64,000 nucleotides of DNA from Nocardioides baekrokdamisoli (lineage in GTDB: Bacteria; Actinomycetota; Actinomycetes; Propionibacteriales; Nocardioidaceae). Both the position numbers and the translations under genes were made by a program. The notes beneath the pieces are model-generated. The model was not told where the DNA came from and did not search any database. It saw nothing but the letters and a program-made list of their open reading frames with translations. How positions within the stretch are numbered: position 1 is the first letter of the stretch; each line of letters begins with the position of its first letter. The stretch is taken from the NCBI RefSeq assembly GCF_003945325.1, contig NZ_AP019307.1, positions 1,798,001-1,862,000 of the forward strand, given 5' to 3'. Shown one piece after another: positions 1 to 64,000 of the stretch.

Positions 1-483
1 GAGGTGCTGGACGTCAACACCAAGGGTGTCTTCCTCGCCGCGAACGCCGCACTTCCCGTGATCAGACAAAGCCCCGGAGGAAGTGTCGTCATCGTCGCCT
101 CCGTCCAGGGCTCGGCCTCGCAGGCCAACGTCGTCGCGTACACGACGAGCAAAGGTGCGCTGCACTCCATGGGGCGGGCGATGGCGATCGATGAAGCTGC
201 CTACGGCGTCCGGGTCAACACGGTCAGCCCCGGGTCGGTCGACACCCCGATGCTGCGCCACTCCGCAGCCGAGTGGAGCGACGGTACGCCTGAGGGCGTC
301 GAGCGCACGATCGCGAACTGGGGCACTGCGCATGCGCTGGGACGAGTCGCGTCCATCGATGAGGTCGGCGAGGTGATCGCCTTCCTCTCTGGTTCCCGGG
401 CGAGTTTCATCACGGGTTCCGACGTCCGGGTCGATGGCGGTCTGCTCGCCAGGATCGCGGCCGCGCTTCCCGAGAAGGAGTGA
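1..483 (+). CDS. SDR family oxidoreductase, C-terminal part (5' end outside window)
   Basis: The reading frame is open at base 1, so the N-terminal Rossmann glycine motif lies outside the window and 160 residues are visible. The rest fits a classical short-chain dehydrogenase: an active-site Asn in LDVNTKG, a catalytic Ser in VASVQG, and the YxxxK pair in AYTTSKGAL, followed by VNTVSPGSVDTPM and the C-terminal FITGSDVRVDGG motif. Such enzymes catalyse NAD(P)-dependent oxidation or reduction of alcohols and ketones. The substrate cannot be read from this part. It ends 3 bp before the SMP-30 gene, so the two are probably co-transcribed, which suggests a sugar or sugar-acid pathway. Confidence 0.93.
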   Translation, partial: EVLDVNTKGVFLAANAALPVIRQSPGGSVVIVASVQGSASQANVVAYTTSKGALHSMGRAMAIDEAAYGVRVNTVSPGSVDTPMLRHSAAEWSDGTPEGVERTIANWGTAHALGRVASIDEVGEVIAFLSGSRASFITGSDVRVDGGLLARIAAALPEKE

Positions 484-486
484 GTC

Positions 487-1356
487 ATGTCGGGCGACCT
501 CACCATCACGACCGTGGTCCGATCCCACGCTCGAGTGGGTGAAGGACCGGTCTGGCGCGAAGGCCAACTGCACTGGGTGGACATCCTGGGCGGGCAGGTG
601 CACGTCAGTGATCTCGAGGCAGGTGCCACGTCCACGTCGACGGTGCCCACCTGGGTGGGTGCTGCGGTGCCGATGGCGGGCGGCGGCCATGTCGCGGCGA
701 CGCGGGAGGGCTTCGCGACGATCGTCGACGGTGTCCTCGACACGGTCAGCGGGTTCCTTCCCGAAGGGATCCGGATGAACGACGCCAAGTGCGATCCGAC
801 CGGCCGGTTCTGGGCAGGAAGTTGCGCTGAGGACTTCGCTCCTGGCGCTGGCGCGCTGCACTGTCTGGAGGCGGACTGGACGCACCGTACGGTGCTCGAC
901 GGGCTCACCCAGCCGAACGGCATCGGGTGGAGCCCCGATGCCTCGACGATGTACCTGATCGACACTCAGGACCTCGCGCTCTACGCCTACGCCTTCACGG
1001 CGGCGGACGGATCCGTCGGCGGTCGTCGCGTCGTCGCTCGCTTCGACGTGGAGCGCGATGGCTACCCGGACGGGTTGGCCGTTGATGCCGACGGCGCTGT
1101 CTGGATTGCGATGTGGGGCGGCGGTGCCGTGATCAGGGTCAGCCCCACGGGTGAGGTGCTGCGCCGAGTAGCGATGCCGGTGCTCCAGACGAGTTCATGC
1201 GCCTTCGTCGGGCCGGACCTCAGCGAACTCTGTGTCACCAGTGCGTCGGAGGGACTGGAGATCGGCGAGGACTCCCTCGATGGTTCGGTCTTCGTCGTTG
1301 CGGGCCTGGGCGTACGGGGGACTCCGGTGGCGACCTTCGCCGGGACGCGATCCTGA
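487..1356 (+). CDS. SMP-30/gluconolactonase/LRE family protein
   Basis: A 289-residue protein of usual family length. SMP-30 proteins are calcium- or zinc-dependent six-bladed propeller lactonases that open aldonolactones in the cytoplasm. Expected metal-site motifs are present: GEGPVW near residue 19, RMNDAKCDPTGRFW, QPNGIGWSPD and PDGLAVDADG. The ATG at 487 follows the dehydrogenase stop by 3 bp, consistent with translational coupling and with a two-step dehydrogenase/lactonase pathway. Substrate specificity is not visible. Confidence 0.93.
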   Translation: MSGDLTITTVVRSHARVGEGPVWREGQLHWVDILGGQVHVSDLEAGATSTSTVPTWVGAAVPMAGGGHVAATREGFATIVDGVLDTVSGFLPEGIRMNDAKCDPTGRFWAGSCAEDFAPGAGALHCLEADWTHRTVLDGLTQPNGIGWSPDASTMYLIDTQDLALYAYAFTAADGSVGGRRVVARFDVERDGYPDGLAVDADGAVWIAMWGGGAVIRVSPTGEVLRRVAMPVLQTSSCAFVGPDLSELCVTSASEGLEIGEDSLDGSVFVVAGLGVRGTPVATFAGTRS

Positions 1357-1367
1357 GATCGAGTTCG

Positions 1368-1455
1368 TGGCAGAGGGTGAGGGATTTGAACCCCCGGTGG
1401 GTCTCCCCACGACCGCTTTCAAGGCGGTTCCGATAGGCCGCTCCGGCAACCCTCC
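1368..1455 (-). tRNA. tRNA-Ser(TGA)
   Basis: On the minus strand the acceptor arms GGAGGGT and ACCCTCT pair, with discriminator G and an encoded CCA. The anticodon loop CTTGAAA lies between CCGCC and GCGG arms, giving anticodon TGA. A long variable arm (GTGGGGAGACCCAC) identifies a class II serine tRNA. The T-loop reads GTTCAAATC. It begins 12 bp after the SMP-30 gene and converges with it. Confidence 0.96.
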
Positions 1456-1484
1456 ACGCCGCGGCAGGACCGCGACGCCTCAGC

Positions 1485-1859
1485 CTATCCGGCAGCGGTG
1501 GCAGCCCGGGATTCGGCTGCGACATCCTGCAACAGGCGGACGTAACGGGATGCGTCTGCCATCAACCGACGCAGATCGGTGCGTACGTCCTCGATGTCGG
1601 CTCGATCAAGGACTCCGTCGGCCAGGTCCGAGGCGCGGGTCAGGAGAGCCCCGCGCTCGCGCAGAGCGGTGTGGGCGGATGGCGTGTCCGAACTCCCGGC
1701 GGGCGCCCCGTTGACCACTGCCTCGCGTACGCCGCCGAGCCTCTGACGTACGCTCCATCGCCAGTTGCCGAGGGACGAGCCGGGTCGCGGCGGCGCGATC
1801 GCAGCCTCCAGCGCACGGAGGGCCGCGGTGAGCGCGACGATCTCCCGAGTCGGATCCAT
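1485..1859 (-). CDS. Hypothetical protein, helical, 124 residues
   Basis: Reads leftward from the ATG at 1857-1859 (MDPTREIVALT) to the stop at 1485. It is rich in Ala, Arg, Leu and Asp, with long predicted helices and no signal peptide or membrane segment. No motif is recognised. A longer upstream extension of the frame overlaps the divergent membrane-protein gene and is not supported. It may belong with the neighbouring tRNA-Ser gene as ordinary chromosomal filler. Function unknown. Confidence 0.55.
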   Translation of the reverse strand: MDPTREIVALTAALRALEAAIAPPRPGSSLGNWRWSVRQRLGGVREAVVNGAPAGSSDTPSAHTALRERGALLTRASDLADGVLDRADIEDVRTDLRRLMADASRYVRLLQDVAAESRAATAAG

Positions 1860-1937
1860 TCGGCCAGTGTGAGTCAGGTCACGCCATCCGGCAAGAGGGT
1901 GTGCTAACTGGTTGTTTGCATGCGGGAGAATGCCCCG

Positions 1938-2396
1938 GTGAGCAGCGCCCCCCAGATCTACCGTCCGCATCGCGCCCTGATCGCCCGCCTCCTGGGCACC
2001 GGCATCCTCGTGCTGGCCCTGTTGGTGATCGTCGCGACGGTCGTGCTGACGGTCATCGGCGCACCGGAATGGGTGCTGGTCATCCTGGTCCTGATCTACA
2101 TCGCCGCGTTCGCTGCGCTGGCCGCCTGGGCGGTGAAGACCGTCTGGTTCGTGAGGCTCGACGAGGTCGGTTATCGGGTCCGGTTCGTCCGAGGGGCCGG
2201 CGTACGCTCCGCTGCCTGGACCGACGTCGCCGGCCTCGCCGCGACCGAGCCGAAGGGGATCCCCTGCCTCGAACTCACCCTGAACGACGGTGGTGTCACA
2301 CTCATCCCGGTCGAGGTGCTGGATGCCGATCGGGAGCAGTTCGTACGCGATGTGCGCGAGCACCTGCGGGCCACGGAGCCCAGACTTCAGCCCTGA
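1938..2396 (+). CDS. Small membrane protein with PH-like C-terminal domain
   Basis: About 152 residues. Two hydrophobic helices (roughly residues 17-60) are followed by a short soluble beta-rich domain containing YRVRFVRGAGV, a pattern seen in actinobacterial membrane-anchored PH-like proteins. The GTG at 1938 is preferred because GGGAGA lies about 8 bp upstream; an ATG at 1920 in the same frame has no visible ribosome binding site. Predicted to sit in the cytoplasmic membrane. Function unknown. Confidence 0.75.
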   Translation: MSSAPQIYRPHRALIARLLGTGILVLALLVIVATVVLTVIGAPEWVLVILVLIYIAAFAALAAWAVKTVWFVRLDEVGYRVRFVRGAGVRSAAWTDVAGLAATEPKGIPCLELTLNDGGVTLIPVEVLDADREQFVRDVREHLRATEPRLQP

Positions 2397-2440
2397 TTCG
2401 CCGCAGTCGCTGGGACGTTAGTAGTCTGTGCGGGCTGTAT

Positions 2441-2533
2441 GGAGACGTCGCATAGTCCGGTCGAGTGCGCTTCACTGCTAATGAGGTATGGGTTAAAAGC
2501 CCATCGAGGGTTCAAATCCCTCCGTCTCCGCCA
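2441..2533 (+). tRNA. tRNA-Ser(GCT)
   Basis: Acceptor arms GGAGACG and CGTCTCC pair, followed by discriminator G and an encoded CCA. The anticodon loop CTGCTAA gives GCT. A long variable arm (TATGGGTTAAAAGCCCAT) and T-loop GTTCAAATC confirm a class II serine tRNA. A strong terminator follows immediately. Confidence 0.96.
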
Positions 2534-2535
2534 GC

Positions 2536-2567
2536 GAAGCCCCCGGGGAGTGATCGCCGGGGGCTTC
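2536..2567 (+). terminator. Rho-independent terminator of tRNA-Ser(GCT)
   Basis: A perfect 11-bp stem, GAAGCCCCCGG with CCGGGGGCTTC, a 10-base loop, then TTC. It starts 2 bp after the tRNA CCA end. Confidence 0.85.
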
Positions 2568-2645
2568 TTCATTGGCCGATCGTGCTGAGGATTTCGGACG
2601 TACGGCACTCCGCGCTAGAGTTCCACGGTCGTCCTCGGACGGCAT

Positions 2646-2719
2646 GCGGCTGTAGCTCAGCTGGATAGAGCATCTGACTACGGATCAGAAGGTCTGGGGT
2701 TCGAATCCCTACAGCCGCG
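2646..2719 (+). tRNA. tRNA-Arg(ACG), the integration target (attB)
   Basis: Acceptor arms GCGGCTG and CAGCCGC pair. The anticodon stem TCTGA/TCAGA holds the loop CTACGGA, giving ACG. The T-loop is TTCGAAT. CCA is not fully encoded. The last 37 bases of the gene are the start of the 40-bp core shared with 45026-45065. The tRNA stays intact after integration because the element supplies the same 3' end. On the opposite strand the anticodon loop provides the stop codon of the prophage repressor. Confidence 0.97.
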
Positions 2720-3022
2720 CAACATCGCGGAGCCACGCTCCGCAACGAGGAATAGAGAGCCTCCGCCAGCACCACGGCGGGGGCTCTCTGCATTTGTGAG
2801 CCACTCGATCGGTACGCCGGTCTTGAGCGCCCAGACGACGAGCGTCGCCCGGTTCGGGACTCCGCGACCGTTGATGTAGCGGCCGACAGTGTTCCGCTCC
2901 ACCTCCAGCTCGTCAGCCATTTCCTGAACGCCGACGCCTGAGACGCGGAGCGCCTTCCGCAGCCGGTCGGCCAGGTCCCATTGCAGATCGGCCCCAAGGC
3001 CCTCTGTTGTCGCTTCCGTCAT
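2678..3022 (-). CDS. XRE-family immunity repressor, prophage form (114 residues)
   Basis: A helix-turn-helix repressor: residues about 15-60 (LADRLRKALRVSGVGVQEMA, ELEVERNTVGRYINGRG, ATLVVWAL) form an XRE fold, with the second helix and the recognition helix clear. The C-terminal 15 residues are read from the att core and the tRNA antisense strand. The stop is TAG at 2680-2678, opposite the anticodon loop. In a circular phage genome the frame would run on past the core into 45025-44904, replacing the last residue with a 40-residue tail (153 residues in total). The promoter region is shared with the divergent Cro-like gene. Repressor identity is inferred from fold, position and divergence. Confidence 0.85.
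   Translation of the reverse strand: MTEATTEGLGADLQWDLADRLRKALRVSGVGVQEMADELEVERNTVGRYINGRGVPNRATLVVWALKTGVPIEWLTNAESPRRGAGGGSLFLVAERGSAMLRGCRDSNPRPSDP
2683..2722 (+). repeat. attL core of the prophage (40 bp)
   Basis: Forty bases from GATCAGAAGG to GCCGCGCAA, identical to 45026-45065. They cover the 3' part of tRNA-Arg from the anticodon stem to 3 bp past its end. The first 39 of these also occur at 53075-53113, where identity extends 9 bp further upstream (2674-2721 against 53066-53113). The repressor frame crosses this core on the minus strand. Confidence 0.93.
2754..2789 (+). terminator. Terminator supplied by the prophage to tRNA-Arg
   Basis: AGAGAGCCTCCGCC pairs with GGCGGGGGCTCTCT across an 8-base loop: 14 pairs with one U-G wobble on the plus strand. 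On the minus strand the wobble becomes an A-C mismatch, so the hairpin favours rightward transcripts, that is, tRNA-Arg. It lies 34 bp beyond the tRNA and inside the repressor coding sequence, so it serves both roles. The T-tract is poor. Confidence 0.7.
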
Positions 3023-3031
3023 GCATCAAGT

Positions 3032-3124
3032 GTTGCATTCCGATGTAGCGAAGCGCAACGGATACCGCATTGCGACACGCCCAAACATCCCGACATCCAT
3101 CGCTATCGAATGCAGCAATGCAAC
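3032..3124. promoter_or_regulatory. Divergent repressor/Cro promoter-operator region
   Basis: Between the repressor (start 3022) and the Cro-like gene (start 3135). GTTGCATT at 3032-3039 is the exact inverse of AATGCAAC at 3117-3124. A second related pair is TGCATTCCGATGTAGCGA (3034-3051) and TCGCTATCGAATGCA (3100-3114), alike apart from small insertions. A further GCATTGCG lies between them. This fits two operators with dyad symmetry around divergent promoters. No confident -10 or -35 element was assigned. Confidence 0.5.
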
Positions 3125-3134
3125 AGTTCCCCGC

Positions 3135-3368
3135 ATGGCTACCAGTGAGACCGAGATGGTCGGCACCGCGGAGATGACGGCGGCGCTCGACGTCGACCGC
3201 GCGACCGTCGCTCGCTGGGTCCAGCGCGGGATCGCGCAGCCTGCCGGGAAACTCCCCGGACCGAACGGCGCCTACTTCTTCGATCGCTCCGAGATCGAGC
3301 GCCTCCGCGTGCTGCGCGGCGACCGGAAGCAGATGCCAGCCCCGGAGGCGCTCATGCGCACCGCCTAG
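3135..3368 (+). CDS. Cro-like or excisionase-like HTH protein
   Basis: A 77-residue protein starting at ATG 3135 (MATSETEMVGTAEMTAALDV). A MerR/excisionase-type winged HTH is visible: DVDRATVARWVQRGI, then a basic wing and PNGAYFFDRSEIERLRV. It is divergent from the repressor and first in the rightward early region, the position of Cro in lambdoid phages and of the Cro-like gene in phage BPs. It could instead be the excisionase; the sequence does not settle this. An upstream in-frame ATG at 3021 would overlap the operators and the repressor start and is less likely. Confidence 0.75.
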   Translation: MATSETEMVGTAEMTAALDVDRATVARWVQRGIAQPAGKLPGPNGAYFFDRSEIERLRVLRGDRKQMPAPEALMRTA

Positions 3369-3481
3369 AGCCGGGACGCGGCCGCCGGCACTCACCGGAT
3401 CACACGGCAGCCGATCATCTGCCGCCACGCCGCCGGCCGCGCCCCAACAACAGAACGAACCCGACAACCAAGGAGCCACCC

Positions 3482-3817
3482 TTGAACAGCAACACCCCCA
3501 ACGCGCACTACGACGTGATGCAGGGCGAGCCACTGGTCGCCCGATCCCACATCGGCCAGGTCGTCCGAGCGGGCCGCACCCCCGACGGCGACGTCGTCCT
3601 CCTCCTCAGCCCCTACGCGGCCGAGCAGCTCGCGAAGAACCTCAGCCACTACGACATGCCCTGTCTATGCGGCAACCGCGACAAGGTCGACGGGTACGAC
3701 ACGGACCTCTGGGGTCACCATGTCCCACTCGGACTCCAGATGGCCACTGCTCTCAGCCTCCACGCGGCGGACGCGGCGGCGAAGGTCGTACATGTGCCCT
3801 TCGGGGAGCCGAAGTGA
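3482..3817 (+). CDS. Hypothetical phage protein with CxC motif
   Basis: 111 residues. The start is TTG at 3482, chosen because AAGGAG lies 8 bp upstream and no nearby ATG is placed as well. It begins MNSNTPNAHYDVMQGEPL and holds a short MPCLCGNRDK segment that could bind metal, then a helical C-terminus. First gene of a tightly packed early operon, with its stop overlapping the GTG of the HNH gene. Function unknown. Confidence 0.7.
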   Translation: MNSNTPNAHYDVMQGEPLVARSHIGQVVRAGRTPDGDVVLLLSPYAAEQLAKNLSHYDMPCLCGNRDKVDGYDTDLWGHHVPLGLQMATALSLHAADAAAKVVHVPFGEPK

Positions 3818-4161
3818 GCGCCGCGATGCTCGAGCGGCCGGCGACCCGCGGCACCTCGAACAGCAACCAGCGCGGCTCGTCCTATTCGCGGCGTCGGCGC
3901 CGTGAGTGGCTCGTCGAGAACTATCGGGCCGACGAGGACGCGGTCTACTACGTCGCCGGTCCATACGGACCTGAGCGTGAGGTGCGTCCCGCGTGCCGCT
4001 GCTACCGGTGTGGAGATCTCCTGACCGTCGACGACGTCACAGTCGACCGGATCATCCCGGGATGCCAAGGCGGGACATACCGCCGCAACAACATCCGGCC
4101 GGCCTGCATGGCTTGCAACAGCGAGACCGGCGGCTCGACCCGATCGAAGGCCAAGCGATGA
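3814..4161 (+). CDS. HNH endonuclease (early region)
   Basis: 115 residues from GTG 3814, overlapping the previous stop as GTGA. The C-terminal half is an HNH domain: CYRCGDLL as the first zinc knuckle, VTVDRIIPGCQGG holding the Asp that replaces the usual H of DH, RRNNIRPACMACNSETG with the NI-P and second CxxC. Such nucleases cut double-stranded DNA with one metal ion. The His at the expected catalytic spot is replaced (DRI instead of DHI), so activity is uncertain. A basic N-terminus (SYSRRRRREWL) would bind DNA. Confidence 0.82.
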   Translation: MSAAMLERPATRGTSNSNQRGSSYSRRRRREWLVENYRADEDAVYYVAGPYGPEREVRPACRCYRCGDLLTVDDVTVDRIIPGCQGGTYRRNNIRPACMACNSETGGSTRSKAKR

Positions 4162-4505
4162 GCGCCGCCGAGGGCGCGACCCTGCGCGACCAGGGGATGG
4201 AGCTCGCGACCTGCGCCGCCGACTCCCGCGTCGTGGCGATCATCGACCAGAAGATCCAGGACGCGATCGACTCCGGCCGGAAGTTCTCCGCGAACACGAT
4301 CCGCCACCAGCTGCCGACCAGCGATGGCCACCTCGTCGGCGCCCGGATGAACTCCTTCGCCTTCCGCCGGGTCGACGGCCACCCAGTCATGAAGCGCATC
4401 GGGACCGAGCCATCAACCCTCGCGTCCACCCACCACGCCGAAGTCAAGGTCTGGCTCGGCTGGGACGCCTTCCAGACCCTCAACAACCTCCGCACCACCG
4501 TCTGA
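4158..4505 (+). CDS. Hypothetical early phage protein
   Basis: 115 residues starting at ATG 4158, overlapping the previous stop. It is acidic in the first half, with VVAIIDQKIQDAIDSGRKFS followed by ANTIRHQLPTS, which could form a small helical DNA-binding unit near the replication genes. The C-terminus VKVWLGWDAFQTLNNL is hydrophobic. No family recognised. The overlap places it in the early operon. Confidence 0.65.
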   Translation: MSAAEGATLRDQGMELATCAADSRVVAIIDQKIQDAIDSGRKFSANTIRHQLPTSDGHLVGARMNSFAFRRVDGHPVMKRIGTEPSTLASTHHAEVKVWLGWDAFQTLNNLRTTV

Positions 4506-4531
4506 GCCACCAGAACAGAGAGAGCAGTCCC

Positions 4532-4699
4532 ATGCCCAAGACCAGTCCCAACCCGGACCTCGAATTCACATTCGAGAAGTTCCAGGTCTCCCAGACCGAC
4601 ATCAACCAAGCGATCACCTCGATCCTCTACGTCATCTGGCTCGCCCTCATCGTGACGGCACCGGCGGCGGTCATCTTCGCCTGGAAGGCCGCACTCTGA
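4532..4699 (+). CDS. Small single-pass membrane protein (55 residues)
   Basis: Begins MPKTSPNPDLEFTFEKFQV and has one hydrophobic helix at about residues 32-52 (ILYVIWLALIVTAPAAVIF). AGAGAG precedes the ATG by 8-10 bp. The stop TGA overlaps the next ATG as TGATG. Phage early regions often carry small membrane proteins of this size. Function unknown. Confidence 0.6.
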   Translation: MPKTSPNPDLEFTFEKFQVSQTDINQAITSILYVIWLALIVTAPAAVIFAWKAAL

Positions 4700-4917
4700 T
4701 GGGCGTCCTAAACCCGACCTACACGCGCGGTCCAGGCGGCATCGCAGCCTGGCTTTACCGGAAGTCGCGTCGCGCGGACGTGGAGTACGCGTTCAACGGC
4801 GACTCCTACAAGACCGCTGGCCGCCGCACTCGCCGGCGTCCCAAGTTCACTCCCACGGTCCGTGACCGATCCCTCAGCGGCAAGACGCGCCGCGTGGCCA
4901 GGAAGGCGGCTAGCTGA
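4699..4917 (+). CDS. Small basic hypothetical protein
   Basis: 72 residues, strongly basic (RTRRRPKFTPTVRDR, SGKTRRVARKAAS), suggesting nucleic-acid binding. It overlaps its neighbours on both sides by stop-start sharing and is followed directly by the clamp-like gene. No family recognised. Confidence 0.6.
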   Translation: MGVLNPTYTRGPGGIAAWLYRKSRRADVEYAFNGDSYKTAGRRTRRRPKFTPTVRDRSLSGKTRRVARKAAS

Positions 4918-5687
4918 TGAGCGACCGCGACAAGCAGATGCAGATCTCCATCACCGTGCGGCAGCTCCAGGAGCTCGTCGGACCGGTACTTCCCTGCGCG
5001 GGCGTCGACGAGATGCTGCCGGTGCTGACCGCGGTCGACGTGTGGACAGACGGCAAGTGGATCTTCGCGGCGACCACTGACAGATTCCGTGCCGCCCTGA
5101 AGCGTGTCGCCGCAGCCGAGGGCGCATCCTTCCCGGAGTTCCACGCCCTGATCCCGACACGGGTCCTCGAGTCGATCACCAAGCTCTTCCAGGGCCAGCG
5201 CGGCTCGGACCCGATGCTCACCCTCACGGTCCACAAGGACCAGCTGACGGTCGAAGCTGGCGGCGGACTTGTGGACCTGGGATCAGCAAAGGCCACCTAC
5301 TGGCTGATGACGGCGGACAACTTCCCCGACGTCGTCTCCCTGATCGCCAAGGCGATCGCCGCCCAGGGCGACGACCTCGGTAGCCAGTCGGGGTTCAACT
5401 TCGAATACCTCGCCTCGTTCAAGAGCGCCACGGTGCGCCGGCACGAGCCGCTCCAGCTCAAGCTGACGTCCACCGCCAGTGGCAAGGCAGGGCCGGCGTT
5501 GATCCTTGGCGAGGACTTCGCCGGGATCCTCATGCCGCGCGTGTTCATCGGCGATGTCGCCGACGCTGCCTACGACGGGTCTGACTGGCTGCCATCGATC
5601 GAGCGACGCTCGGCGGCCATCAAGGCCTCCCATAAGGACCGGAACGCTGCCGCTCAGAAGAAGCTCCAGAAGGCAGGGGTCGCCTGA
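4917..5687 (+). CDS. Sliding clamp (DnaN-like) phage protein
   Basis: 256 residues, shorter than the usual bacterial beta clamp of about 370. The N-terminal ITVRQLQELVGPVLPCAGV, then LPVLTAVDVWTDGKWIFAAT and TDRFRAAL match the first beta-clamp domain. The C-terminal FNFEYLASFKSATVR, PLQLKLTSTASGK, PALILGEDFAGILMPRVF matches the last domain, ending in the typical LMP motif. A middle domain seems reduced. Probably a processivity factor used with the host polymerase, as no phage polymerase is present. Its stop overlaps the ParB-like start. Possible alternative: a clamp-fold decoy. Confidence 0.75.
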   Translation: MSDRDKQMQISITVRQLQELVGPVLPCAGVDEMLPVLTAVDVWTDGKWIFAATTDRFRAALKRVAAAEGASFPEFHALIPTRVLESITKLFQGQRGSDPMLTLTVHKDQLTVEAGGGLVDLGSAKATYWLMTADNFPDVVSLIAKAIAAQGDDLGSQSGFNFEYLASFKSATVRRHEPLQLKLTSTASGKAGPALILGEDFAGILMPRVFIGDVADAAYDGSDWLPSIERRSAAIKASHKDRNAAAQKKLQKAGVA

Positions 5688-7189
5688 TGGCCAAGACAGC
5701 CGCCGAGATCCCGGCAGAGACCAACATGGCGCAGCGGTCGGAGTACGACGCGAACGTCCTCTTGGGCCTGATCAAGCCTCACCCGAAGAACATCCGCCGC
5801 AAGGCCGTCGCTGACGACGAGCTGGTGGCCTCCATCGAATCGCAGGGACTCCTGCAGCCCCTGGTCGTCGTACCCCACGGCACCACCCAGGACGGCAAGC
5901 CATTCGGCGCGGCGGCACCTTCGCTCGCCAACCAGACGTACCTCCTGATCGCCGGACACCGACGCCTCGACGGACTCAAGAAGGCCGGCTTCACCCATGC
6001 GCCGGTGATCATCCGTCACGACCTCACGAACGAGGGCGACCAGATCGCCGCGATGCTCGTCGAGAACGGGCGCCGCACCGACCTCACCGCGCTCGAGGAA
6101 GCCGAAGGGTACGGCCAGCTGAAGTTCGACTACGGGTGGAAGCCTGGAGCGATCGCCAAGATGTCCGGCCACACCGCGGAGACCATCAACAAGCGACTCA
6201 AGCTCCTCAAGCTCGACGACGGCATCAAGACCAAGGTCGACAAGGGACAACTCAACCTCGAGGACGCCGCGGCGATCGCCGACCTCCCCGCTGCAGAGCA
6301 GGCCAGAGTCGCCCGCACCATCAACGGCGGCTACTCGAGCGTGAAGTTCGAACTCGCCCAGGCACGGGAACGGGTCAAGCTCGGCGCAGAGGCAGACAAG
6401 CTCGGCGCCGACCTGAAGGCCCAGGGCATCGAGCAGCGAAGGATGCCGGCGACCAAGAGCCGGTACAACCTCAACGACGCCGACGACGGCATGACGCCAC
6501 TGGGTCAGACGTTCTCGGCCGAACCGTCCGATCACGACGGCTGTCTCGCGTTCATCGATGACAACAACGGGCACCGGCGCGAGATCGTCTATGTCTGCAC
6601 CGATGTCGCCCGGCATGACGACCAGCTCGACGATGTGCGGCGAGCGAAGCGCCTCGAGGAAGAGCGCCTGCAGCGTGAGTACGACGCCCACCATGCGGCG
6701 CTCGAGATCGCACGCAACCTGCGACTCGACGCGGTCATCGACTCCATCAAGCCGGGCATCAAGATCGACCCAGCTCTCGCACGGATCGTGAAGGTCCTCG
6801 TGGGCTACCGACTGCGGCAACTCGACACCGCGGCGCTGACCTACTACTTCGACCGCGCTGGCCTCGCCGACGAGCAGCGTTGGAGCACCGGTGTGTGGAA
6901 CCGGAAGAAGGTCGACGTCGAGCGCTTCGAAGCCCACCTGCAGGCGATCCTCGACGGCCCGGCCTACGGGATCCTCCGCACCCTGATCGAGATCGACCTG
7001 GTCCACCTCGAGACCTGGGCGGTCAACAGCGTGAACCACGACGCGAAGTCCACCGAAGCCTGGACTCACGCCAACGTCAACCAGGTCGCGGCCTACCTCG
7101 GAATGACCTTCGAAGCCGGCCACGAGCCAACGCCGATCGACGACGAGATCCTCGCCACGATCGCCGGCACCGAGGAGGCAGAGTCATGA
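5687..7189 (+). CDS. ParB/RepB/Spo0J-like nuclease or partition protein (first copy)
   Basis: 500 residues. The N-terminal ParB domain (about residues 24-140) carries IKPHPKNIRRKAV, SIESQGLLQPLVVV, LIAGHRRLDGLKKAG (GHRR at about 90-93, the CTP-binding motif) and MLVENGRRTDLTALEEA. A central HTH (AIAKMSGHTAETINKRLKLL) would bind DNA. The long C-terminus has charged coiled-coil-like stretches (RRAKRLEEERLQREYDAH). No ParA gene is present, so it may act in replication or DNA protection rather than partition. A second ParB-like gene lies at 10534. Confidence 0.88.
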   Translation: MAKTAAEIPAETNMAQRSEYDANVLLGLIKPHPKNIRRKAVADDELVASIESQGLLQPLVVVPHGTTQDGKPFGAAAPSLANQTYLLIAGHRRLDGLKKAGFTHAPVIIRHDLTNEGDQIAAMLVENGRRTDLTALEEAEGYGQLKFDYGWKPGAIAKMSGHTAETINKRLKLLKLDDGIKTKVDKGQLNLEDAAAIADLPAAEQARVARTINGGYSSVKFELAQARERVKLGAEADKLGADLKAQGIEQRRMPATKSRYNLNDADDGMTPLGQTFSAEPSDHDGCLAFIDDNNGHRREIVYVCTDVARHDDQLDDVRRAKRLEEERLQREYDAHHAALEIARNLRLDAVIDSIKPGIKIDPALARIVKVLVGYRLRQLDTAALTYYFDRAGLADEQRWSTGVWNRKKVDVERFEAHLQAILDGPAYGILRTLIEIDLVHLETWAVNSVNHDAKSTEAWTHANVNQVAAYLGMTFEAGHEPTPIDDEILATIAGTEEAES

Positions 7190-7530
7190 GCGACGCAGCG
7201 CACTCGATCCTCTGGACAGCAGGGATCATCCTGTTCGTCATCCTCGCGATCTGGCTCGGCGACAACGTCAACGTGTCCCCGGGCGGCATCGTCCGTCAGC
7301 AGCCCAAGGAGCCGCGACCACTGCTCTGGTGCGACCCCGCGACCGGGAACGTCTACCAACGCGACGACGCCGGCACCTGGACACTCGCCGACGCCGGCGC
7401 CCGACGCTCCGCTGGTCGACCGGACCCGACCGGCCAGATGGCATCCCAGGCCGACGACGCCGCCACGTTCCCGTACCTCTGGGATGAAGCCCTCCCGTCG
7501 CTCGTCGCACGCGAGAGCGGTGCCGCATGA
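7186..7530 (+). CDS. Membrane-anchored hypothetical protein
   Basis: 114 residues from ATG 7186, overlapping the ParB-like stop. One N-terminal hydrophobic helix (residues about 8-25, LWTAGIILFVILAIWLGDNV) suggests an anchor with the rest in the cytoplasm. The soluble part contains LLWCDPATGNVYQRDDAGTW, a small beta-like repeat. No family recognised. Fourth member of a chain of overlapping genes. Confidence 0.65.
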   Translation: MSDAAHSILWTAGIILFVILAIWLGDNVNVSPGGIVRQQPKEPRPLLWCDPATGNVYQRDDAGTWTLADAGARRSAGRPDPTGQMASQADDAATFPYLWDEALPSLVARESGAA

Positions 7531-7784
7531 CGGGCAACGACGCCACCCTGAGTGGCCCGCTCCTGCGTGCCGGCTGCGAACTCGTGGTGACCCACCAGCT
7601 CGCCTCAGCCACCTACCTGCACCGCAAGCTCGGGATCCCCTTCGATGGAGCGCTCGCCCTCATCGCTGAACTCGAGAGAGCCGGCGTCATAGAGCCCCAC
7701 AACGGCATGGCCGCCTCCCGAGGGATCAGGTACAGGGCCGACCAACTCCGCGATGCTCTTGCGGCACTGGAAGGGGCGAACTGA
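7527..7784 (+). CDS. FtsK-gamma-like winged-helix protein
   Basis: 85 residues. The pattern ASATYLHRKLGIPFDGALAL, IAELERAGVIEP matches the FtsK gamma winged helix, which reads short oriented DNA motifs (typically Q-x-S-x-L-Q-R-K in FtsK). Stand-alone versions occur in actinophages and actinobacterial elements and probably regulate transcription or replication. It overlaps both neighbours. Confidence 0.72.
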   Translation: MTGNDATLSGPLLRAGCELVVTHQLASATYLHRKLGIPFDGALALIAELERAGVIEPHNGMAASRGIRYRADQLRDALAALEGAN

Positions 7785-8062
7785 TGGGTGACCTCAACCT
7801 GCCGTTCGAGGCACACGACCCGACGCCATTCATGGATCAGGAGTATTTGCTCGCTGGTGGCGTCGTCGTCATGCCTGCGGTCGTGAGACCGCCAGGCATC
7901 GACCCACTGCCAGCACTGGTCTTCCGCTTCGCTCGAGCTGACGGCGAAGGCTTTTACACCGCGACCATGCTCGCGACGGCCGCCGACGACCTGAAACTCC
8001 TGACGCCATTGATCGCACAAGCCGTCGACAGCGCCGTGACCACGGCCCAGGCGGCACGATGA
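7784..8062 (+). CDS. Hypothetical early phage protein
   Basis: 92 residues starting at ATG 7784. It has a beta-rich middle (EYLLAGGVVVMPAVV, PALVFRFARADGEGFYTA) and a helical C-terminus (LKLLTPLIAQAVDSAVTTAQ). No recognised motif or membrane segment. Position within the overlapping early operon is the main evidence that it is real. Confidence 0.62.
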   Translation: MGDLNLPFEAHDPTPFMDQEYLLAGGVVVMPAVVRPPGIDPLPALVFRFARADGEGFYTATMLATAADDLKLLTPLIAQAVDSAVTTAQAAR

Positions 8063-8406
8063 GCAGCCCAAGTCGCCGCCGGCAGCGCAAGGAGAAGGCG
8101 CGCCAGCTGCGGCGCATGGAGGCGCTGCTCAAGCAGTCCGGTGTCCGCCTCGAGCCGTGGCAGCGTTCGCGGCTCGAGGCCGCGATCGCGCAGGAGAAGC
8201 TCGAGGACGCGGTACAGGTCGACACGCGGTCACGCGTCGCAGAGATCGAGCGGTTCCGCCATCTTCAGCAGGTCATGGACGCCCTGATGGTCAACGGCCA
8301 CGCCTTCGTGAGCACGCCGCGACGTGGCGGCCGCCAAGCACTCCAGAACCTTGTCGCCGCGGAACTCCGATCCCGAACCAACCGCTCCGAGGGAGAGAAC
8401 CAATGA
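8059..8406 (+). CDS. Basic hypothetical protein upstream of replication initiator
   Basis: 115 residues. The N-terminus is very basic and helical (SSPSRRRQRKEKARQLRRME), followed by EALLKQSGVRLEPWQRSRLE and a second helical part. It could bind DNA or RNA. The stop overlaps the ATG of the HTH replication protein (ATGA). No family recognised. Confidence 0.62.
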   Translation: MSSPSRRRQRKEKARQLRRMEALLKQSGVRLEPWQRSRLEAAIAQEKLEDAVQVDTRSRVAEIERFRHLQQVMDALMVNGHAFVSTPRRGGRQALQNLVAAELRSRTNRSEGENQ

Positions 8407-9263
8407 GCGGCCACCTGATCGGGTGCGTCAAGGGCCAGAACCTGGCACCCAGCCACAAGCTCGCGCTCCTGGCGTTCGCGGACTCAGCCGACGACCGCAC
8501 TCACATCGGCTTCGCCGGCTACGAAGGCGTACAGGCCTGGACCGGGTGCTCCCGAGCACGCGCAGCGAAGCTGATCAAGGACCTCGTCGAATGGGGGCTC
8601 CTGAAGCGCCACAAGACCGCTAGGCCCGGCCAGCGAGCCGAATACGTCGTCTTCCCCGCCGGCTGCTGCGACGTCCACCGCACGCCCGCCGAGGAGCCGC
8701 CTCTCGACCTCGAGCACATCGCTCGCGCTGCTGGCGTCGACGTCGAACGGGTGCGCCAGATGTTCGACGCGATGGCGCGCGTACAACTCGACGCCGAAGA
8801 CGGATATCCACAGGAAAACGGGTCTACAGGAATGGACACGTCGAGCGTGGACGCGTCTACAGGAATGGACCCATTTGGCGGCGCGTACACCGAAACAGCC
8901 GCTGAGGCTGTGGATAACCCGGGAATGGGTCCACAACGGGTCTCGGAGTCACGCTCAAATCGGAACGCCTTCACTTCTTCAAACAACAATTCCCCCCTTC
9001 CCCCGCCGGCAAGCCGGCAGGGGCGATGCCCGGCACATCCCAACGGCCGAGCCAACTGCCGGTTCTGTGGCACCACGCCACGCCAGATCGCCGCAGCAGC
9101 GAAGAAGGCAGCGGCCGACCAGGCCGCCGGCACCAAGGTCGCCAAGCAGCTCGAGAACCGCGTGGCCGCAACCGAGCGCAAGCGCAACGCCGCCGCCGTG
9201 AGCACCGGCATGGCCAAGGCGCTCCAGGAGCGGGCACGACTCGACCGTGAGGCCGGCCGATGA
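8403..9263 (+). CDS. Replication-initiator-like winged HTH protein
   Basis: 286 residues. The first 90 residues (APSHKLALLAFADSADDRTH, GFAGYEGVQAWTGCSRARAA, LIKDLVEWGLLKRHK) form a winged HTH like that at the start of phage replisome organisers and of many actinophage DnaD/DnaA-like initiators. A low-complexity linker with repeated STGMD segments follows (about residues 139-158). The C-terminus is a zinc-like knuckle (CPAHPNGRANCRFCGTTP) and an Ala/Lys-rich helix. Probably binds the phage origin; an origin was not identified. Confidence 0.7.
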   Translation: MSGHLIGCVKGQNLAPSHKLALLAFADSADDRTHIGFAGYEGVQAWTGCSRARAAKLIKDLVEWGLLKRHKTARPGQRAEYVVFPAGCCDVHRTPAEEPPLDLEHIARAAGVDVERVRQMFDAMARVQLDAEDGYPQENGSTGMDTSSVDASTGMDPFGGAYTETAAEAVDNPGMGPQRVSESRSNRNAFTSSNNNSPLPPPASRQGRCPAHPNGRANCRFCGTTPRQIAAAAKKAAADQAAGTKVAKQLENRVAATERKRNAAAVSTGMAKALQERARLDREAGR

Positions 9264-10537
9264 GCGGCAACGCCAAGCACCAGACCGCGATCGCTACCGC
9301 CGAGGACCGGACCATCGGCCTGCGGGCCGAGATCTCTGAGTGGATTCGACTGATCCTCGAGGCCACCAGCCACCTCGAGGCGCTCGTCGATACCAAGCAG
9401 GCGATCGCGATCGGCCACCAGAACGCCGACACCGCCGCCGCCAGGGCCAAGCAGGAAGCCACCGACCGGAAGGCCGCTAGGACACCCGTCAGTCAGCTCG
9501 CAGACGCCCGCCCGGGCCTCGACTGGCTCCGCGCCGTCCCGGGCCGCGCAGGGGCCAACACGAAGACGCCAGGCACGATGCCGGCACTCTCTGCGCTCGC
9601 CGAGATCTCCTTCACCCTCCAGCACAACGTCCGCCGCATCGGCCGCAAGCACCTCCTCGCAGTCCTCGAGGCTGAGCAGACCGCGATCGAGGACCACGAG
9701 TACTGCATCTGGCCACCACGACGCCTCGCCCTCACGGTCGACCACGACGCCGGCAGCTACCAGGTCACCCAGGTCCTCGCCGCCAACGACGTCGTCTGCG
9801 CCTGGCCACGCCGCTACTTCGTCCACTTCAAGCAGGGCGACGAGAACGGCATCCGCCACCTAGCGCAGCACCTCACCGCCCTGGCCGCCGTCCTGAACAA
9901 CCGCCGCGAGCTCCACGCGATCGTCCGCGACCTCGAGCACCTCCACGACATGGCCACCACCGTCATCGACGGCGAACCCGCCAAGCAACCCGCACCACGC
10001 CCCACATGCCCCTGGTGCGGTCGCGACAGCCTCGTCCTGGTCAACCGCGACCCGAAGAAGCCGTGGCAGACCTACAAGGTCATCCGCTGCGAAGGAACCC
10101 ACCCCTGCGAATGCCCAGGCGACCGCGACTGGTGCAGCTGCCACCGCAACGCCACCGCCAACCGTCACGAATGGGTCAACGCCGGCCGACACGGATCCGC
10201 CGGCGCCAGCTTCAGCCTGCTCAACGAACTACAGAACGACTACGAGGAGATCAGCCGCATGGAAACCGCCGCTCTCGACGCCGTCGACCGGATCAAGCAG
10301 CTGCACACACCCATCGACATCTACCCGTGGTCCAGCTACTGCCAATCGCCCCAGGAGCACGGCAACGCCTGGATCGAAGCCGAGGACGGCCCCGACGTCT
10401 GCACTGCGTGCGAGCCACGAGCCACGATCTGCGCCCATTGCCGCAACCACTACGCCGAGAACGACCTCGACTGGGGCACCTACCCCTGCCCGACCATCCG
10501 AACGCTTGAGCCACCAACCGAAGGAGAAGACCGATGA
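9260..10537 (+). CDS. Hypothetical zinc-finger phage protein
   Basis: 425 residues. The N-terminal half is helical. The C-terminal half has at least three cysteine clusters: CPWCGRDSLVL, CECPGDRDWCSCHRN and CTACEPRATICAHCRNHY, each able to hold zinc. Proteins of this layout are common in actinophage early regions, but their role is not established. It overlaps the second ParB-like gene by 4 bp. Confidence 0.72.
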   Translation: MSGNAKHQTAIATAEDRTIGLRAEISEWIRLILEATSHLEALVDTKQAIAIGHQNADTAAARAKQEATDRKAARTPVSQLADARPGLDWLRAVPGRAGANTKTPGTMPALSALAEISFTLQHNVRRIGRKHLLAVLEAEQTAIEDHEYCIWPPRRLALTVDHDAGSYQVTQVLAANDVVCAWPRRYFVHFKQGDENGIRHLAQHLTALAAVLNNRRELHAIVRDLEHLHDMATTVIDGEPAKQPAPRPTCPWCGRDSLVLVNRDPKKPWQTYKVIRCEGTHPCECPGDRDWCSCHRNATANRHEWVNAGRHGSAGASFSLLNELQNDYEEISRMETAALDAVDRIKQLHTPIDIYPWSSYCQSPQEHGNAWIEAEDGPDVCTACEPRATICAHCRNHYAENDLDWGTYPCPTIRTLEPPTEGEDR

Positions 10538-11619
10538 CGACCACAGCCACCGATACGCCGAAGATCATCATCAACACCCCGCCTGGCACGCAGGCCGGGA
10601 TTCTCGAGCGCGTACTGAACGCCCCGCACCCACGGATCGCGCTCCCCGAGATCGCTCACCACTTCGACATGTCGCTGGCCGACCTCCAGACGCTTCTGAA
10701 CTACCGCGGCTACCCCAACCCCGGTGCCATGCGGAGCAGCGTCACAACCCTGCGCAGCCTGGCGAGCCCGTCGGCCCCACCGGACCGCGTGAACGCCATC
10801 ATCGAAGCCAACGAGCAGACCACGCTGGTTCGTGTCGCTGTCGCTGACCTGCAGCCGGATCCCAGCAACCTTCGGGAGGACGTCCACGGCCGATCTCCCG
10901 ACAGCAACGGCACCAACCGCATCGACGACATCGAGCAGCTCGCCGACTCCATTCGCGAGGTCGGTCTCCTGCAGCCCATCGTCGTCCGACGCACCGGATC
11001 CGGCCGATTGGTCGTCGTCGCCGGCCACCGGCGTCTTGCTGCCATCCAGCGCCTTCGCTGGACCGACGTCGACGTCATCGTCCGACCACCCATGCGCCCA
11101 GACGACGTCATCGCCGCCATGCTCATCGAGAACGGCCAACGCCGCGACCTCGACCCGATCGAGGAGGCCCGTGGAATCCGCCGCCTCAAGGCCGAACACC
11201 ACATGACCGACATCGAGCTCGCACGCAAGATCGGACGTTCGCAGTCCTACGTCTCGGCGCGACTGGCGCTCCTGAACCTCACACCGCAGGAACAGGAAGG
11301 CATCCGCTCTGGAGAACTCACCCTCGGCGGCGCGACCAACCTCGGCCGACTGAACGCCGGCAAGGTCCGCCACGGATCCAAGGGCAACATCAGCATCGCC
11401 CACTACGGACCAACCCACGAGCTCGCAAGCCGAGCAACCGCGCGCTGCAAGCGCCTCGGTCACACCCACAAGCTCGCCGGCGGCGTCGCCTGCGGACCGT
11501 GCTGGGAATCCGTCATCCGTGCCGACGAGCGCGACCACCTCCAGGAGCTCAACGCCCACCGCACCGACTGTGTGACCTGTGGAGAGCCCATCGACCAGAA
11601 TCACGCGGCCGAACTGTGA
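10534..11619 (+). CDS. ParB-like protein (second copy) with C-terminal zinc finger
   Basis: 361 residues. An N-terminal extension of about 90 residues with an HTH-like IAHHFDMSLADLQTLLNYRG precedes the ParB domain: VAVADLQPDPSNLRED, SIREVGLLQPIVVRRTGS, VVAGHRRLAAIQRL (GHRR at about 167-170), MLIENGQRRDLDPIEEA, then the HTH ELARKIGRSQSYVSARLALL. The end carries two CxxC pairs (CGPCW, CVTCG). It differs strongly from the first ParB-like protein, so this is not a recent duplication. Candidate binding sites lie 750 bp downstream. Confidence 0.87.
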   Translation: MTTTATDTPKIIINTPPGTQAGILERVLNAPHPRIALPEIAHHFDMSLADLQTLLNYRGYPNPGAMRSSVTTLRSLASPSAPPDRVNAIIEANEQTTLVRVAVADLQPDPSNLREDVHGRSPDSNGTNRIDDIEQLADSIREVGLLQPIVVRRTGSGRLVVVAGHRRLAAIQRLRWTDVDVIVRPPMRPDDVIAAMLIENGQRRDLDPIEEARGIRRLKAEHHMTDIELARKIGRSQSYVSARLALLNLTPQEQEGIRSGELTLGGATNLGRLNAGKVRHGSKGNISIAHYGPTHELASRATARCKRLGHTHKLAGGVACGPCWESVIRADERDHLQELNAHRTDCVTCGEPIDQNHAAEL

Positions 11620-11975
11620 CCGAGGAAGCAGCGCTCGCCACCGAGCAAGCACTGCTCATGAGCTACGAACTCACGATGCTGGACAGGGTAATTTCTGGCT
11701 CATCAACCCGCGAGCGACTTGCCCTCTATGACGCGGTGACCGCAATCGTCACCGCCCGCACCGCCGAGGCTCACGAGGCAGGCCGTCGCGACGAGGCCGA
11801 GAGCCGTGAGTGGCACAACAAGGTTGTCGCGCAGCGGGATGCTCTCTCGGGTCAAGTCGGACGGGTCGAGCGCCTCCTCAGGAGCGATGGCAACAGCGCC
11901 GCGCCCGGCTGGCATGCGGTGGTTCGGCACGCTCTGGCTGACCCACGCTCACGGGACGCCGAGGCGACGCCATGA
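11616..11975 (+). CDS. Hypothetical protein
   Basis: 119 residues from GTG 11616 (GTGA overlap with the ParB-like stop). Mostly helical and charged (RTAEAHEAGRRDEAESREWH), probably a coiled coil. No family recognised. It overlaps the tandem-repeat protein gene by 4 bp. Confidence 0.6.
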   Translation: MTEEAALATEQALLMSYELTMLDRVISGSSTRERLALYDAVTAIVTARTAEAHEAGRRDEAESREWHNKVVAQRDALSGQVGRVERLLRSDGNSAAPGWHAVVRHALADPRSRDAEATP

Positions 11976-12340
11976 GCATGTGGGCCGATGACGCTGAGGT
12001 GTGCGCCAACTGCGGACTCCGGGTCGAGAAGACGGGCGCATCACCCTCGGGATGGAGCCACTATCAAGGCGACGAGTCGTCGTGGATGGGACCGCGCTGC
12101 TTCCAACGCATGACATTCGCCGAGGGCAGCGGCAAGCGATGGACCGACCGCAACAAAGGGGACGCTGAGGTGTGCGCGAACTGCGGACGCCGGGTCGAGA
12201 AGACGGGTGCTTCGCCCTCGGGATGGAGCCACTATCAAGGCGTCGAGTCCTCGTGGATGGGACCGCGCTGCTTCCAACGCATGACATTCGCCAAGGGCAG
12301 CGGCAAGCGGTGGATCGACCGCAACTCTAGGGACGCTTAG
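11972..12340 (+). CDS. Internally duplicated zinc-binding protein
   Basis: 122 residues made of two nearly identical 57-residue units. Each unit contains EVCANCG, VEKTGASPSGWSHYQG, SSWMGPRCFQRMTFA and GSGKRW. Cys-x-x-Cys plus a later His and Cys could form one zinc site per unit. Units differ at about seven positions. The duplication is recent at DNA level, with period 171 bp. Last gene of the long overlapping early chain. Function unknown. Confidence 0.75.
   Translation: MSMWADDAEVCANCGLRVEKTGASPSGWSHYQGDESSWMGPRCFQRMTFAEGSGKRWTDRNKGDAEVCANCGRRVEKTGASPSGWSHYQGVESSWMGPRCFQRMTFAKGSGKRWIDRNSRDA
11990..12331 (+). repeat. Direct duplication of 171 bp (two copies)
   Basis: Unit 1 starts GACGCTGAGGTGTGCGC at 11990 and unit 2 starts with the same bases at 12161. 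Almost all differences between the copies are single bases, several of them silent. The duplication keeps the reading frame. Confidence 0.88.
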
Positions 12341-12368
12341 ATCGGCCCGATCCTCCGGGAAACTGATT

Positions 12369-12417
12369 GTGTTTACAAGTAGACACAGAGGGAATTGGCG
12401 TGTAAACTTGTAAACAC
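12369..12417. promoter_or_regulatory. Pair of inverted 18-bp dyad sites
   Basis: Site A, GTGTTTACAAGTAGACAC (12369-12386), and site B (12400-12417), which reads GTGTTTACAAGTTTACAC on the minus strand, differ at 2 of 18 positions. They are 31 bp apart start to start, about three helical turns, so a bound protein would face the same side. Both have partial dyad symmetry (GTGT-n2-AC-n2-GT-n2-ACAC). They precede a small gene with a strong ribosome binding site. Possible operators for a phage regulator or centromere-like sites for the ParB-like proteins. Confidence 0.6.
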
Positions 12418-12441
12418 AACAGAAGAAAGGAGGACCGCAAG

Positions 12442-12555
12442 ATGAGCGAATCTCAGATCGCGTTGCTGATCGCAGCAGCCAGCGTCATCGTCCAAGCGGT
12501 CGGGGTCTGGCAAAGCCGGAACCCGAAACGCAAGCGGAAGAAACGCAGGCGGTAA
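12442..12555 (+). CDS. Tiny membrane-anchored protein with poly-basic tail (37 residues)
   Basis: Begins MSESQIALLIAAASVIVQAV and ends with KRKRKKRRR. One hydrophobic helix is followed by a dense basic tail. AAAGGAGG lies 9 bp before the ATG, the strongest ribosome binding site in this region. It sits between the dyad sites and a strong hairpin, so it is probably a separately regulated transcript. Could be a toxin-like or lysis-timing peptide; function unknown. Confidence 0.6.
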   Translation: MSESQIALLIAAASVIVQAVGVWQSRNPKRKRKKRRR

Positions 12556-12561
12556 GCCAAA

Positions 12562-12590
12562 GCCCCGGATCGACGGTAACGATCCGGGGC
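12562..12590 (+). terminator. Strong hairpin, probable terminator
   Basis: Perfect 11-bp stem GCCCCGGATCG with CGATCCGGGGC and a 7-base loop, 6 bp after the stop of the 37-residue gene. No T-tract follows, so it could also be an mRNA-stabilising or attenuating structure. Confidence 0.55.
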
Positions 12591-12642
12591 CACGGCCCCA
12601 CCAGTGTCACACGGCCCTCCATAAACACGAAAGGATCAACCA

Positions 12643-12795
12643 ATGTCCATCATCACCAACCGAGGCGTGCAGGTATCAGCGGCGGCCGGCGCCACCCTTG
12701 CGGCTACCTCGGTCGTCACACCGCTCCCGTGGGCGCTCTGGGCCGCCTGGACAGCCCTGTCGCTCATTGCAGTAGCGAAGTCCTTCCGCGGATGA
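12643..12795 (+). CDS. Small membrane protein (50 residues)
   Basis: Begins MSIITNRGVQVSAAAGATLA and has two short hydrophobic stretches (residues about 10-25 and 28-45, the second WALWAAWTALSLIAV). GAAAGGA precedes the ATG by about 8 bp. Its TGA overlaps the next ATG as ATGA. Function unknown. Confidence 0.6.
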   Translation: MSIITNRGVQVSAAAGATLAATSVVTPLPWALWAAWTALSLIAVAKSFRG

Positions 12796-13010
12796 CGCAC
12801 GACGAGATCGTCGCCGAGCTCGAAGCGGCCGGGCGCGAGCTCGAGGCTGCCGACACTGCACGAGCAGCGGCCTTGGCGCGCATGAAGGCCGCGATGCTCG
12901 AAGGTGACAAGGACCAGCTCGTCGACGTCAAGACGATGGCTGCGGCAGCCGGCGTCAGTCGGGTAACGACCTACCGGCTGCTCGGCCGGACCAAGGTTGG
13001 CGATCGCTGA
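12792..13010 (+). CDS. Small HTH protein
   Basis: 72 residues. An N-terminal coiled-coil (IVAELEAAGRELEAADTA) precedes a Fis/resolvase-type HTH, VDVKTMAAAAGVSRVTTYRL. Similar small actinobacterial proteins bind DNA as dimers. Overlaps its neighbours by stop-start sharing. Possible late-gene regulator given its place just before the morphogenesis genes. Confidence 0.68.
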   Translation: MTHDEIVAELEAAGRELEAADTARAAALARMKAAMLEGDKDQLVDVKTMAAAAGVSRVTTYRLLGRTKVGDR

Positions 13011-13300
13011 TGGGCTACCAGGTCATCAAGCAGCCAGACGGCAAGCTCGCGATCTTCTCGAGCGGCACCGACCGTTGGGCCGTCTATGACGGAACTCCTG
13101 AGGAGATCATCCAGTTCTTCGTCGACCGAGCTGCCCGCGATGCGAAGCGGTCGGCTGAGCAAGTTGTGGATGCGGTGATCGCCGACGAGCCGAGGAGCAT
13201 CTACTTCCAGTTCGCGCTCACGTTCAAGGAAGCCGACGAGACCCACCGTAAGAGTGGCGGCGAGACTGTGCCGTTCGAATACCTCCAGCAGCATCCATGA
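13010..13300 (+). CDS. Hypothetical protein
   Basis: 96 residues, beginning MGYQVIKQPDGKLAIFSSGT, a beta-hairpin-like start, then helices with EEIIQFFVDRAARDAKR. Overlaps the HTH gene by one base and the next gene by 4 bp. No family recognised. Confidence 0.62.
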   Translation: MGYQVIKQPDGKLAIFSSGTDRWAVYDGTPEEIIQFFVDRAARDAKRSAEQVVDAVIADEPRSIYFQFALTFKEADETHRKSGGETVPFEYLQQHP

Positions 13301-13533
13301 CGGGCAGCAGCCGACGCCTGACGGCGGCCGAGTTGAGTGAGGCCACTGGTGTGCCCATCAAGCGGATCGAGCGGTGGCGCGCTCAGGGCTGGATCGCATC
13401 GGCCGGGCAGATCCCGAGCCGCGGCCGTGGGGCGCTTGCCCATGTGTACGACCCGCACGCGGCTGACGTTGAGCGCGAGATCGCTCGCTACCGTGAGCGC
13501 GGAATGAAGGACGACACGCCGACCAAGGGTTGA
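13297..13533 (+). CDS. MerR-like HTH protein
   Basis: 78 residues with LTAAELSEATGVPIKRIERW, RAQGWIASAG, then a basic loop and a C-terminal helix, the pattern of a MerR/excisionase winged HTH. Last gene before a terminator, so it closes the early or middle transcription unit. May regulate the late operon or act as an excisionase. Confidence 0.68.
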   Translation: MTGSSRRLTAAELSEATGVPIKRIERWRAQGWIASAGQIPSRGRGALAHVYDPHAADVEREIARYRERGMKDDTPTKG

Positions 13534-13596
13534 CATCCCGCCACGACGGTCCACCGTTTCGTACCATTTCGCCAGCGGGACAACTGTCTCCACACC

Positions 13597-13626
13597 AAGG
13601 CCGGGACGCATCAAGCGCCCGGCCTT
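13597..13626 (+). terminator. Terminator ending the early/middle unit
   Basis: AAGGCCGGG pairs with CCCGGCCTT (9 bp, 12-base loop), followed by CCTCGTTCT. It stands 63 bp after the MerR-like gene and before the late genes. Confidence 0.75.
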
Positions 13627-13729
13627 CCTCGTTCTCCTGGCTGGCCCACGCAATCCTCCGGGTCGGTGGCTCGGCCACGTTGAGCAGGCGATGCGGCCAG
13701 CCAGGACGACCCGGCCCAACGGAGCGGCC

Positions 13730-14032
13730 ATGACCACCACTTCGGATCCACGAGGCACGCGCGCCTGGCGCGCGCTCCGCGATCGCGTCGTCGCTGAGGA
13801 ACCAGACTGCACGCTGCGCCTGCCAGGCTGCACCCGAGCCAGCCAGACCGGCGACCACATCAAGCCAGTCGAGACCCACCCGCACCTGGCGCTCGAGCGG
13901 ACCAACGTCCGCGGCGCGTGCACCAGCTGCAACCGGCTGCGGGGAAGCATCCCCAACGAGTCTCTCGTCCTGGGCGACCCCACGACACACCGCGCACGAG
14001 CGCTTGACATCTTCAGGCCGCTCACTCCCTGA
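13730..14032 (+). CDS. HNH endonuclease next to terminase
   Basis: 100 residues. ATG 13730 has GGAG 5 bp upstream. The HNH domain reads CTLRLPGCTRASQTGDHI, with the DH pair intact, ERTNVRGACTSCNRLRG with the N and second CxxC. HNH proteins beside terminase genes are needed for DNA packaging cuts in several cos-type phages such as HK97. This one has a complete catalytic motif, unlike the early copy at 3814. It therefore supports a cos-type packaging mechanism, though this is inferred. Confidence 0.88.
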   Translation: MTTTSDPRGTRAWRALRDRVVAEEPDCTLRLPGCTRASQTGDHIKPVETHPHLALERTNVRGACTSCNRLRGSIPNESLVLGDPTTHRARALDIFRPLTP

Positions 14033-14179
14033 TCGACGGCCGAAAAATCTAGGCCCCCGGCCTTGCAGAGACGGAGAGAGGTCTGGCCGTCGTTATCCCC
14101 CCGGAGCATCGACAAGTTGACCTGAGCGCGTACTGCACGCCGCCTTATCTGTCAACCAGCGACGCGCCGGGAGGTCTCG
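14033..14179. other. Intergenic region before terminase, possible cos/pac site
   Basis: 147 bp between HNH and terminase genes. An 8-bp inverted repeat CGACGGCC (14034-14041) and GGCCGTCG (14085-14092) frames A- and purine-rich DNA. Packaging sites are often in this position in phages with an adjacent HNH gene. No direct evidence of cleavage. GGGAGG precedes the terminase small-subunit ATG. Confidence 0.3.
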
Positions 14180-14710
14180 ATGGCCAATTGCCTCCGTTGT
14201 CAGACCGTTATCCAGGGTCGAGCGAAGATCTGTCCCCCGTGCAAGGCGGGCACCGAGCCGCCGCTGGCGCAGGCTGAACCGGCCCCGACTCCCGAGGGCC
14301 TGCACCGCCGCGGTGCCGCTCTGTGGAAGTCCCTCGACCTCGAGGCTGGCACCCACCTCGGCGAGATCGGACTCGAAGCCTGTCGCGCGGCCGACCGACT
14401 CCAGGAACTCGACCGGATCATCGCCGGCAAGGGTGTGCTCAATCTCCTGACGTTCCGACTCCACCCCGACTGGTGGGATCACAACGGCGACCAGCACGTC
14501 AGCGTCACGGTCGGCTTCCAGTCCGTCCTGCAGGAAGCACGGATGCAGCAGATCGCCTTCAAGGAGCTCCTGAAGGACATCCGAGTCGCCAAGGCCGCCG
14601 CCGCGGCCAACACCCCGGCTGCTCCTGCGCCTGCCGCCCAGGCCGCACCATCGACAGGACTGGATCAGCTCGCGGAGAGACGCGCAGCTCGTGAGCAAAC
14701 GACCAGCTGA
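14180..14710 (+). CDS. Terminase small subunit
   Basis: 176 residues. An N-terminal zinc ribbon (CLRCQTVIQGRAKICPPC) precedes a helical core: GLHRRGAALWKSLDLEAGTH, GEIGLEACRAADRLQELDRI, matching the P27-type small subunit seen in actinophages. The Ala/Pro-rich C-terminus would contact the large subunit. The small subunit recognises phage DNA for packaging. Its end overlaps the large-subunit start by 20 bp. Confidence 0.85.
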   Translation: MANCLRCQTVIQGRAKICPPCKAGTEPPLAQAEPAPTPEGLHRRGAALWKSLDLEAGTHLGEIGLEACRAADRLQELDRIIAGKGVLNLLTFRLHPDWWDHNGDQHVSVTVGFQSVLQEARMQQIAFKELLKDIRVAKAAAAANTPAAPAPAAQAAPSTGLDQLAERRAAREQTTS

Positions 14711-16412
14711 ACCGGACCTCCGCCGGCTCCAGGGCATCCCTCGAGTCAAGTGGTGCCAGACCACCGGGGCGAGCAACTACGAGGACGCCGACGATGCCGT
14801 CTTTCTGGCCGGTCAGTACGGGCTCATCCCAGATCCCTGGCAGGTCGACATCCTCCGCCAGTGGCTGGCACGCCGCGGCCGCGGGAACGCGCGCTGGGTG
14901 CACCGGTCCTGCGGGCTCGCCGTGCCCCGCCAGAATGGCAAGAACGGCGCTGTCGAGGTCCTCGAGCTCTACTGCCTCATCGTCCTGGGCGAGTGGATCC
15001 TCCACACCGCTCACGAGCTCAAGACCAGTCGGAAGGCCTTCAAGCGGCTCAAGCACTTCTTCGGCGAGAAGCGCGATGACCCCAACGCCAAGTTCCCCGA
15101 GCTCAACGCGCTCGTTGCTGACGTCCGCAACGTCAACGGCCAAGAAGCCATCATCCTCAAGGACCTGTGGCGAGTCGATGGCGCACTTGTCCGATCCATC
15201 GGGCGTCCGCTCGGGACCACCGTCGAGCACGTCGCTCGCGGCGGCCTCATCGAGTTCGCTACCCGAACCGGCGGCGGCGCGCGAGGCACCACCTACGACC
15301 GGCTGATCATCGACGAAGGTCAACACCTCGCAGAGGAAGACCTCGCCGCCGTTCGGCCGGTTATCTCGTCGGGCGCCCTGGGCAACAGCCAGATCGTCTA
15401 CCTCGGGACGCCTCCCGACCCCGACAAGTTGGGCGACGGCTTCGGCGCCGCCTTCTCACGAATCCGTTCCAACGCAGGCAACGACAAGGGTCTGTGCTGG
15501 ATCGAATACGGGGCGCCCGACGGACCAAGACCCGACCTCGAAGATCTCGTCCTCCTCTACGCCTGCAACCCGTCACTCGACATTCGACACGGCAACGGCG
15601 ACCACGGCCTGGACTGGGAAACCGTCGAAGGCGAACGCCTCGAGCTCAACCCGGACGCATATGCGCGCGAGCGCTACGGATGGTGGGGGAACCCCGAAGC
15701 AAAGAGCCACCGGGGAGTGATCGACATGGACCAGTGGCGTTCGCTCCGAGTCGCCGGCGACACGCTCCCCGCGCGCGGCCTCATCGTCGTCGACGTCGAC
15801 CCACACCTCGAGTGGACCAGCGTCGCGATCGCCACTGACGGTCCCAACGGTCGACCACTTGGCCTCGTTGATCGCCACGAAGGGCAGGGCTGGGTCGTCA
15901 AGCGCGTCAAGCAGCTGTACGACGACCTGGGCAAGAAGAACGTCCTCGAGGTAGCGCTCACGCCCACAGCCAAGATGTTCTCCGCTCCGCTGACCGCCGC
16001 CGGCATCGACCACAAGCAGCTCACGGCCGGCGACGTCGGCGCGGCCTGTATGGCCACCCAGAAGATGATCAAAGACGGCGAGCTCGCGCACGTTGCCCAG
16101 CCCGAGCTCGACGACGCAGCTCGATCGGCGATCACGAAGCTCACCAGCGAAACCCAGCAATGGGAACGCCGCGGCAACAAGACCGACATCAGCGCGCTGG
16201 TCGCCTTCTCGGTAGCGATCCATCGATGGGCGCTCACCGTCGCCGTGAAGCCCCGGACGGTGCCGGCGCCACGCACCAAGAGCAGCGCCGGGACAACAGC
16301 AAGAACGAAGCGTCCGGCCGAAGCCGCCAACCCCCTCGAGCAGAGCCCCAGCAGCCCTGCGCGGCCGCGCAGGGCCACAGGCGGGTTCGACCCCCGCTCG
16401 TCCGGCTTCTAG
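14691..16412 (+). CDS. Terminase large subunit
   Basis: 573 residues from GTG 14691, usual length for the family. The ATPase Walker A is VPRQNGKNG at about residues 78-86 and the Walker B is RLIIDEGQ, with Asp208 and Glu209. The C-terminal nuclease has acidic positions in GLIVVDVDPHLEWTSVAI and the later DISALVAFSVA. It powers DNA packaging and cuts concatemers at the portal. The neighbouring HNH gene points to cos-type ends, a point not settled by sequence. Confidence 0.95.
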   Translation: MSKRPAEPDLRRLQGIPRVKWCQTTGASNYEDADDAVFLAGQYGLIPDPWQVDILRQWLARRGRGNARWVHRSCGLAVPRQNGKNGAVEVLELYCLIVLGEWILHTAHELKTSRKAFKRLKHFFGEKRDDPNAKFPELNALVADVRNVNGQEAIILKDLWRVDGALVRSIGRPLGTTVEHVARGGLIEFATRTGGGARGTTYDRLIIDEGQHLAEEDLAAVRPVISSGALGNSQIVYLGTPPDPDKLGDGFGAAFSRIRSNAGNDKGLCWIEYGAPDGPRPDLEDLVLLYACNPSLDIRHGNGDHGLDWETVEGERLELNPDAYARERYGWWGNPEAKSHRGVIDMDQWRSLRVAGDTLPARGLIVVDVDPHLEWTSVAIATDGPNGRPLGLVDRHEGQGWVVKRVKQLYDDLGKKNVLEVALTPTAKMFSAPLTAAGIDHKQLTAGDVGAACMATQKMIKDGELAHVAQPELDDAARSAITKLTSETQQWERRGNKTDISALVAFSVAIHRWALTVAVKPRTVPAPRTKSSAGTTARTKRPAEAANPLEQSPSSPARPRRATGGFDPRSSGF

Positions 16413-16451
16413 GCCGCGTTGCGGGCCCACAGAGACCCAGAGGGAGGCGTA

Positions 16452-17825
16452 GTGGCCACCAAGAAGAAGGCTGCCCCGAAGGCCGCAACCTCAGCGGTCC
16501 GCGAGATGGGCTACACCGTCTCCACCCCCGGCCCGTTCTGGGCGATGCTGCAGACCGAGAAGACTCCCGAGCTGCGCTGGCCTCAGTCGCTGCAGGTCTT
16601 CGAGGACATGCTGGCTCAGGACGGCCAGGTCGACGCAACACTGAAGTCGATCACGACCCCGATCCTCCGGGCCGGCTGGCGTCTGGACGGTGCCGGGTGC
16701 CGTCCAGAGGTTGTCGCCCACGTCGCCAAGGACCTCGGCCTTCCCGTGGTCGGCCAGGACACCGACGTGCCGGCGACTCGCACCCGCGGCCGGTTCTCCT
16801 GGACCGAGCACCTGCAGATCGCCGTCCAGGATCACCTGCAGTTCGGTCACGCTGTCTTCGAGCAGCTGTACTACCTCGACCCCAACGACAACCTGCTGCA
16901 CCTCCGCAAACTGGGCTTCCGTCCGCAGCGATCCATCTTCGCCTGGGACATCGCCTCCGACGGCGGTCTCGTGTCCATCACGCAGTACGCCCGGGGCTTC
17001 CTCGCGCCGGCGTTCGGTGAGTGGGCCGGCGGCGGCGCAGTGGGCGCGACGCTGCCGGTGAGCCGACTCGTCGTGTACGTCAACGAGAAGCGCGGCGGGA
17101 ACTGGATTGGCCGCTCCGTCCTCCGGTCGTGCTACAAGAACTGGCTCCTCAAGGACCGGCTCCTGCGAATCCACGCACAGTCCGCCGACCGCAACGGAAT
17201 GGGCATCCCGGTCTACACCGCCGCCACCGATGGCGACACCGAGATCGAGGCCGGCCTGGAGATCGCCAGCAACATCCGCGCAGGCGACAACTCGGGCGTC
17301 TCGATCCCTAAGGACGCCGAGCTCGAGCTCATGGGTGTCACCGGGCAACTGATCGACCCGCTGAACGGCGTGAAGTACCACGACGAGCAGATCAGCCGCT
17401 CGATGCTGGCGAACGTCCTCAACCTCGGGCAAGCGAAGGCCACCGGATCCTGGGCGCTCGGGACGACCCTTATGGACATCCTGTCGCTCGCGATCGAGGC
17501 CATCGCCGAGAACGTCCGGGACACCGCGACGAAGCACATCATCGAAGACCTCGTGGACGTCAACTACGGCCCCGAGGAACCCGCACCGCGGCTCGTGTTT
17601 GACGAGATCGGATCCAAGAACGAGCAGGTAATCGCGGCAATCGCCTCCCTCGTTGAGGCCGGCGTGCTTCAGCCCGACGAAACCCTCGAGACCTTCATCC
17701 GCACCACCATCGGTCTTCCCTCCCGCGGCGGCAAGATCCTGCCCCCGCCAGCCACGGGCGCACCCAAGCCGCCACCCCAGATCTCTGTCGAGAACGACAC
17801 CAGTGACCCCCAGGAGGACTCGTGA
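16452..17825 (+). CDS. Portal protein (DUF935/Mu gp29-like)
   Basis: 457 residues from GTG 16452, with AGGGAGG 4-5 bp upstream. Features of the family are VFEDMLAQDGQVDATLKSIT, ILRAGWRLDGAGC, DHLQFGHAVFEQLYYLDPND and QISRSMLANVLNLGQAKATGS. Portals form the dodecameric DNA gate at one capsid vertex. The stop overlaps the protease start. The C-terminus is Pro-rich and acidic. Confidence 0.9.
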   Translation: MATKKKAAPKAATSAVREMGYTVSTPGPFWAMLQTEKTPELRWPQSLQVFEDMLAQDGQVDATLKSITTPILRAGWRLDGAGCRPEVVAHVAKDLGLPVVGQDTDVPATRTRGRFSWTEHLQIAVQDHLQFGHAVFEQLYYLDPNDNLLHLRKLGFRPQRSIFAWDIASDGGLVSITQYARGFLAPAFGEWAGGGAVGATLPVSRLVVYVNEKRGGNWIGRSVLRSCYKNWLLKDRLLRIHAQSADRNGMGIPVYTAATDGDTEIEAGLEIASNIRAGDNSGVSIPKDAELELMGVTGQLIDPLNGVKYHDEQISRSMLANVLNLGQAKATGSWALGTTLMDILSLAIEAIAENVRDTATKHIIEDLVDVNYGPEEPAPRLVFDEIGSKNEQVIAAIASLVEAGVLQPDETLETFIRTTIGLPSRGGKILPPPATGAPKPPPQISVENDTSDPQEDS

Positions 17826-19195
17826 CTCGTCGAGTGAACACCGCCGCACCGATTGAGCTTTCGGCCGCGCTGCCCGCAGCGGGCAGGCTCGCGATCGGCC
17901 GTGAGGCGCAGGCCTCCGCGGTCCCGAAGGTGTCGGTCGACGGCACCAAGGCCACGATCCGCATCTACGGGTCGATCGTGTCGTACTCCAGCTGGTGGGG
18001 CTCGGCGTCGGTGTGCGCGAACGACGTCGCCCAGGCGCTCGACGAACTCGACCCGGCCGTCACCGAGATCCAGGTCCGACTCAACAGTCCGGGCGGCGCC
18101 GCCTTCGAGGGCGTCGCCATCCTGAACCTCCTGCGCGCCCACCCCGCCAAGATCACCGCAGTCGTCGACGGCCTCGCAGCCTCGGCCGCGTCGGTGATCG
18201 CCGTGGGCTGTGACGAAACGATCATGTCGCCCGGCTCCGCACTGATGGTCCACAACCCGTCCGGCGGCGCCTGGGGCGAGGTCTCCGACCTCCAGAAGGT
18301 CATCAACCAGCTCAACTCGCTCACCGGCAACATGGCCGCCCTGTACGCCGAAGCCACCGGCTCCGGAACCGCCGATGACTGGGCCGCCGTCATGGACGCA
18401 GAGACCTGGTACACGGCCACCGAGGCCGTCGAGGCCGGCCTCGCGGACTCCACCCAAGTCGTGCCCGACGCCGGCAAGACAATCACCGCCGGCGGCACCG
18501 ACGACGAGTCTGAGATCGAGGTCGACTTCGAGGACGACGAGCTGATGTCGGCGCTCTTCGCACGCTTCGGCTACCGCTACGCCGGCCGCGACGCCGCCCC
18601 GGCACCCACCCAGATCGCCGCCGCGGCGCTGGCCCACATTCCCCCGACCGCGTCCGCGGACGGGCACACCAAAACCGCACAGAAGGAGACCGCGATGGCA
18701 TTGCCGGAGCTGATCACCAACGCGCGGCAGGAGCTCGGCCTTGCCGAGACCGCGGACGAGGCCACCGTTGTGGCGGCTCTCTCCGAGGCTCTTGGCATCC
18801 AGCCGGCCGCCCCTGTCGCAACCGCCACGGCGGCGATCCCGGAGGGCATGTCCCTCATCGAGACCGACGTCCTCACCGAGCTGCGCACCGGCGCCGAAGA
18901 CGGCCGCGCAGCCCGCGCCCAGCAGATCGCGTCCCACCGCGACAGCCTGATCACCGCGGCCATCGCCGCAGGCAAGATCTCGCCGGCCCGCAAGGACCAT
19001 TGGATCAAGCAGTTCGCGGCCGACGCGGAAGGTGCCGAGCAGGTGCTCGCGCAGCTCGAGCCCGGCCTGATCCCGGTCGACGAGCGTGGCCACGCCGGCG
19101 ACGTCGACTCGTCCTCTACGCCGCAAGTCAGCGCCGACGCCCTCGACGCCCTCGGCGCGACGTTCGGCCTCCAGAAGGGAGCCCTCAATGGCTGA
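17822..19195 (+). CDS. ClpP-like head maturation protease fused to scaffold
   Basis: 457 residues. Residues about 35-225 form a ClpP-type serine protease: RIYGSIVSYSSWWG, VRLNSPGGAAFEGVAI, VDGLAASAASVIAVG with Ser121, and LMVHNPSGGAWG with His144. The Ser-His spacing of 23 matches ClpP. The remaining 160 residues are helical scaffold, with TDVLTELRTGAEDGRAARAQ and KISPARKDHWIKQFA, like the end of Mu-type protease proteins. In such phages the protease digests the scaffold after capsid assembly. A separate start at 18695 probably makes scaffold alone. Confidence 0.92.
   Translation: MTRRVNTAAPIELSAALPAAGRLAIGREAQASAVPKVSVDGTKATIRIYGSIVSYSSWWGSASVCANDVAQALDELDPAVTEIQVRLNSPGGAAFEGVAILNLLRAHPAKITAVVDGLAASAASVIAVGCDETIMSPGSALMVHNPSGGAWGEVSDLQKVINQLNSLTGNMAALYAEATGSGTADDWAAVMDAETWYTATEAVEAGLADSTQVVPDAGKTITAGGTDDESEIEVDFEDDELMSALFARFGYRYAGRDAAPAPTQIAAAALAHIPPTASADGHTKTAQKETAMALPELITNARQELGLAETADEATVVAALSEALGIQPAAPVATATAAIPEGMSLIETDVLTELRTGAEDGRAARAQQIASHRDSLITAAIAAGKISPARKDHWIKQFAADAEGAEQVLAQLEPGLIPVDERGHAGDVDSSSTPQVSADALDALGATFGLQKGALNG
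18695..19195 (+). CDS. Nested scaffold protein (internal in-frame start)
   Basis: ATG 18695 lies in frame within the protease gene and has AAGGAG 6 bp upstream, a better ribosome binding site than the protease start. It would yield a 166-residue scaffold beginning MALPELITNARQELGLAETA. This matches the established protease/scaffold nesting of Mu gpI/gpZ and lambda C/Nu3. Expression is inferred from the site alone. Confidence 0.7.
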   Translation: MALPELITNARQELGLAETADEATVVAALSEALGIQPAAPVATATAAIPEGMSLIETDVLTELRTGAEDGRAARAQQIASHRDSLITAAIAAGKISPARKDHWIKQFAADAEGAEQVLAQLEPGLIPVDERGHAGDVDSSSTPQVSADALDALGATFGLQKGALNG

Positions 19196-19550
19196 GTACC
19201 TGCCCAAGACCGATGACGCGATCGCGTGGAAGGTTCTTGCGACCGCAGCGATCACCGGCGGCCTCATGGTCGACAACAACGGTGCGATCGCCGGTGCCAA
19301 CTCCGCGATCTGGCTTGGCATCGCCGGCCACGACGCGAACATCGGCGACACCGTGACCACCTTCCTCGACGACATTCAGCGGCCGATCGCGGCCGCTGGC
19401 GGTGTCGCCAAGAACGACCGCCTCAAGTGCGCTGCCGGCGGAACGCTCACCACCTGGGTCTCCGGCACCGACGCCGCCGACCTCCTCGTGGGCTTCGCCC
19501 TCGAGGCAGGCGCCGCAGGCGCCAAGTTCGCCGCGAAGTTCATCCGCTGA
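19188..19550 (+). CDS. Capsid decoration protein
   Basis: 120 residues, starting at ATG 19188 and overlapping the protease stop by 8 bp. Beta-rich with small residues (AWKVLATAAITGGLMVDNNG, GDTVTTFLDDIQRPIAAAGG), the pattern of head decoration proteins such as lambda gpD or the DUF2190 family. Its place between scaffold and major capsid genes supports this. The exact family is not certain. Confidence 0.75.
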   Translation: MAEYLPKTDDAIAWKVLATAAITGGLMVDNNGAIAGANSAIWLGIAGHDANIGDTVTTFLDDIQRPIAAAGGVAKNDRLKCAAGGTLTTWVSGTDAADLLVGFALEAGAAGAKFAAKFIR

Positions 19551-19568
19551 AAGGGGTCTGAATTAGCC

Positions 19569-20489
19569 ATGGCAAACCAGGACTACTCGACCAACCCGTC
19601 CCTCAACAACGGTCAGATCACCGTTGACTACCTGATGAACAACCCGGTCATCCTCTACCGCCTGCTGCGCACCCTCGTGCAGCAGCGACTGGTCGGCGGG
19701 CGGCTGCTCACGGGTCGCGTCAACCTGACCGGCACCGGTTCGGTCGTCTACGAGACGAACGAGTCGATCTTCACGAACGACGTTCCGGAGATCATCGACC
19801 AGCTTGGTGAGTACCCGCTCACCGACACGACCGGCGCGGTCACCAACATCGCCACGAGCCTGAAGCGCGGCCAGGCGACGCTCGTCTCCGACGAGCTCGT
19901 CGCACGCAACCGCATGGACGTGCTCCAGCGCAAGCTGATCAAGCTCGCGAACTTCCTGGTGTTCAACTTCGACTCTGTCACCCTCTCGGCGATCGCCACC
20001 GCGGTCACCCAGACGCAGGGTGCGAGCGTCGCGTGGAACGCCGCGGGTGCCGACCAGTTCCTCGACCTCCTGCTTTCGGGCGCCAAGGTCGACGCGTTGA
20101 ACCAGGGGTACGCCGTCGACAGTGTCGCGGCCGAGCCGATCTCGTGGGCGCGACTGGTCGCATCGCTGGCGAAGACCTTCGCGGGCGCGCTGGACTTCGA
20201 GGGCATCCTTCGGACGGGCACGGTCGTCGAGATCGCGGGCCTGACCCTGATGAAGACCACGAACCTGCCGTCCGGCGTCAAGGTCATGGTCGCCGACTCC
20301 ACCCAGCTCGGCTCCATCGGCTGGGAGGACCTCGGTGGCGGCTACCAGGGCGACCCGTCCGACCCGACCGCGGCCGAGTTCAAGCGGATCCGCAAGGACG
20401 AGAACGACGGCTGGAAGATCCAGGGTCGCAAGACCGGCGTCCCGCTCGTCCAGGAGCCGAACGCGGCCGTCATCGTGACGGGGGTCTGA
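19569..20489 (+). CDS. Major capsid protein
   Basis: 306 residues, typical HK97-fold size. Motifs include LRTLVQQRLVGGRLLTGRVN, a strand-rich middle (TATLV-type segment KRGQATLVSDELVARNRMDV) and a C-terminal domain ending KTGVPLVQEPNAAVIVTGV. Highest expected expression of the late operon. It has no N-terminal delta domain, fitting the separate scaffold. Assigned mainly by position after protease and decoration protein. Confidence 0.88.
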   Translation: MANQDYSTNPSLNNGQITVDYLMNNPVILYRLLRTLVQQRLVGGRLLTGRVNLTGTGSVVYETNESIFTNDVPEIIDQLGEYPLTDTTGAVTNIATSLKRGQATLVSDELVARNRMDVLQRKLIKLANFLVFNFDSVTLSAIATAVTQTQGASVAWNAAGADQFLDLLLSGAKVDALNQGYAVDSVAAEPISWARLVASLAKTFAGALDFEGILRTGTVVEIAGLTLMKTTNLPSGVKVMVADSTQLGSIGWEDLGGGYQGDPSDPTAAEFKRIRKDENDGWKIQGRKTGVPLVQEPNAAVIVTGV

Positions 20490-20492
20490 GCC

Positions 20493-20813
20493 ATGGCGAA
20501 GATCCTCATCGGCAAGTCCCCGCTAACCATCGTCAAGAACCTCGACGGGACGCACCGGTACGTCTACCAGGGCAGCGGCGTTGACGCCGCAGCACTGGAC
20601 CAGGCGGACGCCGAGCGCCTCATCGAGGGCGGCCACCTGGCCGTGGCCGACGCAGTTCCGTCGGACGGCGACATCGACCTGGCAAAGGCGAACAAGGCCG
20701 CGCTCCTGGCGCACGCCGAGACGCTGGGGCTCAGCCTCAACGAGTCGGCGACCAAGGCCCAGATCGTCGAAGCCATCGAGGCCCATGTGGCTGAGCAGGA
20801 CGACGAGGCCTGA
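20493..20813 (+). CDS. Head protein with HeH/SAP-like C-terminus
   Basis: 106 residues. The C-terminal 35 residues (AKANKAALLAHAETLGLSLN, TKAQIVEAIEAH) form a helix-extended-loop-helix SAP/HeH motif, which binds DNA or protein in other phage head genes. The next gene carries a second copy of the same motif. Follows the capsid gene by 3 bp. Role unknown, probably in head completion. Confidence 0.72.
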   Translation: MAKILIGKSPLTIVKNLDGTHRYVYQGSGVDAAALDQADAERLIEGGHLAVADAVPSDGDIDLAKANKAALLAHAETLGLSLNESATKAQIVEAIEAHVAEQDDEA

Positions 20814-21076
20814 TGTCCACCGCGACGGTCCCGACCCACATCCGCACGACGGACGGGGTCGTCAAGGTCGACGCTGGGCAGCGCATCCCTGAGGGTGCGC
20901 TGCCCAGCGAGGTCGTCCGCCTCGCGGCCGCCGGCATCATCCAGCCGGATGCCGTCAACTTCAAGGCGATGAACCTCGCCGACTTGAAGGCCTGGGCGGC
21001 CGACCATGGCGTCGACCTGGGCGAGGCGACCAAGAAGGCCGACATCATCGCTGCGCTCGAGGCCGCAGGCGTCTGA
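20813..21076 (+). CDS. Second head protein with HeH/SAP-like C-terminus
   Basis: 87 residues, overlapping the previous stop by one base. The C-terminus (MNLADLKAWAADHGVDLGEA, TKKADIIAALEAAG) repeats the HeH/SAP motif of the previous gene. The N-terminal part is different (IRTTDGVVKVDAGQRIPEG). Adjacent genes sharing one end domain suggest a duplicated module. Confidence 0.72.
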   Translation: MSTATVPTHIRTTDGVVKVDAGQRIPEGALPSEVVRLAAAGIIQPDAVNFKAMNLADLKAWAADHGVDLGEATKKADIIAALEAAGV

Positions 21077-21543
21077 TGGCCCTCGTAGACGACATCACCC
21101 AGACGAAGGTCGCCGGCCTGCTCGAGGAACGCGAGCCCGCGATCCTCACCAGCACCGACTCCGACGAGATCGCTCGCTTCCAGGCGCGCGTGCTGGGTGC
21201 CTCTGTCTACGTCCGTGTCCTCACTGGCGGCGACCCGCCGGCTGGTCCCATCCGGGACCTGGCTGTCGAGGCGATCGCCGTGCAGACGGCGTCGGAGATC
21301 GAATACGCCGAGTACCCCGAACAGCAGGCTCCCGGCGACCCCGGCCGCGGATACCACCTGCACCAGCGGTACCTCGAGCTGCTTGGTCAGCTCACGAACC
21401 TCATCAAGAACCTCGGCGGGATTCCCACCGACGGCGGTGCCAACGGCGTGAACATCACACCGAGGCCGCGAGGGAACTTCCCGCCGGCGGAGTGCTACCC
21501 CGACCGGGTCATCGACTACACGCGTCGCCGCGGCCCGAACTGA
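21076..21543 (+). CDS. Head-tail connector protein
   Basis: 155 residues, beginning MALVDDITQTKVAGLLEERE. Helical, with AVEAIAVQTASEIEYAEYPE, the sort of size and position expected for a head completion or connector protein (HK97 gp6-like). The conserved family is not certain. Overlaps the previous gene by one base. Confidence 0.65.
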   Translation: MALVDDITQTKVAGLLEEREPAILTSTDSDEIARFQARVLGASVYVRVLTGGDPPAGPIRDLAVEAIAVQTASEIEYAEYPEQQAPGDPGRGYHLHQRYLELLGQLTNLIKNLGGIPTDGGANGVNITPRPRGNFPPAECYPDRVIDYTRRRGPN

Positions 21544-21552
21544 CAGGTCGCG

Positions 21553-21972
21553 ATGTCCCTCGACATCGTCGTTGACGACACCCGGGTACTGCATCGCCTG
21601 CAGACCGTCCAGGAACGCCTCGAGGACGACAAGCGCCTCCTCGGCCACCTGTCCGAACTTCTGACTGGCTACATCAAGGAGACCTACGACACCGCGGACG
21701 ACGGCAAGTGGGCGCCCGACGACGTCGTCACCACGTCAGAGAAGGGCAGTAGCCGCATCCTCATCGACACCGGACTCCTGCTCCGCAGCCTCACCGACCC
21801 GCACATCGACGGGGAAGCCGTGAAGGCCACCAGCGGGCCCGCCAAGTACGCCGGGTACCTCAAGGCCGGCGCCCGTGGAACCGCGAAGCGCGACCCCCTC
21901 CCCGCGCCGTCGGAGCGGCTGGTCATCGACTGGGCGTCGTCCCTCCTGAAGCACATCGTCGAGGAGCTCTGA
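21553..21972 (+). CDS. Virion morphogenesis / tail completion protein (Mu gpG/HK97 gp10-like)
   Basis: 139 residues. LLGHLSELLTGYIKETYDTA, the central ILIDTGLLLRSLTD and KYAGYLKAGARGTAKRDPLP match the phage virion morphogenesis family, in which the R(I/L)LxDTGxLxxSI and YAxxHQxG elements are characteristic. It joins the tail to the head. The last base is shared with the next start (TGATG). Confidence 0.82.
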   Translation: MSLDIVVDDTRVLHRLQTVQERLEDDKRLLGHLSELLTGYIKETYDTADDGKWAPDDVVTTSEKGSSRILIDTGLLLRSLTDPHIDGEAVKATSGPAKYAGYLKAGARGTAKRDPLPAPSERLVIDWASSLLKHIVEEL

Positions 21973-22532
21973 TGGTCACACCGATCCGCTCCGTCGACGA
22001 GCTCTGCACTGCAGCCGAGACGATCCTCAAGACCTACCTGGTCAACACGATGACCGGCTTCGGGTACACCACCGGTGCTGGCTACAAGCCGATCAAGACA
22101 TGGCAGCAAGTCCCGACCGTCACAGCGCTGTCGACCGCCGACCTCCCGGGCATCGCGATCGTCGCCTCCGACACCGTGGGCGACCCCATCTACCAGGCGG
22201 TCACCGACACCTGGCTCACGACCTGGCGGATCTCCACCGGCCTGTACGTCCGGGGCGGCACTCACGACGAAACCCAGGCCCGCGTGCGGAACTACATCGC
22301 CGCGATCCGAGCCACCTACCTGACCCACAAGAGCCTCGGCGGGTACTGCAGGCCTATCCAGTGGAAGGGCGAGGGCTACAACCTTCTCCCGGCCCGCAAC
22401 GAGGCCCGCACGATCGCCGCCGGCGCCTGCACGTTCGACGCCACCGTCGAAGTCACCACCAAGCCGCTGCAGCTCGACCTGCCGACTGTGGCCACCACAC
22501 AGACCACCGTCACCGCCCACCCGGGCTCCTGA
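21972..22532 (+). CDS. Tail terminator-like protein
   Basis: 186 residues between connector and sheath genes. Mixed alpha/beta, with DLPGIAIVASDTVGDPIYQA and TWRISTGLYVRGGTHDETQA, as in tail terminator or tail completion proteins that cap the tail tube. Assigned by position and general pattern only. Confidence 0.65.
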   Translation: MVTPIRSVDELCTAAETILKTYLVNTMTGFGYTTGAGYKPIKTWQQVPTVTALSTADLPGIAIVASDTVGDPIYQAVTDTWLTTWRISTGLYVRGGTHDETQARVRNYIAAIRATYLTHKSLGGYCRPIQWKGEGYNLLPARNEARTIAAGACTFDATVEVTTKPLQLDLPTVATTQTTVTAHPGS

Positions 22533-22574
22533 CGGCCAAGTGCAACACCCCAACTCACCCCTCAAGGAGGAACC

Positions 22575-23687
22575 GTGACGCGACCCCAGGTCCTCGTCAA
22601 CGTCGCCGCCGCTCTTCAAGAGCGCGGCGCACCCACCGACACCGGTGTCGCCTTCATGGTGTACGCCGGCGCCACCGGCTCGACCACCCCGGTCGACTGC
22701 TACAGCAAGACCGACGCCCTCGCATCGTTGGCGCCGGACGCGATCGCGACCTACGTCGGGGATGCCCTCACGCAGGGTGCCCCGAAGGTGACGCTCCTGC
22801 GCGCGGCCGCGGTCGACGCGTCCGCCGTCACGCAGGCTGAATGGGCGACGGCCCTGGCGATGCTCACCATCGACCTCGGCCCCGGTCAGGTCCTCATCCC
22901 GGGCATCACCACCACGGCAGCCCACGACGCTCTGTTGGCTCACGGGGCGGCGACCGGGCGCTGTGTGCTCCTCGACGCCGCAGAGGACGCTGCCGCCGCC
23001 GACATCGCCACCCTCGCGGTGTCGTTGGCCGCGGCCGCCGGATCCACCAACGCCGGCCTCATCGCCGGATGGTCGGTCTTCCCGACGACCAGCGGCGCTA
23101 CCCGTGTCGTCCCCGGATCCGTCATCGCTGCTGGCCTGTGCGGCCGCGGTGACGCTGCCGCCGGGCACGCCAACAACGCACCCGCCGCCGACCAGGGCCG
23201 CGGAGCTGGCTACGTCCACGGTGCGTCGACCCTGTCGGTGCTCTACAGCGACAGCGATCACGACACCCTCAACGACGCCGGCGTCTGCGTCTTCAGGGTG
23301 TACCTCGGCCAGCCCCAGCTCTACGGATGGGTCAGCCTCTCCACCGACCCGAACTACCGGCAGCTCAACTGGGGCCGCATGGCGATGCAGCTCCGAGCCG
23401 GTATTGCCGCCGCCGCATCCACGTTCCTCTTCCGGCAGATCGACGCCCAGGGCTTCCTGTACAGCGAACTCGCCGGGATGCTGCGCGGCTACCTCGCCCC
23501 GCTGTGGGCCGCCGGCGCCCTCTTCGGCACCAGTGCCGCCGATGCCTTCGGCGTCGACGTCGCCGGCGTCAACACGCCCAGCACGGTCGCCGCCGGCGAG
23601 CTGCACGCCGCCGTCGACGCCTCCCTGTCCCCGCACACCGAGAAGGTCGTCATCGACGTGGTGACCAACATCGCCCAAGGAGCCTGA
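22575..23687 (+). CDS. Tail sheath protein
   Basis: 370 residues from GTG 22575 with AAGGAGG 5 bp upstream. The family pattern is clear: VNVAAALQERGAPTDTGVAF at the start, GVASVFP-like and SGATRVVPGSVIAAGLCGRG, then HANNAPAADQGRGAGYVHG, and a C-terminal domain with FRQIDAQGFLYSELAGMLRG. Sheath subunits contract around the tube on infection. This gene makes the phage contractile-tailed. Confidence 0.9.
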   Translation: MTRPQVLVNVAAALQERGAPTDTGVAFMVYAGATGSTTPVDCYSKTDALASLAPDAIATYVGDALTQGAPKVTLLRAAAVDASAVTQAEWATALAMLTIDLGPGQVLIPGITTTAAHDALLAHGAATGRCVLLDAAEDAAAADIATLAVSLAAAAGSTNAGLIAGWSVFPTTSGATRVVPGSVIAAGLCGRGDAAAGHANNAPAADQGRGAGYVHGASTLSVLYSDSDHDTLNDAGVCVFRVYLGQPQLYGWVSLSTDPNYRQLNWGRMAMQLRAGIAAAASTFLFRQIDAQGFLYSELAGMLRGYLAPLWAAGALFGTSAADAFGVDVAGVNTPSTVAAGELHAAVDASLSPHTEKVVIDVVTNIAQGA

Positions 23688-23690
23688 GCC

Positions 23691-24092
23691 ATGGCAAGCA
23701 AGAACCAGTTCCGCACCACGGTCGTCGTCGACGGGAAGTCGATCGGCGCGTTCAACGACCGCACCGGCGGCGACACCGACTCCGACCTCAACAAGCGGAT
23801 CACCGTCGACGGAGTCCGCATCTACAACGGGCGCCCGACCGTCAACGACGTCACCGTCACCCGCGACTACGACCGCGAGCGCGACGTCGAACTGCTTCGC
23901 ACCCTCGAGCAGCGGGCAGGCAAGGCCCCCATGTCGGTCACCGAGCAGCCGCTCGATGACGACGGGAACCCGTGGGGCAAGCCGAAGGTGTGGACGGGCA
24001 AGCTCAAGTCCGTCAACACCGGCGAGGCCAATGCTGCCGGCGCGGACCCGCGGGACTACACCCTCGTCATGATGTGCGACGCGGTCCACTGA
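23691..24092 (+). CDS. Tail tube protein
   Basis: 133 residues, beginning MASKNQFRTTVVVDGKSIGA and continuing with RPTVNDVTVTRDYDRERDVE. It directly follows the sheath gene, the usual order, and has the beta-barrel pattern and size of contractile-tail tube proteins. Its last base is shared with the chaperone ATG (TGATG). Confidence 0.85.
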   Translation: MASKNQFRTTVVVDGKSIGAFNDRTGGDTDSDLNKRITVDGVRIYNGRPTVNDVTVTRDYDRERDVELLRTLEQRAGKAPMSVTEQPLDDDGNPWGKPKVWTGKLKSVNTGEANAAGADPRDYTLVMMCDAVH

Positions 24093-24598
24093 TGGGCACC
24101 GAGAAGGATCAGGTTGCCGGCGCACCCGGAAGCCTCCTCAGCTCGATCCGCGATCGGCGAGCCAAGGCCAAGGAAGAACTCTTCATCGACTACCCCGTCC
24201 CGGGATACGAACCGAAGATTTTCGTCCGGTACGCCCCGCTCGACCAGCCCACCATCGCTACCGGCTACAAGGTCATCGAGAACAAGAAGAAGGACCAGGA
24301 CGCCGTCATGCGCGTCCACGCCACCTTCCTCGTCAACGCCTGCATCGGGATCTACGAGCTCGACGACGACGGCGACCCGATCTCGATCGACCCGGAGGAC
24401 CGCAGCCCGGACCCGGCCGACTGGGTCAAGTTCGACCACCGGCTCGCAGAGATCCTGGGCGACGACGTAACGCGGGCGGCCGACATCGTGAGGGCGCTCT
24501 ACATCAAGGACGGCGACGTCCTCGCCACGTCCAACAAGCTGTCGGAGTTCTCCGGCTACACCGGCGAGCAGCTCGACGAGGACTACGAGGGAAACTGA
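24092..24598 (+). CDS. Tail assembly chaperone, upstream (G-like) protein
   Basis: 168 residues, starting at ATG 24092. It contains EELFIDYPVPGYEPKIFVRY and YIKDGDVLATSNKLSEFSGY, and lies just before the tape measure gene, the fixed place of tail chaperones. Its last sense codons GGA AAC form a slippery site ending one codon before the stop. A -1 shift makes a longer G-T-like fusion. Confidence 0.85.
   Translation: MGTEKDQVAGAPGSLLSSIRDRRAKAKEELFIDYPVPGYEPKIFVRYAPLDQPTIATGYKVIENKKKDQDAVMRVHATFLVNACIGIYELDDDGDPISIDPEDRSPDPADWVKFDHRLAEILGDDVTRAADIVRALYIKDGDVLATSNKLSEFSGYTGEQLDEDYEGN
24589..24595 (+). promoter_or_regulatory. Programmed -1 ribosomal frameshift site GGGAAAC
   Basis: The heptamer G-GGA-AAC fits X-XXY-YYZ in the zero frame, where GGA (24590) and AAC (24593) are the last codons before TGA (24596). 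Slipping back one base reads GGG-AAA and continues as CTG-AGT-AGC into an open frame to 24822. This is the same class of site as lambda G/GT (GGGAAAG). Confidence 0.85.
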
Positions 24599-24822
24599 GT
24601 AGCGACGGCGGCATCGAGACAGCCGCCGTCGCGCTCACCCACGGGTTCGACCCCATGGCCTTCCTAGGCCTCGGGCCTGACGACCTACGCATCGCCGCCG
24701 CGACGCTGCGGCGCGCCCAAGAGATGCGCATCGAACGCGAAGACCGCCTGGTTAAGAACCTCGCCATCGAGACCGCCAACAACCTCGGCAAGGTCCTCGC
24801 ACCGCTGTTCAAAGGGGGGTGA
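24595..24822 (+). CDS. Tail assembly chaperone, downstream (T-like) frameshift extension
   Basis: Open in the -1 frame from the slippery site to TGA at 24820-24822 and read as an extension of 24092-24598. It adds about 75 residues: LSSDGGIETAAVALTHGFDP, then FLGLGPDDLRIAAATLRRAQ, a helical end and LAPLFKGG. It has no start codon and ribosome binding site of its own that would fit. In known phages the fusion coats the tape measure during tail assembly. Confidence 0.82.
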   Translation: MSSDGGIETAAVALTHGFDPMAFLGLGPDDLRIAAATLRRAQEMRIEREDRLVKNLAIETANNLGKVLAPLFKGG

Positions 24823-24828
24823 TCCGGC

Positions 24829-26718
24829 ATGGGCAACGCCAACGACGCCGAGATCTCCATCCGGATCTCCATCAAGGACCGCCGCGCCGCAGCCAAGGAC
24901 CTCGGCGACACGAGCAAGGACGTCGAGAACGTCGGCGCCAAGGCCGAGAAGTCGGCCAAGGGCCTCGCCCGCTTCGGCGGCGGACTCAAGAAGGCTGCCG
25001 AGGGCGGCCACTCTTGGATCAAGTCCGCGGCCGGAGTACTCGGCGCGTTCGCTGGATTCGAGGCGATCGAGAAGGGCACCGAGTTCCTCAAGGAGTCGGC
25101 CCGATCGGCGATCGAGGACGAGGCGGCTCAGCGGAAGCTCACGATCGCGTTGCGCAACAGCGTCGGCGCGAACGAGGAGCAGGCCAAGGCGGTTGGTGAG
25201 TCGCTCGGCAAGATGTCCGAGCAGTACGGCGTGTCCAAGGACGAGCTCATGCCGGCCTACGAGCGACTCATCGAGTCCACCCACAACACGGCCCGGGCCC
25301 ACGCCGAGCTGAAGCTCGCCATGGACGTCTCAGCTGGCACCGGGAAGTCGCTCAGCGTCGTCTCCGCGGCCCTGATGAAGGCCAACAACGGCACCACCGC
25401 GTCGCTGGCCAAGCTTGGGCTCAAGACGAAGGACGCCCAAGGGCACACCCTGAAGTTGACCGACGCCCTGAAGCTGATGGCTCAGACGTTCAAGGGTCAG
25501 GCCGAGGCGAAGGCCAACAGCCTCGACGGCAAGATGCAGCGGCTGCACATGACGATCCACGAGCTCCAGGTGCGCATCGGGACGTGGCTCCTCCCGATCC
25601 TCACCAAGGTCGCGGACTTCATCATCGGCAAGGGCATTCCGATGCTCGAGCACTTCGCCGACCAGTGGCAGAAGAACGAGGGCGTCCTCGGGAAGGTCCA
25701 CCAGGCTCTCAACTTCGTTGGCGGTCTCGTCAAGGACGTCGGCGGCTGGATGAAGAAGCACAGCGAGGACGTGAAGACCTTCGCGACGGTGATGGGGATC
25801 CTCGTCGGCGTCACCTGGGGGCTGTCGTTCGCTCTCGACGCCATCGAGGCGATCCTTGCCATCAACCCCTTCGTGCTCCTGGGCATCGCGATCGCCCTGG
25901 TAATCACCTGGTTCGTGCATCTCTACAAGCACTCGACCGGGTTCCGGAACTTCATCAACGGCATCGGCAACGTGCTCAAGATCGTCTGGAACTGGATCAA
26001 GCACAACTGGCCCTATCTCCTCGGCGCCCTCATCGGCCCGATCGGGATCGCCGGCGTGTGGATCGCCAAGCACTGGACCCAGATCACCAACGGCATCAAG
26101 CACGGTTGGAACAACGTGATGGGGTTCCTGAAGAAGATCCCCGGCGAAGTCGGCGGCCTCTTCGCGGACGCCGGGAAGTGGCTCCTCCACTCCGGCGAGG
26201 ACCTGATGAACGGCCTCTGGAAGGGCATCAAGAAGGGCGCGTCCACTGTCGGCGGGTTCGTGACCGACCTCGGCAAGCTCATCGTCAACGCCGTCATCGG
26301 GTTCATCAACTCCACTGTGATCGACCCGTTCGACTCCGCCCTCCACGGCATCGGCGCCTTCGGCGTCCACCCGTTCGGCAACAAGACGATCCCTGACATC
26401 CCCGCCCTCGCCGAGGGCGGCATCATCAAGGCCCGCCCCGGCGGCACCATCGTGACGATGGCCGAAGTCGGCCACGACGAAGCAGCCGTCCCGCTCAACG
26501 GGCAGCGGTACTACATCGATGGCAGCGGCGTCACGAAGCTCCCGGCGGTCAAGCCCCTGCAGGCGAAGCCCGCCAAGCTCGACGAGCGCCATCTGGCTCT
26601 CGCCGGCGCACCCGGCAATAGAGATCGCCGCGACCTGCACGTCCACCTCGAGGTCGACGGGCACGAGCTCACCGAGGCTGTGCTCGAGGACATCGACAAG
26701 CGAGTGGGTCGCAAGTGA
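24829..26718 (+). CDS. Tape measure protein
   Basis: 629 residues from ATG 24829. The first half is charged and helical (DLGDTSKDVENVGAKAEKSA). The middle has long hydrophobic helices (residues about 320-365, LGIAIALVITWFVHLYKHST) and then Trp-rich segments such as WNWIKHNWPYLLGALIGP and GKWLLHSGEDLMNGLWKGIK. The length sets the tail length. The last residues are soluble and acidic. Its stop overlaps the GTG of the next gene. Confidence 0.93.
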   Translation: MGNANDAEISIRISIKDRRAAAKDLGDTSKDVENVGAKAEKSAKGLARFGGGLKKAAEGGHSWIKSAAGVLGAFAGFEAIEKGTEFLKESARSAIEDEAAQRKLTIALRNSVGANEEQAKAVGESLGKMSEQYGVSKDELMPAYERLIESTHNTARAHAELKLAMDVSAGTGKSLSVVSAALMKANNGTTASLAKLGLKTKDAQGHTLKLTDALKLMAQTFKGQAEAKANSLDGKMQRLHMTIHELQVRIGTWLLPILTKVADFIIGKGIPMLEHFADQWQKNEGVLGKVHQALNFVGGLVKDVGGWMKKHSEDVKTFATVMGILVGVTWGLSFALDAIEAILAINPFVLLGIAIALVITWFVHLYKHSTGFRNFINGIGNVLKIVWNWIKHNWPYLLGALIGPIGIAGVWIAKHWTQITNGIKHGWNNVMGFLKKIPGEVGGLFADAGKWLLHSGEDLMNGLWKGIKKGASTVGGFVTDLGKLIVNAVIGFINSTVIDPFDSALHGIGAFGVHPFGNKTIPDIPALAEGGIIKARPGGTIVTMAEVGHDEAAVPLNGQRYYIDGSGVTKLPAVKPLQAKPAKLDERHLALAGAPGNRDRRDLHVHLEVDGHELTEAVLEDIDKRVGRK

Positions 26719-27275
26719 AGCCCGGTGACATCAAGGTCAGCCAGATCTCCCCGCCGGGCCCCTACGTCCTCCTCGAGCCAACTGACTTCCCGGGCCTTTC
26801 CGGTGGCGTCGGCGGCTGGACCAGCGTCGCCAGGCCTCGCCAGGTCGCGGCGACCAGCTGGGCTGGGGGCACAGAGAAGACGCTGCGACTCCCGGTCATC
26901 CTCGACGGGGTCGAGGCCGGCGGTACGGGCATCGACAGGTCCGTGGAGCACCGGTGCGCGGTCCTGATGTCGTGGGGCAATGCCATGACCAACGCACCCG
27001 AGCCGCCCTGGCTCACGATCCAAGGGGTCCCCGGTGTCTCCCCGCACGAGCGGTGGGTACTTCAGGACATCGCATGGGCAGACGCGTTGATCAACGGCCA
27101 CGGGCAGCGGATCCAGCAGGCGATGGAGCTCGCGTTCACGTCCTATGTCCCGCCGAAGAAGACGAAGAGTCCGGCCCAAGGTTCTCGCCGGCGCACCAGC
27201 AAGGGCAAGAAGTCGTCAGGCACTCCGCAGCCCACGGCGGCTGACTGGGCGTCGTTCATCTCCGCAGAGGGCTGA
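26715..27275 (+). CDS. Baseplate/hub protein (LysM-like position)
   Basis: 186 residues from GTG 26715 (GTGA overlap). It contains GGVGGWTSVARPRQVAATSW, EPPWLTIQGVPGVSPHERWV and LQDIAWADALINGHGQRIQQ. The size and place after the tape measure match small baseplate adaptor proteins (gp53-like) that carry peptidoglycan contact domains. Ends with a basic Lys/Arg linker. Family assignment is tentative. Confidence 0.7.
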   Translation: MKPGDIKVSQISPPGPYVLLEPTDFPGLSGGVGGWTSVARPRQVAATSWAGGTEKTLRLPVILDGVEAGGTGIDRSVEHRCAVLMSWGNAMTNAPEPPWLTIQGVPGVSPHERWVLQDIAWADALINGHGQRIQQAMELAFTSYVPPKKTKSPAQGSRRRTSKGKKSSGTPQPTAADWASFISAEG

Positions 27276-27282
27276 GGTCCCC

Positions 27283-28593
27283 GTGACAATCGACACCACG
27301 GCACTCGTCGCCGGGCTGCAGCTCGTCGGATGCCCGAACGCCGACGCGATCCTCGAGGCCGTGACGCAGCCGCCGAAGCTCGACCTGAGTATCGAGTCGG
27401 CCTCAACCCTGAAGCTGTACCTCGACGACAAAGACCGCGCGCTCATCACCAGCACAGCGGCGATCGACCGCCGCTGCTGGGCCGTACTCGGCGGACTGCA
27501 CTACGAACTCGTCGGGGTCAAGAAGGTCGGCAGCGGCATCTCGGTCACCTTCGAGGACGCGATCCCCGCGGCGCTTCGACGTCGCACGAGCCCCCTCGCC
27601 GTCCCGCCCGGCACGGTATCCCGCCACGGCTGGTTCACCCGCCTCGCCCACGAAGCACGCGTACCGCACGCCGTCGACAACATCACCGAGCTCGGGAAGG
27701 TAGACACCGTCCTTGAACGCTCCAGCAGCGGTGTCATCACCAACAGCTGGGACGTCCTGGGAGACAGTGCCCAAGCCGCCATCACACCCTGGCGAAGGTT
27801 CTCCGACGGCACCCAACTGGTCGCAGGATCCGACGAGTGGCTCACGACCCTCTACAAGACGCCCATCGCCGTCAACGAGAACAGTGACGGAGTCCAGCAC
27901 ATCGACTTCGACCTTGACGCCGCCACGCCAGCGTCCAAGGCCACGATTCACGTCGACACCGAGACGGTCACCTACGCCGCCGGCCAGCCGATAATCCTCG
28001 AGGACTGCGGCCCCGCAGACGGGCTCTGGATCGTCTCGAGCTTCAAGGCAGCAGTGACGACCAACCGCGGGCACGCGACGCTCACCCGCGGTCCCCACGT
28101 CCTCGACGAACCCACCCTGCGGCCCGGCACGATCCCGAACAGTCGCGACAGCGACTCAGGGGACACCGACTACCTCCCCGGCCAGACGGCCACCGACCTC
28201 GGCGGCGTCGTCGACGGCGCAGCGCGCGCCCGCCTGGTCGCGTTCGCACTGCGACAGGTCGGCAAGCCGTACCAGTGGGGCGCGACCGGACCGGGAGGCT
28301 TCGACTGCTCCGGCCTCATCGCAGCGGCGGCCGCGGCCGCCGGGAAGCCGGTCGAGCGGCCTGCCGCAGCTCAATGGATCGCCTGCGAGGCAGCTGGCGC
28401 AACCATCCCCGTTGCCCAGGCACTTCAGATCCGCGGCGCTCTCCTGTTCCGGATCGTCGCCGGCGGACCGAACCACGTAGCCATCAGCCTCGGCAACGAC
28501 CTCACAGTCGACGCCCGCGGCCCCGGCTACGGCGTCGACGTCTTCACCAACGCGGCGCTGCAGGGATGGACAGGGGCGGCGCTATGGGTGTGA
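27283..28593 (+). CDS. Baseplate hub protein with NlpC/P60 peptidase
   Basis: 436 residues from GTG 27283. Residues 1-300 are a hub (gpD/gp27-like) with HYELVGVKKVGSGISVTFED and ERSSSGVITNSWDVLG. The C-terminal 130 residues are NlpC/P60: VGKPYQWGATGPGGFDCSGL with Cys342 in the FDCSGL motif, and GGPNHVAISLGNDLTVDARG with His398. These enzymes cut D-gamma-glutamyl to diaminopimelate bonds in peptidoglycan. Placed at the tail tip, it would open the wall during DNA entry. Confidence 0.88.
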   Translation: MTIDTTALVAGLQLVGCPNADAILEAVTQPPKLDLSIESASTLKLYLDDKDRALITSTAAIDRRCWAVLGGLHYELVGVKKVGSGISVTFEDAIPAALRRRTSPLAVPPGTVSRHGWFTRLAHEARVPHAVDNITELGKVDTVLERSSSGVITNSWDVLGDSAQAAITPWRRFSDGTQLVAGSDEWLTTLYKTPIAVNENSDGVQHIDFDLDAATPASKATIHVDTETVTYAAGQPIILEDCGPADGLWIVSSFKAAVTTNRGHATLTRGPHVLDEPTLRPGTIPNSRDSDSGDTDYLPGQTATDLGGVVDGAARARLVAFALRQVGKPYQWGATGPGGFDCSGLIAAAAAAAGKPVERPAAAQWIACEAAGATIPVAQALQIRGALLFRIVAGGPNHVAISLGNDLTVDARGPGYGVDVFTNAALQGWTGAALWV

Positions 28594-28877
28594 ACGACCC
28601 GATCCAGAAACTCTGGCGCGGCTACCAGGCGATCGAACGCCCACCGGTCACCGCCAAGGTCGTCAAGATCAACAGCCGCGGCATCTATGCCACACCGCTG
28701 CGTGGAGACACCCGAACCCCCATCGGGCCATGCCGCGGATCCAGTGACACCGCCGTCGGCGACATCTGCCTGGTCATCTTCACCCTCGAGCGTCCCTGGG
28801 CAATCACCGACGGCGCGCCCGGACCTGGATCGATCGGCATCCGAATCGACACCGACGGGGTTCCCTACTTCACCTGA
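28584..28877 (+). CDS. Baseplate protein with C-terminal DGVPY peptide
   Basis: 97 residues starting at ATG 28584, overlapping the hub gene by 10 bp. It reads VTAKVVKINSRGIYATPLRG and GDICLVIFTLERPWAITDGA, an OB-like barrel, which fits a spike or baseplate adaptor. It ends GSIGIRIDTDGVPYFT, a tail shared with the gp25 gene next to it. Overlaps the gp25 start by one base. Confidence 0.7.
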   Translation: MGVNDPIQKLWRGYQAIERPPVTAKVVKINSRGIYATPLRGDTRTPIGPCRGSSDTAVGDICLVIFTLERPWAITDGAPGPGSIGIRIDTDGVPYFT

Positions 28878-29365
28878 TGGAGGCGACCGTGCCCGCACAT
28901 CTCGCGTTCCCGCTGACCGTTGGCGCCAAGGGGCTCAGGACGGTTGTCCAGGACAGCGCTGCAGACATCGTGCAGTCGGTCGCGTTGCTCCTCGACACAC
29001 GCCCGACCGATCGACGCAGCGTGCCCGACTACGGGCTGCCGGATCCGACGTTCAGCGGGCTTGGAGTGTCCACACTGGCTGCGCTGATCGACGAGTGGGA
29101 ACCCCGCGCCGAGCCAGCAATCCTCGAACAGGTCCTCGCCGGCGTACTCGAGGTGATCAACGTCGCCCCCCTCGGCGCTGCCGCGTCGGCGACCTTCGCT
29201 CCGCCAGCCCGCGCCGGGATCGCCTTCGACGCCGACACCATCCCGTTCATCGGCCCGAAGGGGTCGCTCGGCGTCGGAACCGATCTCGACGGCGTCCCCT
29301 ACATCACGTCCAGCGACACCACGGTCTTCGGGACCGAGGCCGACGGCGTTCCGTACTACAGCTGA
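28877..29365 (+). CDS. GPW/gp25-family baseplate protein
   Basis: 162 residues. The gp25/lysozyme-like core is LAFPLTVGAKGLRTVVQDSA, LLLDTRPTDRRSVPDYGLPD and EPRAEPAILEQVLAGVLEVI, as in T4 gp25 and P2 gpW, the conserved wedge-sheath initiator protein. The last 40 residues are extra and repetitive: GTDLDGVPYITSSDTTVFGT and EADGVPYYS. This extension is absent from ordinary family members. No catalytic residues expected. Confidence 0.87.
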   Translation: MEATVPAHLAFPLTVGAKGLRTVVQDSAADIVQSVALLLDTRPTDRRSVPDYGLPDPTFSGLGVSTLAALIDEWEPRAEPAILEQVLAGVLEVINVAPLGAAASATFAPPARAGIAFDADTIPFIGPKGSLGVGTDLDGVPYITSSDTTVFGTEADGVPYYS

Positions 29366-29378
29366 GAGGGCACTCGAC

Positions 29379-30707
29379 ATGACGCAACCCCCCAACAGGC
29401 GCCTCATCACCGAGGCGACCGTCGAAGGCAAAGTGGCGACGAAGGTTGGTACCGGAGGCGCCCTGGACGCTGCTCTCGGCGAGGCATTCGTTCCAGTGGG
29501 TTCGGCCGCCCCGCTCGCACGAGCAGGCCAGACGCCCGCCCAGGAGCCCGTCGCAGCGTCCGGAACCGTCGGCCATGTTGGCGTACTCGGAATCGCGGCT
29601 CGAGCCGACCACATCCACCCGGCGCCACCTGGGATGGGCTTCGGGACCTTCCTTGGTACCCCTGCTGGTTCGTACCCGTCGATCGTGCTGGACGGCACTG
29701 ATCAGACCCAGGACTGGTACTCGCGTCTGAGCCTGGTGGATCTGGCGCTGAGTCACTGGCTCGGACGTGCGGGCAGCGTCTACTACCCCCAGTTCCTCGG
29801 CGGGGGCCAGTTTGGCGGGGCAGCCCCGTTCCACTGCGGCGACCTCACCATCGACGCCGGCGTGACCTTGGAGGGCTACTACTGGGGCGGTGGGATCTCC
29901 CGAGCTGGGATGCCCGTCGTGATCGTGTCCAACGGCACCGTCACGATCAACGGCACGATCGACACTCGCGGCGAGTCCCCGGCCGCCGGGGCAGCGCCGG
30001 CGCAGGCTGGTGGAGCAGGAACCCCGACCCCGAACGACCTCTGGTACGGCGGATATGCGGGTGCGGTCGGTGGCACCGGTGCCGGTGCTGCAGCACCAGC
30101 AGGCGCCGACCCAACATGGTGGGGGCTCGGCGGCTGCGGAGGTGCCGGCGGGGCCTCCGGTGGCAACGCCGGCGGTGCAGGCGGTGGTCAGTACCACGTC
30201 GCGAACTCCGCGTGGAACCCGGAGGCCGGACCGGTTGGCCTGATGTTCCTGATGAATCCGTCTGTGGAGTACCCGCAGGAGAACACCTCCCCGCGTGGCG
30301 CAACCGGTGGGCTCGGCGGCGCGGCCGGCGCGGGTGACGGGGCAAACAAGGGCGGATCCGGAGGCGGTGGCGGCGGCAACATCGTGATCATCGCCAAGCG
30401 GATCGTCATCGGTGCGACCGGGATCCTCAACGCGTCCGGCGGCAATGGTGCACCAGGTGCTGGCGGCAACGCTGCAGGTGGCGGCGGCGGCGGTACCGGG
30501 ATCATCAACCTGCACGCCACCGAGATCGACATCGACCCTGCTGCCCAGCTGATCACACTCCCGGGCAACGGCGGCGCAGGGGTGGGCACAGGTGCGGCTG
30601 GATCCGCCGGCCCGACCTTCACTGGCTTGGTCCCGGTCGTCGGGGATCCGCCGCCGCCGTTCGGCCGCGGGTACGGGGCCGGCAAGATCATCATGGCGTG
30701 GGCATAG
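29379..30707 (+). CDS. Glycine-rich tail protein
   Basis: 442 residues. After LEGYYWGGGISRAGMPVVIV and a short beta-helix-like part, most of residues 200-370 is glycine/alanine-rich (GGAGGASGGNAGGAGGGQYH, GGSGGGGGGNIVIIAKRIVI), as in glycine-rich-loop tail-fibre domains of other phages. It lies between baseplate genes, so it is probably a minor tail or fibre protein. Confidence 0.8.
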   Translation: MTQPPNRRLITEATVEGKVATKVGTGGALDAALGEAFVPVGSAAPLARAGQTPAQEPVAASGTVGHVGVLGIAARADHIHPAPPGMGFGTFLGTPAGSYPSIVLDGTDQTQDWYSRLSLVDLALSHWLGRAGSVYYPQFLGGGQFGGAAPFHCGDLTIDAGVTLEGYYWGGGISRAGMPVVIVSNGTVTINGTIDTRGESPAAGAAPAQAGGAGTPTPNDLWYGGYAGAVGGTGAGAAAPAGADPTWWGLGGCGGAGGASGGNAGGAGGGQYHVANSAWNPEAGPVGLMFLMNPSVEYPQENTSPRGATGGLGGAAGAGDGANKGGSGGGGGGNIVIIAKRIVIGATGILNASGGNGAPGAGGNAAGGGGGGTGIINLHATEIDIDPAAQLITLPGNGGAGVGTGAAGSAGPTFTGLVPVVGDPPPPFGRGYGAGKIIMAWA

Positions 30708-30711
30708 CCCG

Positions 30712-33558
30712 ATGACTTGGGCCTTCCCGTATGGGGCAGCGGCCTCCGCCGCCAACCCGACGCTGAACGCGGCCACTGGGGTCTACTACGCCGACCAGAA
30801 CCCGGTCATCCGGGTCACCCCTGCACGACAGACCGTGACCCGGATCGAGGTCCGCGACTGGTACGACAACGTCGTCACGTCGCTCCCCTTCGTGGCGGGT
30901 CGGGTCGTCAGTGGTGACGAGTACTCGGCCACCACGACGCCCGGAACGATGTACGCCATCCCGGCACCGTCCGGCGGGTGGAAGCCGGGCTGGTACCGGC
31001 TCTACCAGTACGACGACATCAACACCGCCGACGTCGGCGCCTATGGCACCTGGAACGGCGGGGTTGCGGTCGGAGCCACAAACATCGTCATCCTTCGCAC
31101 ACAGCTGGCGTCGTTCCCGCCATTCGACCCGACAGTTCACCCCGCCGACTGGACGGTCCCCACCACCGGGTCACAGGGCACGACCGACTTCCTCACCGCC
31201 CTCTTCCCCACCGGGGCGCCCGGGCTCGGTGGCGGGAGCATCAACCTGCGCCTCCGGGCCGCGATCGGCGCCTCCACTGCGAGGTTGACGATGGACAGCG
31301 CCCTGGACTTCAAGGGCGGCGCCTACCACGTCACCCAGAAGCAGATCACCGGCAACGTCGCTACGTTGACCCTCGGCGAGGCACACACGCTGCAGGTCGG
31401 CGCCGCGATGGGCGCCTACGGCATCGGTGCGCCGTTCACCGACGGCGCGTACACGATCACCGCGAAGACCTCCACCACGGTGTCATTCGCGCTCACCGCC
31501 GCCGACCTGGTCGCCACGGCCGGATCTGGGTACGTCTACAGCAGCCAGTCGGATGCTCTGGTCAACAACCGGATCCAGCAGGCCATCAGCAACGAGGTCT
31601 ATACGGTCCCGAACACGTCGCCGCACTACGACCCCGCTCGGTCGGCGCTTCGGCAGACATGGGTGGAGTTCCCGAACCTCGCCGTGGACTTCCTCCAGGT
31701 CATCGTCGGGGGAGCCGGGTTCAACGTCCTGCCGGCCGACCCGTCGCGCGATCCAGCCACGTACAGGGTGGTCGTGACCGCTGGCACCGTGTCGGGGTTC
31801 AAGATCGTGGTCACGCAGGCCGATGGGGTGACGCCGATCGAGACCTACGACAACGTCGCGGACATCGCACATGCGCAGGCGGCAATCAACTGGGTGTCGG
31901 CCTACATCTGGCTCAACGGCCCCGAGCTGGTCAACACGCCGGCACCGGTCCAGGTGCCGAACGCGGCGTACCTCGGCGTCCGGGCGACCGTCGCGGCACT
32001 CACTTCCTTGGGCCTTGACCGGTTCGAGGGCCCGGTCAACGAGCCGTCGCCACAGCCGCAGTTCATCACCGACAACCTCAAGGTCTGGCAGCTGTTCCAC
32101 AAGGCCGTGAAGGACGAGAACTCGTCCGCGAAGGTGCTCGGCCCCGGGTACGTGGAACTGTTCGGGGTCAATCCTCTCGACCCGACCGACACGCCCGCCA
32201 GCTGCTGGTTCGGGCAACTGCTCGCGGCAGGGTTCGCGGACTACGTGGACGAGTGGTCGACCCACATCTACAACGTGCAACCCGGCGGTGACTTCAACGT
32301 CGCGCGAGCCTTGATCCAGGGCTGGTTCGACGTCCTGGACCACTTCGGCGTCAACGACCGACCTGTCTGGGTCACCGAAGGGCTGAACCCCGAGCACATC
32401 ATCCACAACGGGGGCGTGTGGTCCCCACGGTTCGGCCGCGAGATGACGCTGCAGACCCTGCTGTGGGAGCAGTTCGGTGTCCCCCGCGAGCGGGCGGTCC
32501 TCTGGTACGACATCAGCCACGGGTTCTGGGACTACCCGACGTGGATGCTCGACGCCGACCAGACGTGGGAACCGGGCATGGTGCTCATGCGGGTCCTGGC
32601 CGAAGAGACCTGGGGCAAGCTCCACCACACGGCGATGTCGTTCGGCCCGATCGGCGACCGCATCTTCCTTGGATCCGTCTACCGGAACCCCTCGGACCTG
32701 ACGTCGGTCGCCGTGATGCAGGCGCAGAGTTCGCTGCAGGTCGACGGCGGCTCATCCGTCACCCTCGAGGTGTCTGACTCCACCGTCCTCGACTTGGAGG
32801 TCGTCAACGGCCTCGGCCACCAAAGCACTCTCGAGCGCGACGTCCACGGATACTTCCGCGTCCCCGTCGAGGACATCCCCACCTACGTCCACCTCCCTGC
32901 GCACGTGACCGCAACGGTGGTCACCTGCAACGACTGGCCCCACACAATGAGTGCGCTCATCAACAGCGCTAGCGCGGCCAGCGGCGTCGTCCCGACAGGT
33001 CGCACGGGAGGCGTGTTCGTCAAGGCCATCAACGACGACCAGTGGGAGCTCTACCCGGTGCAGTCGACCCAGCCCGGGTCGGTGTATTGGGCCGACACCG
33101 CGAACTCGGGGACCACGCTCCCGGACACCGTCACGCTGGACTGGCCGAGGCTCACGCGCGTCGACCGGGTGATCGTGTGGTCCGGCAACCTCTCTCTCAA
33201 CCAGAACGCTCTGTCCGACTTCGACGTCCAGACGTCGATGGACGGCACCACCTGGACCACACGGGCCACTGTCGCCCGCGAAGCCACCTGCCGGCAGTGG
33301 TCGACCGACAGCAGTTCCCACGGCTGCAGGTACGAGACGTACTGGAGCCGCCAGTGGATCCACGACGTGAAGTTCCCCGACGGGCCGGTGTACGCCAAGT
33401 ACGTCCGGCTCTACGTCCGGCACACATCCCACGGCGAACTCCCCGACGCCACCGGCTTGTCCTACGTCGCCGACCCGTTCAAACCGTCGGTCGTGCTCCA
33501 AGAGGTCGCTGTGCTATGCGACCGGAACGCGCAACCCACCTACGCAACGCTCACCTAG
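30712..33558 (+). CDS. Tail protein with glycoside hydrolase-like (clan GH-A) domain
   Basis: 948 residues. A glycosidase-like TIM barrel spans about residues 390-650: DRFEGPVNEPSPQPQFITDN has the N-E-P motif with Glu444 as likely acid/base, and RPVWVTEGLNPEH has Glu556 as likely nucleophile, 112 residues apart, as in GH-A enzymes. Between them is YVDEWSTHIYNVQPGGDFNV. Residues about 780-940 (LSDFDVQTSMDGTTWTTRAT) look like a discoidin-type carbohydrate-binding domain. Probably a receptor-degrading or adsorption protein on the tail. Confidence 0.82.
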   Translation: MTWAFPYGAAASAANPTLNAATGVYYADQNPVIRVTPARQTVTRIEVRDWYDNVVTSLPFVAGRVVSGDEYSATTTPGTMYAIPAPSGGWKPGWYRLYQYDDINTADVGAYGTWNGGVAVGATNIVILRTQLASFPPFDPTVHPADWTVPTTGSQGTTDFLTALFPTGAPGLGGGSINLRLRAAIGASTARLTMDSALDFKGGAYHVTQKQITGNVATLTLGEAHTLQVGAAMGAYGIGAPFTDGAYTITAKTSTTVSFALTAADLVATAGSGYVYSSQSDALVNNRIQQAISNEVYTVPNTSPHYDPARSALRQTWVEFPNLAVDFLQVIVGGAGFNVLPADPSRDPATYRVVVTAGTVSGFKIVVTQADGVTPIETYDNVADIAHAQAAINWVSAYIWLNGPELVNTPAPVQVPNAAYLGVRATVAALTSLGLDRFEGPVNEPSPQPQFITDNLKVWQLFHKAVKDENSSAKVLGPGYVELFGVNPLDPTDTPASCWFGQLLAAGFADYVDEWSTHIYNVQPGGDFNVARALIQGWFDVLDHFGVNDRPVWVTEGLNPEHIIHNGGVWSPRFGREMTLQTLLWEQFGVPRERAVLWYDISHGFWDYPTWMLDADQTWEPGMVLMRVLAEETWGKLHHTAMSFGPIGDRIFLGSVYRNPSDLTSVAVMQAQSSLQVDGGSSVTLEVSDSTVLDLEVVNGLGHQSTLERDVHGYFRVPVEDIPTYVHLPAHVTATVVTCNDWPHTMSALINSASAASGVVPTGRTGGVFVKAINDDQWELYPVQSTQPGSVYWADTANSGTTLPDTVTLDWPRLTRVDRVIVWSGNLSLNQNALSDFDVQTSMDGTTWTTRATVAREATCRQWSTDSSSHGCRYETYWSRQWIHDVKFPDGPVYAKYVRLYVRHTSHGELPDATGLSYVADPFKPSVVLQEVAVLCDRNAQPTYATLT

Positions 33559-33576
33559 ACCAGGGAGGCCCAGGCC

Positions 33577-34722
33577 ATGTCGTTCCAACCGCCGCAGCTC
33601 GAGACCGACGAGGACGCCGTCACCGCCAGGATCCTCGACGGCCTCGCCACTCGGCTGCCCGGCTGGGTTGCCATCGAAGGGGCCCCGGAGGTCGCCCTCG
33701 CCGAGGAGCTCGGCCGCGAGATCGCCAACCTCAACCAGGCCACGGCCCTCGTCATCGACACTGCGGCCGCCGCCGGCCTCGGACAGACAGCGTTCCAGTT
33801 CCCTGCCTACACCGGAGCCACCGCCACGATCGCGGCCGAGGTCACAGTCGCCAGCATCGGCGTCATCATCCCCGCAGGGTTCACCGTCATCGGGACCAAC
33901 CTCAATGGCGACGAGGTCGCGTTCGTTCTGCCGGCAGACGTCGCCGCCACCAGCGTGACCATGCCCGTGACGATGAACGCTCTCGTTCCCGGCGACGTCG
34001 GCAACGGCGTCCCGATCGGGTCGCTGGAGATCCTTAGCGCCAACACCAACATCGCCGCGGTCGACGCGACGGCAGCGTCCTCCAACGGGGCAGACGCCGA
34101 GGACGTCAACACCTACCTCGGCCGACTCGTCGACTACCTCTCCGCACTGCGACCCGGCGGCGTCAACGGAGCCGACCTGGCCGCACTCGCCCGAACCGTC
34201 CCGGGCGTCCACCGTGCACTCGGCGTAGACCTCTACGACCCGGCCGCCCCCACGACCCCGACCGAGCGCACCGTCACGGTCTTTCCGATCGACACCGCCG
34301 GCCGGCCAGTCAGCTCGCCGATCGCCACGCAGGTCCAAGCGGTCATCGAGGGCGCCCGCGAGGTCAACTTCATCGTCCACGTCGCCGACCCGGAGTACAC
34401 CGCCGTGCACATCGCCTTCGCGATCGTTGCCGAGACGGGGGCGGACACCAGCCTCGTGCACACCGAAGTGATCGCCGCCCTCTCAAAGTGGCTCAGCCAG
34501 TGGGGCGTCACGAGCTCAGATGATCAGGCATGGGTCGCTACCAACACCGTCAGGTTCACTGACGCCATCCGGGTCGCGGGCGCCGTCGCCGGCGTCGCGT
34601 ACATCTCGTCCCTCACCGTCAACGGCAGCACCGCCGACCTGGTGCTCGCCGGCGTCGCTGCACTTCCCGCGCCGCTCGACGACCCCACTGCACCGTCGAC
34701 GGTGACAGGGACAGTGTCTTGA
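33577..34722 (+). CDS. Baseplate J-like protein
   Basis: 381 residues, the usual gpJ/gp47 size. ILDGLATRLPGWVAIEGAPE and EELGREIANLNQATALVIDT at the start, and DVNTYLGRLVDYLSALRPGG, RTVPGVHRALGVDLYDPAAP, then VIAALSKWLSQWGVTSSDDQ match the family. gpJ forms the baseplate wedge with gpI. TTG start of gpI overlaps the stop. Confidence 0.9.
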   Translation: MSFQPPQLETDEDAVTARILDGLATRLPGWVAIEGAPEVALAEELGREIANLNQATALVIDTAAAAGLGQTAFQFPAYTGATATIAAEVTVASIGVIIPAGFTVIGTNLNGDEVAFVLPADVAATSVTMPVTMNALVPGDVGNGVPIGSLEILSANTNIAAVDATAASSNGADAEDVNTYLGRLVDYLSALRPGGVNGADLAALARTVPGVHRALGVDLYDPAAPTTPTERTVTVFPIDTAGRPVSSPIATQVQAVIEGAREVNFIVHVADPEYTAVHIAFAIVAETGADTSLVHTEVIAALSKWLSQWGVTSSDDQAWVATNTVRFTDAIRVAGAVAGVAYISSLTVNGSTADLVLAGVAALPAPLDDPTAPSTVTGTVS

Positions 34723-35333
34723 CCAGCACGGCCGTCGCGGCCCGCGTCTACGCGGCCCTCGGCCAGGCGTTCGCGGCCCACGCTGGGCCGCTCTTGGACC
34801 CACTGGTCGACGTCCTCGCGGCACCTCTCGACGACAGCGACCAGCGCTTGCAGCTCACAGCCGCGGGATGGGCTCGTGCGTTCGACCTCAACCAGAGCCC
34901 GGACCCGGCTTGGATCGGGAGACTGCTCGGCACAGCCGTACCTGCAGGTCTCACCGCCGACCAAGACCGCGCCTTCATCATCGGCCGGGCCTACTGGAAG
35001 CGCGGAACGCCAGCGGCGATCGTCGCGGCCATCAAGCCCCTCCTCGGAGGACAGCAGACAGTCACCCTCGTCGAGCGTGACGGTTCGCCCTGGCGACTGA
35101 CAGTCCGCGTCTACGCCAGCGAGGTCCTGCCCGGCGTCACCGTCGACGACATCGCCGCGGCCGCCGCAACTCAGAAGCCCGTCGGGATCATCCTCACGGC
35201 CCAGATCTCGGCCGCCGCAACGTTCGCCCACCTGAAGGCCGAGCACGGGCCGACCTTCACAGCCGAAGCCGCCGCCTTCCCGACATTCGAAGCCGAGATG
35301 ACCCACATCCCCGAGGAGGGCACGATCGCATGA
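34719..35333 (+). CDS. Tail protein I-like (baseplate wedge)
   Basis: 204 residues from TTG 34719, sharing bases with the gpJ stop. RLLGTAVPAGLTADQDRAFI and GRAYWKRGTPAAIVAAIKPL match the gpI family, which links the wedge to fibres. Overlaps the fibre ATG by 4 bp. Order J-I-fibre is as in P2-like phages. Confidence 0.82.
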   Translation: MTSTAVAARVYAALGQAFAAHAGPLLDPLVDVLAAPLDDSDQRLQLTAAGWARAFDLNQSPDPAWIGRLLGTAVPAGLTADQDRAFIIGRAYWKRGTPAAIVAAIKPLLGGQQTVTLVERDGSPWRLTVRVYASEVLPGVTVDDIAAAAATQKPVGIILTAQISAAATFAHLKAEHGPTFTAEAAAFPTFEAEMTHIPEEGTIA

Positions 35334-36205
35334 GCACGACGACCAGCAAGGGAATTGAGAAGCCCAGCCTCGACGGGAGCGACACCAACGACGCCCCGTA
35401 CTACATCGGGAAGGTCGCCGACTGGCTCAACGCCAACCCAGGCGTCGCCAGCCACACGACCGCAGAACGCAACGCACTGGTCGGAATCGACATCTGGCAA
35501 GGCCGGATCATCGTCAACGCCGACACCGGACTGCTCGAGGTCAACGACGGAACCGCCGGCGCCGCCCACTGGCACCCCCTCGCCCTCACCTCCTACGTCG
35601 ATGCGTCGATCAACACCGAGGCGACGCGTGCCACCGCGGCCGAAGGCTCCCTCGCTGGGGCAATCAACACCGAGGCGACGCGTGCCACCGCGGCCGAAGG
35701 CTCCCTCAGCACCCGGATCAACACCGAGGCGACGCGTGCCACCGCGGCCGAAGGTTCGCTTGGAGGGGCGATCGGCTCTGAGACGTCGCGTGCGACAGCC
35801 GCCGAAGGCACACTGGCGGCCGCGATCGCGAACGAGATCACTCGCGCCCAAGCCGTCGAAGGGGCACTGGGTGCCGGCGCTCGCTTCACAGGCAACGAGC
35901 CCGCCCCACTCGCCGGCGCCGCACCCGGCAACGGGACCGTCAAGATCACTCGGCAAGGCTCCGTCATCGTCTCCGTCGTCAACGGGTCTGGTGGATTCGC
36001 CTTCGGTTTCCACGATGCCTTCGCGAACGGGGTCGTGTCAGTGCTGATCTCGCCCGGCGACAACGCTTCGGGTCTGGCATCGGTCGTACCGCTGGCGTCG
36101 AACTACACCCTCCACGGGGGTAGCGGCGTCGCACACCAGGCATCCGGAGCGGCCGTCCCCAACGGGGCCAACATCCGCGTGAACTACATCGCTGTCGGCT
36201 GGTAA
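35330..36205 (+). CDS. Tail fibre with 18-residue repeats
   Basis: 291 residues. Five 18-residue repeats follow position 93: INTEATRATAAEGSLAGA repeats with small changes, matching the trimeric stalk repeats of phage fibres. The last 100 residues (GSVIVSVVNGSGGFAFGFHD, SNYTLHGGSGVAHQASGAAV) form a beta-rich tip, the likely receptor-binding end. It follows gpI, the canonical site of the fibre gene. Confidence 0.87.
   Translation: MSTTTSKGIEKPSLDGSDTNDAPYYIGKVADWLNANPGVASHTTAERNALVGIDIWQGRIIVNADTGLLEVNDGTAGAAHWHPLALTSYVDASINTEATRATAAEGSLAGAINTEATRATAAEGSLSTRINTEATRATAAEGSLGGAIGSETSRATAAEGTLAAAIANEITRAQAVEGALGAGARFTGNEPAPLAGAAPGNGTVKITRQGSVIVSVVNGSGGFAFGFHDAFANGVVSVLISPGDNASGLASVVPLASNYTLHGGSGVAHQASGAAVPNGANIRVNYIAVGW
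35609..35878 (+). repeat. Five 54-bp tandem repeats in the fibre gene
   Basis: Copies start at 35609, 35663, 35717, 35771 and 35825. The first three are nearly identical (ATCAACACCGAGGCGACGCG) and the last two diverge. The period keeps the frame, so slippage would lengthen or shorten the fibre stalk. Confidence 0.9.
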
Positions 36206-36211
36206 CCGCCC

Positions 36212-36481
36212 GTGCTTCACCTGAGCTCCACCGTCGGAGCTGCCCTCATCGCCGCCGTCCCCGCGACCATCGCCGCCGGCGCAGCCTGGCGTGCCCAGCG
36301 CGCCGTCACCCGCAATGGCGGCAAGAGCAAGAAGCCGACCATCCAGGACAAGCTCTCCAACCTCACCGCAGGTCAGGCCGAGTTCGTCTCGCTCCTCTCT
36401 GACCACATCGCGTGGTGCGAGACCGAAAACCAGCGGCTCTGGAAAGCCGTCAGCCGTCGCCGGCGTGGGCCTTTCCAGTAG
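36212..36481 (+). CDS. Small membrane protein, possible holin-like or spanin-like
   Basis: 89 residues from GTG 36212. A single N-terminal hydrophobic helix (VGAALIAAVPATIAAGAAWR) is followed by a charged coiled-coil end, EFVSLLSDHIAWCETENQRL. Placed after the fibre and before the lysis genes, where small membrane lysis proteins often sit. Function not proved. Confidence 0.6.
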   Translation: MLHLSSTVGAALIAAVPATIAAGAAWRAQRAVTRNGGKSKKPTIQDKLSNLTAGQAEFVSLLSDHIAWCETENQRLWKAVSRRRRGPFQ

Positions 36482-36587
36482 ACCGCTCCACCGCCTAGCG
36501 CCCTGGTAAGCCGTCGGCCGATACAGCCTCGGACCTTTCCAGGCGCCGTCGCACCACCCCAGACAACTCAACAGAGAGCAGGCCCAC

Positions 36588-37298
36588 ATGACCGTCATCC
36601 GTCATCGCTACGAGCCCACCGACCCGCGGCTCGGCCGCCACGTCGAGCACGACGAACGCAGCCGCGACTACACCATCCCTGAGCCTGCCGGCGTCGCCCA
36701 TCTCGTGTCGATCAAGCACCCCCGGTACGTGCCCGTGTTCGACCAGGGCAAGATCGGCTCCTGCACCGCGAACGCCGCGATCGGCTGCCTCGGCACCGGC
36801 CCCTTCTACGAGGCGATCGGCAAGAAGCTCCTCAGCGGGTCGTCGCTGGCCGACGAGTCCTTCGCGCTGGCCTGCTACAGCGACGAGCAGCAGCTCCTCG
36901 GCTACGGCCCGTTCCCGCCGAACGACCACGGCGGCAGCGGTCTGGCGATCGCCAAGGTCCTCAAACGCCGCGGCTTCATCCCGAGCTACCACCACGCGCT
37001 CTCTCTGCACGCCACCCTCGCCGCCCTGGCCAAGCAGCCGGTCATCATCGGCATCCCGTGGCTGTCCGGCATGTCCACCCCGGACCTCACTGGGAAGCTC
37101 ACCGTCGCAGGCACCGTCCGGGGCGGTCACGAGATCGTTCTCGACGAACTCGACGTGGAGAACCAGCGCGTCTGGCTCACCAACTCCTGGAGCACCAGCT
37201 GGGGCGTCAACGGCCGCGCATGGCTCGCCTGGACCGACCTCGAGCAGCTGCTCGCCGACCGCGGCGACTGCACCGTGTTCACGGTTCCCGGGGCCTGA
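36588..37298 (+). CDS. Papain-like (C1) cysteine peptidase
   Basis: 236 residues. All four papain active-site positions are present: Gln53 and Cys59 in VFDQGKIGSCTANAAIG, His181 in VRGGHEIVLDEL and Asn199 in VWLTNSWSTSWGVNG, which keeps the NSW...WG signature. No pro-region or signal peptide is seen. It cleaves peptide bonds, but its target is unclear: tail protein, host wall protein or toxin. Set among lysis genes, it is unusual for a phage. Confidence 0.88.
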   Translation: MTVIRHRYEPTDPRLGRHVEHDERSRDYTIPEPAGVAHLVSIKHPRYVPVFDQGKIGSCTANAAIGCLGTGPFYEAIGKKLLSGSSLADESFALACYSDEQQLLGYGPFPPNDHGGSGLAIAKVLKRRGFIPSYHHALSLHATLAALAKQPVIIGIPWLSGMSTPDLTGKLTVAGTVRGGHEIVLDELDVENQRVWLTNSWSTSWGVNGRAWLAWTDLEQLLADRGDCTVFTVPGA

Positions 37299-37299
37299 C

Positions 37300-38007
37300 A
37301 TGCCCAAGGAATCGGTAGGAGAGGCCGCGGTCCTCTACACGGCCGACCACCCGGCCCGGAAGGACTCTCCGGAGTACATCGCTGCCCGCAAGGTCCTGAT
37401 GAACCAGCGGAAGGGCGGCTGCATCGTCTGCGGTGGCATCCCCGACATGACCCACCCCGAGATGGAGAAGGTCGGCAGCCCGAAGGGGTTGCAGGACCAC
37501 CACGGCGGCGGGATCTACGTCAAGGACGTCCTCGTCGGGCTCACGCCGTTCGGGATGGAGTGGTCACTCGGCTGGTCGGCATCGCCGGCGAAGGTCGCAC
37601 AGTTCGTCGCCAACCTCAATGTCGTGCTCGAGGCGCTCGGCGAACCCACCTACGACTCGGTCATCAAGGACACCCCGAGTGTGATGGCGTTCGTCGACTC
37701 GAAGTACAACGCCAACGTCAAGCTCTGCGCCCCGCACCACGTCGGGCGCATGGACAAGCCGTCGAAGGACGCCCAGGGCCACGAGGCGGTCGGGATCCAC
37801 GAGATCCCCTACCCGATCTGGCTCGGCCAGATGACGTGCGACTGGGACCGATGGGACATGTGGGCCGGCACGTCCGGCACGATCGCCGTCGCCCCGAACC
37901 CCGACGGCACCGTCGCAGTACTCCACGCCAGCGACGCCCACCCGGACCTCAACCGCGGCGACGTCCTCAAGGCCGACCACCCGCTCGCCATGGCGGCACG
38001 GCGATGA
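37300..38007 (+). CDS. HNH-like metal-binding phage protein
   Basis: 235 residues. Residues about 40-75 have a zinc knuckle (GGCIVCGGIPDMTHPEM) and KGLQDHHGGGIYV, and a later LCAPHHVGRMDKPSKDAQ, a divergent HNH-like arrangement. The C-terminal part (DWDRWDMWAGTSGTIAVAPN) is unfamiliar. One bp from the peptidase gene. Could be a nuclease or a structural metal protein. Confidence 0.65.
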   Translation: MPKESVGEAAVLYTADHPARKDSPEYIAARKVLMNQRKGGCIVCGGIPDMTHPEMEKVGSPKGLQDHHGGGIYVKDVLVGLTPFGMEWSLGWSASPAKVAQFVANLNVVLEALGEPTYDSVIKDTPSVMAFVDSKYNANVKLCAPHHVGRMDKPSKDAQGHEAVGIHEIPYPIWLGQMTCDWDRWDMWAGTSGTIAVAPNPDGTVAVLHASDAHPDLNRGDVLKADHPLAMAARR

Positions 38008-39182
38008 CGACGTTCCGAGGGCTCCCGACCTGCGAGTGCATGGCCGAGTGGCTACCCCGCTATGAGGCCGAGCTCCAGCGCCGCGGCCTGATCGTCGGAC
38101 CACTGCACATCTACCAGCTGACCGGCAACGCCACCCAGTCCGCCGGCGTCGCGGCCGGAGGCGGCCACTGCGACTACGTCCCGCGGAACAACAGTCCAGC
38201 CGACGCCGAGGTCTGGGTCGCCGACGAGATGGGCGCCCATTGCGAGGCCCGGTACACGCCGACCTTCTCGATCCGGCACAACCACCTCCTGCTCCGAGGC
38301 TGCCCGCACCTCGCGCAGGTGGCGAAGGACCAGATGGCCGAGTTCGACCGGGGCGAGGACGGACTCCTCGACCACAAACCATCCGCCGGTCCGACCGGCA
38401 TCCCCAAGCGCACCTGGCAACAGGGCCTCGCCTGGGCCGACCAACAGAGAAAGGCAGCGCCCATGAAGACCATCGTCGACACCGCGCTCGAGTTCGACGC
38501 CGAGCACATGACCCGAGCCTGGCTGGCCAGCTACATCACCAAGATCAAGGCCAAGGGCCACGAGGGCGTCGCGCTCTACGCCGGCCCTGATCCCGAGAAG
38601 GTCCCGCCCAAGTGGGCCGTCCTGATGTTCCTCCAGGCCCAACTGGCGCTGACTGCCGTCTACGAGCACACCACCGAAGACGCCCTCGCCGGCTACCAGG
38701 CTGGCGTGGACAACGCCAAGATGACCATCGCCCAGTGGGTCGGCTACGGCTGTCCGCACAACATCGTGCTCTGGGCCTCCTCCGACAAATCCGACGCCAC
38801 CGTGGCGCAGACCAAGGACTACGCCCGCGGGTGGATCGACACCGTCACGGCCGCAGCGTTCCTCGACGGCGGCTACGGCGACTCGGCGTTCATCCAGCTC
38901 TTCCGCTACCGCTGGCGCCCCGCCACCTGGGGGACCGCGTCCGCCCACATGATCCAGCTCGTCGGCGCCCAGCCCAACGATGTCGAGGGCTGCGATGTCA
39001 ACGTCGTTGTCCACGGCTTCCCGATGTGGATGCCGATCCCGCCGGCGGTCGCACCACTCGCGCAGACCGCTGTCCACGTCCACAACGCGCTCCGTGAGCT
39101 CGCGATGGTCCCCGCCACCGAGACCGCGTCCCGGCTCGCCCTGATTCACCACGCACAAACCGACCTGAAGGGAATCCACTGA
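38004..39182 (+). CDS. Endolysin-like protein with DUF1906 domain
   Basis: 392 residues from ATG 38004. The N-terminal 150 residues are rich in His/Cys (GGGHCDYVPRNNSPADAEVW, RHNHLLLRGCPHLAQ). The C-terminal 240 residues match DUF1906, the Rv2525c-like glycoside hydrolase fold: ALEFDAEHMTRAWLASYITK, VALYAGPDPEKVPPKWAVL, AGYQAGVDNAKMTIAQWVGY and IVLWASSDKSDAT. The region between peptidase and holin suggests a wall-degrading role. Catalytic residues of DUF1906 are not firmly known. Confidence 0.75.
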   Translation: MTTFRGLPTCECMAEWLPRYEAELQRRGLIVGPLHIYQLTGNATQSAGVAAGGGHCDYVPRNNSPADAEVWVADEMGAHCEARYTPTFSIRHNHLLLRGCPHLAQVAKDQMAEFDRGEDGLLDHKPSAGPTGIPKRTWQQGLAWADQQRKAAPMKTIVDTALEFDAEHMTRAWLASYITKIKAKGHEGVALYAGPDPEKVPPKWAVLMFLQAQLALTAVYEHTTEDALAGYQAGVDNAKMTIAQWVGYGCPHNIVLWASSDKSDATVAQTKDYARGWIDTVTAAAFLDGGYGDSAFIQLFRYRWRPATWGTASAHMIQLVGAQPNDVEGCDVNVVVHGFPMWMPIPPAVAPLAQTAVHVHNALRELAMVPATETASRLALIHHAQTDLKGIH

Positions 39183-39601
39183 TGAAACTGACCCCCGCCC
39201 AGGCGCGCACCATCGTGTACGCGGCCGCCTCGATCGCATCGCTGATCGCTGCCTACCTCCTGACCAAGCACGTCATCGGCCAGGACGAGGTCACCCTCGA
39301 GGCCGGCATCGTCTCCGTCGTGCTCGGCCTCGCCGGGTTCAAGGCCATGAACCCGGACGCACCCAGCGTCCCGATCGCCGAGCCGACCCCCGACCCGATC
39401 GTGACCACCGTCGGCAGCCTCGGCCCGAACACGCCCCTGGCCGACGACCCAGCCCCGGTCGCCCAGGACGGCACCGTGGTCAACCCTGACGCAGCACCCG
39501 AGGTCGCCACGCTGCTCCCGGCGACCCTGCGTGCTCCGGCGAAGAAGGCGGCAGCTCGTCGAGCGCCTGCCAAGAAGAACTCCAGCGCGCCCACCACCTG
39601 A
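39182..39601 (+). CDS. Holin-like membrane protein
   Basis: 139 residues. Two hydrophobic helices (residues about 10-31, IVYAAASIASLIAAYLLTKH, and 39-54) are followed by a Pro/Asp-rich linker and a basic end, APAKKAAARRAPAKKN. Two-helix holins with charged tails are typical next to lysins. Ends 40 bp before a strong terminator that closes the late operon. Confidence 0.78.
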   Translation: MKLTPAQARTIVYAAASIASLIAAYLLTKHVIGQDEVTLEAGIVSVVLGLAGFKAMNPDAPSVPIAEPTPDPIVTTVGSLGPNTPLADDPAPVAQDGTVVNPDAAPEVATLLPATLRAPAKKAAARRAPAKKNSSAPTT

Positions 39602-39641
39602 AGGAGCCACGAGCTCCTGTAGTCCGCGCTCGAGAGCGAAG

Positions 39642-39669
39642 ACGCCCCCGCCCACCGTGGCGGGGGCGT
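39642..39669 (+). terminator. Late-operon terminator
   Basis: ACGCCCCCGCC pairs with GGCGGGGGCGT, 11 bp, 6-base loop, followed by TCTTTC. It separates the lysis genes from the next gene. Confidence 0.88.
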
Positions 39670-39721
39670 TCTTTCGCGTTGGCCTTCCCTGGTCGACCGC
39701 GGCGCCGCTACGTTGTCGGGC

Positions 39722-40036
39722 ATGACCACCGTCAAGGGCTACATGGGCAGCGTCTCGTTCGACGGCACGACCGTCATCCTGAAGAAGTCGATGCGCGGTG
39801 AGCAGATCATCCCGCTCGCCGGCATCGCAGCCGTCCAGATCGAAGCCGCCGGGCTCGGCATGAAGGCGATCCGGTTCTCTGTCGCCGGCGGCAGCGCCGC
39901 GGGCACCATCAAGGCGATGGGCAACCACAAGAAGGCCGCCGAGGACCCGTTCGCTCTGACGTTCATGGTCACCAAGCAGGCCGAGTTCCGAGCACTCGCC
40001 TCGGAGATCCTGACGGCTAAGGCTGCGAGCGCGTGA
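39722..40036 (+). CDS. DUF4429-like moron protein
   Basis: 104 residues (or 107 from a TTG at 39713). VKGYMGSVSFDGTTVILKKS, IPLAGIAAVQIEAAGLGMKA and DPFALTFMVTKQAEFRALAS match a small PH-like DUF4429 fold. It has its own candidate promoter (TACGTT at 39709-39714, about 7 bp before the ATG), which would make a leaderless mRNA. The gene sits after the late terminator, the typical pattern of a moron expressed in the lysogen. No function is known. Confidence 0.72.
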   Translation: MTTVKGYMGSVSFDGTTVILKKSMRGEQIIPLAGIAAVQIEAAGLGMKAIRFSVAGGSAAGTIKAMGNHKKAAEDPFALTFMVTKQAEFRALASEILTAKAASA

Positions 40037-40048
40037 TCCAATAGCGTC

Positions 40049-40309
40049 ATGGCCAGAACCAGAAGCTGCGGCGAGCCCTTGGTGCTCGTCGACGGTACGG
40101 CGCTTGGCAGGTGCGATCTGGATCTGGACCCGACTCCACGAACGCGCCTCGGGCTCCGCATCGGCGGAGACCGTCCGCACCCAGGGGCGCACCGCACTTG
40201 GATCCGCGGTCCGATCGGCCCAGACGCGCGCACGTTTGCCCAGCCGGTCTTCTGGGGAGATCCGGCTGAAGAAGCCGCCCTCCTCGATAGGTTCTTTCCA
40301 TCCCTATAA
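40049..40309 (+). CDS. Hypothetical accessory protein
   Basis: 86 residues from ATG 40049, 12 bp after the moron stop. Arg/Gly/Pro-rich at first (TRSCGEPLVLVDGTALGRCD) with a plausible end VFWGDPAEEAALLDRFFPSL. No ribosome binding site is clear, so it may be leaderless or not expressed. Alternative frames overlap it. Confidence 0.4.
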   Translation: MARTRSCGEPLVLVDGTALGRCDLDLDPTPRTRLGLRIGGDRPHPGAHRTWIRGPIGPDARTFAQPVFWGDPAEEAALLDRFFPSL

Positions 40310-40390
40310 CAACAGTTACAGGGATTCCGGCGTGGCGGGCGCCCGAACGACCCCGCCGGCAGCGAGCATGGGACACATGATCAAGACCCA

Positions 40391-40753
40391 GTGACCCGCG
40401 TCGTTGCCCGCCTCCAGCAGCCGAGCAACCACGAACTCGTCGCTCTCGCACGCGACGGCCGCCAGATTCTCTACGTCGCGGAGAACCATGTCCGGCTCCG
40501 CGATCGCCTCCACGGTCTGGACGCCGCCGCTCAGCCGCTCCATCGAGGCGACCGCATCCGTCGCGCCTTCGGTGCCGAAGCATTCAGGTCCGTCAACGAC
40601 GGCTCCATCGTGCTCTGCGCCCCGCTACGTGATCGGTGGCGCGGAAGGCGCTACGACCTGATCTACATCGAGGTCGGCGTCTCAGAGTCGTTGGTCGAGC
40701 TCCTGCAGCCGGCACTCCGACCGGACGGCACGCTGATCCGGATCTGGTCGTGA
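40391..40753 (+). CDS. Hypothetical accessory protein
   Basis: 120 residues from GTG 40391. VVARLQQPSNHELVALARDG, VLCAPLRDRWRGRRYDLIYI and VGVSESLVELLQPALRPDGT show an ordinary alpha/beta pattern. Its TGA overlaps the next ATG. No family recognised. First of a chain of ten overlapping small genes that ends with a recombinase. Confidence 0.55.
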   Translation: MTRVVARLQQPSNHELVALARDGRQILYVAENHVRLRDRLHGLDAAAQPLHRGDRIRRAFGAEAFRSVNDGSIVLCAPLRDRWRGRRYDLIYIEVGVSESLVELLQPALRPDGTLIRIWS

Positions 40754-40914
40754 TGCCGCAGCTCACCGTCCGGTTCCTCGGCCGCGAGATCGTCCACCTG
40801 AACCTCGGCTCGTCGACGTCGGCCGAGGATGGCCACAGCGACGTCGTCACCAGCCTCGTCACGTTCGGCTTCCACGCTGATGACCTGCCCGACGGCCACC
40901 GGCGGGGATGGTGA
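40753..40914 (+). CDS. Small hypothetical protein (53 residues)
   Basis: MPQLTVRFLGREIVHLNLGS with a beta-like start and an acidic end. It shares one base with the previous stop (TGATG) and overlaps the next GTG. Supported only by the overlapping layout. Confidence 0.5.
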   Translation: MPQLTVRFLGREIVHLNLGSSTSAEDGHSDVVTSLVTFGFHADDLPDGHRRGW

Positions 40915-41087
40915 CCGTGGAGGGCACGTCGACCAGGCGCTGGCGGCTCCGTGGGTACGCGGCCGACGACAACAAGAAGCTCGTCCACCAGTCGATCTGC
41001 CGCGGCGATCGCGCACTCGACGAGTCGATGGCCGCACTCGAGCGCGACAAGAACGTCGGCCGCATCACCGTGGAGCCCGGCCGATGA
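40911..41087 (+). CDS. Small basic protein (58 residues)
   Basis: VTVEGTSTRRWRLRGYAADD with later ALERDKNVGRITVEPGR. GTG 40911 overlaps the previous stop (GTGA); the TGA overlaps the next ATG (ATGATG). No family recognised. Confidence 0.5.
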   Translation: MTVEGTSTRRWRLRGYAADDNKKLVHQSICRGDRALDESMAALERDKNVGRITVEPGR

Positions 41088-41272
41088 TGCGCGCCGTCGT
41101 GACCGCGGCCGCCGCCACCTTCGGCACCATGCTCGCGCTGGCCGGCGCCGCGGTCTGGACTGCAGGCGGCAACCTCGCGACGCACCTCGGAGAGAGCGCC
41201 GCCCTCGCGTTCTTCCTCACCTTCGTCCTGGCACTGGTCGCGGTGGCCCTCAAGTACGGGGACCGGGAATGA
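41084..41272 (+). CDS. Two-helix membrane protein (62 residues)
   Basis: Starts at ATG 41084 or 41087. Two hydrophobic helices: AVVTAAAATFGTMLALAGAA and ALAFFLTFVLALVAVALKYG. Small membrane proteins of this kind in phage accessory regions may act in exclusion or as holins. Overlaps both neighbours. Confidence 0.58.
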   Translation: MMRAVVTAAAATFGTMLALAGAAVWTAGGNLATHLGESAALAFFLTFVLALVAVALKYGDRE

Positions 41273-41625
41273 CTGCGCGCGATCGCCTCCGCGCCGAGCT
41301 GCTCGAGGTAGCGGAGTACTTGCACCCGCGGCTCCGCGACGAGATCGAGTGGCTTTACGGCGAGCACGACGTCCTGCAGGCCCGCAACGAGGAGTACTCC
41401 GAGCTCGCGCGCCGGCATCACGTCGCCTCCGTCATGGTCGGCGAGCTCCGGCAGCAGCTCGTCCGCGCCGAGCGCAAGCTCGAGGACTGCGCGGTGCAGG
41501 AAGTCGCGAAGGCCAAGCGGGTGGCCACCTTCCGAGGCAACGGCTACCTGCAGGTCACATCCCTGGGCGGTGGCAAGTACACGATCAAGCATGTCTGGAT
41601 CGACGAGGTGCGCCGTGCAGACTGA
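41269..41625 (+). CDS. Coiled-coil hypothetical protein
   Basis: 118 residues from ATG 41269. Long helices (LRAELLEVAEYLHPRLRDEI, GELRQQLVRAERKLEDCAVQ) end in a small beta unit (VTSLGGGKYTIKHVWIDE). Overlaps its neighbours. No family recognised. Confidence 0.58.
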   Translation: MTARDRLRAELLEVAEYLHPRLRDEIEWLYGEHDVLQARNEEYSELARRHHVASVMVGELRQQLVRAERKLEDCAVQEVAKAKRVATFRGNGYLQVTSLGGGKYTIKHVWIDEVRRAD

Positions 41626-41986
41626 CCCGAACAACCTTCGTGAGATCCCCGCGCCGGCGAACGCCCGCCACTCCTGCAGCTCTTGTGGCCGACCGATCAT
41701 CTGGGCCATCACCGTCGCCAGCCCGAACGGCCGCGGCGGGAAGCTCATGCCACTCGACCCGCTCGAGGACTCCGCCGGCAACGTCGCCATAACCCAGCCC
41801 CACGGCCGCGGATCCAGACTCCACGCCCGCGTCCTCATGAAGGACGAAGCCCGGGACCGCTCCGGAACCCAGTGGATCGCGATGCCGCACTTCGCGACCT
41901 GCGCCGGCAAGACCAAGCCCGAACTACCCGACAACGTGATCGACATGGCAGCTCACCGGCGACGTCGACGAGGAGGAAGACGATGA
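41615..41986 (+). CDS. Zinc-knuckle hypothetical protein
   Basis: 123 residues from GTG 41615. SCSSCGRPIIWAITVASPNG gives a CxxC, and IAMPHFATCAGKTKPELP a His and Cys, a likely zinc site. Similar small zinc proteins occur in actinophage early regions. It overlaps the previous gene by 11 bp. Confidence 0.6.
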   Translation: MQTDPNNLREIPAPANARHSCSSCGRPIIWAITVASPNGRGGKLMPLDPLEDSAGNVAITQPHGRGSRLHARVLMKDEARDRSGTQWIAMPHFATCAGKTKPELPDNVIDMAAHRRRRRGGRR

Positions 41987-42336
41987 CCAGCATCGCCCAC
42001 ATCGAGACCGCCTGGGCCCGGGGCGGCGTCAAGATCGGGATCGGCCGCCGACCAGACTCCAGCCAAGGCCCCCGACTGGTCCTGCGGTTCGCTCCACCCG
42101 AACTCGAGACGGCCCCTGACGACTTCGAGTCGATCGACGGCAGGCTGTTCCTCGCCGATGAGGACGCCCGGGCCCTGTACGAGGCGCTCGCGGAGCATTA
42201 CGGGCACGCGGAGAACGACGTCAGGGCCCTGCGCCGGGACTACGACGCCGAGCGCTCACGCGTCGACCGTCTCGTCGGCGCTCTGATTGATGGCGTCGGG
42301 GTCTTGTCGCGAAACGGGGGCCAGAGCCATGGCTGA
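41983..42336 (+). CDS. Hypothetical protein
   Basis: 117 residues with AGGAGG 7 bp before the ATG at 41983. Begins MTSIAHIETAWARGGVKIGI, then RLFLADEDARALYEALAEHY and a coiled end, DVRALRRDYDAERSRVDRLV. No family recognised. Confidence 0.58.
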   Translation: MTSIAHIETAWARGGVKIGIGRRPDSSQGPRLVLRFAPPELETAPDDFESIDGRLFLADEDARALYEALAEHYGHAENDVRALRRDYDAERSRVDRLVGALIDGVGVLSRNGGQSHG

Positions 42337-42604
42337 CCTACCTGAGCTGAACCGAGGCGCGCTGGGGACTGCCGTGCTGGCGTTCATCGAAAACGACGGA
42401 ATCCCTGCACAGCGACTCGAGACGGCCATCCGCGCCTACCTCTGGTCGATGGAGGAGGCCGACGCGACGGGTCTGCACCCGTCGTACAACGATCTGCGTC
42501 GGGCGCTCGGCAAGGAACCGATCCCGACGTGCCCGAAGTGCGGCGAGCGCGTACCGCACCGCGATGACAGTCGATGCGTACAGCCTCACGCGGGGCGCGA
42601 GTGA
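42329..42604 (+). CDS. Hypothetical protein with C-terminal CxxC
   Basis: 91 residues from ATG 42329. Helical, with LGTAVLAFIENDGIPAQRLE and LWSMEEADATGLHPSYNDLR, ending PTCPKCGERVPHRDDSRC, a small zinc knuckle. Its stop overlaps the GTG of the recombinase. Confidence 0.58.
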   Translation: MADLPELNRGALGTAVLAFIENDGIPAQRLETAIRAYLWSMEEADATGLHPSYNDLRRALGKEPIPTCPKCGERVPHRDDSRCVQPHAGRE

Positions 42605-43440
42605 CTCGAGGGCCGCAACCTCTCGCGGATCCGATCGCCCAGGCGTTCGTCGACTGGTCGACCGCTGAGAGGCATCCCGACACGACGGTGTCGCGGCGTC
42701 GTAGCGTGCTCCGATCGGTCGGCAACCCGGGGACGGCCACGCGCGAGGAGATCGAGGAGTGGTGGGCCTCCCAGCGGCACCTGAAGGACTCCAGCCGGGC
42801 CAACGCCCTGGCGATCCTGCGCGGGTTCATCAAGTGGTGCCAGATCTGGGAGTACCGCACCGACGATCCTACGGTCCGGATCCAGGCCCCGAAGGTGAAC
42901 CCGGGCAAGCCGAACCCCACAAAGAAGCACGAGCTCGACCTCATCTTCGAGCATCTGCGCGACCCGGCCGTCCGCGACTATGTGCAGCTGCGCCGCGCAG
43001 TACTCCTCGGCGTCGCGGCCGGCCTGCGGCGTGCGGAGGCCGCCGGGCAGGACTGGTGCGACATCGACCCGGCGACCAGGACTGCGCGCGTGACCGGGAA
43101 GGGCGGGAAGGTCCGTAACGTCAAACTCTCCGCGAAGTTGCTCGAGGAACTCGGACCGCCGATGCCGCGCGGGAACGTCATCACCCGCGAGGAAGCCGCG
43201 TGGCGGCCGGACACGCTCGGGCGGAAGGTCAACCGGGAGATCCGTGCCGCCGGCGTCGCCTCGACCATGCACAAACTGCGCCACCGGTACGGCACCGACG
43301 CATTCAGGGCCACCAAGGACCCGCGGGCAGTCGCCGAGCAACTCGGGCACGCGTCCCCGTCGACGGCCCTGCTGTTCTACATCGACGCCGACGACGAAGC
43401 AGCCGACATCATCGCGACCGCGGCCTCGGCGAACTGGTGA
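42601..43440 (+). CDS. Tyrosine recombinase, rightward (second recombinase of the prophage)
   Basis: 279 residues from GTG 42601, XerC/D-like size. All catalytic residues are visible: Arg143 in AAGLRRAEAAG, Lys in VTGKGGKVRN, His224 and Arg227 in HKLRHRYG, His250 in LGHASPSTALLF and Tyr260. The N-terminal SAM-like core-binding domain is at about 9-95. It is not beside an att site and faces the other recombinase. Possible roles: dimer resolution, DNA inversion, or a relic of an acquired module. Confidence 0.87.
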   Translation: MTRGPQPLADPIAQAFVDWSTAERHPDTTVSRRRSVLRSVGNPGTATREEIEEWWASQRHLKDSSRANALAILRGFIKWCQIWEYRTDDPTVRIQAPKVNPGKPNPTKKHELDLIFEHLRDPAVRDYVQLRRAVLLGVAAGLRRAEAAGQDWCDIDPATRTARVTGKGGKVRNVKLSAKLLEELGPPMPRGNVITREEAAWRPDTLGRKVNREIRAAGVASTMHKLRHRYGTDAFRATKDPRAVAEQLGHASPSTALLFYIDADDEAADIIATAASANW

Positions 43441-43715
43441 GGCGGCTCGACCTCAGGCCGAAGCCGAGGCACCTGTACGACCCTCTCGCTGACGAACCTG
43501 AACTCAGCGACGAGGACCGCGTCGACGGCGAACCGCTCACCCAGCACTACGAGGCCGCGCGCCGCCGGATCCAGCAGCATCTTGAGCGCACCGATCTCGA
43601 CGAGGAGACCAGGACCAAACTGACCGGCCACCTGCAGATCTTCCGGCTCCTCTGGGAGCGGGAGACGATCGAGGATCACTGGACCAGCGGCGAGGGCGAC
43701 AGGAAGCTCTTCTAG
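43437..43715 (+). CDS. Hypothetical protein downstream of rightward recombinase
   Basis: 92 residues from GTG 43437 (GTGA overlap with the recombinase stop). Acidic and helical, with DPLADEPELSDEDRVDGEPL and RRRIQQHLERTDLDEETRTK. The last codon region reads CTAG, shared with the convergent integrase stop. Probably co-expressed with the recombinase. Could be a directionality partner. Confidence 0.58.
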   Translation: MRRLDLRPKPRHLYDPLADEPELSDEDRVDGEPLTQHYEAARRRIQQHLERTDLDEETRTKLTGHLQIFRLLWERETIEDHWTSGEGDRKLF

Positions 43716-44662
43716 ACCGCGGTGGACTCCCCGTCGTGCCGCGCCATCGGGACGACCACGTTCTCGCCCATGCGGCGCTCATACTGCCGCTCCTGGGCCG
43801 CCGCCCGCGTCGAGTAACCGGCGTTGACGGCCGCCCGCCACCGCTTCTGGTTGACCTTCACGTACAGCATCGTCGTGTTGAGGCCGGCGTGCCCAAGCAG
43901 TTCCTGCACGACGCGCATGTCCCCACCGGACGCCTCGGCCATGTTCGTGCCGGCACGGTGCCGCAGCTTGTGCATCGTCCACCCACCCTCGAGAGCGCGG
44001 GAGACTAGGTTCCCCACCCTCTGGGGCGACAGGTGCCCGTCGATCCGACCAGGGAATGCGTATCCGGCTGGTGCCCGGAGCAGCTTCATGGCTGTCGTTG
44101 CCTCGAGGGGAACGATTCGAGTCTTGCCGCCCTTCCCGTGCACGATCAACGACCAGCCGTCCAGGTCCTCAACGAGGTCGCGCTCCGGCCACACCAACGT
44201 AACCTCGCCGCGACGTAGACCATGGCCAGCCGCGAGCTCGAGCATCAACTGCAGCCGGTCATCGGCGTCGAGAAGCGCGTTGTCGTAGACCCGGTCCGGG
44301 CACGGCATCGGATTGGGCGGCGGCGGATCCACCTTCGGGATCACATTCGCCGGCGACGCCACGACGAACTCGGCGTCCATGGCCCAGCGGTAGAACGCCC
44401 GCATCGTGGTCCGCTTCGACCGGTACGTGTTGGCGGCCCAGTCATGCGCCGCGAACCAGTGCAGCAGCTCGTCGCCGGTCAACTCCCAGGGCCCGACCTC
44501 GATGCCTTTCGCCAGCTGCTGAAGGTGGTCAGAGCGGGTGCGGATAGTGGCCGGCGGGTAGCGGTGAAGCCGGCCCCATTCTGAGAACTCCGCGATCGCG
44601 GCGCGCCAGGACGCCAGATGATGCGTCAAACCCCCAGCCCCCCAACTCGCCCGAGAACCCAT
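43712..44662 (-). CDS. Tyrosine integrase of the prophage
   Basis: 316 residues. Active-site residues: Arg150 in AAGHGLRRGEVTLV, Lys180 in VHGKGGKTR, His231 and Arg234 in HKLRHRAGT, His258 in LGHAGLNTTMLY and Tyr267. An N-terminal core-binding domain spans about 20-105. It reads away from attR, 364 bp from the core. In the circular phage it lies just downstream of the repressor in the same direction, so a shared transcript is possible. This orientation and position make it the more likely att integrase. Confidence 0.9.
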   Translation of the reverse strand: MGSRASWGAGGLTHHLASWRAAIAEFSEWGRLHRYPPATIRTRSDHLQQLAKGIEVGPWELTGDELLHWFAAHDWAANTYRSKRTTMRAFYRWAMDAEFVVASPANVIPKVDPPPPNPMPCPDRVYDNALLDADDRLQLMLELAAGHGLRRGEVTLVWPERDLVEDLDGWSLIVHGKGGKTRIVPLEATTAMKLLRAPAGYAFPGRIDGHLSPQRVGNLVSRALEGGWTMHKLRHRAGTNMAEASGGDMRVVQELLGHAGLNTTMLYVKVNQKRWRAAVNAGYSTRAAAQERQYERRMGENVVVPMARHDGESTAV

Positions 44663-44756
44663 CCATGTCTAGTCCTCAATGACGGCTGAGAAAGGGCCCG
44701 AGGAACATTACGGAGCGGTCCATCTGAAACCTATGAACCGATCGGGCGAACACTGC

Positions 44757-44774
44757 CTAGTTCAAACGAACTAG
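44757..44774. promoter_or_regulatory. Perfect inverted repeat upstream of integrase
   Basis: CTAGTTC and GAACTAG separated by AAAC. It lies 95 bp upstream of the integrase start and 130 bp downstream of the predicted phage-form repressor stop. Suitable as an operator or integrase arm site. The order GTTC-n4-GAAC is opposite to the actinobacterial LexA box. Confidence 0.4.
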
Positions 44775-44903
44775 AGTGCAATGCCGCATAGCGAGCGTGC
44801 CGAGAACACACATGAGTCCAGCGGGCGAGGCCTCCGCCGGCGTCGCGCTGGCGGACGCTCTCGGTCGCTTGCGCGAGACATAGCCCGAAGGCGCAGCGCT
44901 CAT

Positions 44904-45025
44904 TCAAGCCGACGCCTTGCCGGATTCTGGCCGAACGGAGGATGCGCGAGCAGCCCGGATCTCGGAAAGATAGATGACCTCGGCTACCCTCGGCTCAGCG
45001 AGGGAGGGAACCATGCCAGACCACA
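44904..45025 (-). other. Alternative repressor C-terminus encoded at the right prophage end
   Basis: Joined to the repressor frame through the 40-bp core (as in attP), this stretch reads LWSGMVPSLAEPRVAEVIYL followed by SEIRAARASSVRPESGKASA and a TGA at 44904. It is 40 residues and in frame with codon 113 of the repressor. In the prophage it is cut off from the repressor and has no start of its own. A nonpolar small-residue end (ASA) resembles C-terminal degradation tags. Inference from sequence. Confidence 0.7.
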
Positions 45026-45065
45026 GATCAGAAGGTCTGGGGTTCGAATCCCTACAGCCGCGCAA
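45026..45065. repeat. Prophage attR and element 2 attL (shared core)
   Basis: Forty bases identical to 2683-2722, from GATCAGAAGG to GCCGCGCAA, of the tRNA-Arg 3' part. To its left is prophage, to its right element 2, so this one copy serves both. It lacks the anticodon arm, so it is not a tRNA gene. Identity to the third copy (53075-53113) is 39 bp. Confidence 0.92.
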
Positions 45066-45071
45066 GACGGG

Positions 45072-45115
45072 AAACCGCCTCTGAACTGCGAAAACGTGGG
45101 TATCAGAGGCGGTTT
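45072..45115 (+). terminator. Terminator just inside element 2 left end
   Basis: AAACCGCCTCTGA pairs with TCAGAGGCGGTTT, 13 perfect pairs, then TCTTTT. Placed 7 bp after the att core, it would end tRNA-Arg transcription when element 2 alone occupies the tRNA. Confidence 0.88.
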
Positions 45116-45292
45116 TCTTTTCGCAAAGCACTCGCCGTGCGCTCGGTCGTGCAATCTCCGTGCAATCAGACCCGGCCTGATACGGCCCCAGACGCACGAA
45201 CGCCGGGCGGTCGCTTCCGTTGCTGGCGCGAGCCGTCCGGCGTCGTGTTTGGCCACCTATTTGGCCGGCCACCTGTTTGGCCGTGGTTCTGG

Positions 45293-45517
45293 TCAGACCA
45301 GCGCGAACAGGTCGCTGAACTCCTTGCCTGTGGCGATCATCAGCGCGGCGACAAGTTCGGGGGTAGCGCCGCCCTCGTCGTCGAGCAGCCCATAGGAGTG
45401 GAGAGACTCCGACGAGTGCAGTGCGGCCAGCGGGGCGAGGTTGCTGGCCAGTCGGGCGCGCCCCGGGTCGATGGTCTGGAGCGCCTCAAGGGCGGTGGGC
45501 TTCGGTTTGATGGTCAT
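45293..45517 (-). CDS. Small hypothetical protein of element 2
   Basis: 74 residues starting at the ATG at 45517. TALEALQTIDPGRARLASNL, SLHSYGLLDDEGGATPELVA and LMIATGKEFSDLFALV are helical. No family recognised. It lies alone, 175 bp from the terminator, away from the other genes of the element. Confidence 0.5.
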   Translation of the reverse strand: MTIKPKPTALEALQTIDPGRARLASNLAPLAALHSSESLHSYGLLDDEGGATPELVAALMIATGKEFSDLFALV

Positions 45518-45911
45518 GCTGCGAGCCTTGCTGGCCAGTCCACAAAACGCCAGGCGATCTCACTAGCCGGGGGTGCTCTCCGGCGTGTCGCAGTTGCCGT
45601 GGACATCCCCCCGGGTTTCTTACGCTCAAAACCAACCAGATGCTTCCACTATCGCCAGGCTGGCTCACAAACTTCTGCCACTTCGGCATCCGCTTTCTAT
45701 TTACCTGGAGCAGCGAGAGGGGCATTGTGTGGCCCCGTAGCGAGCGCGCCAGCGCTCAGCGAAGCGGGACGCATTGTGCCCCGGCAGTGTCAGTGCCAAC
45801 ACCGAATGGTTCTCGCTCGCTGACCGCGCCCGCACTCAATGCTCGGCAGAGGGCCCAGCGCAAGCGGCGAGCTGGTTGCTCTTTGGTGCGACCACGCGTC
45901 GCCGGGTTCGT
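45518..45911. other. Gene-poor stretch in element 2
   Basis: About 390 bp with no convincing coding sequence on either strand. It holds a hairpin GAGCGC-GCCA-GCGCTC and two similar GCATTGTG-n-GCCCC segments 50 bp apart. It could contain a regulatory RNA, an origin or only sequence remnants. No firm assignment. Confidence 0.3.
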
Positions 45912-46475
45912 TCAGCCGATTTCGGCAACCAGCCGGCGGGCGGCCATGTTTGCTCGCCCGTAGACGAGCAGCCAGTTGTGCTTGGCCGTTTCAGTGAACT
46001 TGCCGGGGTTGAGCGCGTCCAAGACGATAGCGCCGTAGACCTGGTGGGCGTTCACTAAGTGCTTCCGCAGTTCGACCCAATCAGCGCTTGTCGCAGCGGT
46101 CCCCGAGCTTGCGGCCAGGTCCGACAACAGCCGTGGCATCCGAGCCGTTATGTCGGTGACGTCGTTATAGAGCTGCTTCGCCTGCTCATGTGTGTCTTCG
46201 CTGGGTTGTTCCCTCCAAAAGCGCCAGTTGTCGCTAAGCATTTGCACGCCGGCAGACATAAAGGCGAGTTCATCCATGACGTTCTGGCACAGCGCGCGAG
46301 CGTCGTCCCGGTTGCGTGATTGCCGTTCGTATTCGTGTTTGTCGCGATCATGCTGGAGGCGTTCTCGGTCCAGGTCGCGTTGACCACCAGCGACCTTCAA
46401 GGAGATAGCGGCCGACACGGCTGCGGCGACAACCGATGAGGAAGCTGCGGCTGCCGCGATTGCTTCGAAACTCAT
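45912..46475 (-). CDS. Membrane-anchored hypothetical protein of element 2
   Basis: 187 residues starting at ATG 46475. An N-terminal hydrophobic helix (FEAIAAAAASSSVVAAAVSA) precedes a charged coiled coil (QRDLDRERLQHDRDKHEYER) and a helical domain (QVYGAIVLDALNPGKFTETA). Resembles the membrane-bound partner proteins found with integrative elements and defence genes, but no family is recognised. 8 bp from the J-like gene and probably co-transcribed. Confidence 0.65.
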   Translation of the reverse strand: MSFEAIAAAAASSSVVAAAVSAAISLKVAGGQRDLDRERLQHDRDKHEYERQSRNRDDARALCQNVMDELAFMSAGVQMLSDNWRFWREQPSEDTHEQAKQLYNDVTDITARMPRLLSDLAASSGTAATSADWVELRKHLVNAHQVYGAIVLDALNPGKFTETAKHNWLLVYGRANMAARRLVAEIG

Positions 46476-46483
46476 GTGACGTC

Positions 46484-47068
46484 CTAGTTCGGTGGCTCGC
46501 CTTGAGCGAGCAGTCGACGCGCCTCATTCTCCTCAAGATCGAAGTCGGAGTCGTACCAGTGCTCCCAGCCAGCCGCTCGGGCGATCACGACCAGCCCGGC
46601 AACCATGCCGGCGAGGCTGCCGACTGGGAGATTGCCGCCGATCAGTGCAAGGGCTTCAATCTTGTCGATCACTGCATTGAGTTCGCGTGCACAAACCACG
46701 TCAACGAACCCGGTGCGTTCTACTTCTCTGGCAATCGACTCCATCGCATCGGTCACGAGCGCATTGAAGCCGTCGAAGCCGTTGTCGAAAGTGACTGCAG
46801 CGTCATTGCCTCCGAGCGTCACTGCAGCGCTGGGAAGTTCGGGACGGGAGAGGATCTCGAGACTCTCGTCGTAAGCGGCCCTGTGGTCGGCGTTGAGCAG
46901 CAAGACAGCGGCTCGCGCCCTGCTGGAGTCGGCCTCAAAATCGTGCGATGCGCCGTTCGCCTTGATGTCAGTGATCGACTCGGCGACGAATCGCTGAGTC
47001 GCCTCGGCAATCTCGACAATCGTTGCGCTCTGACGGACTCCCAGGAGGTCGTACAGGGTCGTGGGCAC
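46484..47068 (-). CDS. J-domain-like protein lacking the HPD motif
   Basis: 194 residues from GTG 47068, chosen because AGGAG lies 8 bp upstream. Residues 1-65 look like a J domain: TTLYDLLGVRQSATIVEIAE at the start and LLLNADHRAAYDESLEIL at the end. The HPD tripeptide required to stimulate Hsp70 is absent, so DnaK activation is unlikely. A hydrophobic segment (GNLPVGSLAGMVAGLVVIAR) follows. It lies between the RepA-like ATPase and the membrane protein. Confidence 0.68.
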   Translation of the reverse strand: MPTTLYDLLGVRQSATIVEIAEATQRFVAESITDIKANGASHDFEADSSRARAAVLLLNADHRAAYDESLEILSRPELPSAAVTLGGNDAAVTFDNGFDGFNALVTDAMESIAREVERTGFVDVVCARELNAVIDKIEALALIGGNLPVGSLAGMVAGLVVIARAAGWEHWYDSDFDLEENEARRLLAQGEPPN

Positions 47069-47198
47069 CGTTGCGGCTCCTGAACGGTTTCGAGGGGCCC
47101 GCCTGGCCCGAGATGGCGCGCATCGCAACGTATCGCGTCCAAGGCTGCCTGTGCGCGGTTTCCGTACTCCGCTAGCGCCGAAGAATCCTCCGAAGGGA

Positions 47199-47235
47199 CC
47201 GAAGAATCCACGCCTCTAAGACGTGGATTCTTCGG
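47199..47235 (-). terminator. Strong hairpin at the RepA-like stop codon
   Basis: CCGAAGAATCCACG and CGTGGATTCTTCGG form 14 perfect pairs around a 9-base loop that includes the TAG stop. A further GGATTCTTCGG copy follows on the minus strand. It may end or attenuate transcription from the ATPase into the J-like gene. Confidence 0.55.
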
Positions 47236-48643
47236 GTTCTTCGTCGTCCCTTGGTGGCAGGGAGTCGCTGAGAGACCAGACCCACCCGGACCCGAAACCG
47301 GCTTTGCTCGTCACCACACCAGCGGCTTTCCGAGCGCGTGTCAGGGCCGTCTTGCCGATGCCCGCAGCAGCGCCGGCCTTGATCGTTTCGCCGGCGCCGG
47401 ACGATCCTCCGTGCTCCGACAGGTAGCCCTTCAACCACTCAGCGGCTTCTGACGCCTCGTCAGCCGCATCAGGGTCCCGACCGGACTCACGGAGGATCTG
47501 CTCCACACTGCGATCTGATGTCCCAGTGAACACGAGGCGGCCTGTCTCGGCCTGTCCTCGCGGAGTCGCGATTGCCGCCGTCTCAATGGCGTAGGTCAGT
47601 GACGGCAGGTTGTCCCGGCCGAGGCTGTTCTTCACTTGCGACATCACGCGTCGTCCGGCGTCGTCCTCGGACTCGTCCCGGGCGAAACCGAAGATGGCGC
47701 GTGGCACGTCCTTGAATGCGCCAGAGCCAGAGATGAGGCTGGCCGGGTCGCTGCCGTTGCTCTTGCCGAAGTGGGCGATACCCAAGATGATCGCGCCCGT
47801 TGATGAGGCCATCAGAGCCAAGGGGTCGAGAGCTCTCCTGACCTCCCGGTTCTTGTGGGTGTCGATCCCTTCGCCCATCACCGACATGAGCGGGTCGATG
47901 ACCACCAGCGCCGCGGCGTGTTCGGCGATTGCTGCCTCGAGCTGCTTGTTGTCCGTGGGGAGCGAGAGGGTCACTTCGCTGTCGTCAGACCGCACAGCGT
48001 CTACCCGATAGATCCGTGACAGGTCCGCTCCGGCGGCCATCAGTCTCGGCACGAGGGTATGACTCCAGGAGTCCTCCACCGCGACGTAGAAGACCACGCG
48101 CGGTCCCCCGTAGAGGTTCCCTGGCAGCGTGCCCGTGCTGATCCTGGCGGCCTTCCAGATCCCAAACGACGACTTGCCAGTGCCCTCGCGCCCCGCAGCC
48201 ATGACGAGCGAGCCAGACGGGATCCGGCCCTCCCCGCCGTCCTTCCAGGCCCACACAACCGGCTCAGGGTCGATGTCGCTGGCACGCGTCAGTCGGAGCG
48301 TACGGACCTCGCCGCGCCGGGCCTGCTGGTCGGTAGACGCCTCCTGCGGCCCAATGGCAGAGCCTTCCGGCGACCAATCGACCCCCACGCGCTTGCATGC
48401 CCACGCCCACCGTTCGTCGTGTTCTTTCCCAGCATGGCCGGGCGGTGTGTGCGCCCTAAGGTCGGCCTCAGCCCTCGCCAGCGAGTAGCCCGACTGTGTC
48501 GAATTGGCAATCCGGACCAGGCTTTCGGCCGCATCGGCGGCGGCCTGCTGCGAGGAGGCGTCCGCCCAGACCGCCGGGAGGCTGGCAAGGCGCCCCAGCG
48601 CGTGGTCGACCATTCTCGGCGCGTGCGCTCCGAGGCCGCTCAT
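47216..48643 (-). CDS. RepA-like AAA/RecA-fold ATPase
   Basis: 475 residues. Walker A is GREGTGKSS at about 151-159 and Walker B is AALVVIDPLMSV with Asp250. SNGSDPASLISGSGAFKDVP and the following RVMSQVKNSLGRDNL match the hexameric RepA/AAA_25 helicase-like group found in plasmids and integrative elements. The C-terminal 90 residues look like a winged HTH (EAAEWLKGYLSEHGG, GIGKTALTRARKAAGV). Probable replication initiator or helicase of the excised element. Overlaps the upstream gene by 4 bp. Confidence 0.85.
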   Translation of the reverse strand: MSGLGAHAPRMVDHALGRLASLPAVWADASSQQAAADAAESLVRIANSTQSGYSLARAEADLRAHTPPGHAGKEHDERWAWACKRVGVDWSPEGSAIGPQEASTDQQARRGEVRTLRLTRASDIDPEPVVWAWKDGGEGRIPSGSLVMAAGREGTGKSSFGIWKAARISTGTLPGNLYGGPRVVFYVAVEDSWSHTLVPRLMAAGADLSRIYRVDAVRSDDSEVTLSLPTDNKQLEAAIAEHAAALVVIDPLMSVMGEGIDTHKNREVRRALDPLALMASSTGAIILGIAHFGKSNGSDPASLISGSGAFKDVPRAIFGFARDESEDDAGRRVMSQVKNSLGRDNLPSLTYAIETAAIATPRGQAETGRLVFTGTSDRSVEQILRESGRDPDAADEASEAAEWLKGYLSEHGGSSGAGETIKAGAAAGIGKTALTRARKAAGVVTSKAGFGSGWVWSLSDSLPPRDDEEPEESTS

Positions 48644-48927
48644 GGGGCAAGGGTGAGATGGGTAGGGATCTGGAGGCAGGCCAGCGGGTAGACCCGCGTG
48701 CCTGCAGCCCTGGCCCGCCGAATCGCTGCCCTGGCGCCGTCGACCGTGTGATAGGTGCGGTGACTCGTTGTGCCCGCTGCCGAATGGAATGAGAGTTGGA
48801 GGACCAAGTCACTGCCGACGCGCTGCTCCTCCTCTTCGGTGAGGTGACGGTGTGTTGCCGGGGGTGTCAGGTCGAAGCTCTCCGTGGCGGGCGGGGTCTT
48901 CAGGGAAATCTGGGGGCCCTTGCTCAT
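48640..48927 (-). CDS. Hypothetical protein of element 2
   Basis: 95 residues starting at ATG 48927. It has an acidic stretch (HLTEEEEQRVGSDLVLQLSF) and a helical basic end (RAAIRRARAAGTRVYPLACL). Overlaps the excisionase-like stop by one base and the ATPase start by 4 bp. No family recognised. Confidence 0.58.
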   Translation of the reverse strand: MSKGPQISLKTPPATESFDLTPPATHRHLTEEEEQRVGSDLVLQLSFHSAAGTTSHRTYHTVDGARAAIRRARAAGTRVYPLACLQIPTHLTLAP

Positions 48928-49121
48928 TACGAGGCGCCGTTCTGGATCGGAGCCATCCATGCGTCGACCGATGCGACGCTGAGGCGGATGATTCTCCCGA
49001 CCTGGAATCCCTCGATCTCTCCTCGCGAGAGGGCTCGGCGGATCGTCCTGTCGTTGATCTGGTTGCGTGCGGCGGCTTGCTGGATGGATTCCAGGGGCCC
49101 GCGCGGGGTGCGGTTGGTCAT
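48927..49121 (-). CDS. Excisionase-like HTH protein
   Basis: 64 residues. ESIQQAAARNQINDRTIRRA, LSRGEIEGFQVGRIIRLSVA is a MerR-type winged HTH as in Xis proteins of actinobacterial elements. First gene of the leftward operon with hypothetical protein and RepA-like ATPase, the usual xis-rep order. Possible alternative: a transcriptional regulator of the operon. Confidence 0.8.
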   Translation of the reverse strand: MTNRTPRGPLESIQQAAARNQINDRTIRRALSRGEIEGFQVGRIIRLSVASVDAWMAPIQNGAS

Positions 49122-49480
49122 TGACCGTCCTTCCGATAGGTATCAGAGAGGTCTTCGTCGTACGGCTCGCAGGAACGCAGTACGCGAGTCCAGTCAGGCG
49201 CACGCCAGACATGCCCCGACGTCCTCGCCGGATCTGGTCTCACGCTGAGTCGGACCGCTTTCGCTAGTCGCTACCGGGTCCAGAGAAAGCGAGTATCCCG
49301 GCGTACTCAATTGCGTTTCCGCAGGTCAGGGGCATATTTCGGCCCACCCACCAAGGGCGAATATGTGCCGACGAGGCACCTTCCCATTCGGGGAGCGCAC
49401 AATCCGAGGTCCCAACTCCTCCGCCAAGCCTGAGGACTGACGCACTGCGTACCGCCCAGAACGACGCTCTCTCCCTCTGC
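49122..49480. other. Regulatory gap between the two halves of element 2
   Basis: About 360 bp without a gene, upstream of the leftward xis-rep operon and downstream of the RES toxin gene. It contains an imperfect inverted repeat near 49329-49369 (GGGCATATTTCGGCCC and GGGCGAATATGTGCC), which could be an operator or a replication origin. Probably carries the operon promoter; no clear -10 was assigned. Confidence 0.35.
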
Positions 49481-50044
49481 TCACGAGCCGGTCAAGAAGC
49501 AGACGACGGCGGGATCGATCGTCGGGCGTCCAACCTCAGCAACGTCCACGACGGTCCACGTGGAGACGTCGGGCTCGTCGAATAGAACTAAGTTCCACGA
49601 ACCCGCTGACGCGGCAGACGGATACACGATCCCGACGGCGCCGTCAGCCCGGGCAGCAGCGGCGAACTCTTGGCAGGCCTTCCACCTCTTGGCCGGCTCT
49701 GGATCCGACGAAACCAATTCCGCTGGGTCTATGCCTGCAGCAAACGCATCAGCGGTACTCCGCACGTCGACTAGTCGTCCCCAGACCTCAATCTCGATTT
49801 CAAAGACGGTGACCTTGACACCACCCTGAACGCTAAGAAGCGAGGGATTGATCCTGAAGAACTCCGCCATTGCTGCCGCCGATGACTCTGCGAGGTAGAG
49901 CGTGGGCCAGCCTCCGGCACCGAAGCGGCCGACTGAGTAGGGGTTCGGCGCCGCCGGTGAATAGACGGGCACGTCGACGTCCCGCATGAATTTGTATAGA
50001 CGCAGCCTGGTCTCGGGCGCGCCCGATCCCGACTCCGACGACAT
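49481..50044 (-). CDS. RES-domain toxin
   Basis: 187 residues. The RES fold is indicated by RLRLYKFMRDVDVPVYSPAA, RFGAGGWPTLYLAESSAAAM, AEFFRINPSLLSV and VGIVYPSAASAGSWNLVLFD, with the Arg, Glu (AEFF) and Ser (YPSAAS) positions expected in NAD-degrading or NAD-phosphorolysing toxins such as MbcT. It starts 5 bp after the antitoxin stop, the usual antitoxin-first order. Would deplete NAD and halt growth when unopposed. Confidence 0.85.
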   Translation of the reverse strand: MSSESGSGAPETRLRLYKFMRDVDVPVYSPAAPNPYSVGRFGAGGWPTLYLAESSAAAMAEFFRINPSLLSVQGGVKVTVFEIEIEVWGRLVDVRSTADAFAAGIDPAELVSSDPEPAKRWKACQEFAAAARADGAVGIVYPSAASAGSWNLVLFDEPDVSTWTVVDVAEVGRPTIDPAVVCFLTGS

Positions 50045-50049
50045 GTTGG

Positions 50050-50538
50050 CTAGCTAAAGGATGTCTGCGAGAAGTGCTCAGCTAAGGCGGCGACTTTCGC
50101 GCGGTCCCGCGAGTTGCCGGTCAGGCACTTAAGCGGTGTGTTTCCTTGCAGATCGGGAGTTGGCGTCCTAAGCCAGGTTTCCAGATACTCGTCCTCTAGC
50201 ACCAGCCGGACCTGAGCGAGCACGTCGGCGAGCGGTTTCCATTTGGCAGCGACCGTCTTAGGAATCGAAGTGCGCCCGTGAACGAGTCGCTCGAGGTGCG
50301 CGGGCTTAACGTCCAAAAGCTTGTAGAGCGTCTCGCTCTCGACGCTAGCAAGCTGACCGACGACTAGGCCTAGTAGGGCGAGCCCATCCCCAGACTTCAG
50401 CGACTCCACTGCCTTGATCTGAGTTGCATCGAGGGGAGTCTCGCGTACTTCTGTCGCTCGCATACTTCGCTGAGCCTCCACTGCTCCTGCAACGGAAGAA
50501 GGACGGGTCACATCTAGATCGACGGTCAAACTATTCAC
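50050..50538 (-). CDS. Xre/MbcA/ParS-type antitoxin
   Basis: 162 residues. The C-terminal MbcA/ParS domain (DUF2384) contains LVLEDEYLETWLRTPTPDLQ and GNTPLKCLTGNSRDRAKVAA. The middle (LLDVKPAHLERLVHGRTSIP) is an Xre-like HTH that would bind the operon promoter. It overlaps the TIGR04255 stop by 8 bp. It neutralises the RES toxin by contact, as known for MbcTA and ParST pairs. Confidence 0.85.
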   Translation of the reverse strand: MNSLTVDLDVTRPSSVAGAVEAQRSMRATEVRETPLDATQIKAVESLKSGDGLALLGLVVGQLASVESETLYKLLDVKPAHLERLVHGRTSIPKTVAAKWKPLADVLAQVRLVLEDEYLETWLRTPTPDLQGNTPLKCLTGNSRDRAKVAALAEHFSQTSFS

Positions 50539-51307
50539 CCCTCGGGGTCGGCCGCAGTGTTTCTTTGTACGGTTCTTTCAATGCCCACTCGAAGAAGCTA
50601 GTTATACCGTTCGACAGGTGTCGAACCAGGTCGCGGATATCAGCCGAGTCCTTAACCGCATACGGCACTTCGGTGTGGTAATCCATATCCAAGATGAAGA
50701 AGGCCTTGTCCTCGACGCTTCCTTCGATCGCGTAGCGAACCGCGAGTTGCTTCAGGTCTTCCTCAAAAATCAGCTGGCCGCTGGCACCTTTCACAAGCGC
50801 GGGCCAGTCATCACGTGCAATCGGACCCAGTAGGTCCTCGCGGATGCGCGCCGTGAGCGATGCGGGGCTCGACGGATCAGGCAGGGGTACGGCGTTGATT
50901 TTTCGCAGGCCGATCCGCCGACTAGTCGACGGCATTAGCGTTCGGTCAATTGCGGCGAGAAGGAAACCCAGTTGGCCGAGAAAATCGCCGAAGTTGGTGT
51001 AACTGGGAGTCTCAAGCGCGATGAAGTCGTGCGACAGGCTTGCCTTGTAGTCCGCCGCCGCCGTCGAGAAGGACCACACCGGTGCGGTCTGTCGCACGCT
51101 CATGTGCCGCGGGGCCATCTCGAGCGCTAGTTCTTCGATCTTCTTGGGACCTTCTGGATAACGGCTTCGGATCACGCTATGGAATCCAGTTGTGCCGGCC
51201 TCAGTGAGAAGCGAAGGAATCGGGTCGAAACGGATCTGTGCGAGCACAGACCTAAGTGGAGCGTCCTTGAAGACGCGGTCGGGATGCTCGCCGAAATCGA
51301 GGGCCAC
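50531..51307 (-). CDS. TIGR04255-family protein
   Basis: 258 residues. The family start is visible as VFKDAPLRSVLAQIRFDPIP, and the body as VWSFSTAAADYKASLSHDFI, ALETPSYTNFGDFLGQLGFL and DYHTEVPYAVKDSADIRDLV. Members occur sporadically in mobile and defence regions and have no proved function. Here it opens an operon with antitoxin and toxin, overlapping by 8 bp, so it may be a third component or sensor. Confidence 0.78.
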   Translation of the reverse strand: MALDFGEHPDRVFKDAPLRSVLAQIRFDPIPSLLTEAGTTGFHSVIRSRYPEGPKKIEELALEMAPRHMSVRQTAPVWSFSTAAADYKASLSHDFIALETPSYTNFGDFLGQLGFLLAAIDRTLMPSTSRRIGLRKINAVPLPDPSSPASLTARIREDLLGPIARDDWPALVKGASGQLIFEEDLKQLAVRYAIEGSVEDKAFFILDMDYHTEVPYAVKDSADIRDLVRHLSNGITSFFEWALKEPYKETLRPTPRGE

Positions 51308-51618
51308 TCCGACTCCCTTCGCGCCTACTTGGTTACCAATGCGGCATGCGGCTCACAACCGATCGTAGTGCGGCCTGCACAAGACAGTATGAGATGCGGA
51401 CCCGACCCTCGGTCATGTGGCGCCGTCGGGCGCGTCAGATCGCCGCGACCACAGCGGGGCCGGAGTTCTAGCGTGGTGTTCTCTGCCTCGTGCCGGTGAG
51501 GCGACGCTGGGCGGGGTTCCGCCTCCGTCGCCAGGTGAACACCGATGACCGCGACGACACTTCTCCCGTACCAACCAGACACGATGACCACGGCCCAGCT
51601 CGCGCGCTGGCGGCGTCC
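51308..51618. promoter_or_regulatory. Region between integrase and TIGR04255 operon
   Basis: About 310 bp. It should hold the promoter of the leftward TIGR04255-antitoxin-toxin operon. Near 51498-51530 a hairpin (GGCGACG with CGTCGCC plus an inner GGCGG/CCGCC) could end the integrase transcript. No coding sequence is convincing. Confidence 0.35.
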
Positions 51619-52905
51619 TTACTGACGCTTCCTGATCGGCGATGCGGTGGGTTTCGTCGTCGGCGTGGGTGCGGGCATTCGGTCTGCGATCTCGCGAAGC
51701 CGATCCTCCGCGGCGTGCTGATAGGCCATTGCCGCCTGTGTCGTGGAGTGTCCGAGGAAGGCCATCGTTTCCTTCTGGGTCGCGCCACTCTGGGCGTGCA
51801 GCGTTCCGGCGAACCCTCGGAGGTCGTGTTCACGAACAACGTTCTCCCAGGCGATGACGTTGCCGTTCTTGTCGTGCTTGGTCGCGAGGCGTAGTCCCGC
51901 GGCTTCGCGTGCTGGGTTCCAGGCGTCGCGGAACGCGCTGTCGTGGATGAACTCGGAGCGGCCCTGCGGGGCGAACACTAGGTCGTCTGGGAAGGGCCCT
52001 ACATGCGCGGCCAGATGGGCCGAGACGTCTTTGCTCGCCCACGCAGGCAGGCTTACGACACGGACCCCTTCCGCACTCTTTGGCGGCCCGACCACCCATG
52101 ATCCGCCGATGTACTGGGCCTGCCGTTCGATGTTCAACAGGTAGCGGTCGCCGTCTTTGATCAGGTCTTTGCGGCGGAGCGCGCGCCACTCAGACAGGCG
52201 CAAGCCTCCGTACGCGCTCAGGAGGACCGCAAGGACGTAGCGAGACTCGATCACGCCGAGGATCACGTTGAGTTCGGCTTGCGTCGGAGGACGGTGCGCC
52301 TTGCCTGTTGTGGTCCGTGTGAGGTTTGTTGGCACCGGGTTCCGGTCCACGATCCCATCAAGGGCGGCGGTATTCATGATGGCCCGCAGTAACCGGGCCT
52401 CTGCGCCTGCCGCGGTCGGTGCGACGCCGGCGCGCGTTGCATGCCAAGCCCGCACCCTGGCGGGAGTGATTGCGGGCAGGCGGTCGCTGGAGAACTCCGC
52501 GAGGCCCCTGCTCAGTTGGCGGCGGTACTCGGTCGCGGTCTTCGGTCGGAGCGCGTCACCCTTGCCGGATCGGCGTTGCTCGACCCATGCCGCCGCGTAC
52601 TCGCCGAACGTCTCCGCGTGGGCCGTCTTCTCCTCTTCGGCCTGACGGCGCGCCACCTCGTACGGGTTCTCCCATTGGCTGCGCTCAATGTCGACGCGGA
52701 TCCCTCGCAGCCAGTCGCGCGCCTTGTCCTCGCCTGTCACGACTCTCGTCTTGCCCGGCAGCGGCTTCGCATCGTCGCTGAATGTGTGCGGCGCTTTGAA
52801 GCGCTCTCCGTCTACGACGTACGTCGCTTGGTAGCGGCCAGACGGCAGGCGGCGGATCGCGCCCCATGATTCTGGCTTGCGCCTCGCCTTTGCTGGCTCC
52901 GCCAT
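51619..52905 (-). CDS. Tyrosine integrase of element 2
   Basis: 428 residues. The ATG at 52905 (MAEPAKARRKPESWGAIRRL) has GGGAG 7 bp upstream and is preferred to one further out. Residues 10-30 form an AP2-like arm-binding start, followed by a SAM-like domain (TFGEYAAAWVEQRRSGKGDA). Catalytic residues: Arg in YGGLRLSEWRAL, Lys in PPKSAEGVRVV, HxxR in EHDLRGFAG, His and Tyr in FLGHSTTQAAMAYQHA. It reads inward from the right att site, 160 bp away. Confidence 0.92.
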   Translation of the reverse strand: MAEPAKARRKPESWGAIRRLPSGRYQATYVVDGERFKAPHTFSDDAKPLPGKTRVVTGEDKARDWLRGIRVDIERSQWENPYEVARRQAEEEKTAHAETFGEYAAAWVEQRRSGKGDALRPKTATEYRRQLSRGLAEFSSDRLPAITPARVRAWHATRAGVAPTAAGAEARLLRAIMNTAALDGIVDRNPVPTNLTRTTTGKAHRPPTQAELNVILGVIESRYVLAVLLSAYGGLRLSEWRALRRKDLIKDGDRYLLNIERQAQYIGGSWVVGPPKSAEGVRVVSLPAWASKDVSAHLAAHVGPFPDDLVFAPQGRSEFIHDSAFRDAWNPAREAAGLRLATKHDKNGNVIAWENVVREHDLRGFAGTLHAQSGATQKETMAFLGHSTTQAAMAYQHAAEDRLREIADRMPAPTPTTKPTASPIRKRQ

Positions 52906-53065
52906 GGCTCGGCTCCCGTTCGTGCAACCTACGTGCAATCGGCTGAGTGCATCTGAGTTCATCCTAGGGTACCGAATCAGAAGGTTTGCGAATCGTATCC
53001 GCGAATCTACGCGTGAAATGGCATCTGAGTCCGCCAGTGTCTATGTATGCAATCCGGCTCGCTGG

Positions 53066-53113
53066 CTGACTACGGATCAGAAGGTCTGGGGTTCGAATCC
53101 CTACAGCCGCGCA
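53066..53113 (+). repeat. attR of element 2 (third tRNA-Arg 3' copy)
   Basis: 48 bases identical to 2674-2721, including part of the anticodon arm (CTGACTACG) and the T-arm and acceptor 3' strand. It is not a complete tRNA because the D-arm and acceptor 5' strand are absent. Downstream is chromosomal sequence with the original terminator. Confidence 0.92.
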
Positions 53114-53121
53114 GAACCAAG

Positions 53122-53150
53122 AGAGGCCCGTGCGAATGCACGAGGCCTCT
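53122..53150 (+). terminator. Original tRNA-Arg terminator
   Basis: AGAGGCC-CGTGC with GCACG-A-GGCCTCT, followed by TTT. It stands 9 bp after the third att copy, where the tRNA gene ended before both integrations. Confidence 0.85.
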
Positions 53151-53358
53151 TTTGCGTCGGGCACGTGAAGCGGCTCTGGCCGCGGAAACGCAGAGACAAG
53201 GCGCTTCACTGTTGCGCGCACCCTGCCTGTGGAAACTGCCAGGTTCAGGAAGCAACCATGGTCAGTTCGGGTGATGGCGATGCGTCACTCGGCCGATGCC
53301 GGTGGACCGCCCGCTCTAGTTGGATCGAGCCTGTTGTGTCCGTATCTGGGAGGCCTTG

Positions 53359-56300
53359 ATGTCCCTGCGTGTCCGAGAACGGATTGCCGTGCTCGCCTTG
53401 TCCACCGTGGTGATGGGCGCCAGCGCAGTGCTGATCGTTCCGGCGGCCGCCAATGCCTCGGTGGCCACGCCAACGATGCTCGCGCCGATCGGAGCGGCCC
53501 CCTCGAGCGCCCCCACCTTCAGTTGGGCTCGTGTTGCCGGAGCGGTCAACTACCAGATCGTGGTGCAGAACAGCTCGGGCCAGCAGGTCGTCAATCAAAC
53601 GACGGCCAATAGTCGATACGCTCCGACGTCCCTTCTGGCTGACGGCTCATACACCTGGGAGGTCCGAGCCAATGGGTCCGCTGGCAGCGGTTCGTGGGCA
53701 AGCGCGACCATGACGGTCTCTCCGACAGCCCCACCGACGCTGATCAGCCCGGTCGGCGGACAGACGTTGGCACAGCCGACTCAGCCGGTCCTGTTGAAAT
53801 GGTCGTCGGTGGGCGGAGCCGTGGACTATCAGATCCAGGTCGACAGCTCCGGTACGACATGGACGAGCCCCACGAATTACGAAGCGAAGGGCAACCAGTA
53901 CTTCGTGGACACTCCGGCGGCTCCGGGGACGTGGTACTGGCGCGTCCGTGCGGTACGCGGCCAGGGTCTCTACACGTCGTGGAGCGACCCGGCGAGCTAC
54001 ATGGTGGGCACGCTCGCCGACCCGACTGCGGGTGCGGACGTGAGTGGCAGTCCGGTGATGCAGGACGTACGCATCGACTGGCAGCCCGTGCCGGGAGCGA
54101 TGACCTATCAGGTGCAGGTCGGACGTGACACGGACTTCAACAATCTGGTCGATGACCGGGTCGTGGACGGCACCGCGTACTCACCCTCGACCACGTACGA
54201 CAACGGCCAGTACTACTGGCGGGTCCGGGCCATCGACGCCGGGCAGAACCGGATGCCCTGGACGACTGCGGCACCGTTCACGTTCCAGCGGAACTGGCCT
54301 GACCGACCGACCCTGGAGTATCCGGCGGATCGGCTCTCGCCGGCCGTGAGCAAGCCGATGTTCTATCAGTGGACGCCGGTTCGGCATGCCACCCGGTACC
54401 AGGTGGATGCCTCGACCGATGTGAACTTCTCGCCGGCAACGGTACGAACGTGCGTCACCTCGTCGACGACGTTGTCGCCGTTCGAGTCCGCCCCGGTCGA
54501 CGACGGCGGATGCGGGCCGGCCGCCTTTGGGCAAGGAGTCGCGATCTACTGGCGCGTCCGCGCGATCGACGACCCGCGAGGGGTGCTGGGGATCTACTCC
54601 ACCATCCGCAAATACGTCTATGACAGCGGAGCGGTCGTCCAGACTGCGCCCGCCAATGGCGCGACCGTGGACGTCCCCACCTTGCAGTGGAACCCGGTCC
54701 GGGATGTTGAGGCGTACGAGGTCATCGTCAGCGACAAGAACGGTGGGCGGGTCGCCGACGTCACCACCCGATCGACGTCCTGGACGCCGGAGGGGCAGTG
54801 GCCGAGCGCGAGCAGCCCCTACTCCTGGACTGTGCAATCGGTCGATGCTCGCGGCTCCAAGTCGCCCCTGTCGGTGTCGGGCGCACCAACGTTCACGCTC
54901 TCAGGCAACCTTCCGACGTCGACCCAACCGCCGCTCACCCCGCTCACCGGCGTGGCCGGTGACCCGCCCACACTTCAATTTCCGAATCTGACGTGGTCGC
55001 CCATGCCGGGTGCGGCGTACTACCGGATCAAGATCGGGGCCGCCGGGTCCCAGTTCTGGGACGCAGCGAACATCTCCCACATCACGGCCGCGAACTACTA
55101 CTATCCGGCAGCCACTGACACCGACACCCACTACCTGGCCGCGGGTGACTACGTCTGGCAGGTGACGGCGTACAACGGCTCCAACGTGCCGCTCGGCACC
55201 AGCCCGGGCAACGGCGCGTTCACGATCGCACCTCTGGCAGCGGCCACAGGGCAGCGGATCAGCCTCGCCGGCACCGACAGCACCGCCGGCGCGACCTGCG
55301 ACGCTGCGCTGTCCAACTCCGACCCCGCCCACCAGGTCTGCAACGGAGTGCCGGCCACGCCAGTGCTGAGTTGGAGTCCAGTGCCCCAGGCGTCGGGCTA
55401 CTTGGTGTACTTGGCGAATGATCAAGCGCTGACGAACGCGGTGATCAACCCGTACGCGATCACGACCAACACGATGTTCCGTCCGCCGTCGGACCTGGCG
55501 GACAACACGGCGGGCAGTTCGTACTACTGGTACATCCGGCCGTGCAAGAGCATGGCTCCGCTTCTCGGCTGCACCGCAGACCCGGCTTCGTCCTCGGCAG
55601 AGGCCACCAACGCCTTCCGCAAGGTGTCCCCGGCAGTGAGCCCGACGTCCCCCGGAGTGCTGGTCGGTGGGTCTGCTCCGGTCCCGAGCGTTGTGAGTCC
55701 GCCGACCTTCTCGTGGACGGACTACTGGGACACCAACCAGGGGATCACCTATGCGAACGGCGTTGAGCATTCCCCGCAGGCGGCCCGCTCGTACCACCTG
55801 CAGATCTCACAGTCTCCGACCTTCACCAATCTGGTCGATGATCAAGGAGAGCTGGACCAGCCGTTCTACTCCCCGTGGGGCAGGACTCTCCCGCAGGGAT
55901 TGCTGTACTGGCGGGTCCAGGCACTCGACTCTGCGTCGAACCGACTGATCTGGAGTCCGACGTGGACCTTCAGCAACGACCAGCCAGCCATCGACCTTGC
56001 CAACGCCACCACGGCGCCCGCCGCCGGTTCGACAGCCACGGGGACGCCGACATTCCAGTGGGCGCCTGCGAACGGCGCGAGCTCGTACCAGATCGAGGTC
56101 TATCGGAGCGGCGACCTGACCCATTCCGATGCCAACCGCTTGATCCAGGCAACGGTCCGGGTCTCGGCGTACGTTCCGCAGAACTATCTGCCCGCTTCCT
56201 CCAGCGCGTACGTCTGGCGGGTTCGCTGGTTTGATGCCGATGGTCAGCCTCGCCCGTGGTCCCATGACTCGCTGTTCACCGTGAGTCCCGGGGGTGTCAC

Positions 56301-56862
56301 GCAGACGGCTCCGGCGAACGGCAGTTACCAACCGGCAAAGGGGCTGTATCTGAGTTGGCAGCAAGTGCCGCTGGCCGCCTCGTACAGCGTCACGCTCCGT
56401 GACGCCCGGAGCCAGAACGTCCTGGCGCAATGGTCAACGGCTGCCACTTCGTACGCGCCGGACCAGGTGGCCGACGGCGGGTACCAGTGGCGCGTCACAG
56501 CGTTGGACCCGAATGGGAACCCGCTCGCGTACGGCAGCTGGCTCTCCTTCGCCGTGGACAGTCAGCCCCCGACGGTGGCTGCGTACTCGCCGCACACGAC
56601 GGCGTTGCCGAAATCACCGGTGAAGGTGAATTTCAGTGAGCGCGTGCTCGGGGTGTCAGCCGCGACGGTTCTCCTGACGATGCGCGGCAGTACGAGACCG
56701 CTTCCCGCCCGCCTCCAGCTGGACAGCTCAGGTCGCTTCCTCACCGTTGCCCCGAGTGCGGCGTTGGTGAAGGGCCGCATCTACACCGTGCGTCTGACGT
56801 CCGCGATCCATGACTTGGCAGGCAACCGCTTCGCCGGGCTCGCGTGGTCGTTCCGAGTCTGA
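53359..56862 (+). CDS. Secreted multi-domain FN3-like protein
   Basis: 1167 residues. GGGAGG lies 5 bp before the ATG. An N-terminal Sec signal (about residues 1-33, ending VPAAANA) precedes about nine fibronectin-type-III-like repeats, each with a YxWRVRAxD-type motif such as GTWYWRVRAVRGQG and GQYYWRVRAIDAGQ. The last 95 residues (PPTVAAYSPHTTALPKSPVK, AGNRFAGLAWSFRV) are a bacterial Ig-like domain. Probably a cell-surface or secreted adhesin or polysaccharide-binding protein. No wall-anchor motif is seen. Confidence 0.88.
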   Translation: MSLRVRERIAVLALSTVVMGASAVLIVPAAANASVATPTMLAPIGAAPSSAPTFSWARVAGAVNYQIVVQNSSGQQVVNQTTANSRYAPTSLLADGSYTWEVRANGSAGSGSWASATMTVSPTAPPTLISPVGGQTLAQPTQPVLLKWSSVGGAVDYQIQVDSSGTTWTSPTNYEAKGNQYFVDTPAAPGTWYWRVRAVRGQGLYTSWSDPASYMVGTLADPTAGADVSGSPVMQDVRIDWQPVPGAMTYQVQVGRDTDFNNLVDDRVVDGTAYSPSTTYDNGQYYWRVRAIDAGQNRMPWTTAAPFTFQRNWPDRPTLEYPADRLSPAVSKPMFYQWTPVRHATRYQVDASTDVNFSPATVRTCVTSSTTLSPFESAPVDDGGCGPAAFGQGVAIYWRVRAIDDPRGVLGIYSTIRKYVYDSGAVVQTAPANGATVDVPTLQWNPVRDVEAYEVIVSDKNGGRVADVTTRSTSWTPEGQWPSASSPYSWTVQSVDARGSKSPLSVSGAPTFTLSGNLPTSTQPPLTPLTGVAGDPPTLQFPNLTWSPMPGAAYYRIKIGAAGSQFWDAANISHITAANYYYPAATDTDTHYLAAGDYVWQVTAYNGSNVPLGTSPGNGAFTIAPLAAATGQRISLAGTDSTAGATCDAALSNSDPAHQVCNGVPATPVLSWSPVPQASGYLVYLANDQALTNAVINPYAITTNTMFRPPSDLADNTAGSSYYWYIRPCKSMAPLLGCTADPASSSAEATNAFRKVSPAVSPTSPGVLVGGSAPVPSVVSPPTFSWTDYWDTNQGITYANGVEHSPQAARSYHLQISQSPTFTNLVDDQGELDQPFYSPWGRTLPQGLLYWRVQALDSASNRLIWSPTWTFSNDQPAIDLANATTAPAAGSTATGTPTFQWAPANGASSYQIEVYRSGDLTHSDANRLIQATVRVSAYVPQNYLPASSSAYVWRVRWFDADGQPRPWSHDSLFTVSPGGVTQTAPANGSYQPAKGLYLSWQQVPLAASYSVTLRDARSQNVLAQWSTAATSYAPDQVADGGYQWRVTALDPNGNPLAYGSWLSFAVDSQPPTVAAYSPHTTALPKSPVKVNFSERVLGVSAATVLLTMRGSTRPLPARLQLDSSGRFLTVAPSAALVKGRIYTVRLTSAIHDLAGNRFAGLAWSFRV

Positions 56863-56888
56863 CCACCGACCCTCCCGAATGCGTACCC

Positions 56889-56912
56889 CACATCCGTAGG
56901 ACTACGGATGTG
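56889..56912 (+). terminator. Hairpin after the FN3 gene
   Basis: CACATCCGTAG pairs perfectly with CTACGGATGTG, 11 bp, two-base loop. No T-tract. It probably ends the FN3 transcript. Confidence 0.6.
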
Positions 56913-57177
56913 GCACGAGGCACGGATCCCGCACCATGAGCGCGGGTCGGCCTCGCTCCCTCAGTTCGGTGCTGGCCCGTTCCTGATCACGGTTGTGATC
57001 TCGGGACGGCTGGGAGGTTGTCATTGGGGGCCCTCCCGGCCGCCTTCCGAGTGGTCAGGAATGACGACCCGGGGTATCGGATTCTTTCGCATTGCGATGG
57101 CTGTCCGCCGGCCACCGTCAGGGCCCCGACGCATCACGGACAGAAGCGTCGGGGCTCTCCGGGGGCGCTCCGGGATC
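56913..57177. other. Gap before the LuxR regulator
   Basis: The regulator frame is open here but codon use is poor and a second hairpin lies inside (57123-57155, GCCCCGACGC with GCGTCGGGGC). It is taken as the promoter and leader region. ATGs at 56908 and 57061 are in frame but unlikely starts. Confidence 0.45.
57123..57155 (+). terminator. Second hairpin upstream of LuxR gene
   Basis: GCCCCGACGC pairs with GCGTCGGGGC, 10 bp, followed by TCTCC. Could terminate or attenuate leader transcription. Confidence 0.5.
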
Positions 57178-59448
57178 ATGCGAGCTCAAGTGCTTGCCAG
57201 GCGTCTACTGAAGGCAGTACGAAAGAGCGTGGCGCGAACCTTTTTCCTGACGTCCTTCGTTGGTCGGGCCGACGAGACACGGGATCTCAGAGCCCTACTG
57301 GGCCAGCATCGGCTCGTGACGCTGGTAGGTCCCGGAGGCGTGGGCAAGACCCGGCTCGGTTACGAGGTCTTCGACCTGGTGGGTGCCGCTCTCGACGAGG
57401 CGGCATGGGCCGTTGAGTTGGCTGACCTCACCGATCCGGCGCTGATCGGTCACGAGGTCGCGGCCGCTGTCGGCGCACCGGTGTTGACCGAGGAGTTCGA
57501 CCCGTCGGTGCTGGCGGATCGGATCGGCAGTCACTCCGCACTGCTCTACCTCGACAACTGCGAACACCTCATCGACGAGTGCGCCGAGTTGATCAGCGTG
57601 ATGTTGGCCAGGTGTCCGGGACTCCGCGTACTCGTCTCGAGCCGTCAGACGCTCGGGATCGTGGGCGAGTACGTCTTCGCGGTGCCGCCGTTGGGTCAGA
57701 CCGACTCCGTCGCACTCTTCGTCGCCCGGGCCCGTGAGGTCGTTCCGAACTGGGAGCCGAGTGCACGCGAGGCGAGCACGGTTGCCTCCCTGTGTACGCG
57801 GCTCGACGGGATCGCGCTCGGCATCGAGTTGGCTGCGTCCCTGACGCGGAGCCTCCCGCCCGAGGTCATCGATGCCCAACTGAGCGGGCGCTTGAGTTCG
57901 GCGCTGCCGGACTCGCGGTCGTCCGCGGCTCGGCACGTGTCGCTGGACGCCTGCTTCGAGTGGAGCTACGACCTGTGTACGCCCGAGGAACGGCTGTTGT
58001 GGGCCCGTGCCTCCGTCTTCGCCGGTAGTTTCGCCCTCTCGTCGGCTCAGGACGTCTGCGGCGTCGACGGCCTCACGCCTGAGTCGGTCACGCTCGCCGC
58101 CGGTGGACTCGTCCAGAAGTCGCTCCTCGAGCGCGACTACACGGATCCGCAGGGGCGCTATCGGATGCTGGAAGTGGTCCGCCAGTTCGGCACCGCCCAG
58201 CTCGGCGACGCCGAGGCGACCCGGGCCTGGCACGTTCGACACCGCGACCACTACCTCGGCCTTGCCGAGGAGTTCGATGCGACGTGGCTCGGGCCCGGCC
58301 AGTTGGCGTGGATGGATCGCTTCCGAGCCGACGTGGCGAACCTGCGCCTGGCCTTCGAGTTCAGTTCTGCCAGTGCCGATGAGGCGGTGGCGGCTCTGCG
58401 GATGTGCGCCGTACTCGAACACTTCTTTGCCTCCACCGGCGGCGGCAGCGAGGCACTGCACTGGCTGCGACTGTCGATCAAACAAGGCGGCGGTACGGAG
58501 CGCGAGCGGGCTGCGGCTCTCCGCGTCGGATGCTTCATCGCGTGCCTGCTCCAGGAACTGGGCGTCGCGGCTGAGTTCCACGAGGAGTTGGTGCCGCTGG
58601 TCGCCGCCACCGACGACCCGTACGTGCATGCTCACGCCTTGTACGCCGAGGCCGTACTGCGGACCTGGCAGAACGACGCCGAGACCGGTGCCCAGGTGGC
58701 CGCGAAGGCGATCACGGTGTTTGCCGAGCTCGGAGACCTGAATCGCGGGACCAACATGCATTTCCTCCGGGGAATGATGCTGGGCTGGGCAGACCGACCG
58801 GTGGAAGCCGCCGAGGCCTATCAGCGGTGCCTCGACGCCACGCAGCCGCTGGGCGAGCGCTGGCTGTCGAGCTACTCCCAGTGGGGGCTCGGCGTGGATC
58901 GCCTCTTGACTGGACATCTCGAAGAGGCGATCGATCTCGAACGACGCGCCCTGGCGACCAAGGTGGAGTTCGGCGACCAACTGGGTACGGGCCTCGCCAT
59001 CGAGGCGCTTGCGTGGGCAGCCGTCGAGCAGGATGCGGTGCCGTTGGCGGCCCTTCTGTCAGGGGCCGCTGATGCCATCTGGGAAACGCTCGGCGTGCCG
59101 GTGGCGGGGATGCCGTACCTCCTGCGTCGTCGCGAGCGGGCAGGCCAGGCGCTGGTGGAGAGCGATGTCCCTGATCTGAGCGAGTTGCGTGCCCTCGGTG
59201 CGACGTTGCCGCTCGCCCAGGTCGTGGAGATCGCGTGCGGTCGCGCGCCCGTCCCGGATGCCCGGCAGACGTACGACCTCACTCGTCGCGAGCGGGAGGT
59301 CGCCTCCCTGATCGCCGGCGGGGCGTCGAACCAGGCCGTCGCGGACACCTTGGTCATCTCTCGTCGGACCGCGGAGTCGCACGTCGAACGGATCATGCGC
59401 AAACTCGGCGTGCGCTCGCGCGGCGAGATCCGCGATCTGCTGCGGTAG
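57178..59448 (+). CDS. LuxR-family transcriptional regulator with ATPase domain
   Basis: 756 residues from ATG 57178; the exact start is uncertain. The N-terminal ATPase has LTSFVGRADETRDLRALLGQ, Walker A GPGGVGKTRL (about 51-60), Walker B ALLYLDNCEHLI and SSRQTLGIVGEYVFAVPPL, the COG3903 pattern. A TPR-like middle follows. The last 65 residues are a LuxR HTH: YDLTRREREVASLIAGGASN, VISRRTAESHVERIMRKLGV. Such regulators sense a ligand or protein through the middle part. It lies upstream of the ABC transporter and may control it. Confidence 0.9.
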   Translation: MRAQVLARRLLKAVRKSVARTFFLTSFVGRADETRDLRALLGQHRLVTLVGPGGVGKTRLGYEVFDLVGAALDEAAWAVELADLTDPALIGHEVAAAVGAPVLTEEFDPSVLADRIGSHSALLYLDNCEHLIDECAELISVMLARCPGLRVLVSSRQTLGIVGEYVFAVPPLGQTDSVALFVARAREVVPNWEPSAREASTVASLCTRLDGIALGIELAASLTRSLPPEVIDAQLSGRLSSALPDSRSSAARHVSLDACFEWSYDLCTPEERLLWARASVFAGSFALSSAQDVCGVDGLTPESVTLAAGGLVQKSLLERDYTDPQGRYRMLEVVRQFGTAQLGDAEATRAWHVRHRDHYLGLAEEFDATWLGPGQLAWMDRFRADVANLRLAFEFSSASADEAVAALRMCAVLEHFFASTGGGSEALHWLRLSIKQGGGTERERAAALRVGCFIACLLQELGVAAEFHEELVPLVAATDDPYVHAHALYAEAVLRTWQNDAETGAQVAAKAITVFAELGDLNRGTNMHFLRGMMLGWADRPVEAAEAYQRCLDATQPLGERWLSSYSQWGLGVDRLLTGHLEEAIDLERRALATKVEFGDQLGTGLAIEALAWAAVEQDAVPLAALLSGAADAIWETLGVPVAGMPYLLRRRERAGQALVESDVPDLSELRALGATLPLAQVVEIACGRAPVPDARQTYDLTRREREVASLIAGGASNQAVADTLVISRRTAESHVERIMRKLGVRSRGEIRDLLR

Positions 59449-59644
59449 CTCGGCCGTCGCCCGCAAGTGCGTGCGAAACAGTTCGAAAAGGATGCTTGTT
59501 GTTTGCGTGCTTGTATGCAAGTATGCGACTATCCGGACTGTGTGATCCAACTCACTCCGGGGTCGCAGTACACAACCGGACACCGGGCGCGGACGTTCAA
59601 CCACCGCAACCGATGACTAAAGCAAACGCACATATGGAGGACTC
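59449..59644 (+). promoter_or_regulatory. Promoter region of the sugar ABC operon
   Basis: 196 bp before the binding protein. It contains a palindrome CTTGTATGCAAG at 59510-59521 and a GCAAACGCAC segment near 59622, typical of sugar-operon operators. TGGAGG precedes the ATG. A specific regulator cannot be named. Confidence 0.45.
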
Positions 59645-60940
59645 ATGGCCTTGTTTGAAACGCGCAAGCGGCGCTCGATCGTCGCTGCGGGTGCGGCGGC
59701 CGCCGTTGCGCTCATCGGCCTGACTGCCTGTGGCAGTTCAGGCGGCAGTGGAAGCGCCACCGGCGTCACCCTGAATCTTTACAGCGACAACCCGCAGTGG
59801 GCCGATGGCTTCGCCAAGACCGGCGCTGCGATCAAGACCGTGACGGGCAACGACTGGAAGTCGATCGCGCTGCCGTCGACGGCCAACTACACCCAGGTCG
59901 TCCAGAACTCGCTCAGCACGAGCAAGCCCGGTGACATCATCAAGTGGTGGAGCGGCCTGCAGATCCAGAAGCTCGCCGCAACCGGCAAGCTGACGGACCT
60001 CACCGCGATCTGGGACGCCGACGTCAAGAAGGGCTGGCTGAACGACAGCCTCAAGCCGTACTACACCTACAACGGCAAGGTGTACGCGCTTCCGCTGACC
60101 AACGCCAACTGGGTCGTCTACTACAGCAAGTCCGCCTTCAAGAAGGCCGGCATCGCTGCCCCGCCGACCACGTACGCCGAGTTCGAGGCGGACGCCGCGA
60201 AGCTCAAGGCCTCGGGAACGACCCCGATCTGGACCGGCCAGGCCGACCAGTGGACCTCGTTCATCCCGTACATGCTGCTCGCCGGTTCGGCGTCGCCGGA
60301 CTACTACACCAAGCTGACCTCGAACCAGGCCTCCTTCGGTGACGCGACCGGCAAGCAGATCCTGCAGACCTGGCAGACCTGGATCAAGAACGGTTGGACG
60401 GCTTCGCCGGACACCAAGTTCACGGACGCTCCGGCCATGATGAAGTCGGGCAAGGTCGCCATGTTCCCGATCGGAACGTGGGACGGCTCGGGCATGAAGG
60501 CGGCTGGGATGACTCCCGACGTCGACTACGGAGCCTTCCTGCTGCCGCCGGCAGCCGGCCAGCAGCAGGCGCTCTTCAACGAGGGTGGTGCGCTCGCAGT
60601 ACCGACCGGTGCTCCGAACCACGCCGCTGCGATGAAGGTCATGGAGAGCTGGCTCGACCCGACCGTCCAGACCGTGTGGTCGGACTACCTCGGTGACAGC
60701 TCGCCGAACCCGATGGTTCCGGTCAAGGACCCGGTGATCGCTGGCCTCAACAAGCAGATCGCAGCCGCCAAGCCGGTGCTCCTCAACCGCTACTTCGAGG
60801 CGCTCCCGCCGAGCCTGGTGACGGACTCGACCACGATCCTCGACGGCTTCATGGTTGACCCGAGCAACATCGACAAGGTGATCAGCGACCTCGTCTCAGC
60901 GGAGACGAAGGACTGGACCGCTTGGAAGTCAGGAAACTGA
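59645..60940 (+). CDS. Carbohydrate ABC transporter substrate-binding lipoprotein
   Basis: 431 residues. A lipoprotein signal (VALIGLTACGSS, Cys29) is followed by a family 1 extracellular solute-binding protein: LNLYSDNPQWADGFAKTGAA, DIIKWWSGLQIQKLAATGKL, KVYALPLTNANWVVYYSKSA and FNEGGALAVPTGAPNHAAAM. The type binds mono- or oligosaccharides outside the membrane. First gene of a four-gene transporter operon. Exact sugar unknown. Confidence 0.93.
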   Translation: MALFETRKRRSIVAAGAAAAVALIGLTACGSSGGSGSATGVTLNLYSDNPQWADGFAKTGAAIKTVTGNDWKSIALPSTANYTQVVQNSLSTSKPGDIIKWWSGLQIQKLAATGKLTDLTAIWDADVKKGWLNDSLKPYYTYNGKVYALPLTNANWVVYYSKSAFKKAGIAAPPTTYAEFEADAAKLKASGTTPIWTGQADQWTSFIPYMLLAGSASPDYYTKLTSNQASFGDATGKQILQTWQTWIKNGWTASPDTKFTDAPAMMKSGKVAMFPIGTWDGSGMKAAGMTPDVDYGAFLLPPAAGQQQALFNEGGALAVPTGAPNHAAAMKVMESWLDPTVQTVWSDYLGDSSPNPMVPVKDPVIAGLNKQIAAAKPVLLNRYFEALPPSLVTDSTTILDGFMVDPSNIDKVISDLVSAETKDWTAWKSGN

Positions 60941-60944
60941 CACA

Positions 60945-61886
60945 GTGGCACAAACAACCATCGCTGCTGCCCCGGGTGACCCCCGGGGCAGCAGCGGGGC
61001 TGCCTTGAAGGTCCGTCACCCGAGGCGTCCCGCCGTCGAATTTGTGGGACCGGTCGTCTGCCTGACGCTGGCAGTCGTCCTGATCGTCGGCGTTCTGCTC
61101 GTCCCGTTCGGTTTCACCGGCTATCGCAGCTTCTTCTCGAACGGCCTGAACCCCGTCTACGTGGGATTCGCCAACTACAAGACCATTTTCCACGACCCGA
61201 TCCTGGTCAAGTCTCTGATCAACACCCTGATGTGGGTCGTGGGCTCGCTCGTCCTGCCCGTGGGGGTCGGCCTCGGCATCGCCGTGATGACCAACCAGTT
61301 GAAGTGGGGCAAGGCGGCTCGCCTTGCGATCGTTCTTCCCTACGCGCTGTCGGGCACCGCAGTCGCTGTCGTCGGTGGCTTCATGCTCCGCTCCGACGGT
61401 GCCATCAACCAGATGCTCGGCGCCTTCGGGCTCGGCGGACTGCAGCACCAATGGCTGCTGACGTGGCCCAGCAACACGATCTGCGCGATCCTGGTGAGCG
61501 TCTGGCAGGCGACCGGCGTCGCCGTCGTGCTCTACATGGTCGGCCTGCAAGGCATTCCGGCCGAGACCCTCGAAGCCGCCGCCCTCGACGGCGCTGCCGG
61601 CCTCAAGCGGTTCCGCTACATCATCATTCCGCAGTTGCGTCCCGTCACAGCGGTCGTCGTGGGGATCACGCTCGCCAACGCCCTGAGGGCCTTCGACGTG
61701 ACCTGGGTCCTGACCAACGGTGGGCCCGCTCGAACGTCGGAGACGCTCGCGCTCTCGATGTACAGCGAGACATTCCTCGCCGAACGGCCCGGCGTCGGCG
61801 CCGCGATCGCGATCCTGTTGACCGCCATCGTCCTGGCGAGTTCGTGGGCGTACCTGCGCAAGCAAACAGGAGATGCACATGAGTAG
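60945..61886 (+). CDS. Sugar ABC transporter permease (MalF-like)
   Basis: 313 residues from GTG 60945, 5 bp after the binding protein. About six hydrophobic helices, beginning VGPVVCLTLAVVLIVGVLLV, and the conserved EAA loop, EAAALDGAAGLKRFRYIIIP. It forms the membrane channel with the second permease. Last bases overlap the next gene. Confidence 0.92.
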   Translation: MAQTTIAAAPGDPRGSSGAALKVRHPRRPAVEFVGPVVCLTLAVVLIVGVLLVPFGFTGYRSFFSNGLNPVYVGFANYKTIFHDPILVKSLINTLMWVVGSLVLPVGVGLGIAVMTNQLKWGKAARLAIVLPYALSGTAVAVVGGFMLRSDGAINQMLGAFGLGGLQHQWLLTWPSNTICAILVSVWQATGVAVVLYMVGLQGIPAETLEAAALDGAAGLKRFRYIIIPQLRPVTAVVVGITLANALRAFDVTWVLTNGGPARTSETLALSMYSETFLAERPGVGAAIAILLTAIVLASSWAYLRKQTGDAHE

Positions 61887-62709
61887 GCCTCGACTCCGCC
61901 TCAGCAGCGTGGCGCTCAACCTGTCGGTCGCGGGCCTCGCCCTGATCTGGCTGGTTCCGGTCTACCTGATCATCGTCAACGCGATCAGCGACCAGTCCAA
62001 GTACACCGGAACCCCGCGGTGGTTCCCCGCCAAGTTCGGCTTCTTCGGGAACCTCAAGTCGGCCTGGCAGGCCGCGAACTTCGGCCAGACGGCCGTCAAC
62101 AGCCTGATCTACGCGACCTTCTGTGCCGCTGCGGCTGTCCTGATCGCCACCTTGGCGGCGTACGCGCTGGTGGCTCTCGACCTGCGCCGCCCGTCATTGT
62201 GGTTCTGGATCATCTACTCCGGCACCCTGCTGCCGCTCCAGGTATTCGCGCGTCCACTGTTCCTCGCCGAGGCCCAGGTGAACCTGTACGACACCAAGTG
62301 GGGCCTGTCGATCGTCTACATCGCGCTGTGCATCCCGTTCGCGATGTTCGTGGTGCGCAATGTGCTGGTGTCGGTCCCCAAGGAGATCCCCGAGGCTGCG
62401 CGCCTCGACGGAGCCAACTGGTTCCGGATGTTCCTGCACGTCCACCTGCCGCTGGCGCGTTCGGCGATGGCTGCCGCGTTCGTGTTCCAGTTCGTCTACA
62501 TCTGGAACGAGTTGTTCTTCGGCATCACGCTGTCGATCAGCCCCAACGTCCAGCCGGTGATGGCCTCGCTCGCCACGCTTGAAGGTCCGTACAGCACGAC
62601 GAGCCAGCCGGCGGTCCTCGCCGTCGCGATCGTCGTTGCCCTGCCCACGATCGCGCTGTTCCTCGGATTCCAGCGGTTCTTCGTTTCCAGTCTCAAGACC
62701 AATCTCTAG
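61879..62709 (+). CDS. Sugar ABC transporter permease (MalG-like)
   Basis: 276 residues. The ATG at 61879 is chosen because AGGAG lies 6 bp upstream; another ATG is 6 bp earlier. Six helices, starting VALNLSVAGLALIWLVPVYL, and an EAA loop, EIPEAARLDGANWFRMFLHV. Overlaps the previous gene by 8 bp. Confidence 0.92.
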   Translation: MSRPRLRLSSVALNLSVAGLALIWLVPVYLIIVNAISDQSKYTGTPRWFPAKFGFFGNLKSAWQAANFGQTAVNSLIYATFCAAAAVLIATLAAYALVALDLRRPSLWFWIIYSGTLLPLQVFARPLFLAEAQVNLYDTKWGLSIVYIALCIPFAMFVVRNVLVSVPKEIPEAARLDGANWFRMFLHVHLPLARSAMAAAFVFQFVYIWNELFFGITLSISPNVQPVMASLATLEGPYSTTSQPAVLAVAIVVALPTIALFLGFQRFFVSSLKTNL

Positions 62710-62719
62710 GAGGCCAGCG

Positions 62720-63820
<1,101 letters not shown>

Positions 63821-63894
63821 AACCTCTCTCCTCGACCACCTTCTCCGGCTCCAGCCGGGGACGGTCTGATCACCTCACCCTCAGGAAGGCCCGC

Positions 63895-64000
63895 ATGCGC
63901 GTCTCGCTCGGACACATTGACATCTACGACGATCGCGTTGCCACGTTCGCCAAGCAGCTCGGCCTGCGCAGCGTTCAGTTGCACACGCCGAACCTGCTCC
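63895..64000 (+). CDS. Mannonate dehydratase-like protein, N-terminal part (cut by window end)
   Basis: 35 codons are visible, MRVSLGHIDIYDDRVATFAK and QLGLRSVQLHTPNLL. The TFAKQLG...VQLxTPNL pattern is typical of UxuA-type TIM-barrel dehydratases for mannonate and of related isomerases. AGGAAGG lies 6 bp before the ATG. It lies 74 bp after the ATPase stop and is probably in the same operon, pointing to hexuronate use. Confidence 0.6.
   Translation, partial: MRVSLGHIDIYDDRVATFAKQLGLRSVQLHTPNLL

Follow-up and report, generated by a model that had tools for sequence, protein, structure and literature searches.

What follows when a prophage repressor gene runs across the attachment core and ends inside the tRNA gene that serves as integration site? 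The question is raised by a prophage of Nocardioides baekrokdamisoli, which was analysed in a window of 64,000 nt, the whole stretch of DNA studied (GCF_003945325.1, NZ_AP019307.1, positions 1,798,001-1,862,000 of the forward strand), and all coordinates below are counted from its first letter. The prophage is bounded by two att cores, attL at 2683..2722 and attR at 45026..45065, which are identical over exactly 40 bp. The first overlaps the attB gene, a tRNA-Arg(ACG) at 2646..2720 (+) recognised by ARAGORN and Rfam and intact at attL. A third copy of the core, 48 bp long (53066-53113), was absent from the initial annotation and reveals a second element (45066-53113) in tandem. This 8-kb element, inserted at the same tRNA-Arg as the prophage, has its own integrase (447 residues, 51619-52962, -), a primase/helicase-like AAA protein (47216-48643, -) and a RES-domain protein (49481-50044, -) next to a protein of 162 residues (50050-50538, -), the last two perhaps forming a RES/Xre toxin-antitoxin pair; at its left end a U-tailed hairpin stands immediately past the core. 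The prophage itself contains a second tyrosine recombinase gene of 288 residues (42574-43440, +), close to the integrase gene.

In its prophage form the repressor gene occupies 2678..3022 (-) and encodes 114 residues with an HTH domain (HTH_3 over cut-off; phrog_2328, E 2.9e-22). Its stop codon, TAG at 2678-2680, is host DNA directly outside the core and touches the anticodon ACG (2680-2682), which agrees with the earlier description of an XRE-type repressor that ends antisense in tRNA-Arg with its stop by the anticodon. That description also placed 15 codons inside the core and tRNA, a figure that is right if the stop is counted, while the coordinates (2681-2722) give 14 coding codons. When the prophage ends were joined in silico, the attP core lay in frame within the repressor ORF and the frame stayed open through the core to a stop at 44904, yielding 153 residues, so that the two lengths first proposed were confirmed by recomputation. 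The 40 residues said to be added are correct as the length of the new end, although they take the place of one residue and the net gain is 39. The detached 3' end of the phage-form gene, defined by the joined ORF and by tail alignments, lies at 44904..45025 (-) and encodes a tail ending in KASA. Integration thus exchanges the repressor C-terminus for a host-supplied stop, and the protein passes from 153 to 114 residues.

The repressor is separated by a divergent control region (3023..3134) from an excisionase/MerR-like HTH gene at 3135..3368 (+; phrog_66, E 5.7e-6; HTH_17 below cut-off), for which a longer ORF begins at 3021 and the start at 3135 is our choice. This operator-like interval contains an inverted pair of the 9-mer AATGCAACA, a candidate operator, and its heptamer TTGCATT occurs nowhere else in the window; no promoter consensus was found in 3023..3134. 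At the opposite end of the prophage lies a tyrosine integrase gene (43712..44662, -; PF00589) encoding 316 residues, which in the joined form is the next gene downstream of the repressor, in the same direction and 241 nt past the repressor stop. Among the best 20 matches listed, the integrase shared 43-46% identity with the enzymes of Barebow (46%), of a M. abscessus prophage and of other phages including Angel (45.5%), a member of cluster G.

Similar repressors were present in 141 phage records (tblastn, E 1e-5). The best matches were Pclasvirinae mycobacteriophages, with 43-53% identity among the 60 matches listed, followed by Gordonia, Arthrobacter and Curtobacterium phages, and the nearest homologues are annotated as immunity repressors of cluster P mycobacteriophages. 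A divergent HTH/excisionase gene, a repressor and an integrase follow one another in this order in Purky, BigNuz, Malithi, Donovan, Hibiscus, SallySpecial, Twister6 and Barebow, and the rejoined form of the window has the same order as these eight phages; in BlueFeather no integrase adjoins the repressor.

Within the order to which the host belongs, 30 of 391 genomes, its own included, matched the 153-residue query (E 0.001). A phrog_2328 profile search of 396 genomes of the phylum matched all of its control genomes (14/14) and was used for no count. The regions of ten relatives were compared for tRNA overlap and cores. In nine of the ten the repressor-side ORF ends antisense within a tRNA-Arg or tRNA-Lys gene, the tenth (G336) having no tRNA at that end, and the repressor ORF is short or frame-split in two of the nine (G230 and G078). 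Both cores could be found in five relatives, one of which (G172) has two right-hand cores, the 35-bp one being used. Rejoining these five extended the ORF by 14-28 codons past the core, to the ends RAA, LAA, IAA, SVA and VAA, so that the rejoined forms end in alanine in 5/5 cases. Further loci were taken from genome contigs (n = 13) and viral contigs (n = 47), 60 in total. Where an integrase lies downstream (18 of the 60), the repressor ends in Ala in 15, Ser in 2 and Asp in 1, as against Ala before 12.3% of 1436 other stops in those loci, while none of the eight prophage forms that overlap a tRNA gene antisense ends in Ala; 34 of the 60 loci fall into neither class. Nine viral contigs (L172, L174, L175, L177, L178, L183, L189, L193 and L194) encode repressors with short tails ending in IAA, LAA or WAS, with no T-arm pattern in the ORF. 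Six of the 13 named genome loci (L151, L153, L157, L158, L160 and L161) have a related repressor ORF ending antisense in a tRNA gene; they come from Xylanimicrobium, Nocardia, Canibacter, Microbacterium, Candidatus Lumbricidophila and Mycobacterium, and the arrangement is thus spread over the phylum.

The element that carries this repressor, 42.3 kb in length, has genes for a tail sheath protein (22575..23687, +; phrog_23, E 1.5e-26; no Pfam match), a baseplate gp25-like protein (28877..29365, +; phrog_5026; PF04965 at 27.1 bits, cut-off 27.2) and a baseplate J-like protein (33577..34722, +; PF04865, E 1.3e-20; phrog_6), as well as tape measure and NlpC/P60 proteins. With sheath and baseplate genes present, a contractile tail is indicated. 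The initial annotation had called the prophage contractile-tailed, and the Baseplate_J, gp25-like and sheath genes are indeed present, the last by PHROGs and not by Pfam.

Among the structural relatives found, the closest are the viral contigs G314 and L050 and a prophage of genome G074, with 52-60% identity in the sheath. A search of the G074 region, G314 and L050 for the same module gave no repressor match at E 1e-4; integrase matches were weak and on other contigs in G074 and were absent from the G314 and L050 records. Conversely, none of 31 records with related repressors, some of which may be fragments, gave a sheath match. Among nine genomes with related prophages a sheath match was found in one, G230, about 71 kb from the repressor in the direction that leads away from the prophage. 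Arthrobacter phage Bumble gave a sheath match, but neither an integrase nor an immunity repressor is annotated in it. That the repressor here sits in a phage whose nearest structural relatives gave no repressor match fits repressor, attP and integrase travelling as a unit.

In the mechanism that we propose, attP would lie in frame inside the repressor gene of the phage circle, which would encode the 153-residue protein, and its C-terminal tail may serve as a protease signal. Integration at tRNA-Arg, as read from the attL sequence, detaches this tail, and a stop codon from the host closes the reading frame after 114 residues. The shorter form would be stable and is predicted to repress the lytic genes via the 3023-3134 region. 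In our judgement this phage, with its genes for a contractile tail, very probably carries an integration-dependent immunity switch like that of BPs and cluster P. The same switch as in mycobacteriophages, in a contractile-tailed setting, had been the central proposal of the initial annotation, and it is supported by the cluster P homologues, the recurring arrangement and the Ala endings in 5/5 and 15/18 relatives.

The part of the repressor gene next to the core has a further property, one absent from the initial annotation. On the tRNA strand, a 7-bp hairpin (2727..2743, +) begins 4 nt past the core and is followed by a 15-bp hairpin with an 8-nt loop (2753..2790, +), a probable replacement terminator of tRNA-Arg. 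By folding, both lie inside the codons of the GGGSLF linker of the repressor, the larger one antisense to approximately residues 78-90. The 2721-2810 fold has a z of -5.8; synonymous recodings folded as well in 0/200 cases and reached the stem score in 0/500.

Stems in this position are common in related loci. On the phage side, a stem of at least 8 bp (one mismatch allowed) was present in 10/10 loci examined, 2-30 nt past the core or tRNA end. For a larger count, 80 repressors were assembled from the 60 loci, 9 genomes and 11 phage records; 33 lacked a T-arm pattern, 3 were duplicates and 44 were kept. A perfect stem of at least 9 bp was found in 28/44 distinct repressors with a tRNA T-arm in the ORF and in 1/24 without the pattern (Fisher P 1.3e-6, a value that ignores kinship and compares regions of different length). 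Of the 33 without the pattern, 24 were scored as controls, with duplicates, short ones and BlueFeather dropped, and their regions were 30-255 nt long against approximately 84 nt. The sole control with such a stem is L197, and two other controls, L157 and L199, hold a tRNA T-arm with a different T-loop. Twenty-two of the 28 stems sit 16-24 nt from the T-loop, that is, just past the tRNA end, whereas those of Charlie and L202 sit 57 and 53 nt away. The T-arm repressors without a 9-bp stem were L153, L154, L155, L158, L168, L173, L186, L190, L196, L201, L205, L209, BigNuz, Brujita, G040 and Hibiscus, the stem being present with mismatches in G040 and Hibiscus. In 27/44 T-arm repressors the native sequence beat 95% of its synonymous recodings, and when the folding energy of 84 nt was compared with 200 synonymous recodings, at most 10/200 were as good in 5/9 genome loci and 6/10 phages.

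From these folds we consider that the hairpin probably replaces the tRNA terminator that integration displaces. On the strand opposite the linker codons, such a replacement terminator would shield the repressor from head-on transcription of the tRNA gene. A different role, which is possible but doubtful, is that the hairpin instead binds the integrase or an accessory protein as part of attP, or acts as an element of the repressor mRNA. The linker hairpin recurs, inverted and imperfect, across the core from 2753-2790, between the repressor and integrase genes of the phage form (44834..44862, -; 24 of 29 identical, with 0/300 shuffles as good), as an integrase site would give. The U-tracts on the phage side are weak, with 2-4 T in 8 nt compared with 3-5 past core 2 where a host stem is present (four relatives), and a consensus terminator scan of 2600-3500 found none; both speak against a terminator. 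The second copy, however, was found in 0/5 relatives tested, and the association of the stem with the tRNA T-arm in the count above likewise speaks against these other roles. So do the arms, whose mean identity between loci is 0.39 and which, when swapped, pair at 52% (n = 26, chosen for stems of at least 9 bp within 50 nt, so that their own pairing is complete by selection). Moreover, a stem of 10-17 bp stands within 5 nt past core 2, a similar distance, in 4/5 relatives. In the window a U-tailed hairpin stands past core 3; the strict stem search missed two hairpins of the window, that of element 2 and that of the host, for which folding gave z -4.4 and -5.4.

Read as a replacement terminator, the hairpin would make the 3' part of integration-dependent repressor genes overprinted in three ways, encoding protein on one strand together with the att core and, on the other strand, a terminator in place of the one lost by the invaded tRNA gene. 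In the lysogen it would end the tRNA transcript and shield the repressor gene from head-on transcription, being part of what makes immunity work and shaping the linker across several orders of Actinomycetota. We give this proposal an even chance, a slightly lowered estimate, since the weak U-tracts on the phage side and the second hairpin copy keep the explanation as an integrase site in play.

As for the switch itself, the overlap might instead be incidental, the gene encoding an ordinary repressor and crossing attP with its 3' end by chance, with both forms equally active and no degron; we regard this as quite unlikely. The open frame alone is not significant, as a 40-codon stretch drawn at random from the prophage is open in 58.4% of cases, and GC by codon position in the tail (0.65/0.60/0.68) is unlike that of the prophage genes (0.68/0.50/0.86), both of which an incidental overlap would explain. 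The tail alignments argue otherwise. Out of 2000 shuffles, the alignment beat 2000 with P0045, 1997 with P0008, 1982 with P0002 and 1956 with Purky, while those with P0004, Hibiscus, P0010 and L171 were not significant (four of the eight tails tried). The tail is thus meaningful through its relatives and not through its open frame and, judged by these alignments, it is homologous to the tails of P0045, P0008, P0002 and Purky, the first three of which weigh against an incidental overlap. A VIxL-like motif in the tails was noted by eye. In P0045 an apparently different HTH domain is joined to the same linker, core and tail as in the window repressor, and Brujita and Donovan (L008 and L091) have almost the same tail although their N-terminal parts are dissimilar, so that core and tail behave as a module, as if the HTH domain were swapped while core and tail remain with the integrase.

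The phage-form repressor ends in ASA, as does the P0045 tail, and the host ssrA tag in ALAA; the missing canonical LAA end would suit an incidental overlap. The integrase ends in TAV, without an ssrA-like tag, and the Charlie integrase in AVS, an ssrA-like integrase end being usual but not invariable in integration-dependent immunity. The endings ASA and TAV, which count against the switch, consist of small residues and are not the canonical pair; they are compatible with a degradation tag and do not prove one. Further against an incidental overlap, relatives repeat both the arrangement and the terminal Ala, and the nearest of them belong to cluster P, for which integration-dependent immunity with few exceptions is reported (PMC4557955, PMC9635641). 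That the prophage has decayed, with the repressor cut by integration, excision lost and the switch a relic, is very unlikely in spite of the tandem element at the same tRNA and the broken or frame-split repressor ORFs of G230 and G078, given that the cores are identical here and that open frames are present for terminase, portal, protease, capsid, sheath, tape measure, baseplate and integrase.

An integration-dependent switch at this locus has much in common with those of clusters G (BPs), I, N and P, namely attP in the repressor gene, a repressor and tyrosine integrase that are codirectional, a shorter prophage form, a divergent small HTH/excisionase gene and a tRNA attB. It differs from them in host order, in sheath and baseplate genes in place of a siphoviral tail, and in the ends ASA (phage form) and TAV (integrase). 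Cluster P integration is reported at tRNA-Thr, in contrast to the tRNA-Arg(ACG) used here. A lack of arm-type integrase sites beside the core also belongs to the description of integration-dependent immunity; here 11-bp repeats across the core, with one mismatch, number 14 versus 2.8 in shuffles, and the cases listed fall in the linker hairpin and in its inverted copy. Related repressors also occur in Hibiscus, Twister6, SallySpecial, BlueFeather and Barebow, phages of Gordonia, Arthrobacter and Curtobacterium. In all of these except BlueFeather the integrase adjoins the repressor, as in the window, but Hibiscus and Twister6 gave no sheath match, and genome size is just 16-18 kb in SallySpecial, Barebow and BlueFeather. 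For Gordonia phages in which attP has been mapped, features of the switch are reported in about half (PMC5559632). The sections of PMC9262239 and PMC5513430 consulted do not describe a contractile-tailed phage with integration-dependent immunity, although both papers use both terms; 'integration-dependent immunity' and 'contractile tail' also both occur in PMC13314858.

Two further systems resemble parts of the locus. In cluster K mycobacteriophages a putative stem-loop terminator adjoins the attP core, as the hairpin does here, but it lies between the core and the arm-type site P3 and not inside a repressor gene (PMC3203893). In M. abscessus T36 two elements stand in tandem at one tRNA gene, as in the window; both of those have integration-dependent immunity (PMC9934374), whereas the second element here is the 8-kb one with its own integrase. 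No description of a terminator hairpin inside integration-dependent repressor genes was found in the literature searched, and the word 'terminator' is absent from the main texts, as far as these were accessible, of PMC4557955, PMC9934374, PMC5559632, PMC8092301, PMC6109161 and PMC9262239. Of all parts of the locus, the overprinted hairpin has the best chance of being new.

The locus very probably presents a known switch in a new setting, a phage with contractile-tail genes, the kind being known from other phages of the same bacterial phylum. An HTH gene that ends antisense in a tRNA gene, with a hairpin adjoining, provides a search signature for such prophages in genomes, and such switches would be constrained in their design by the overprinted hairpin.
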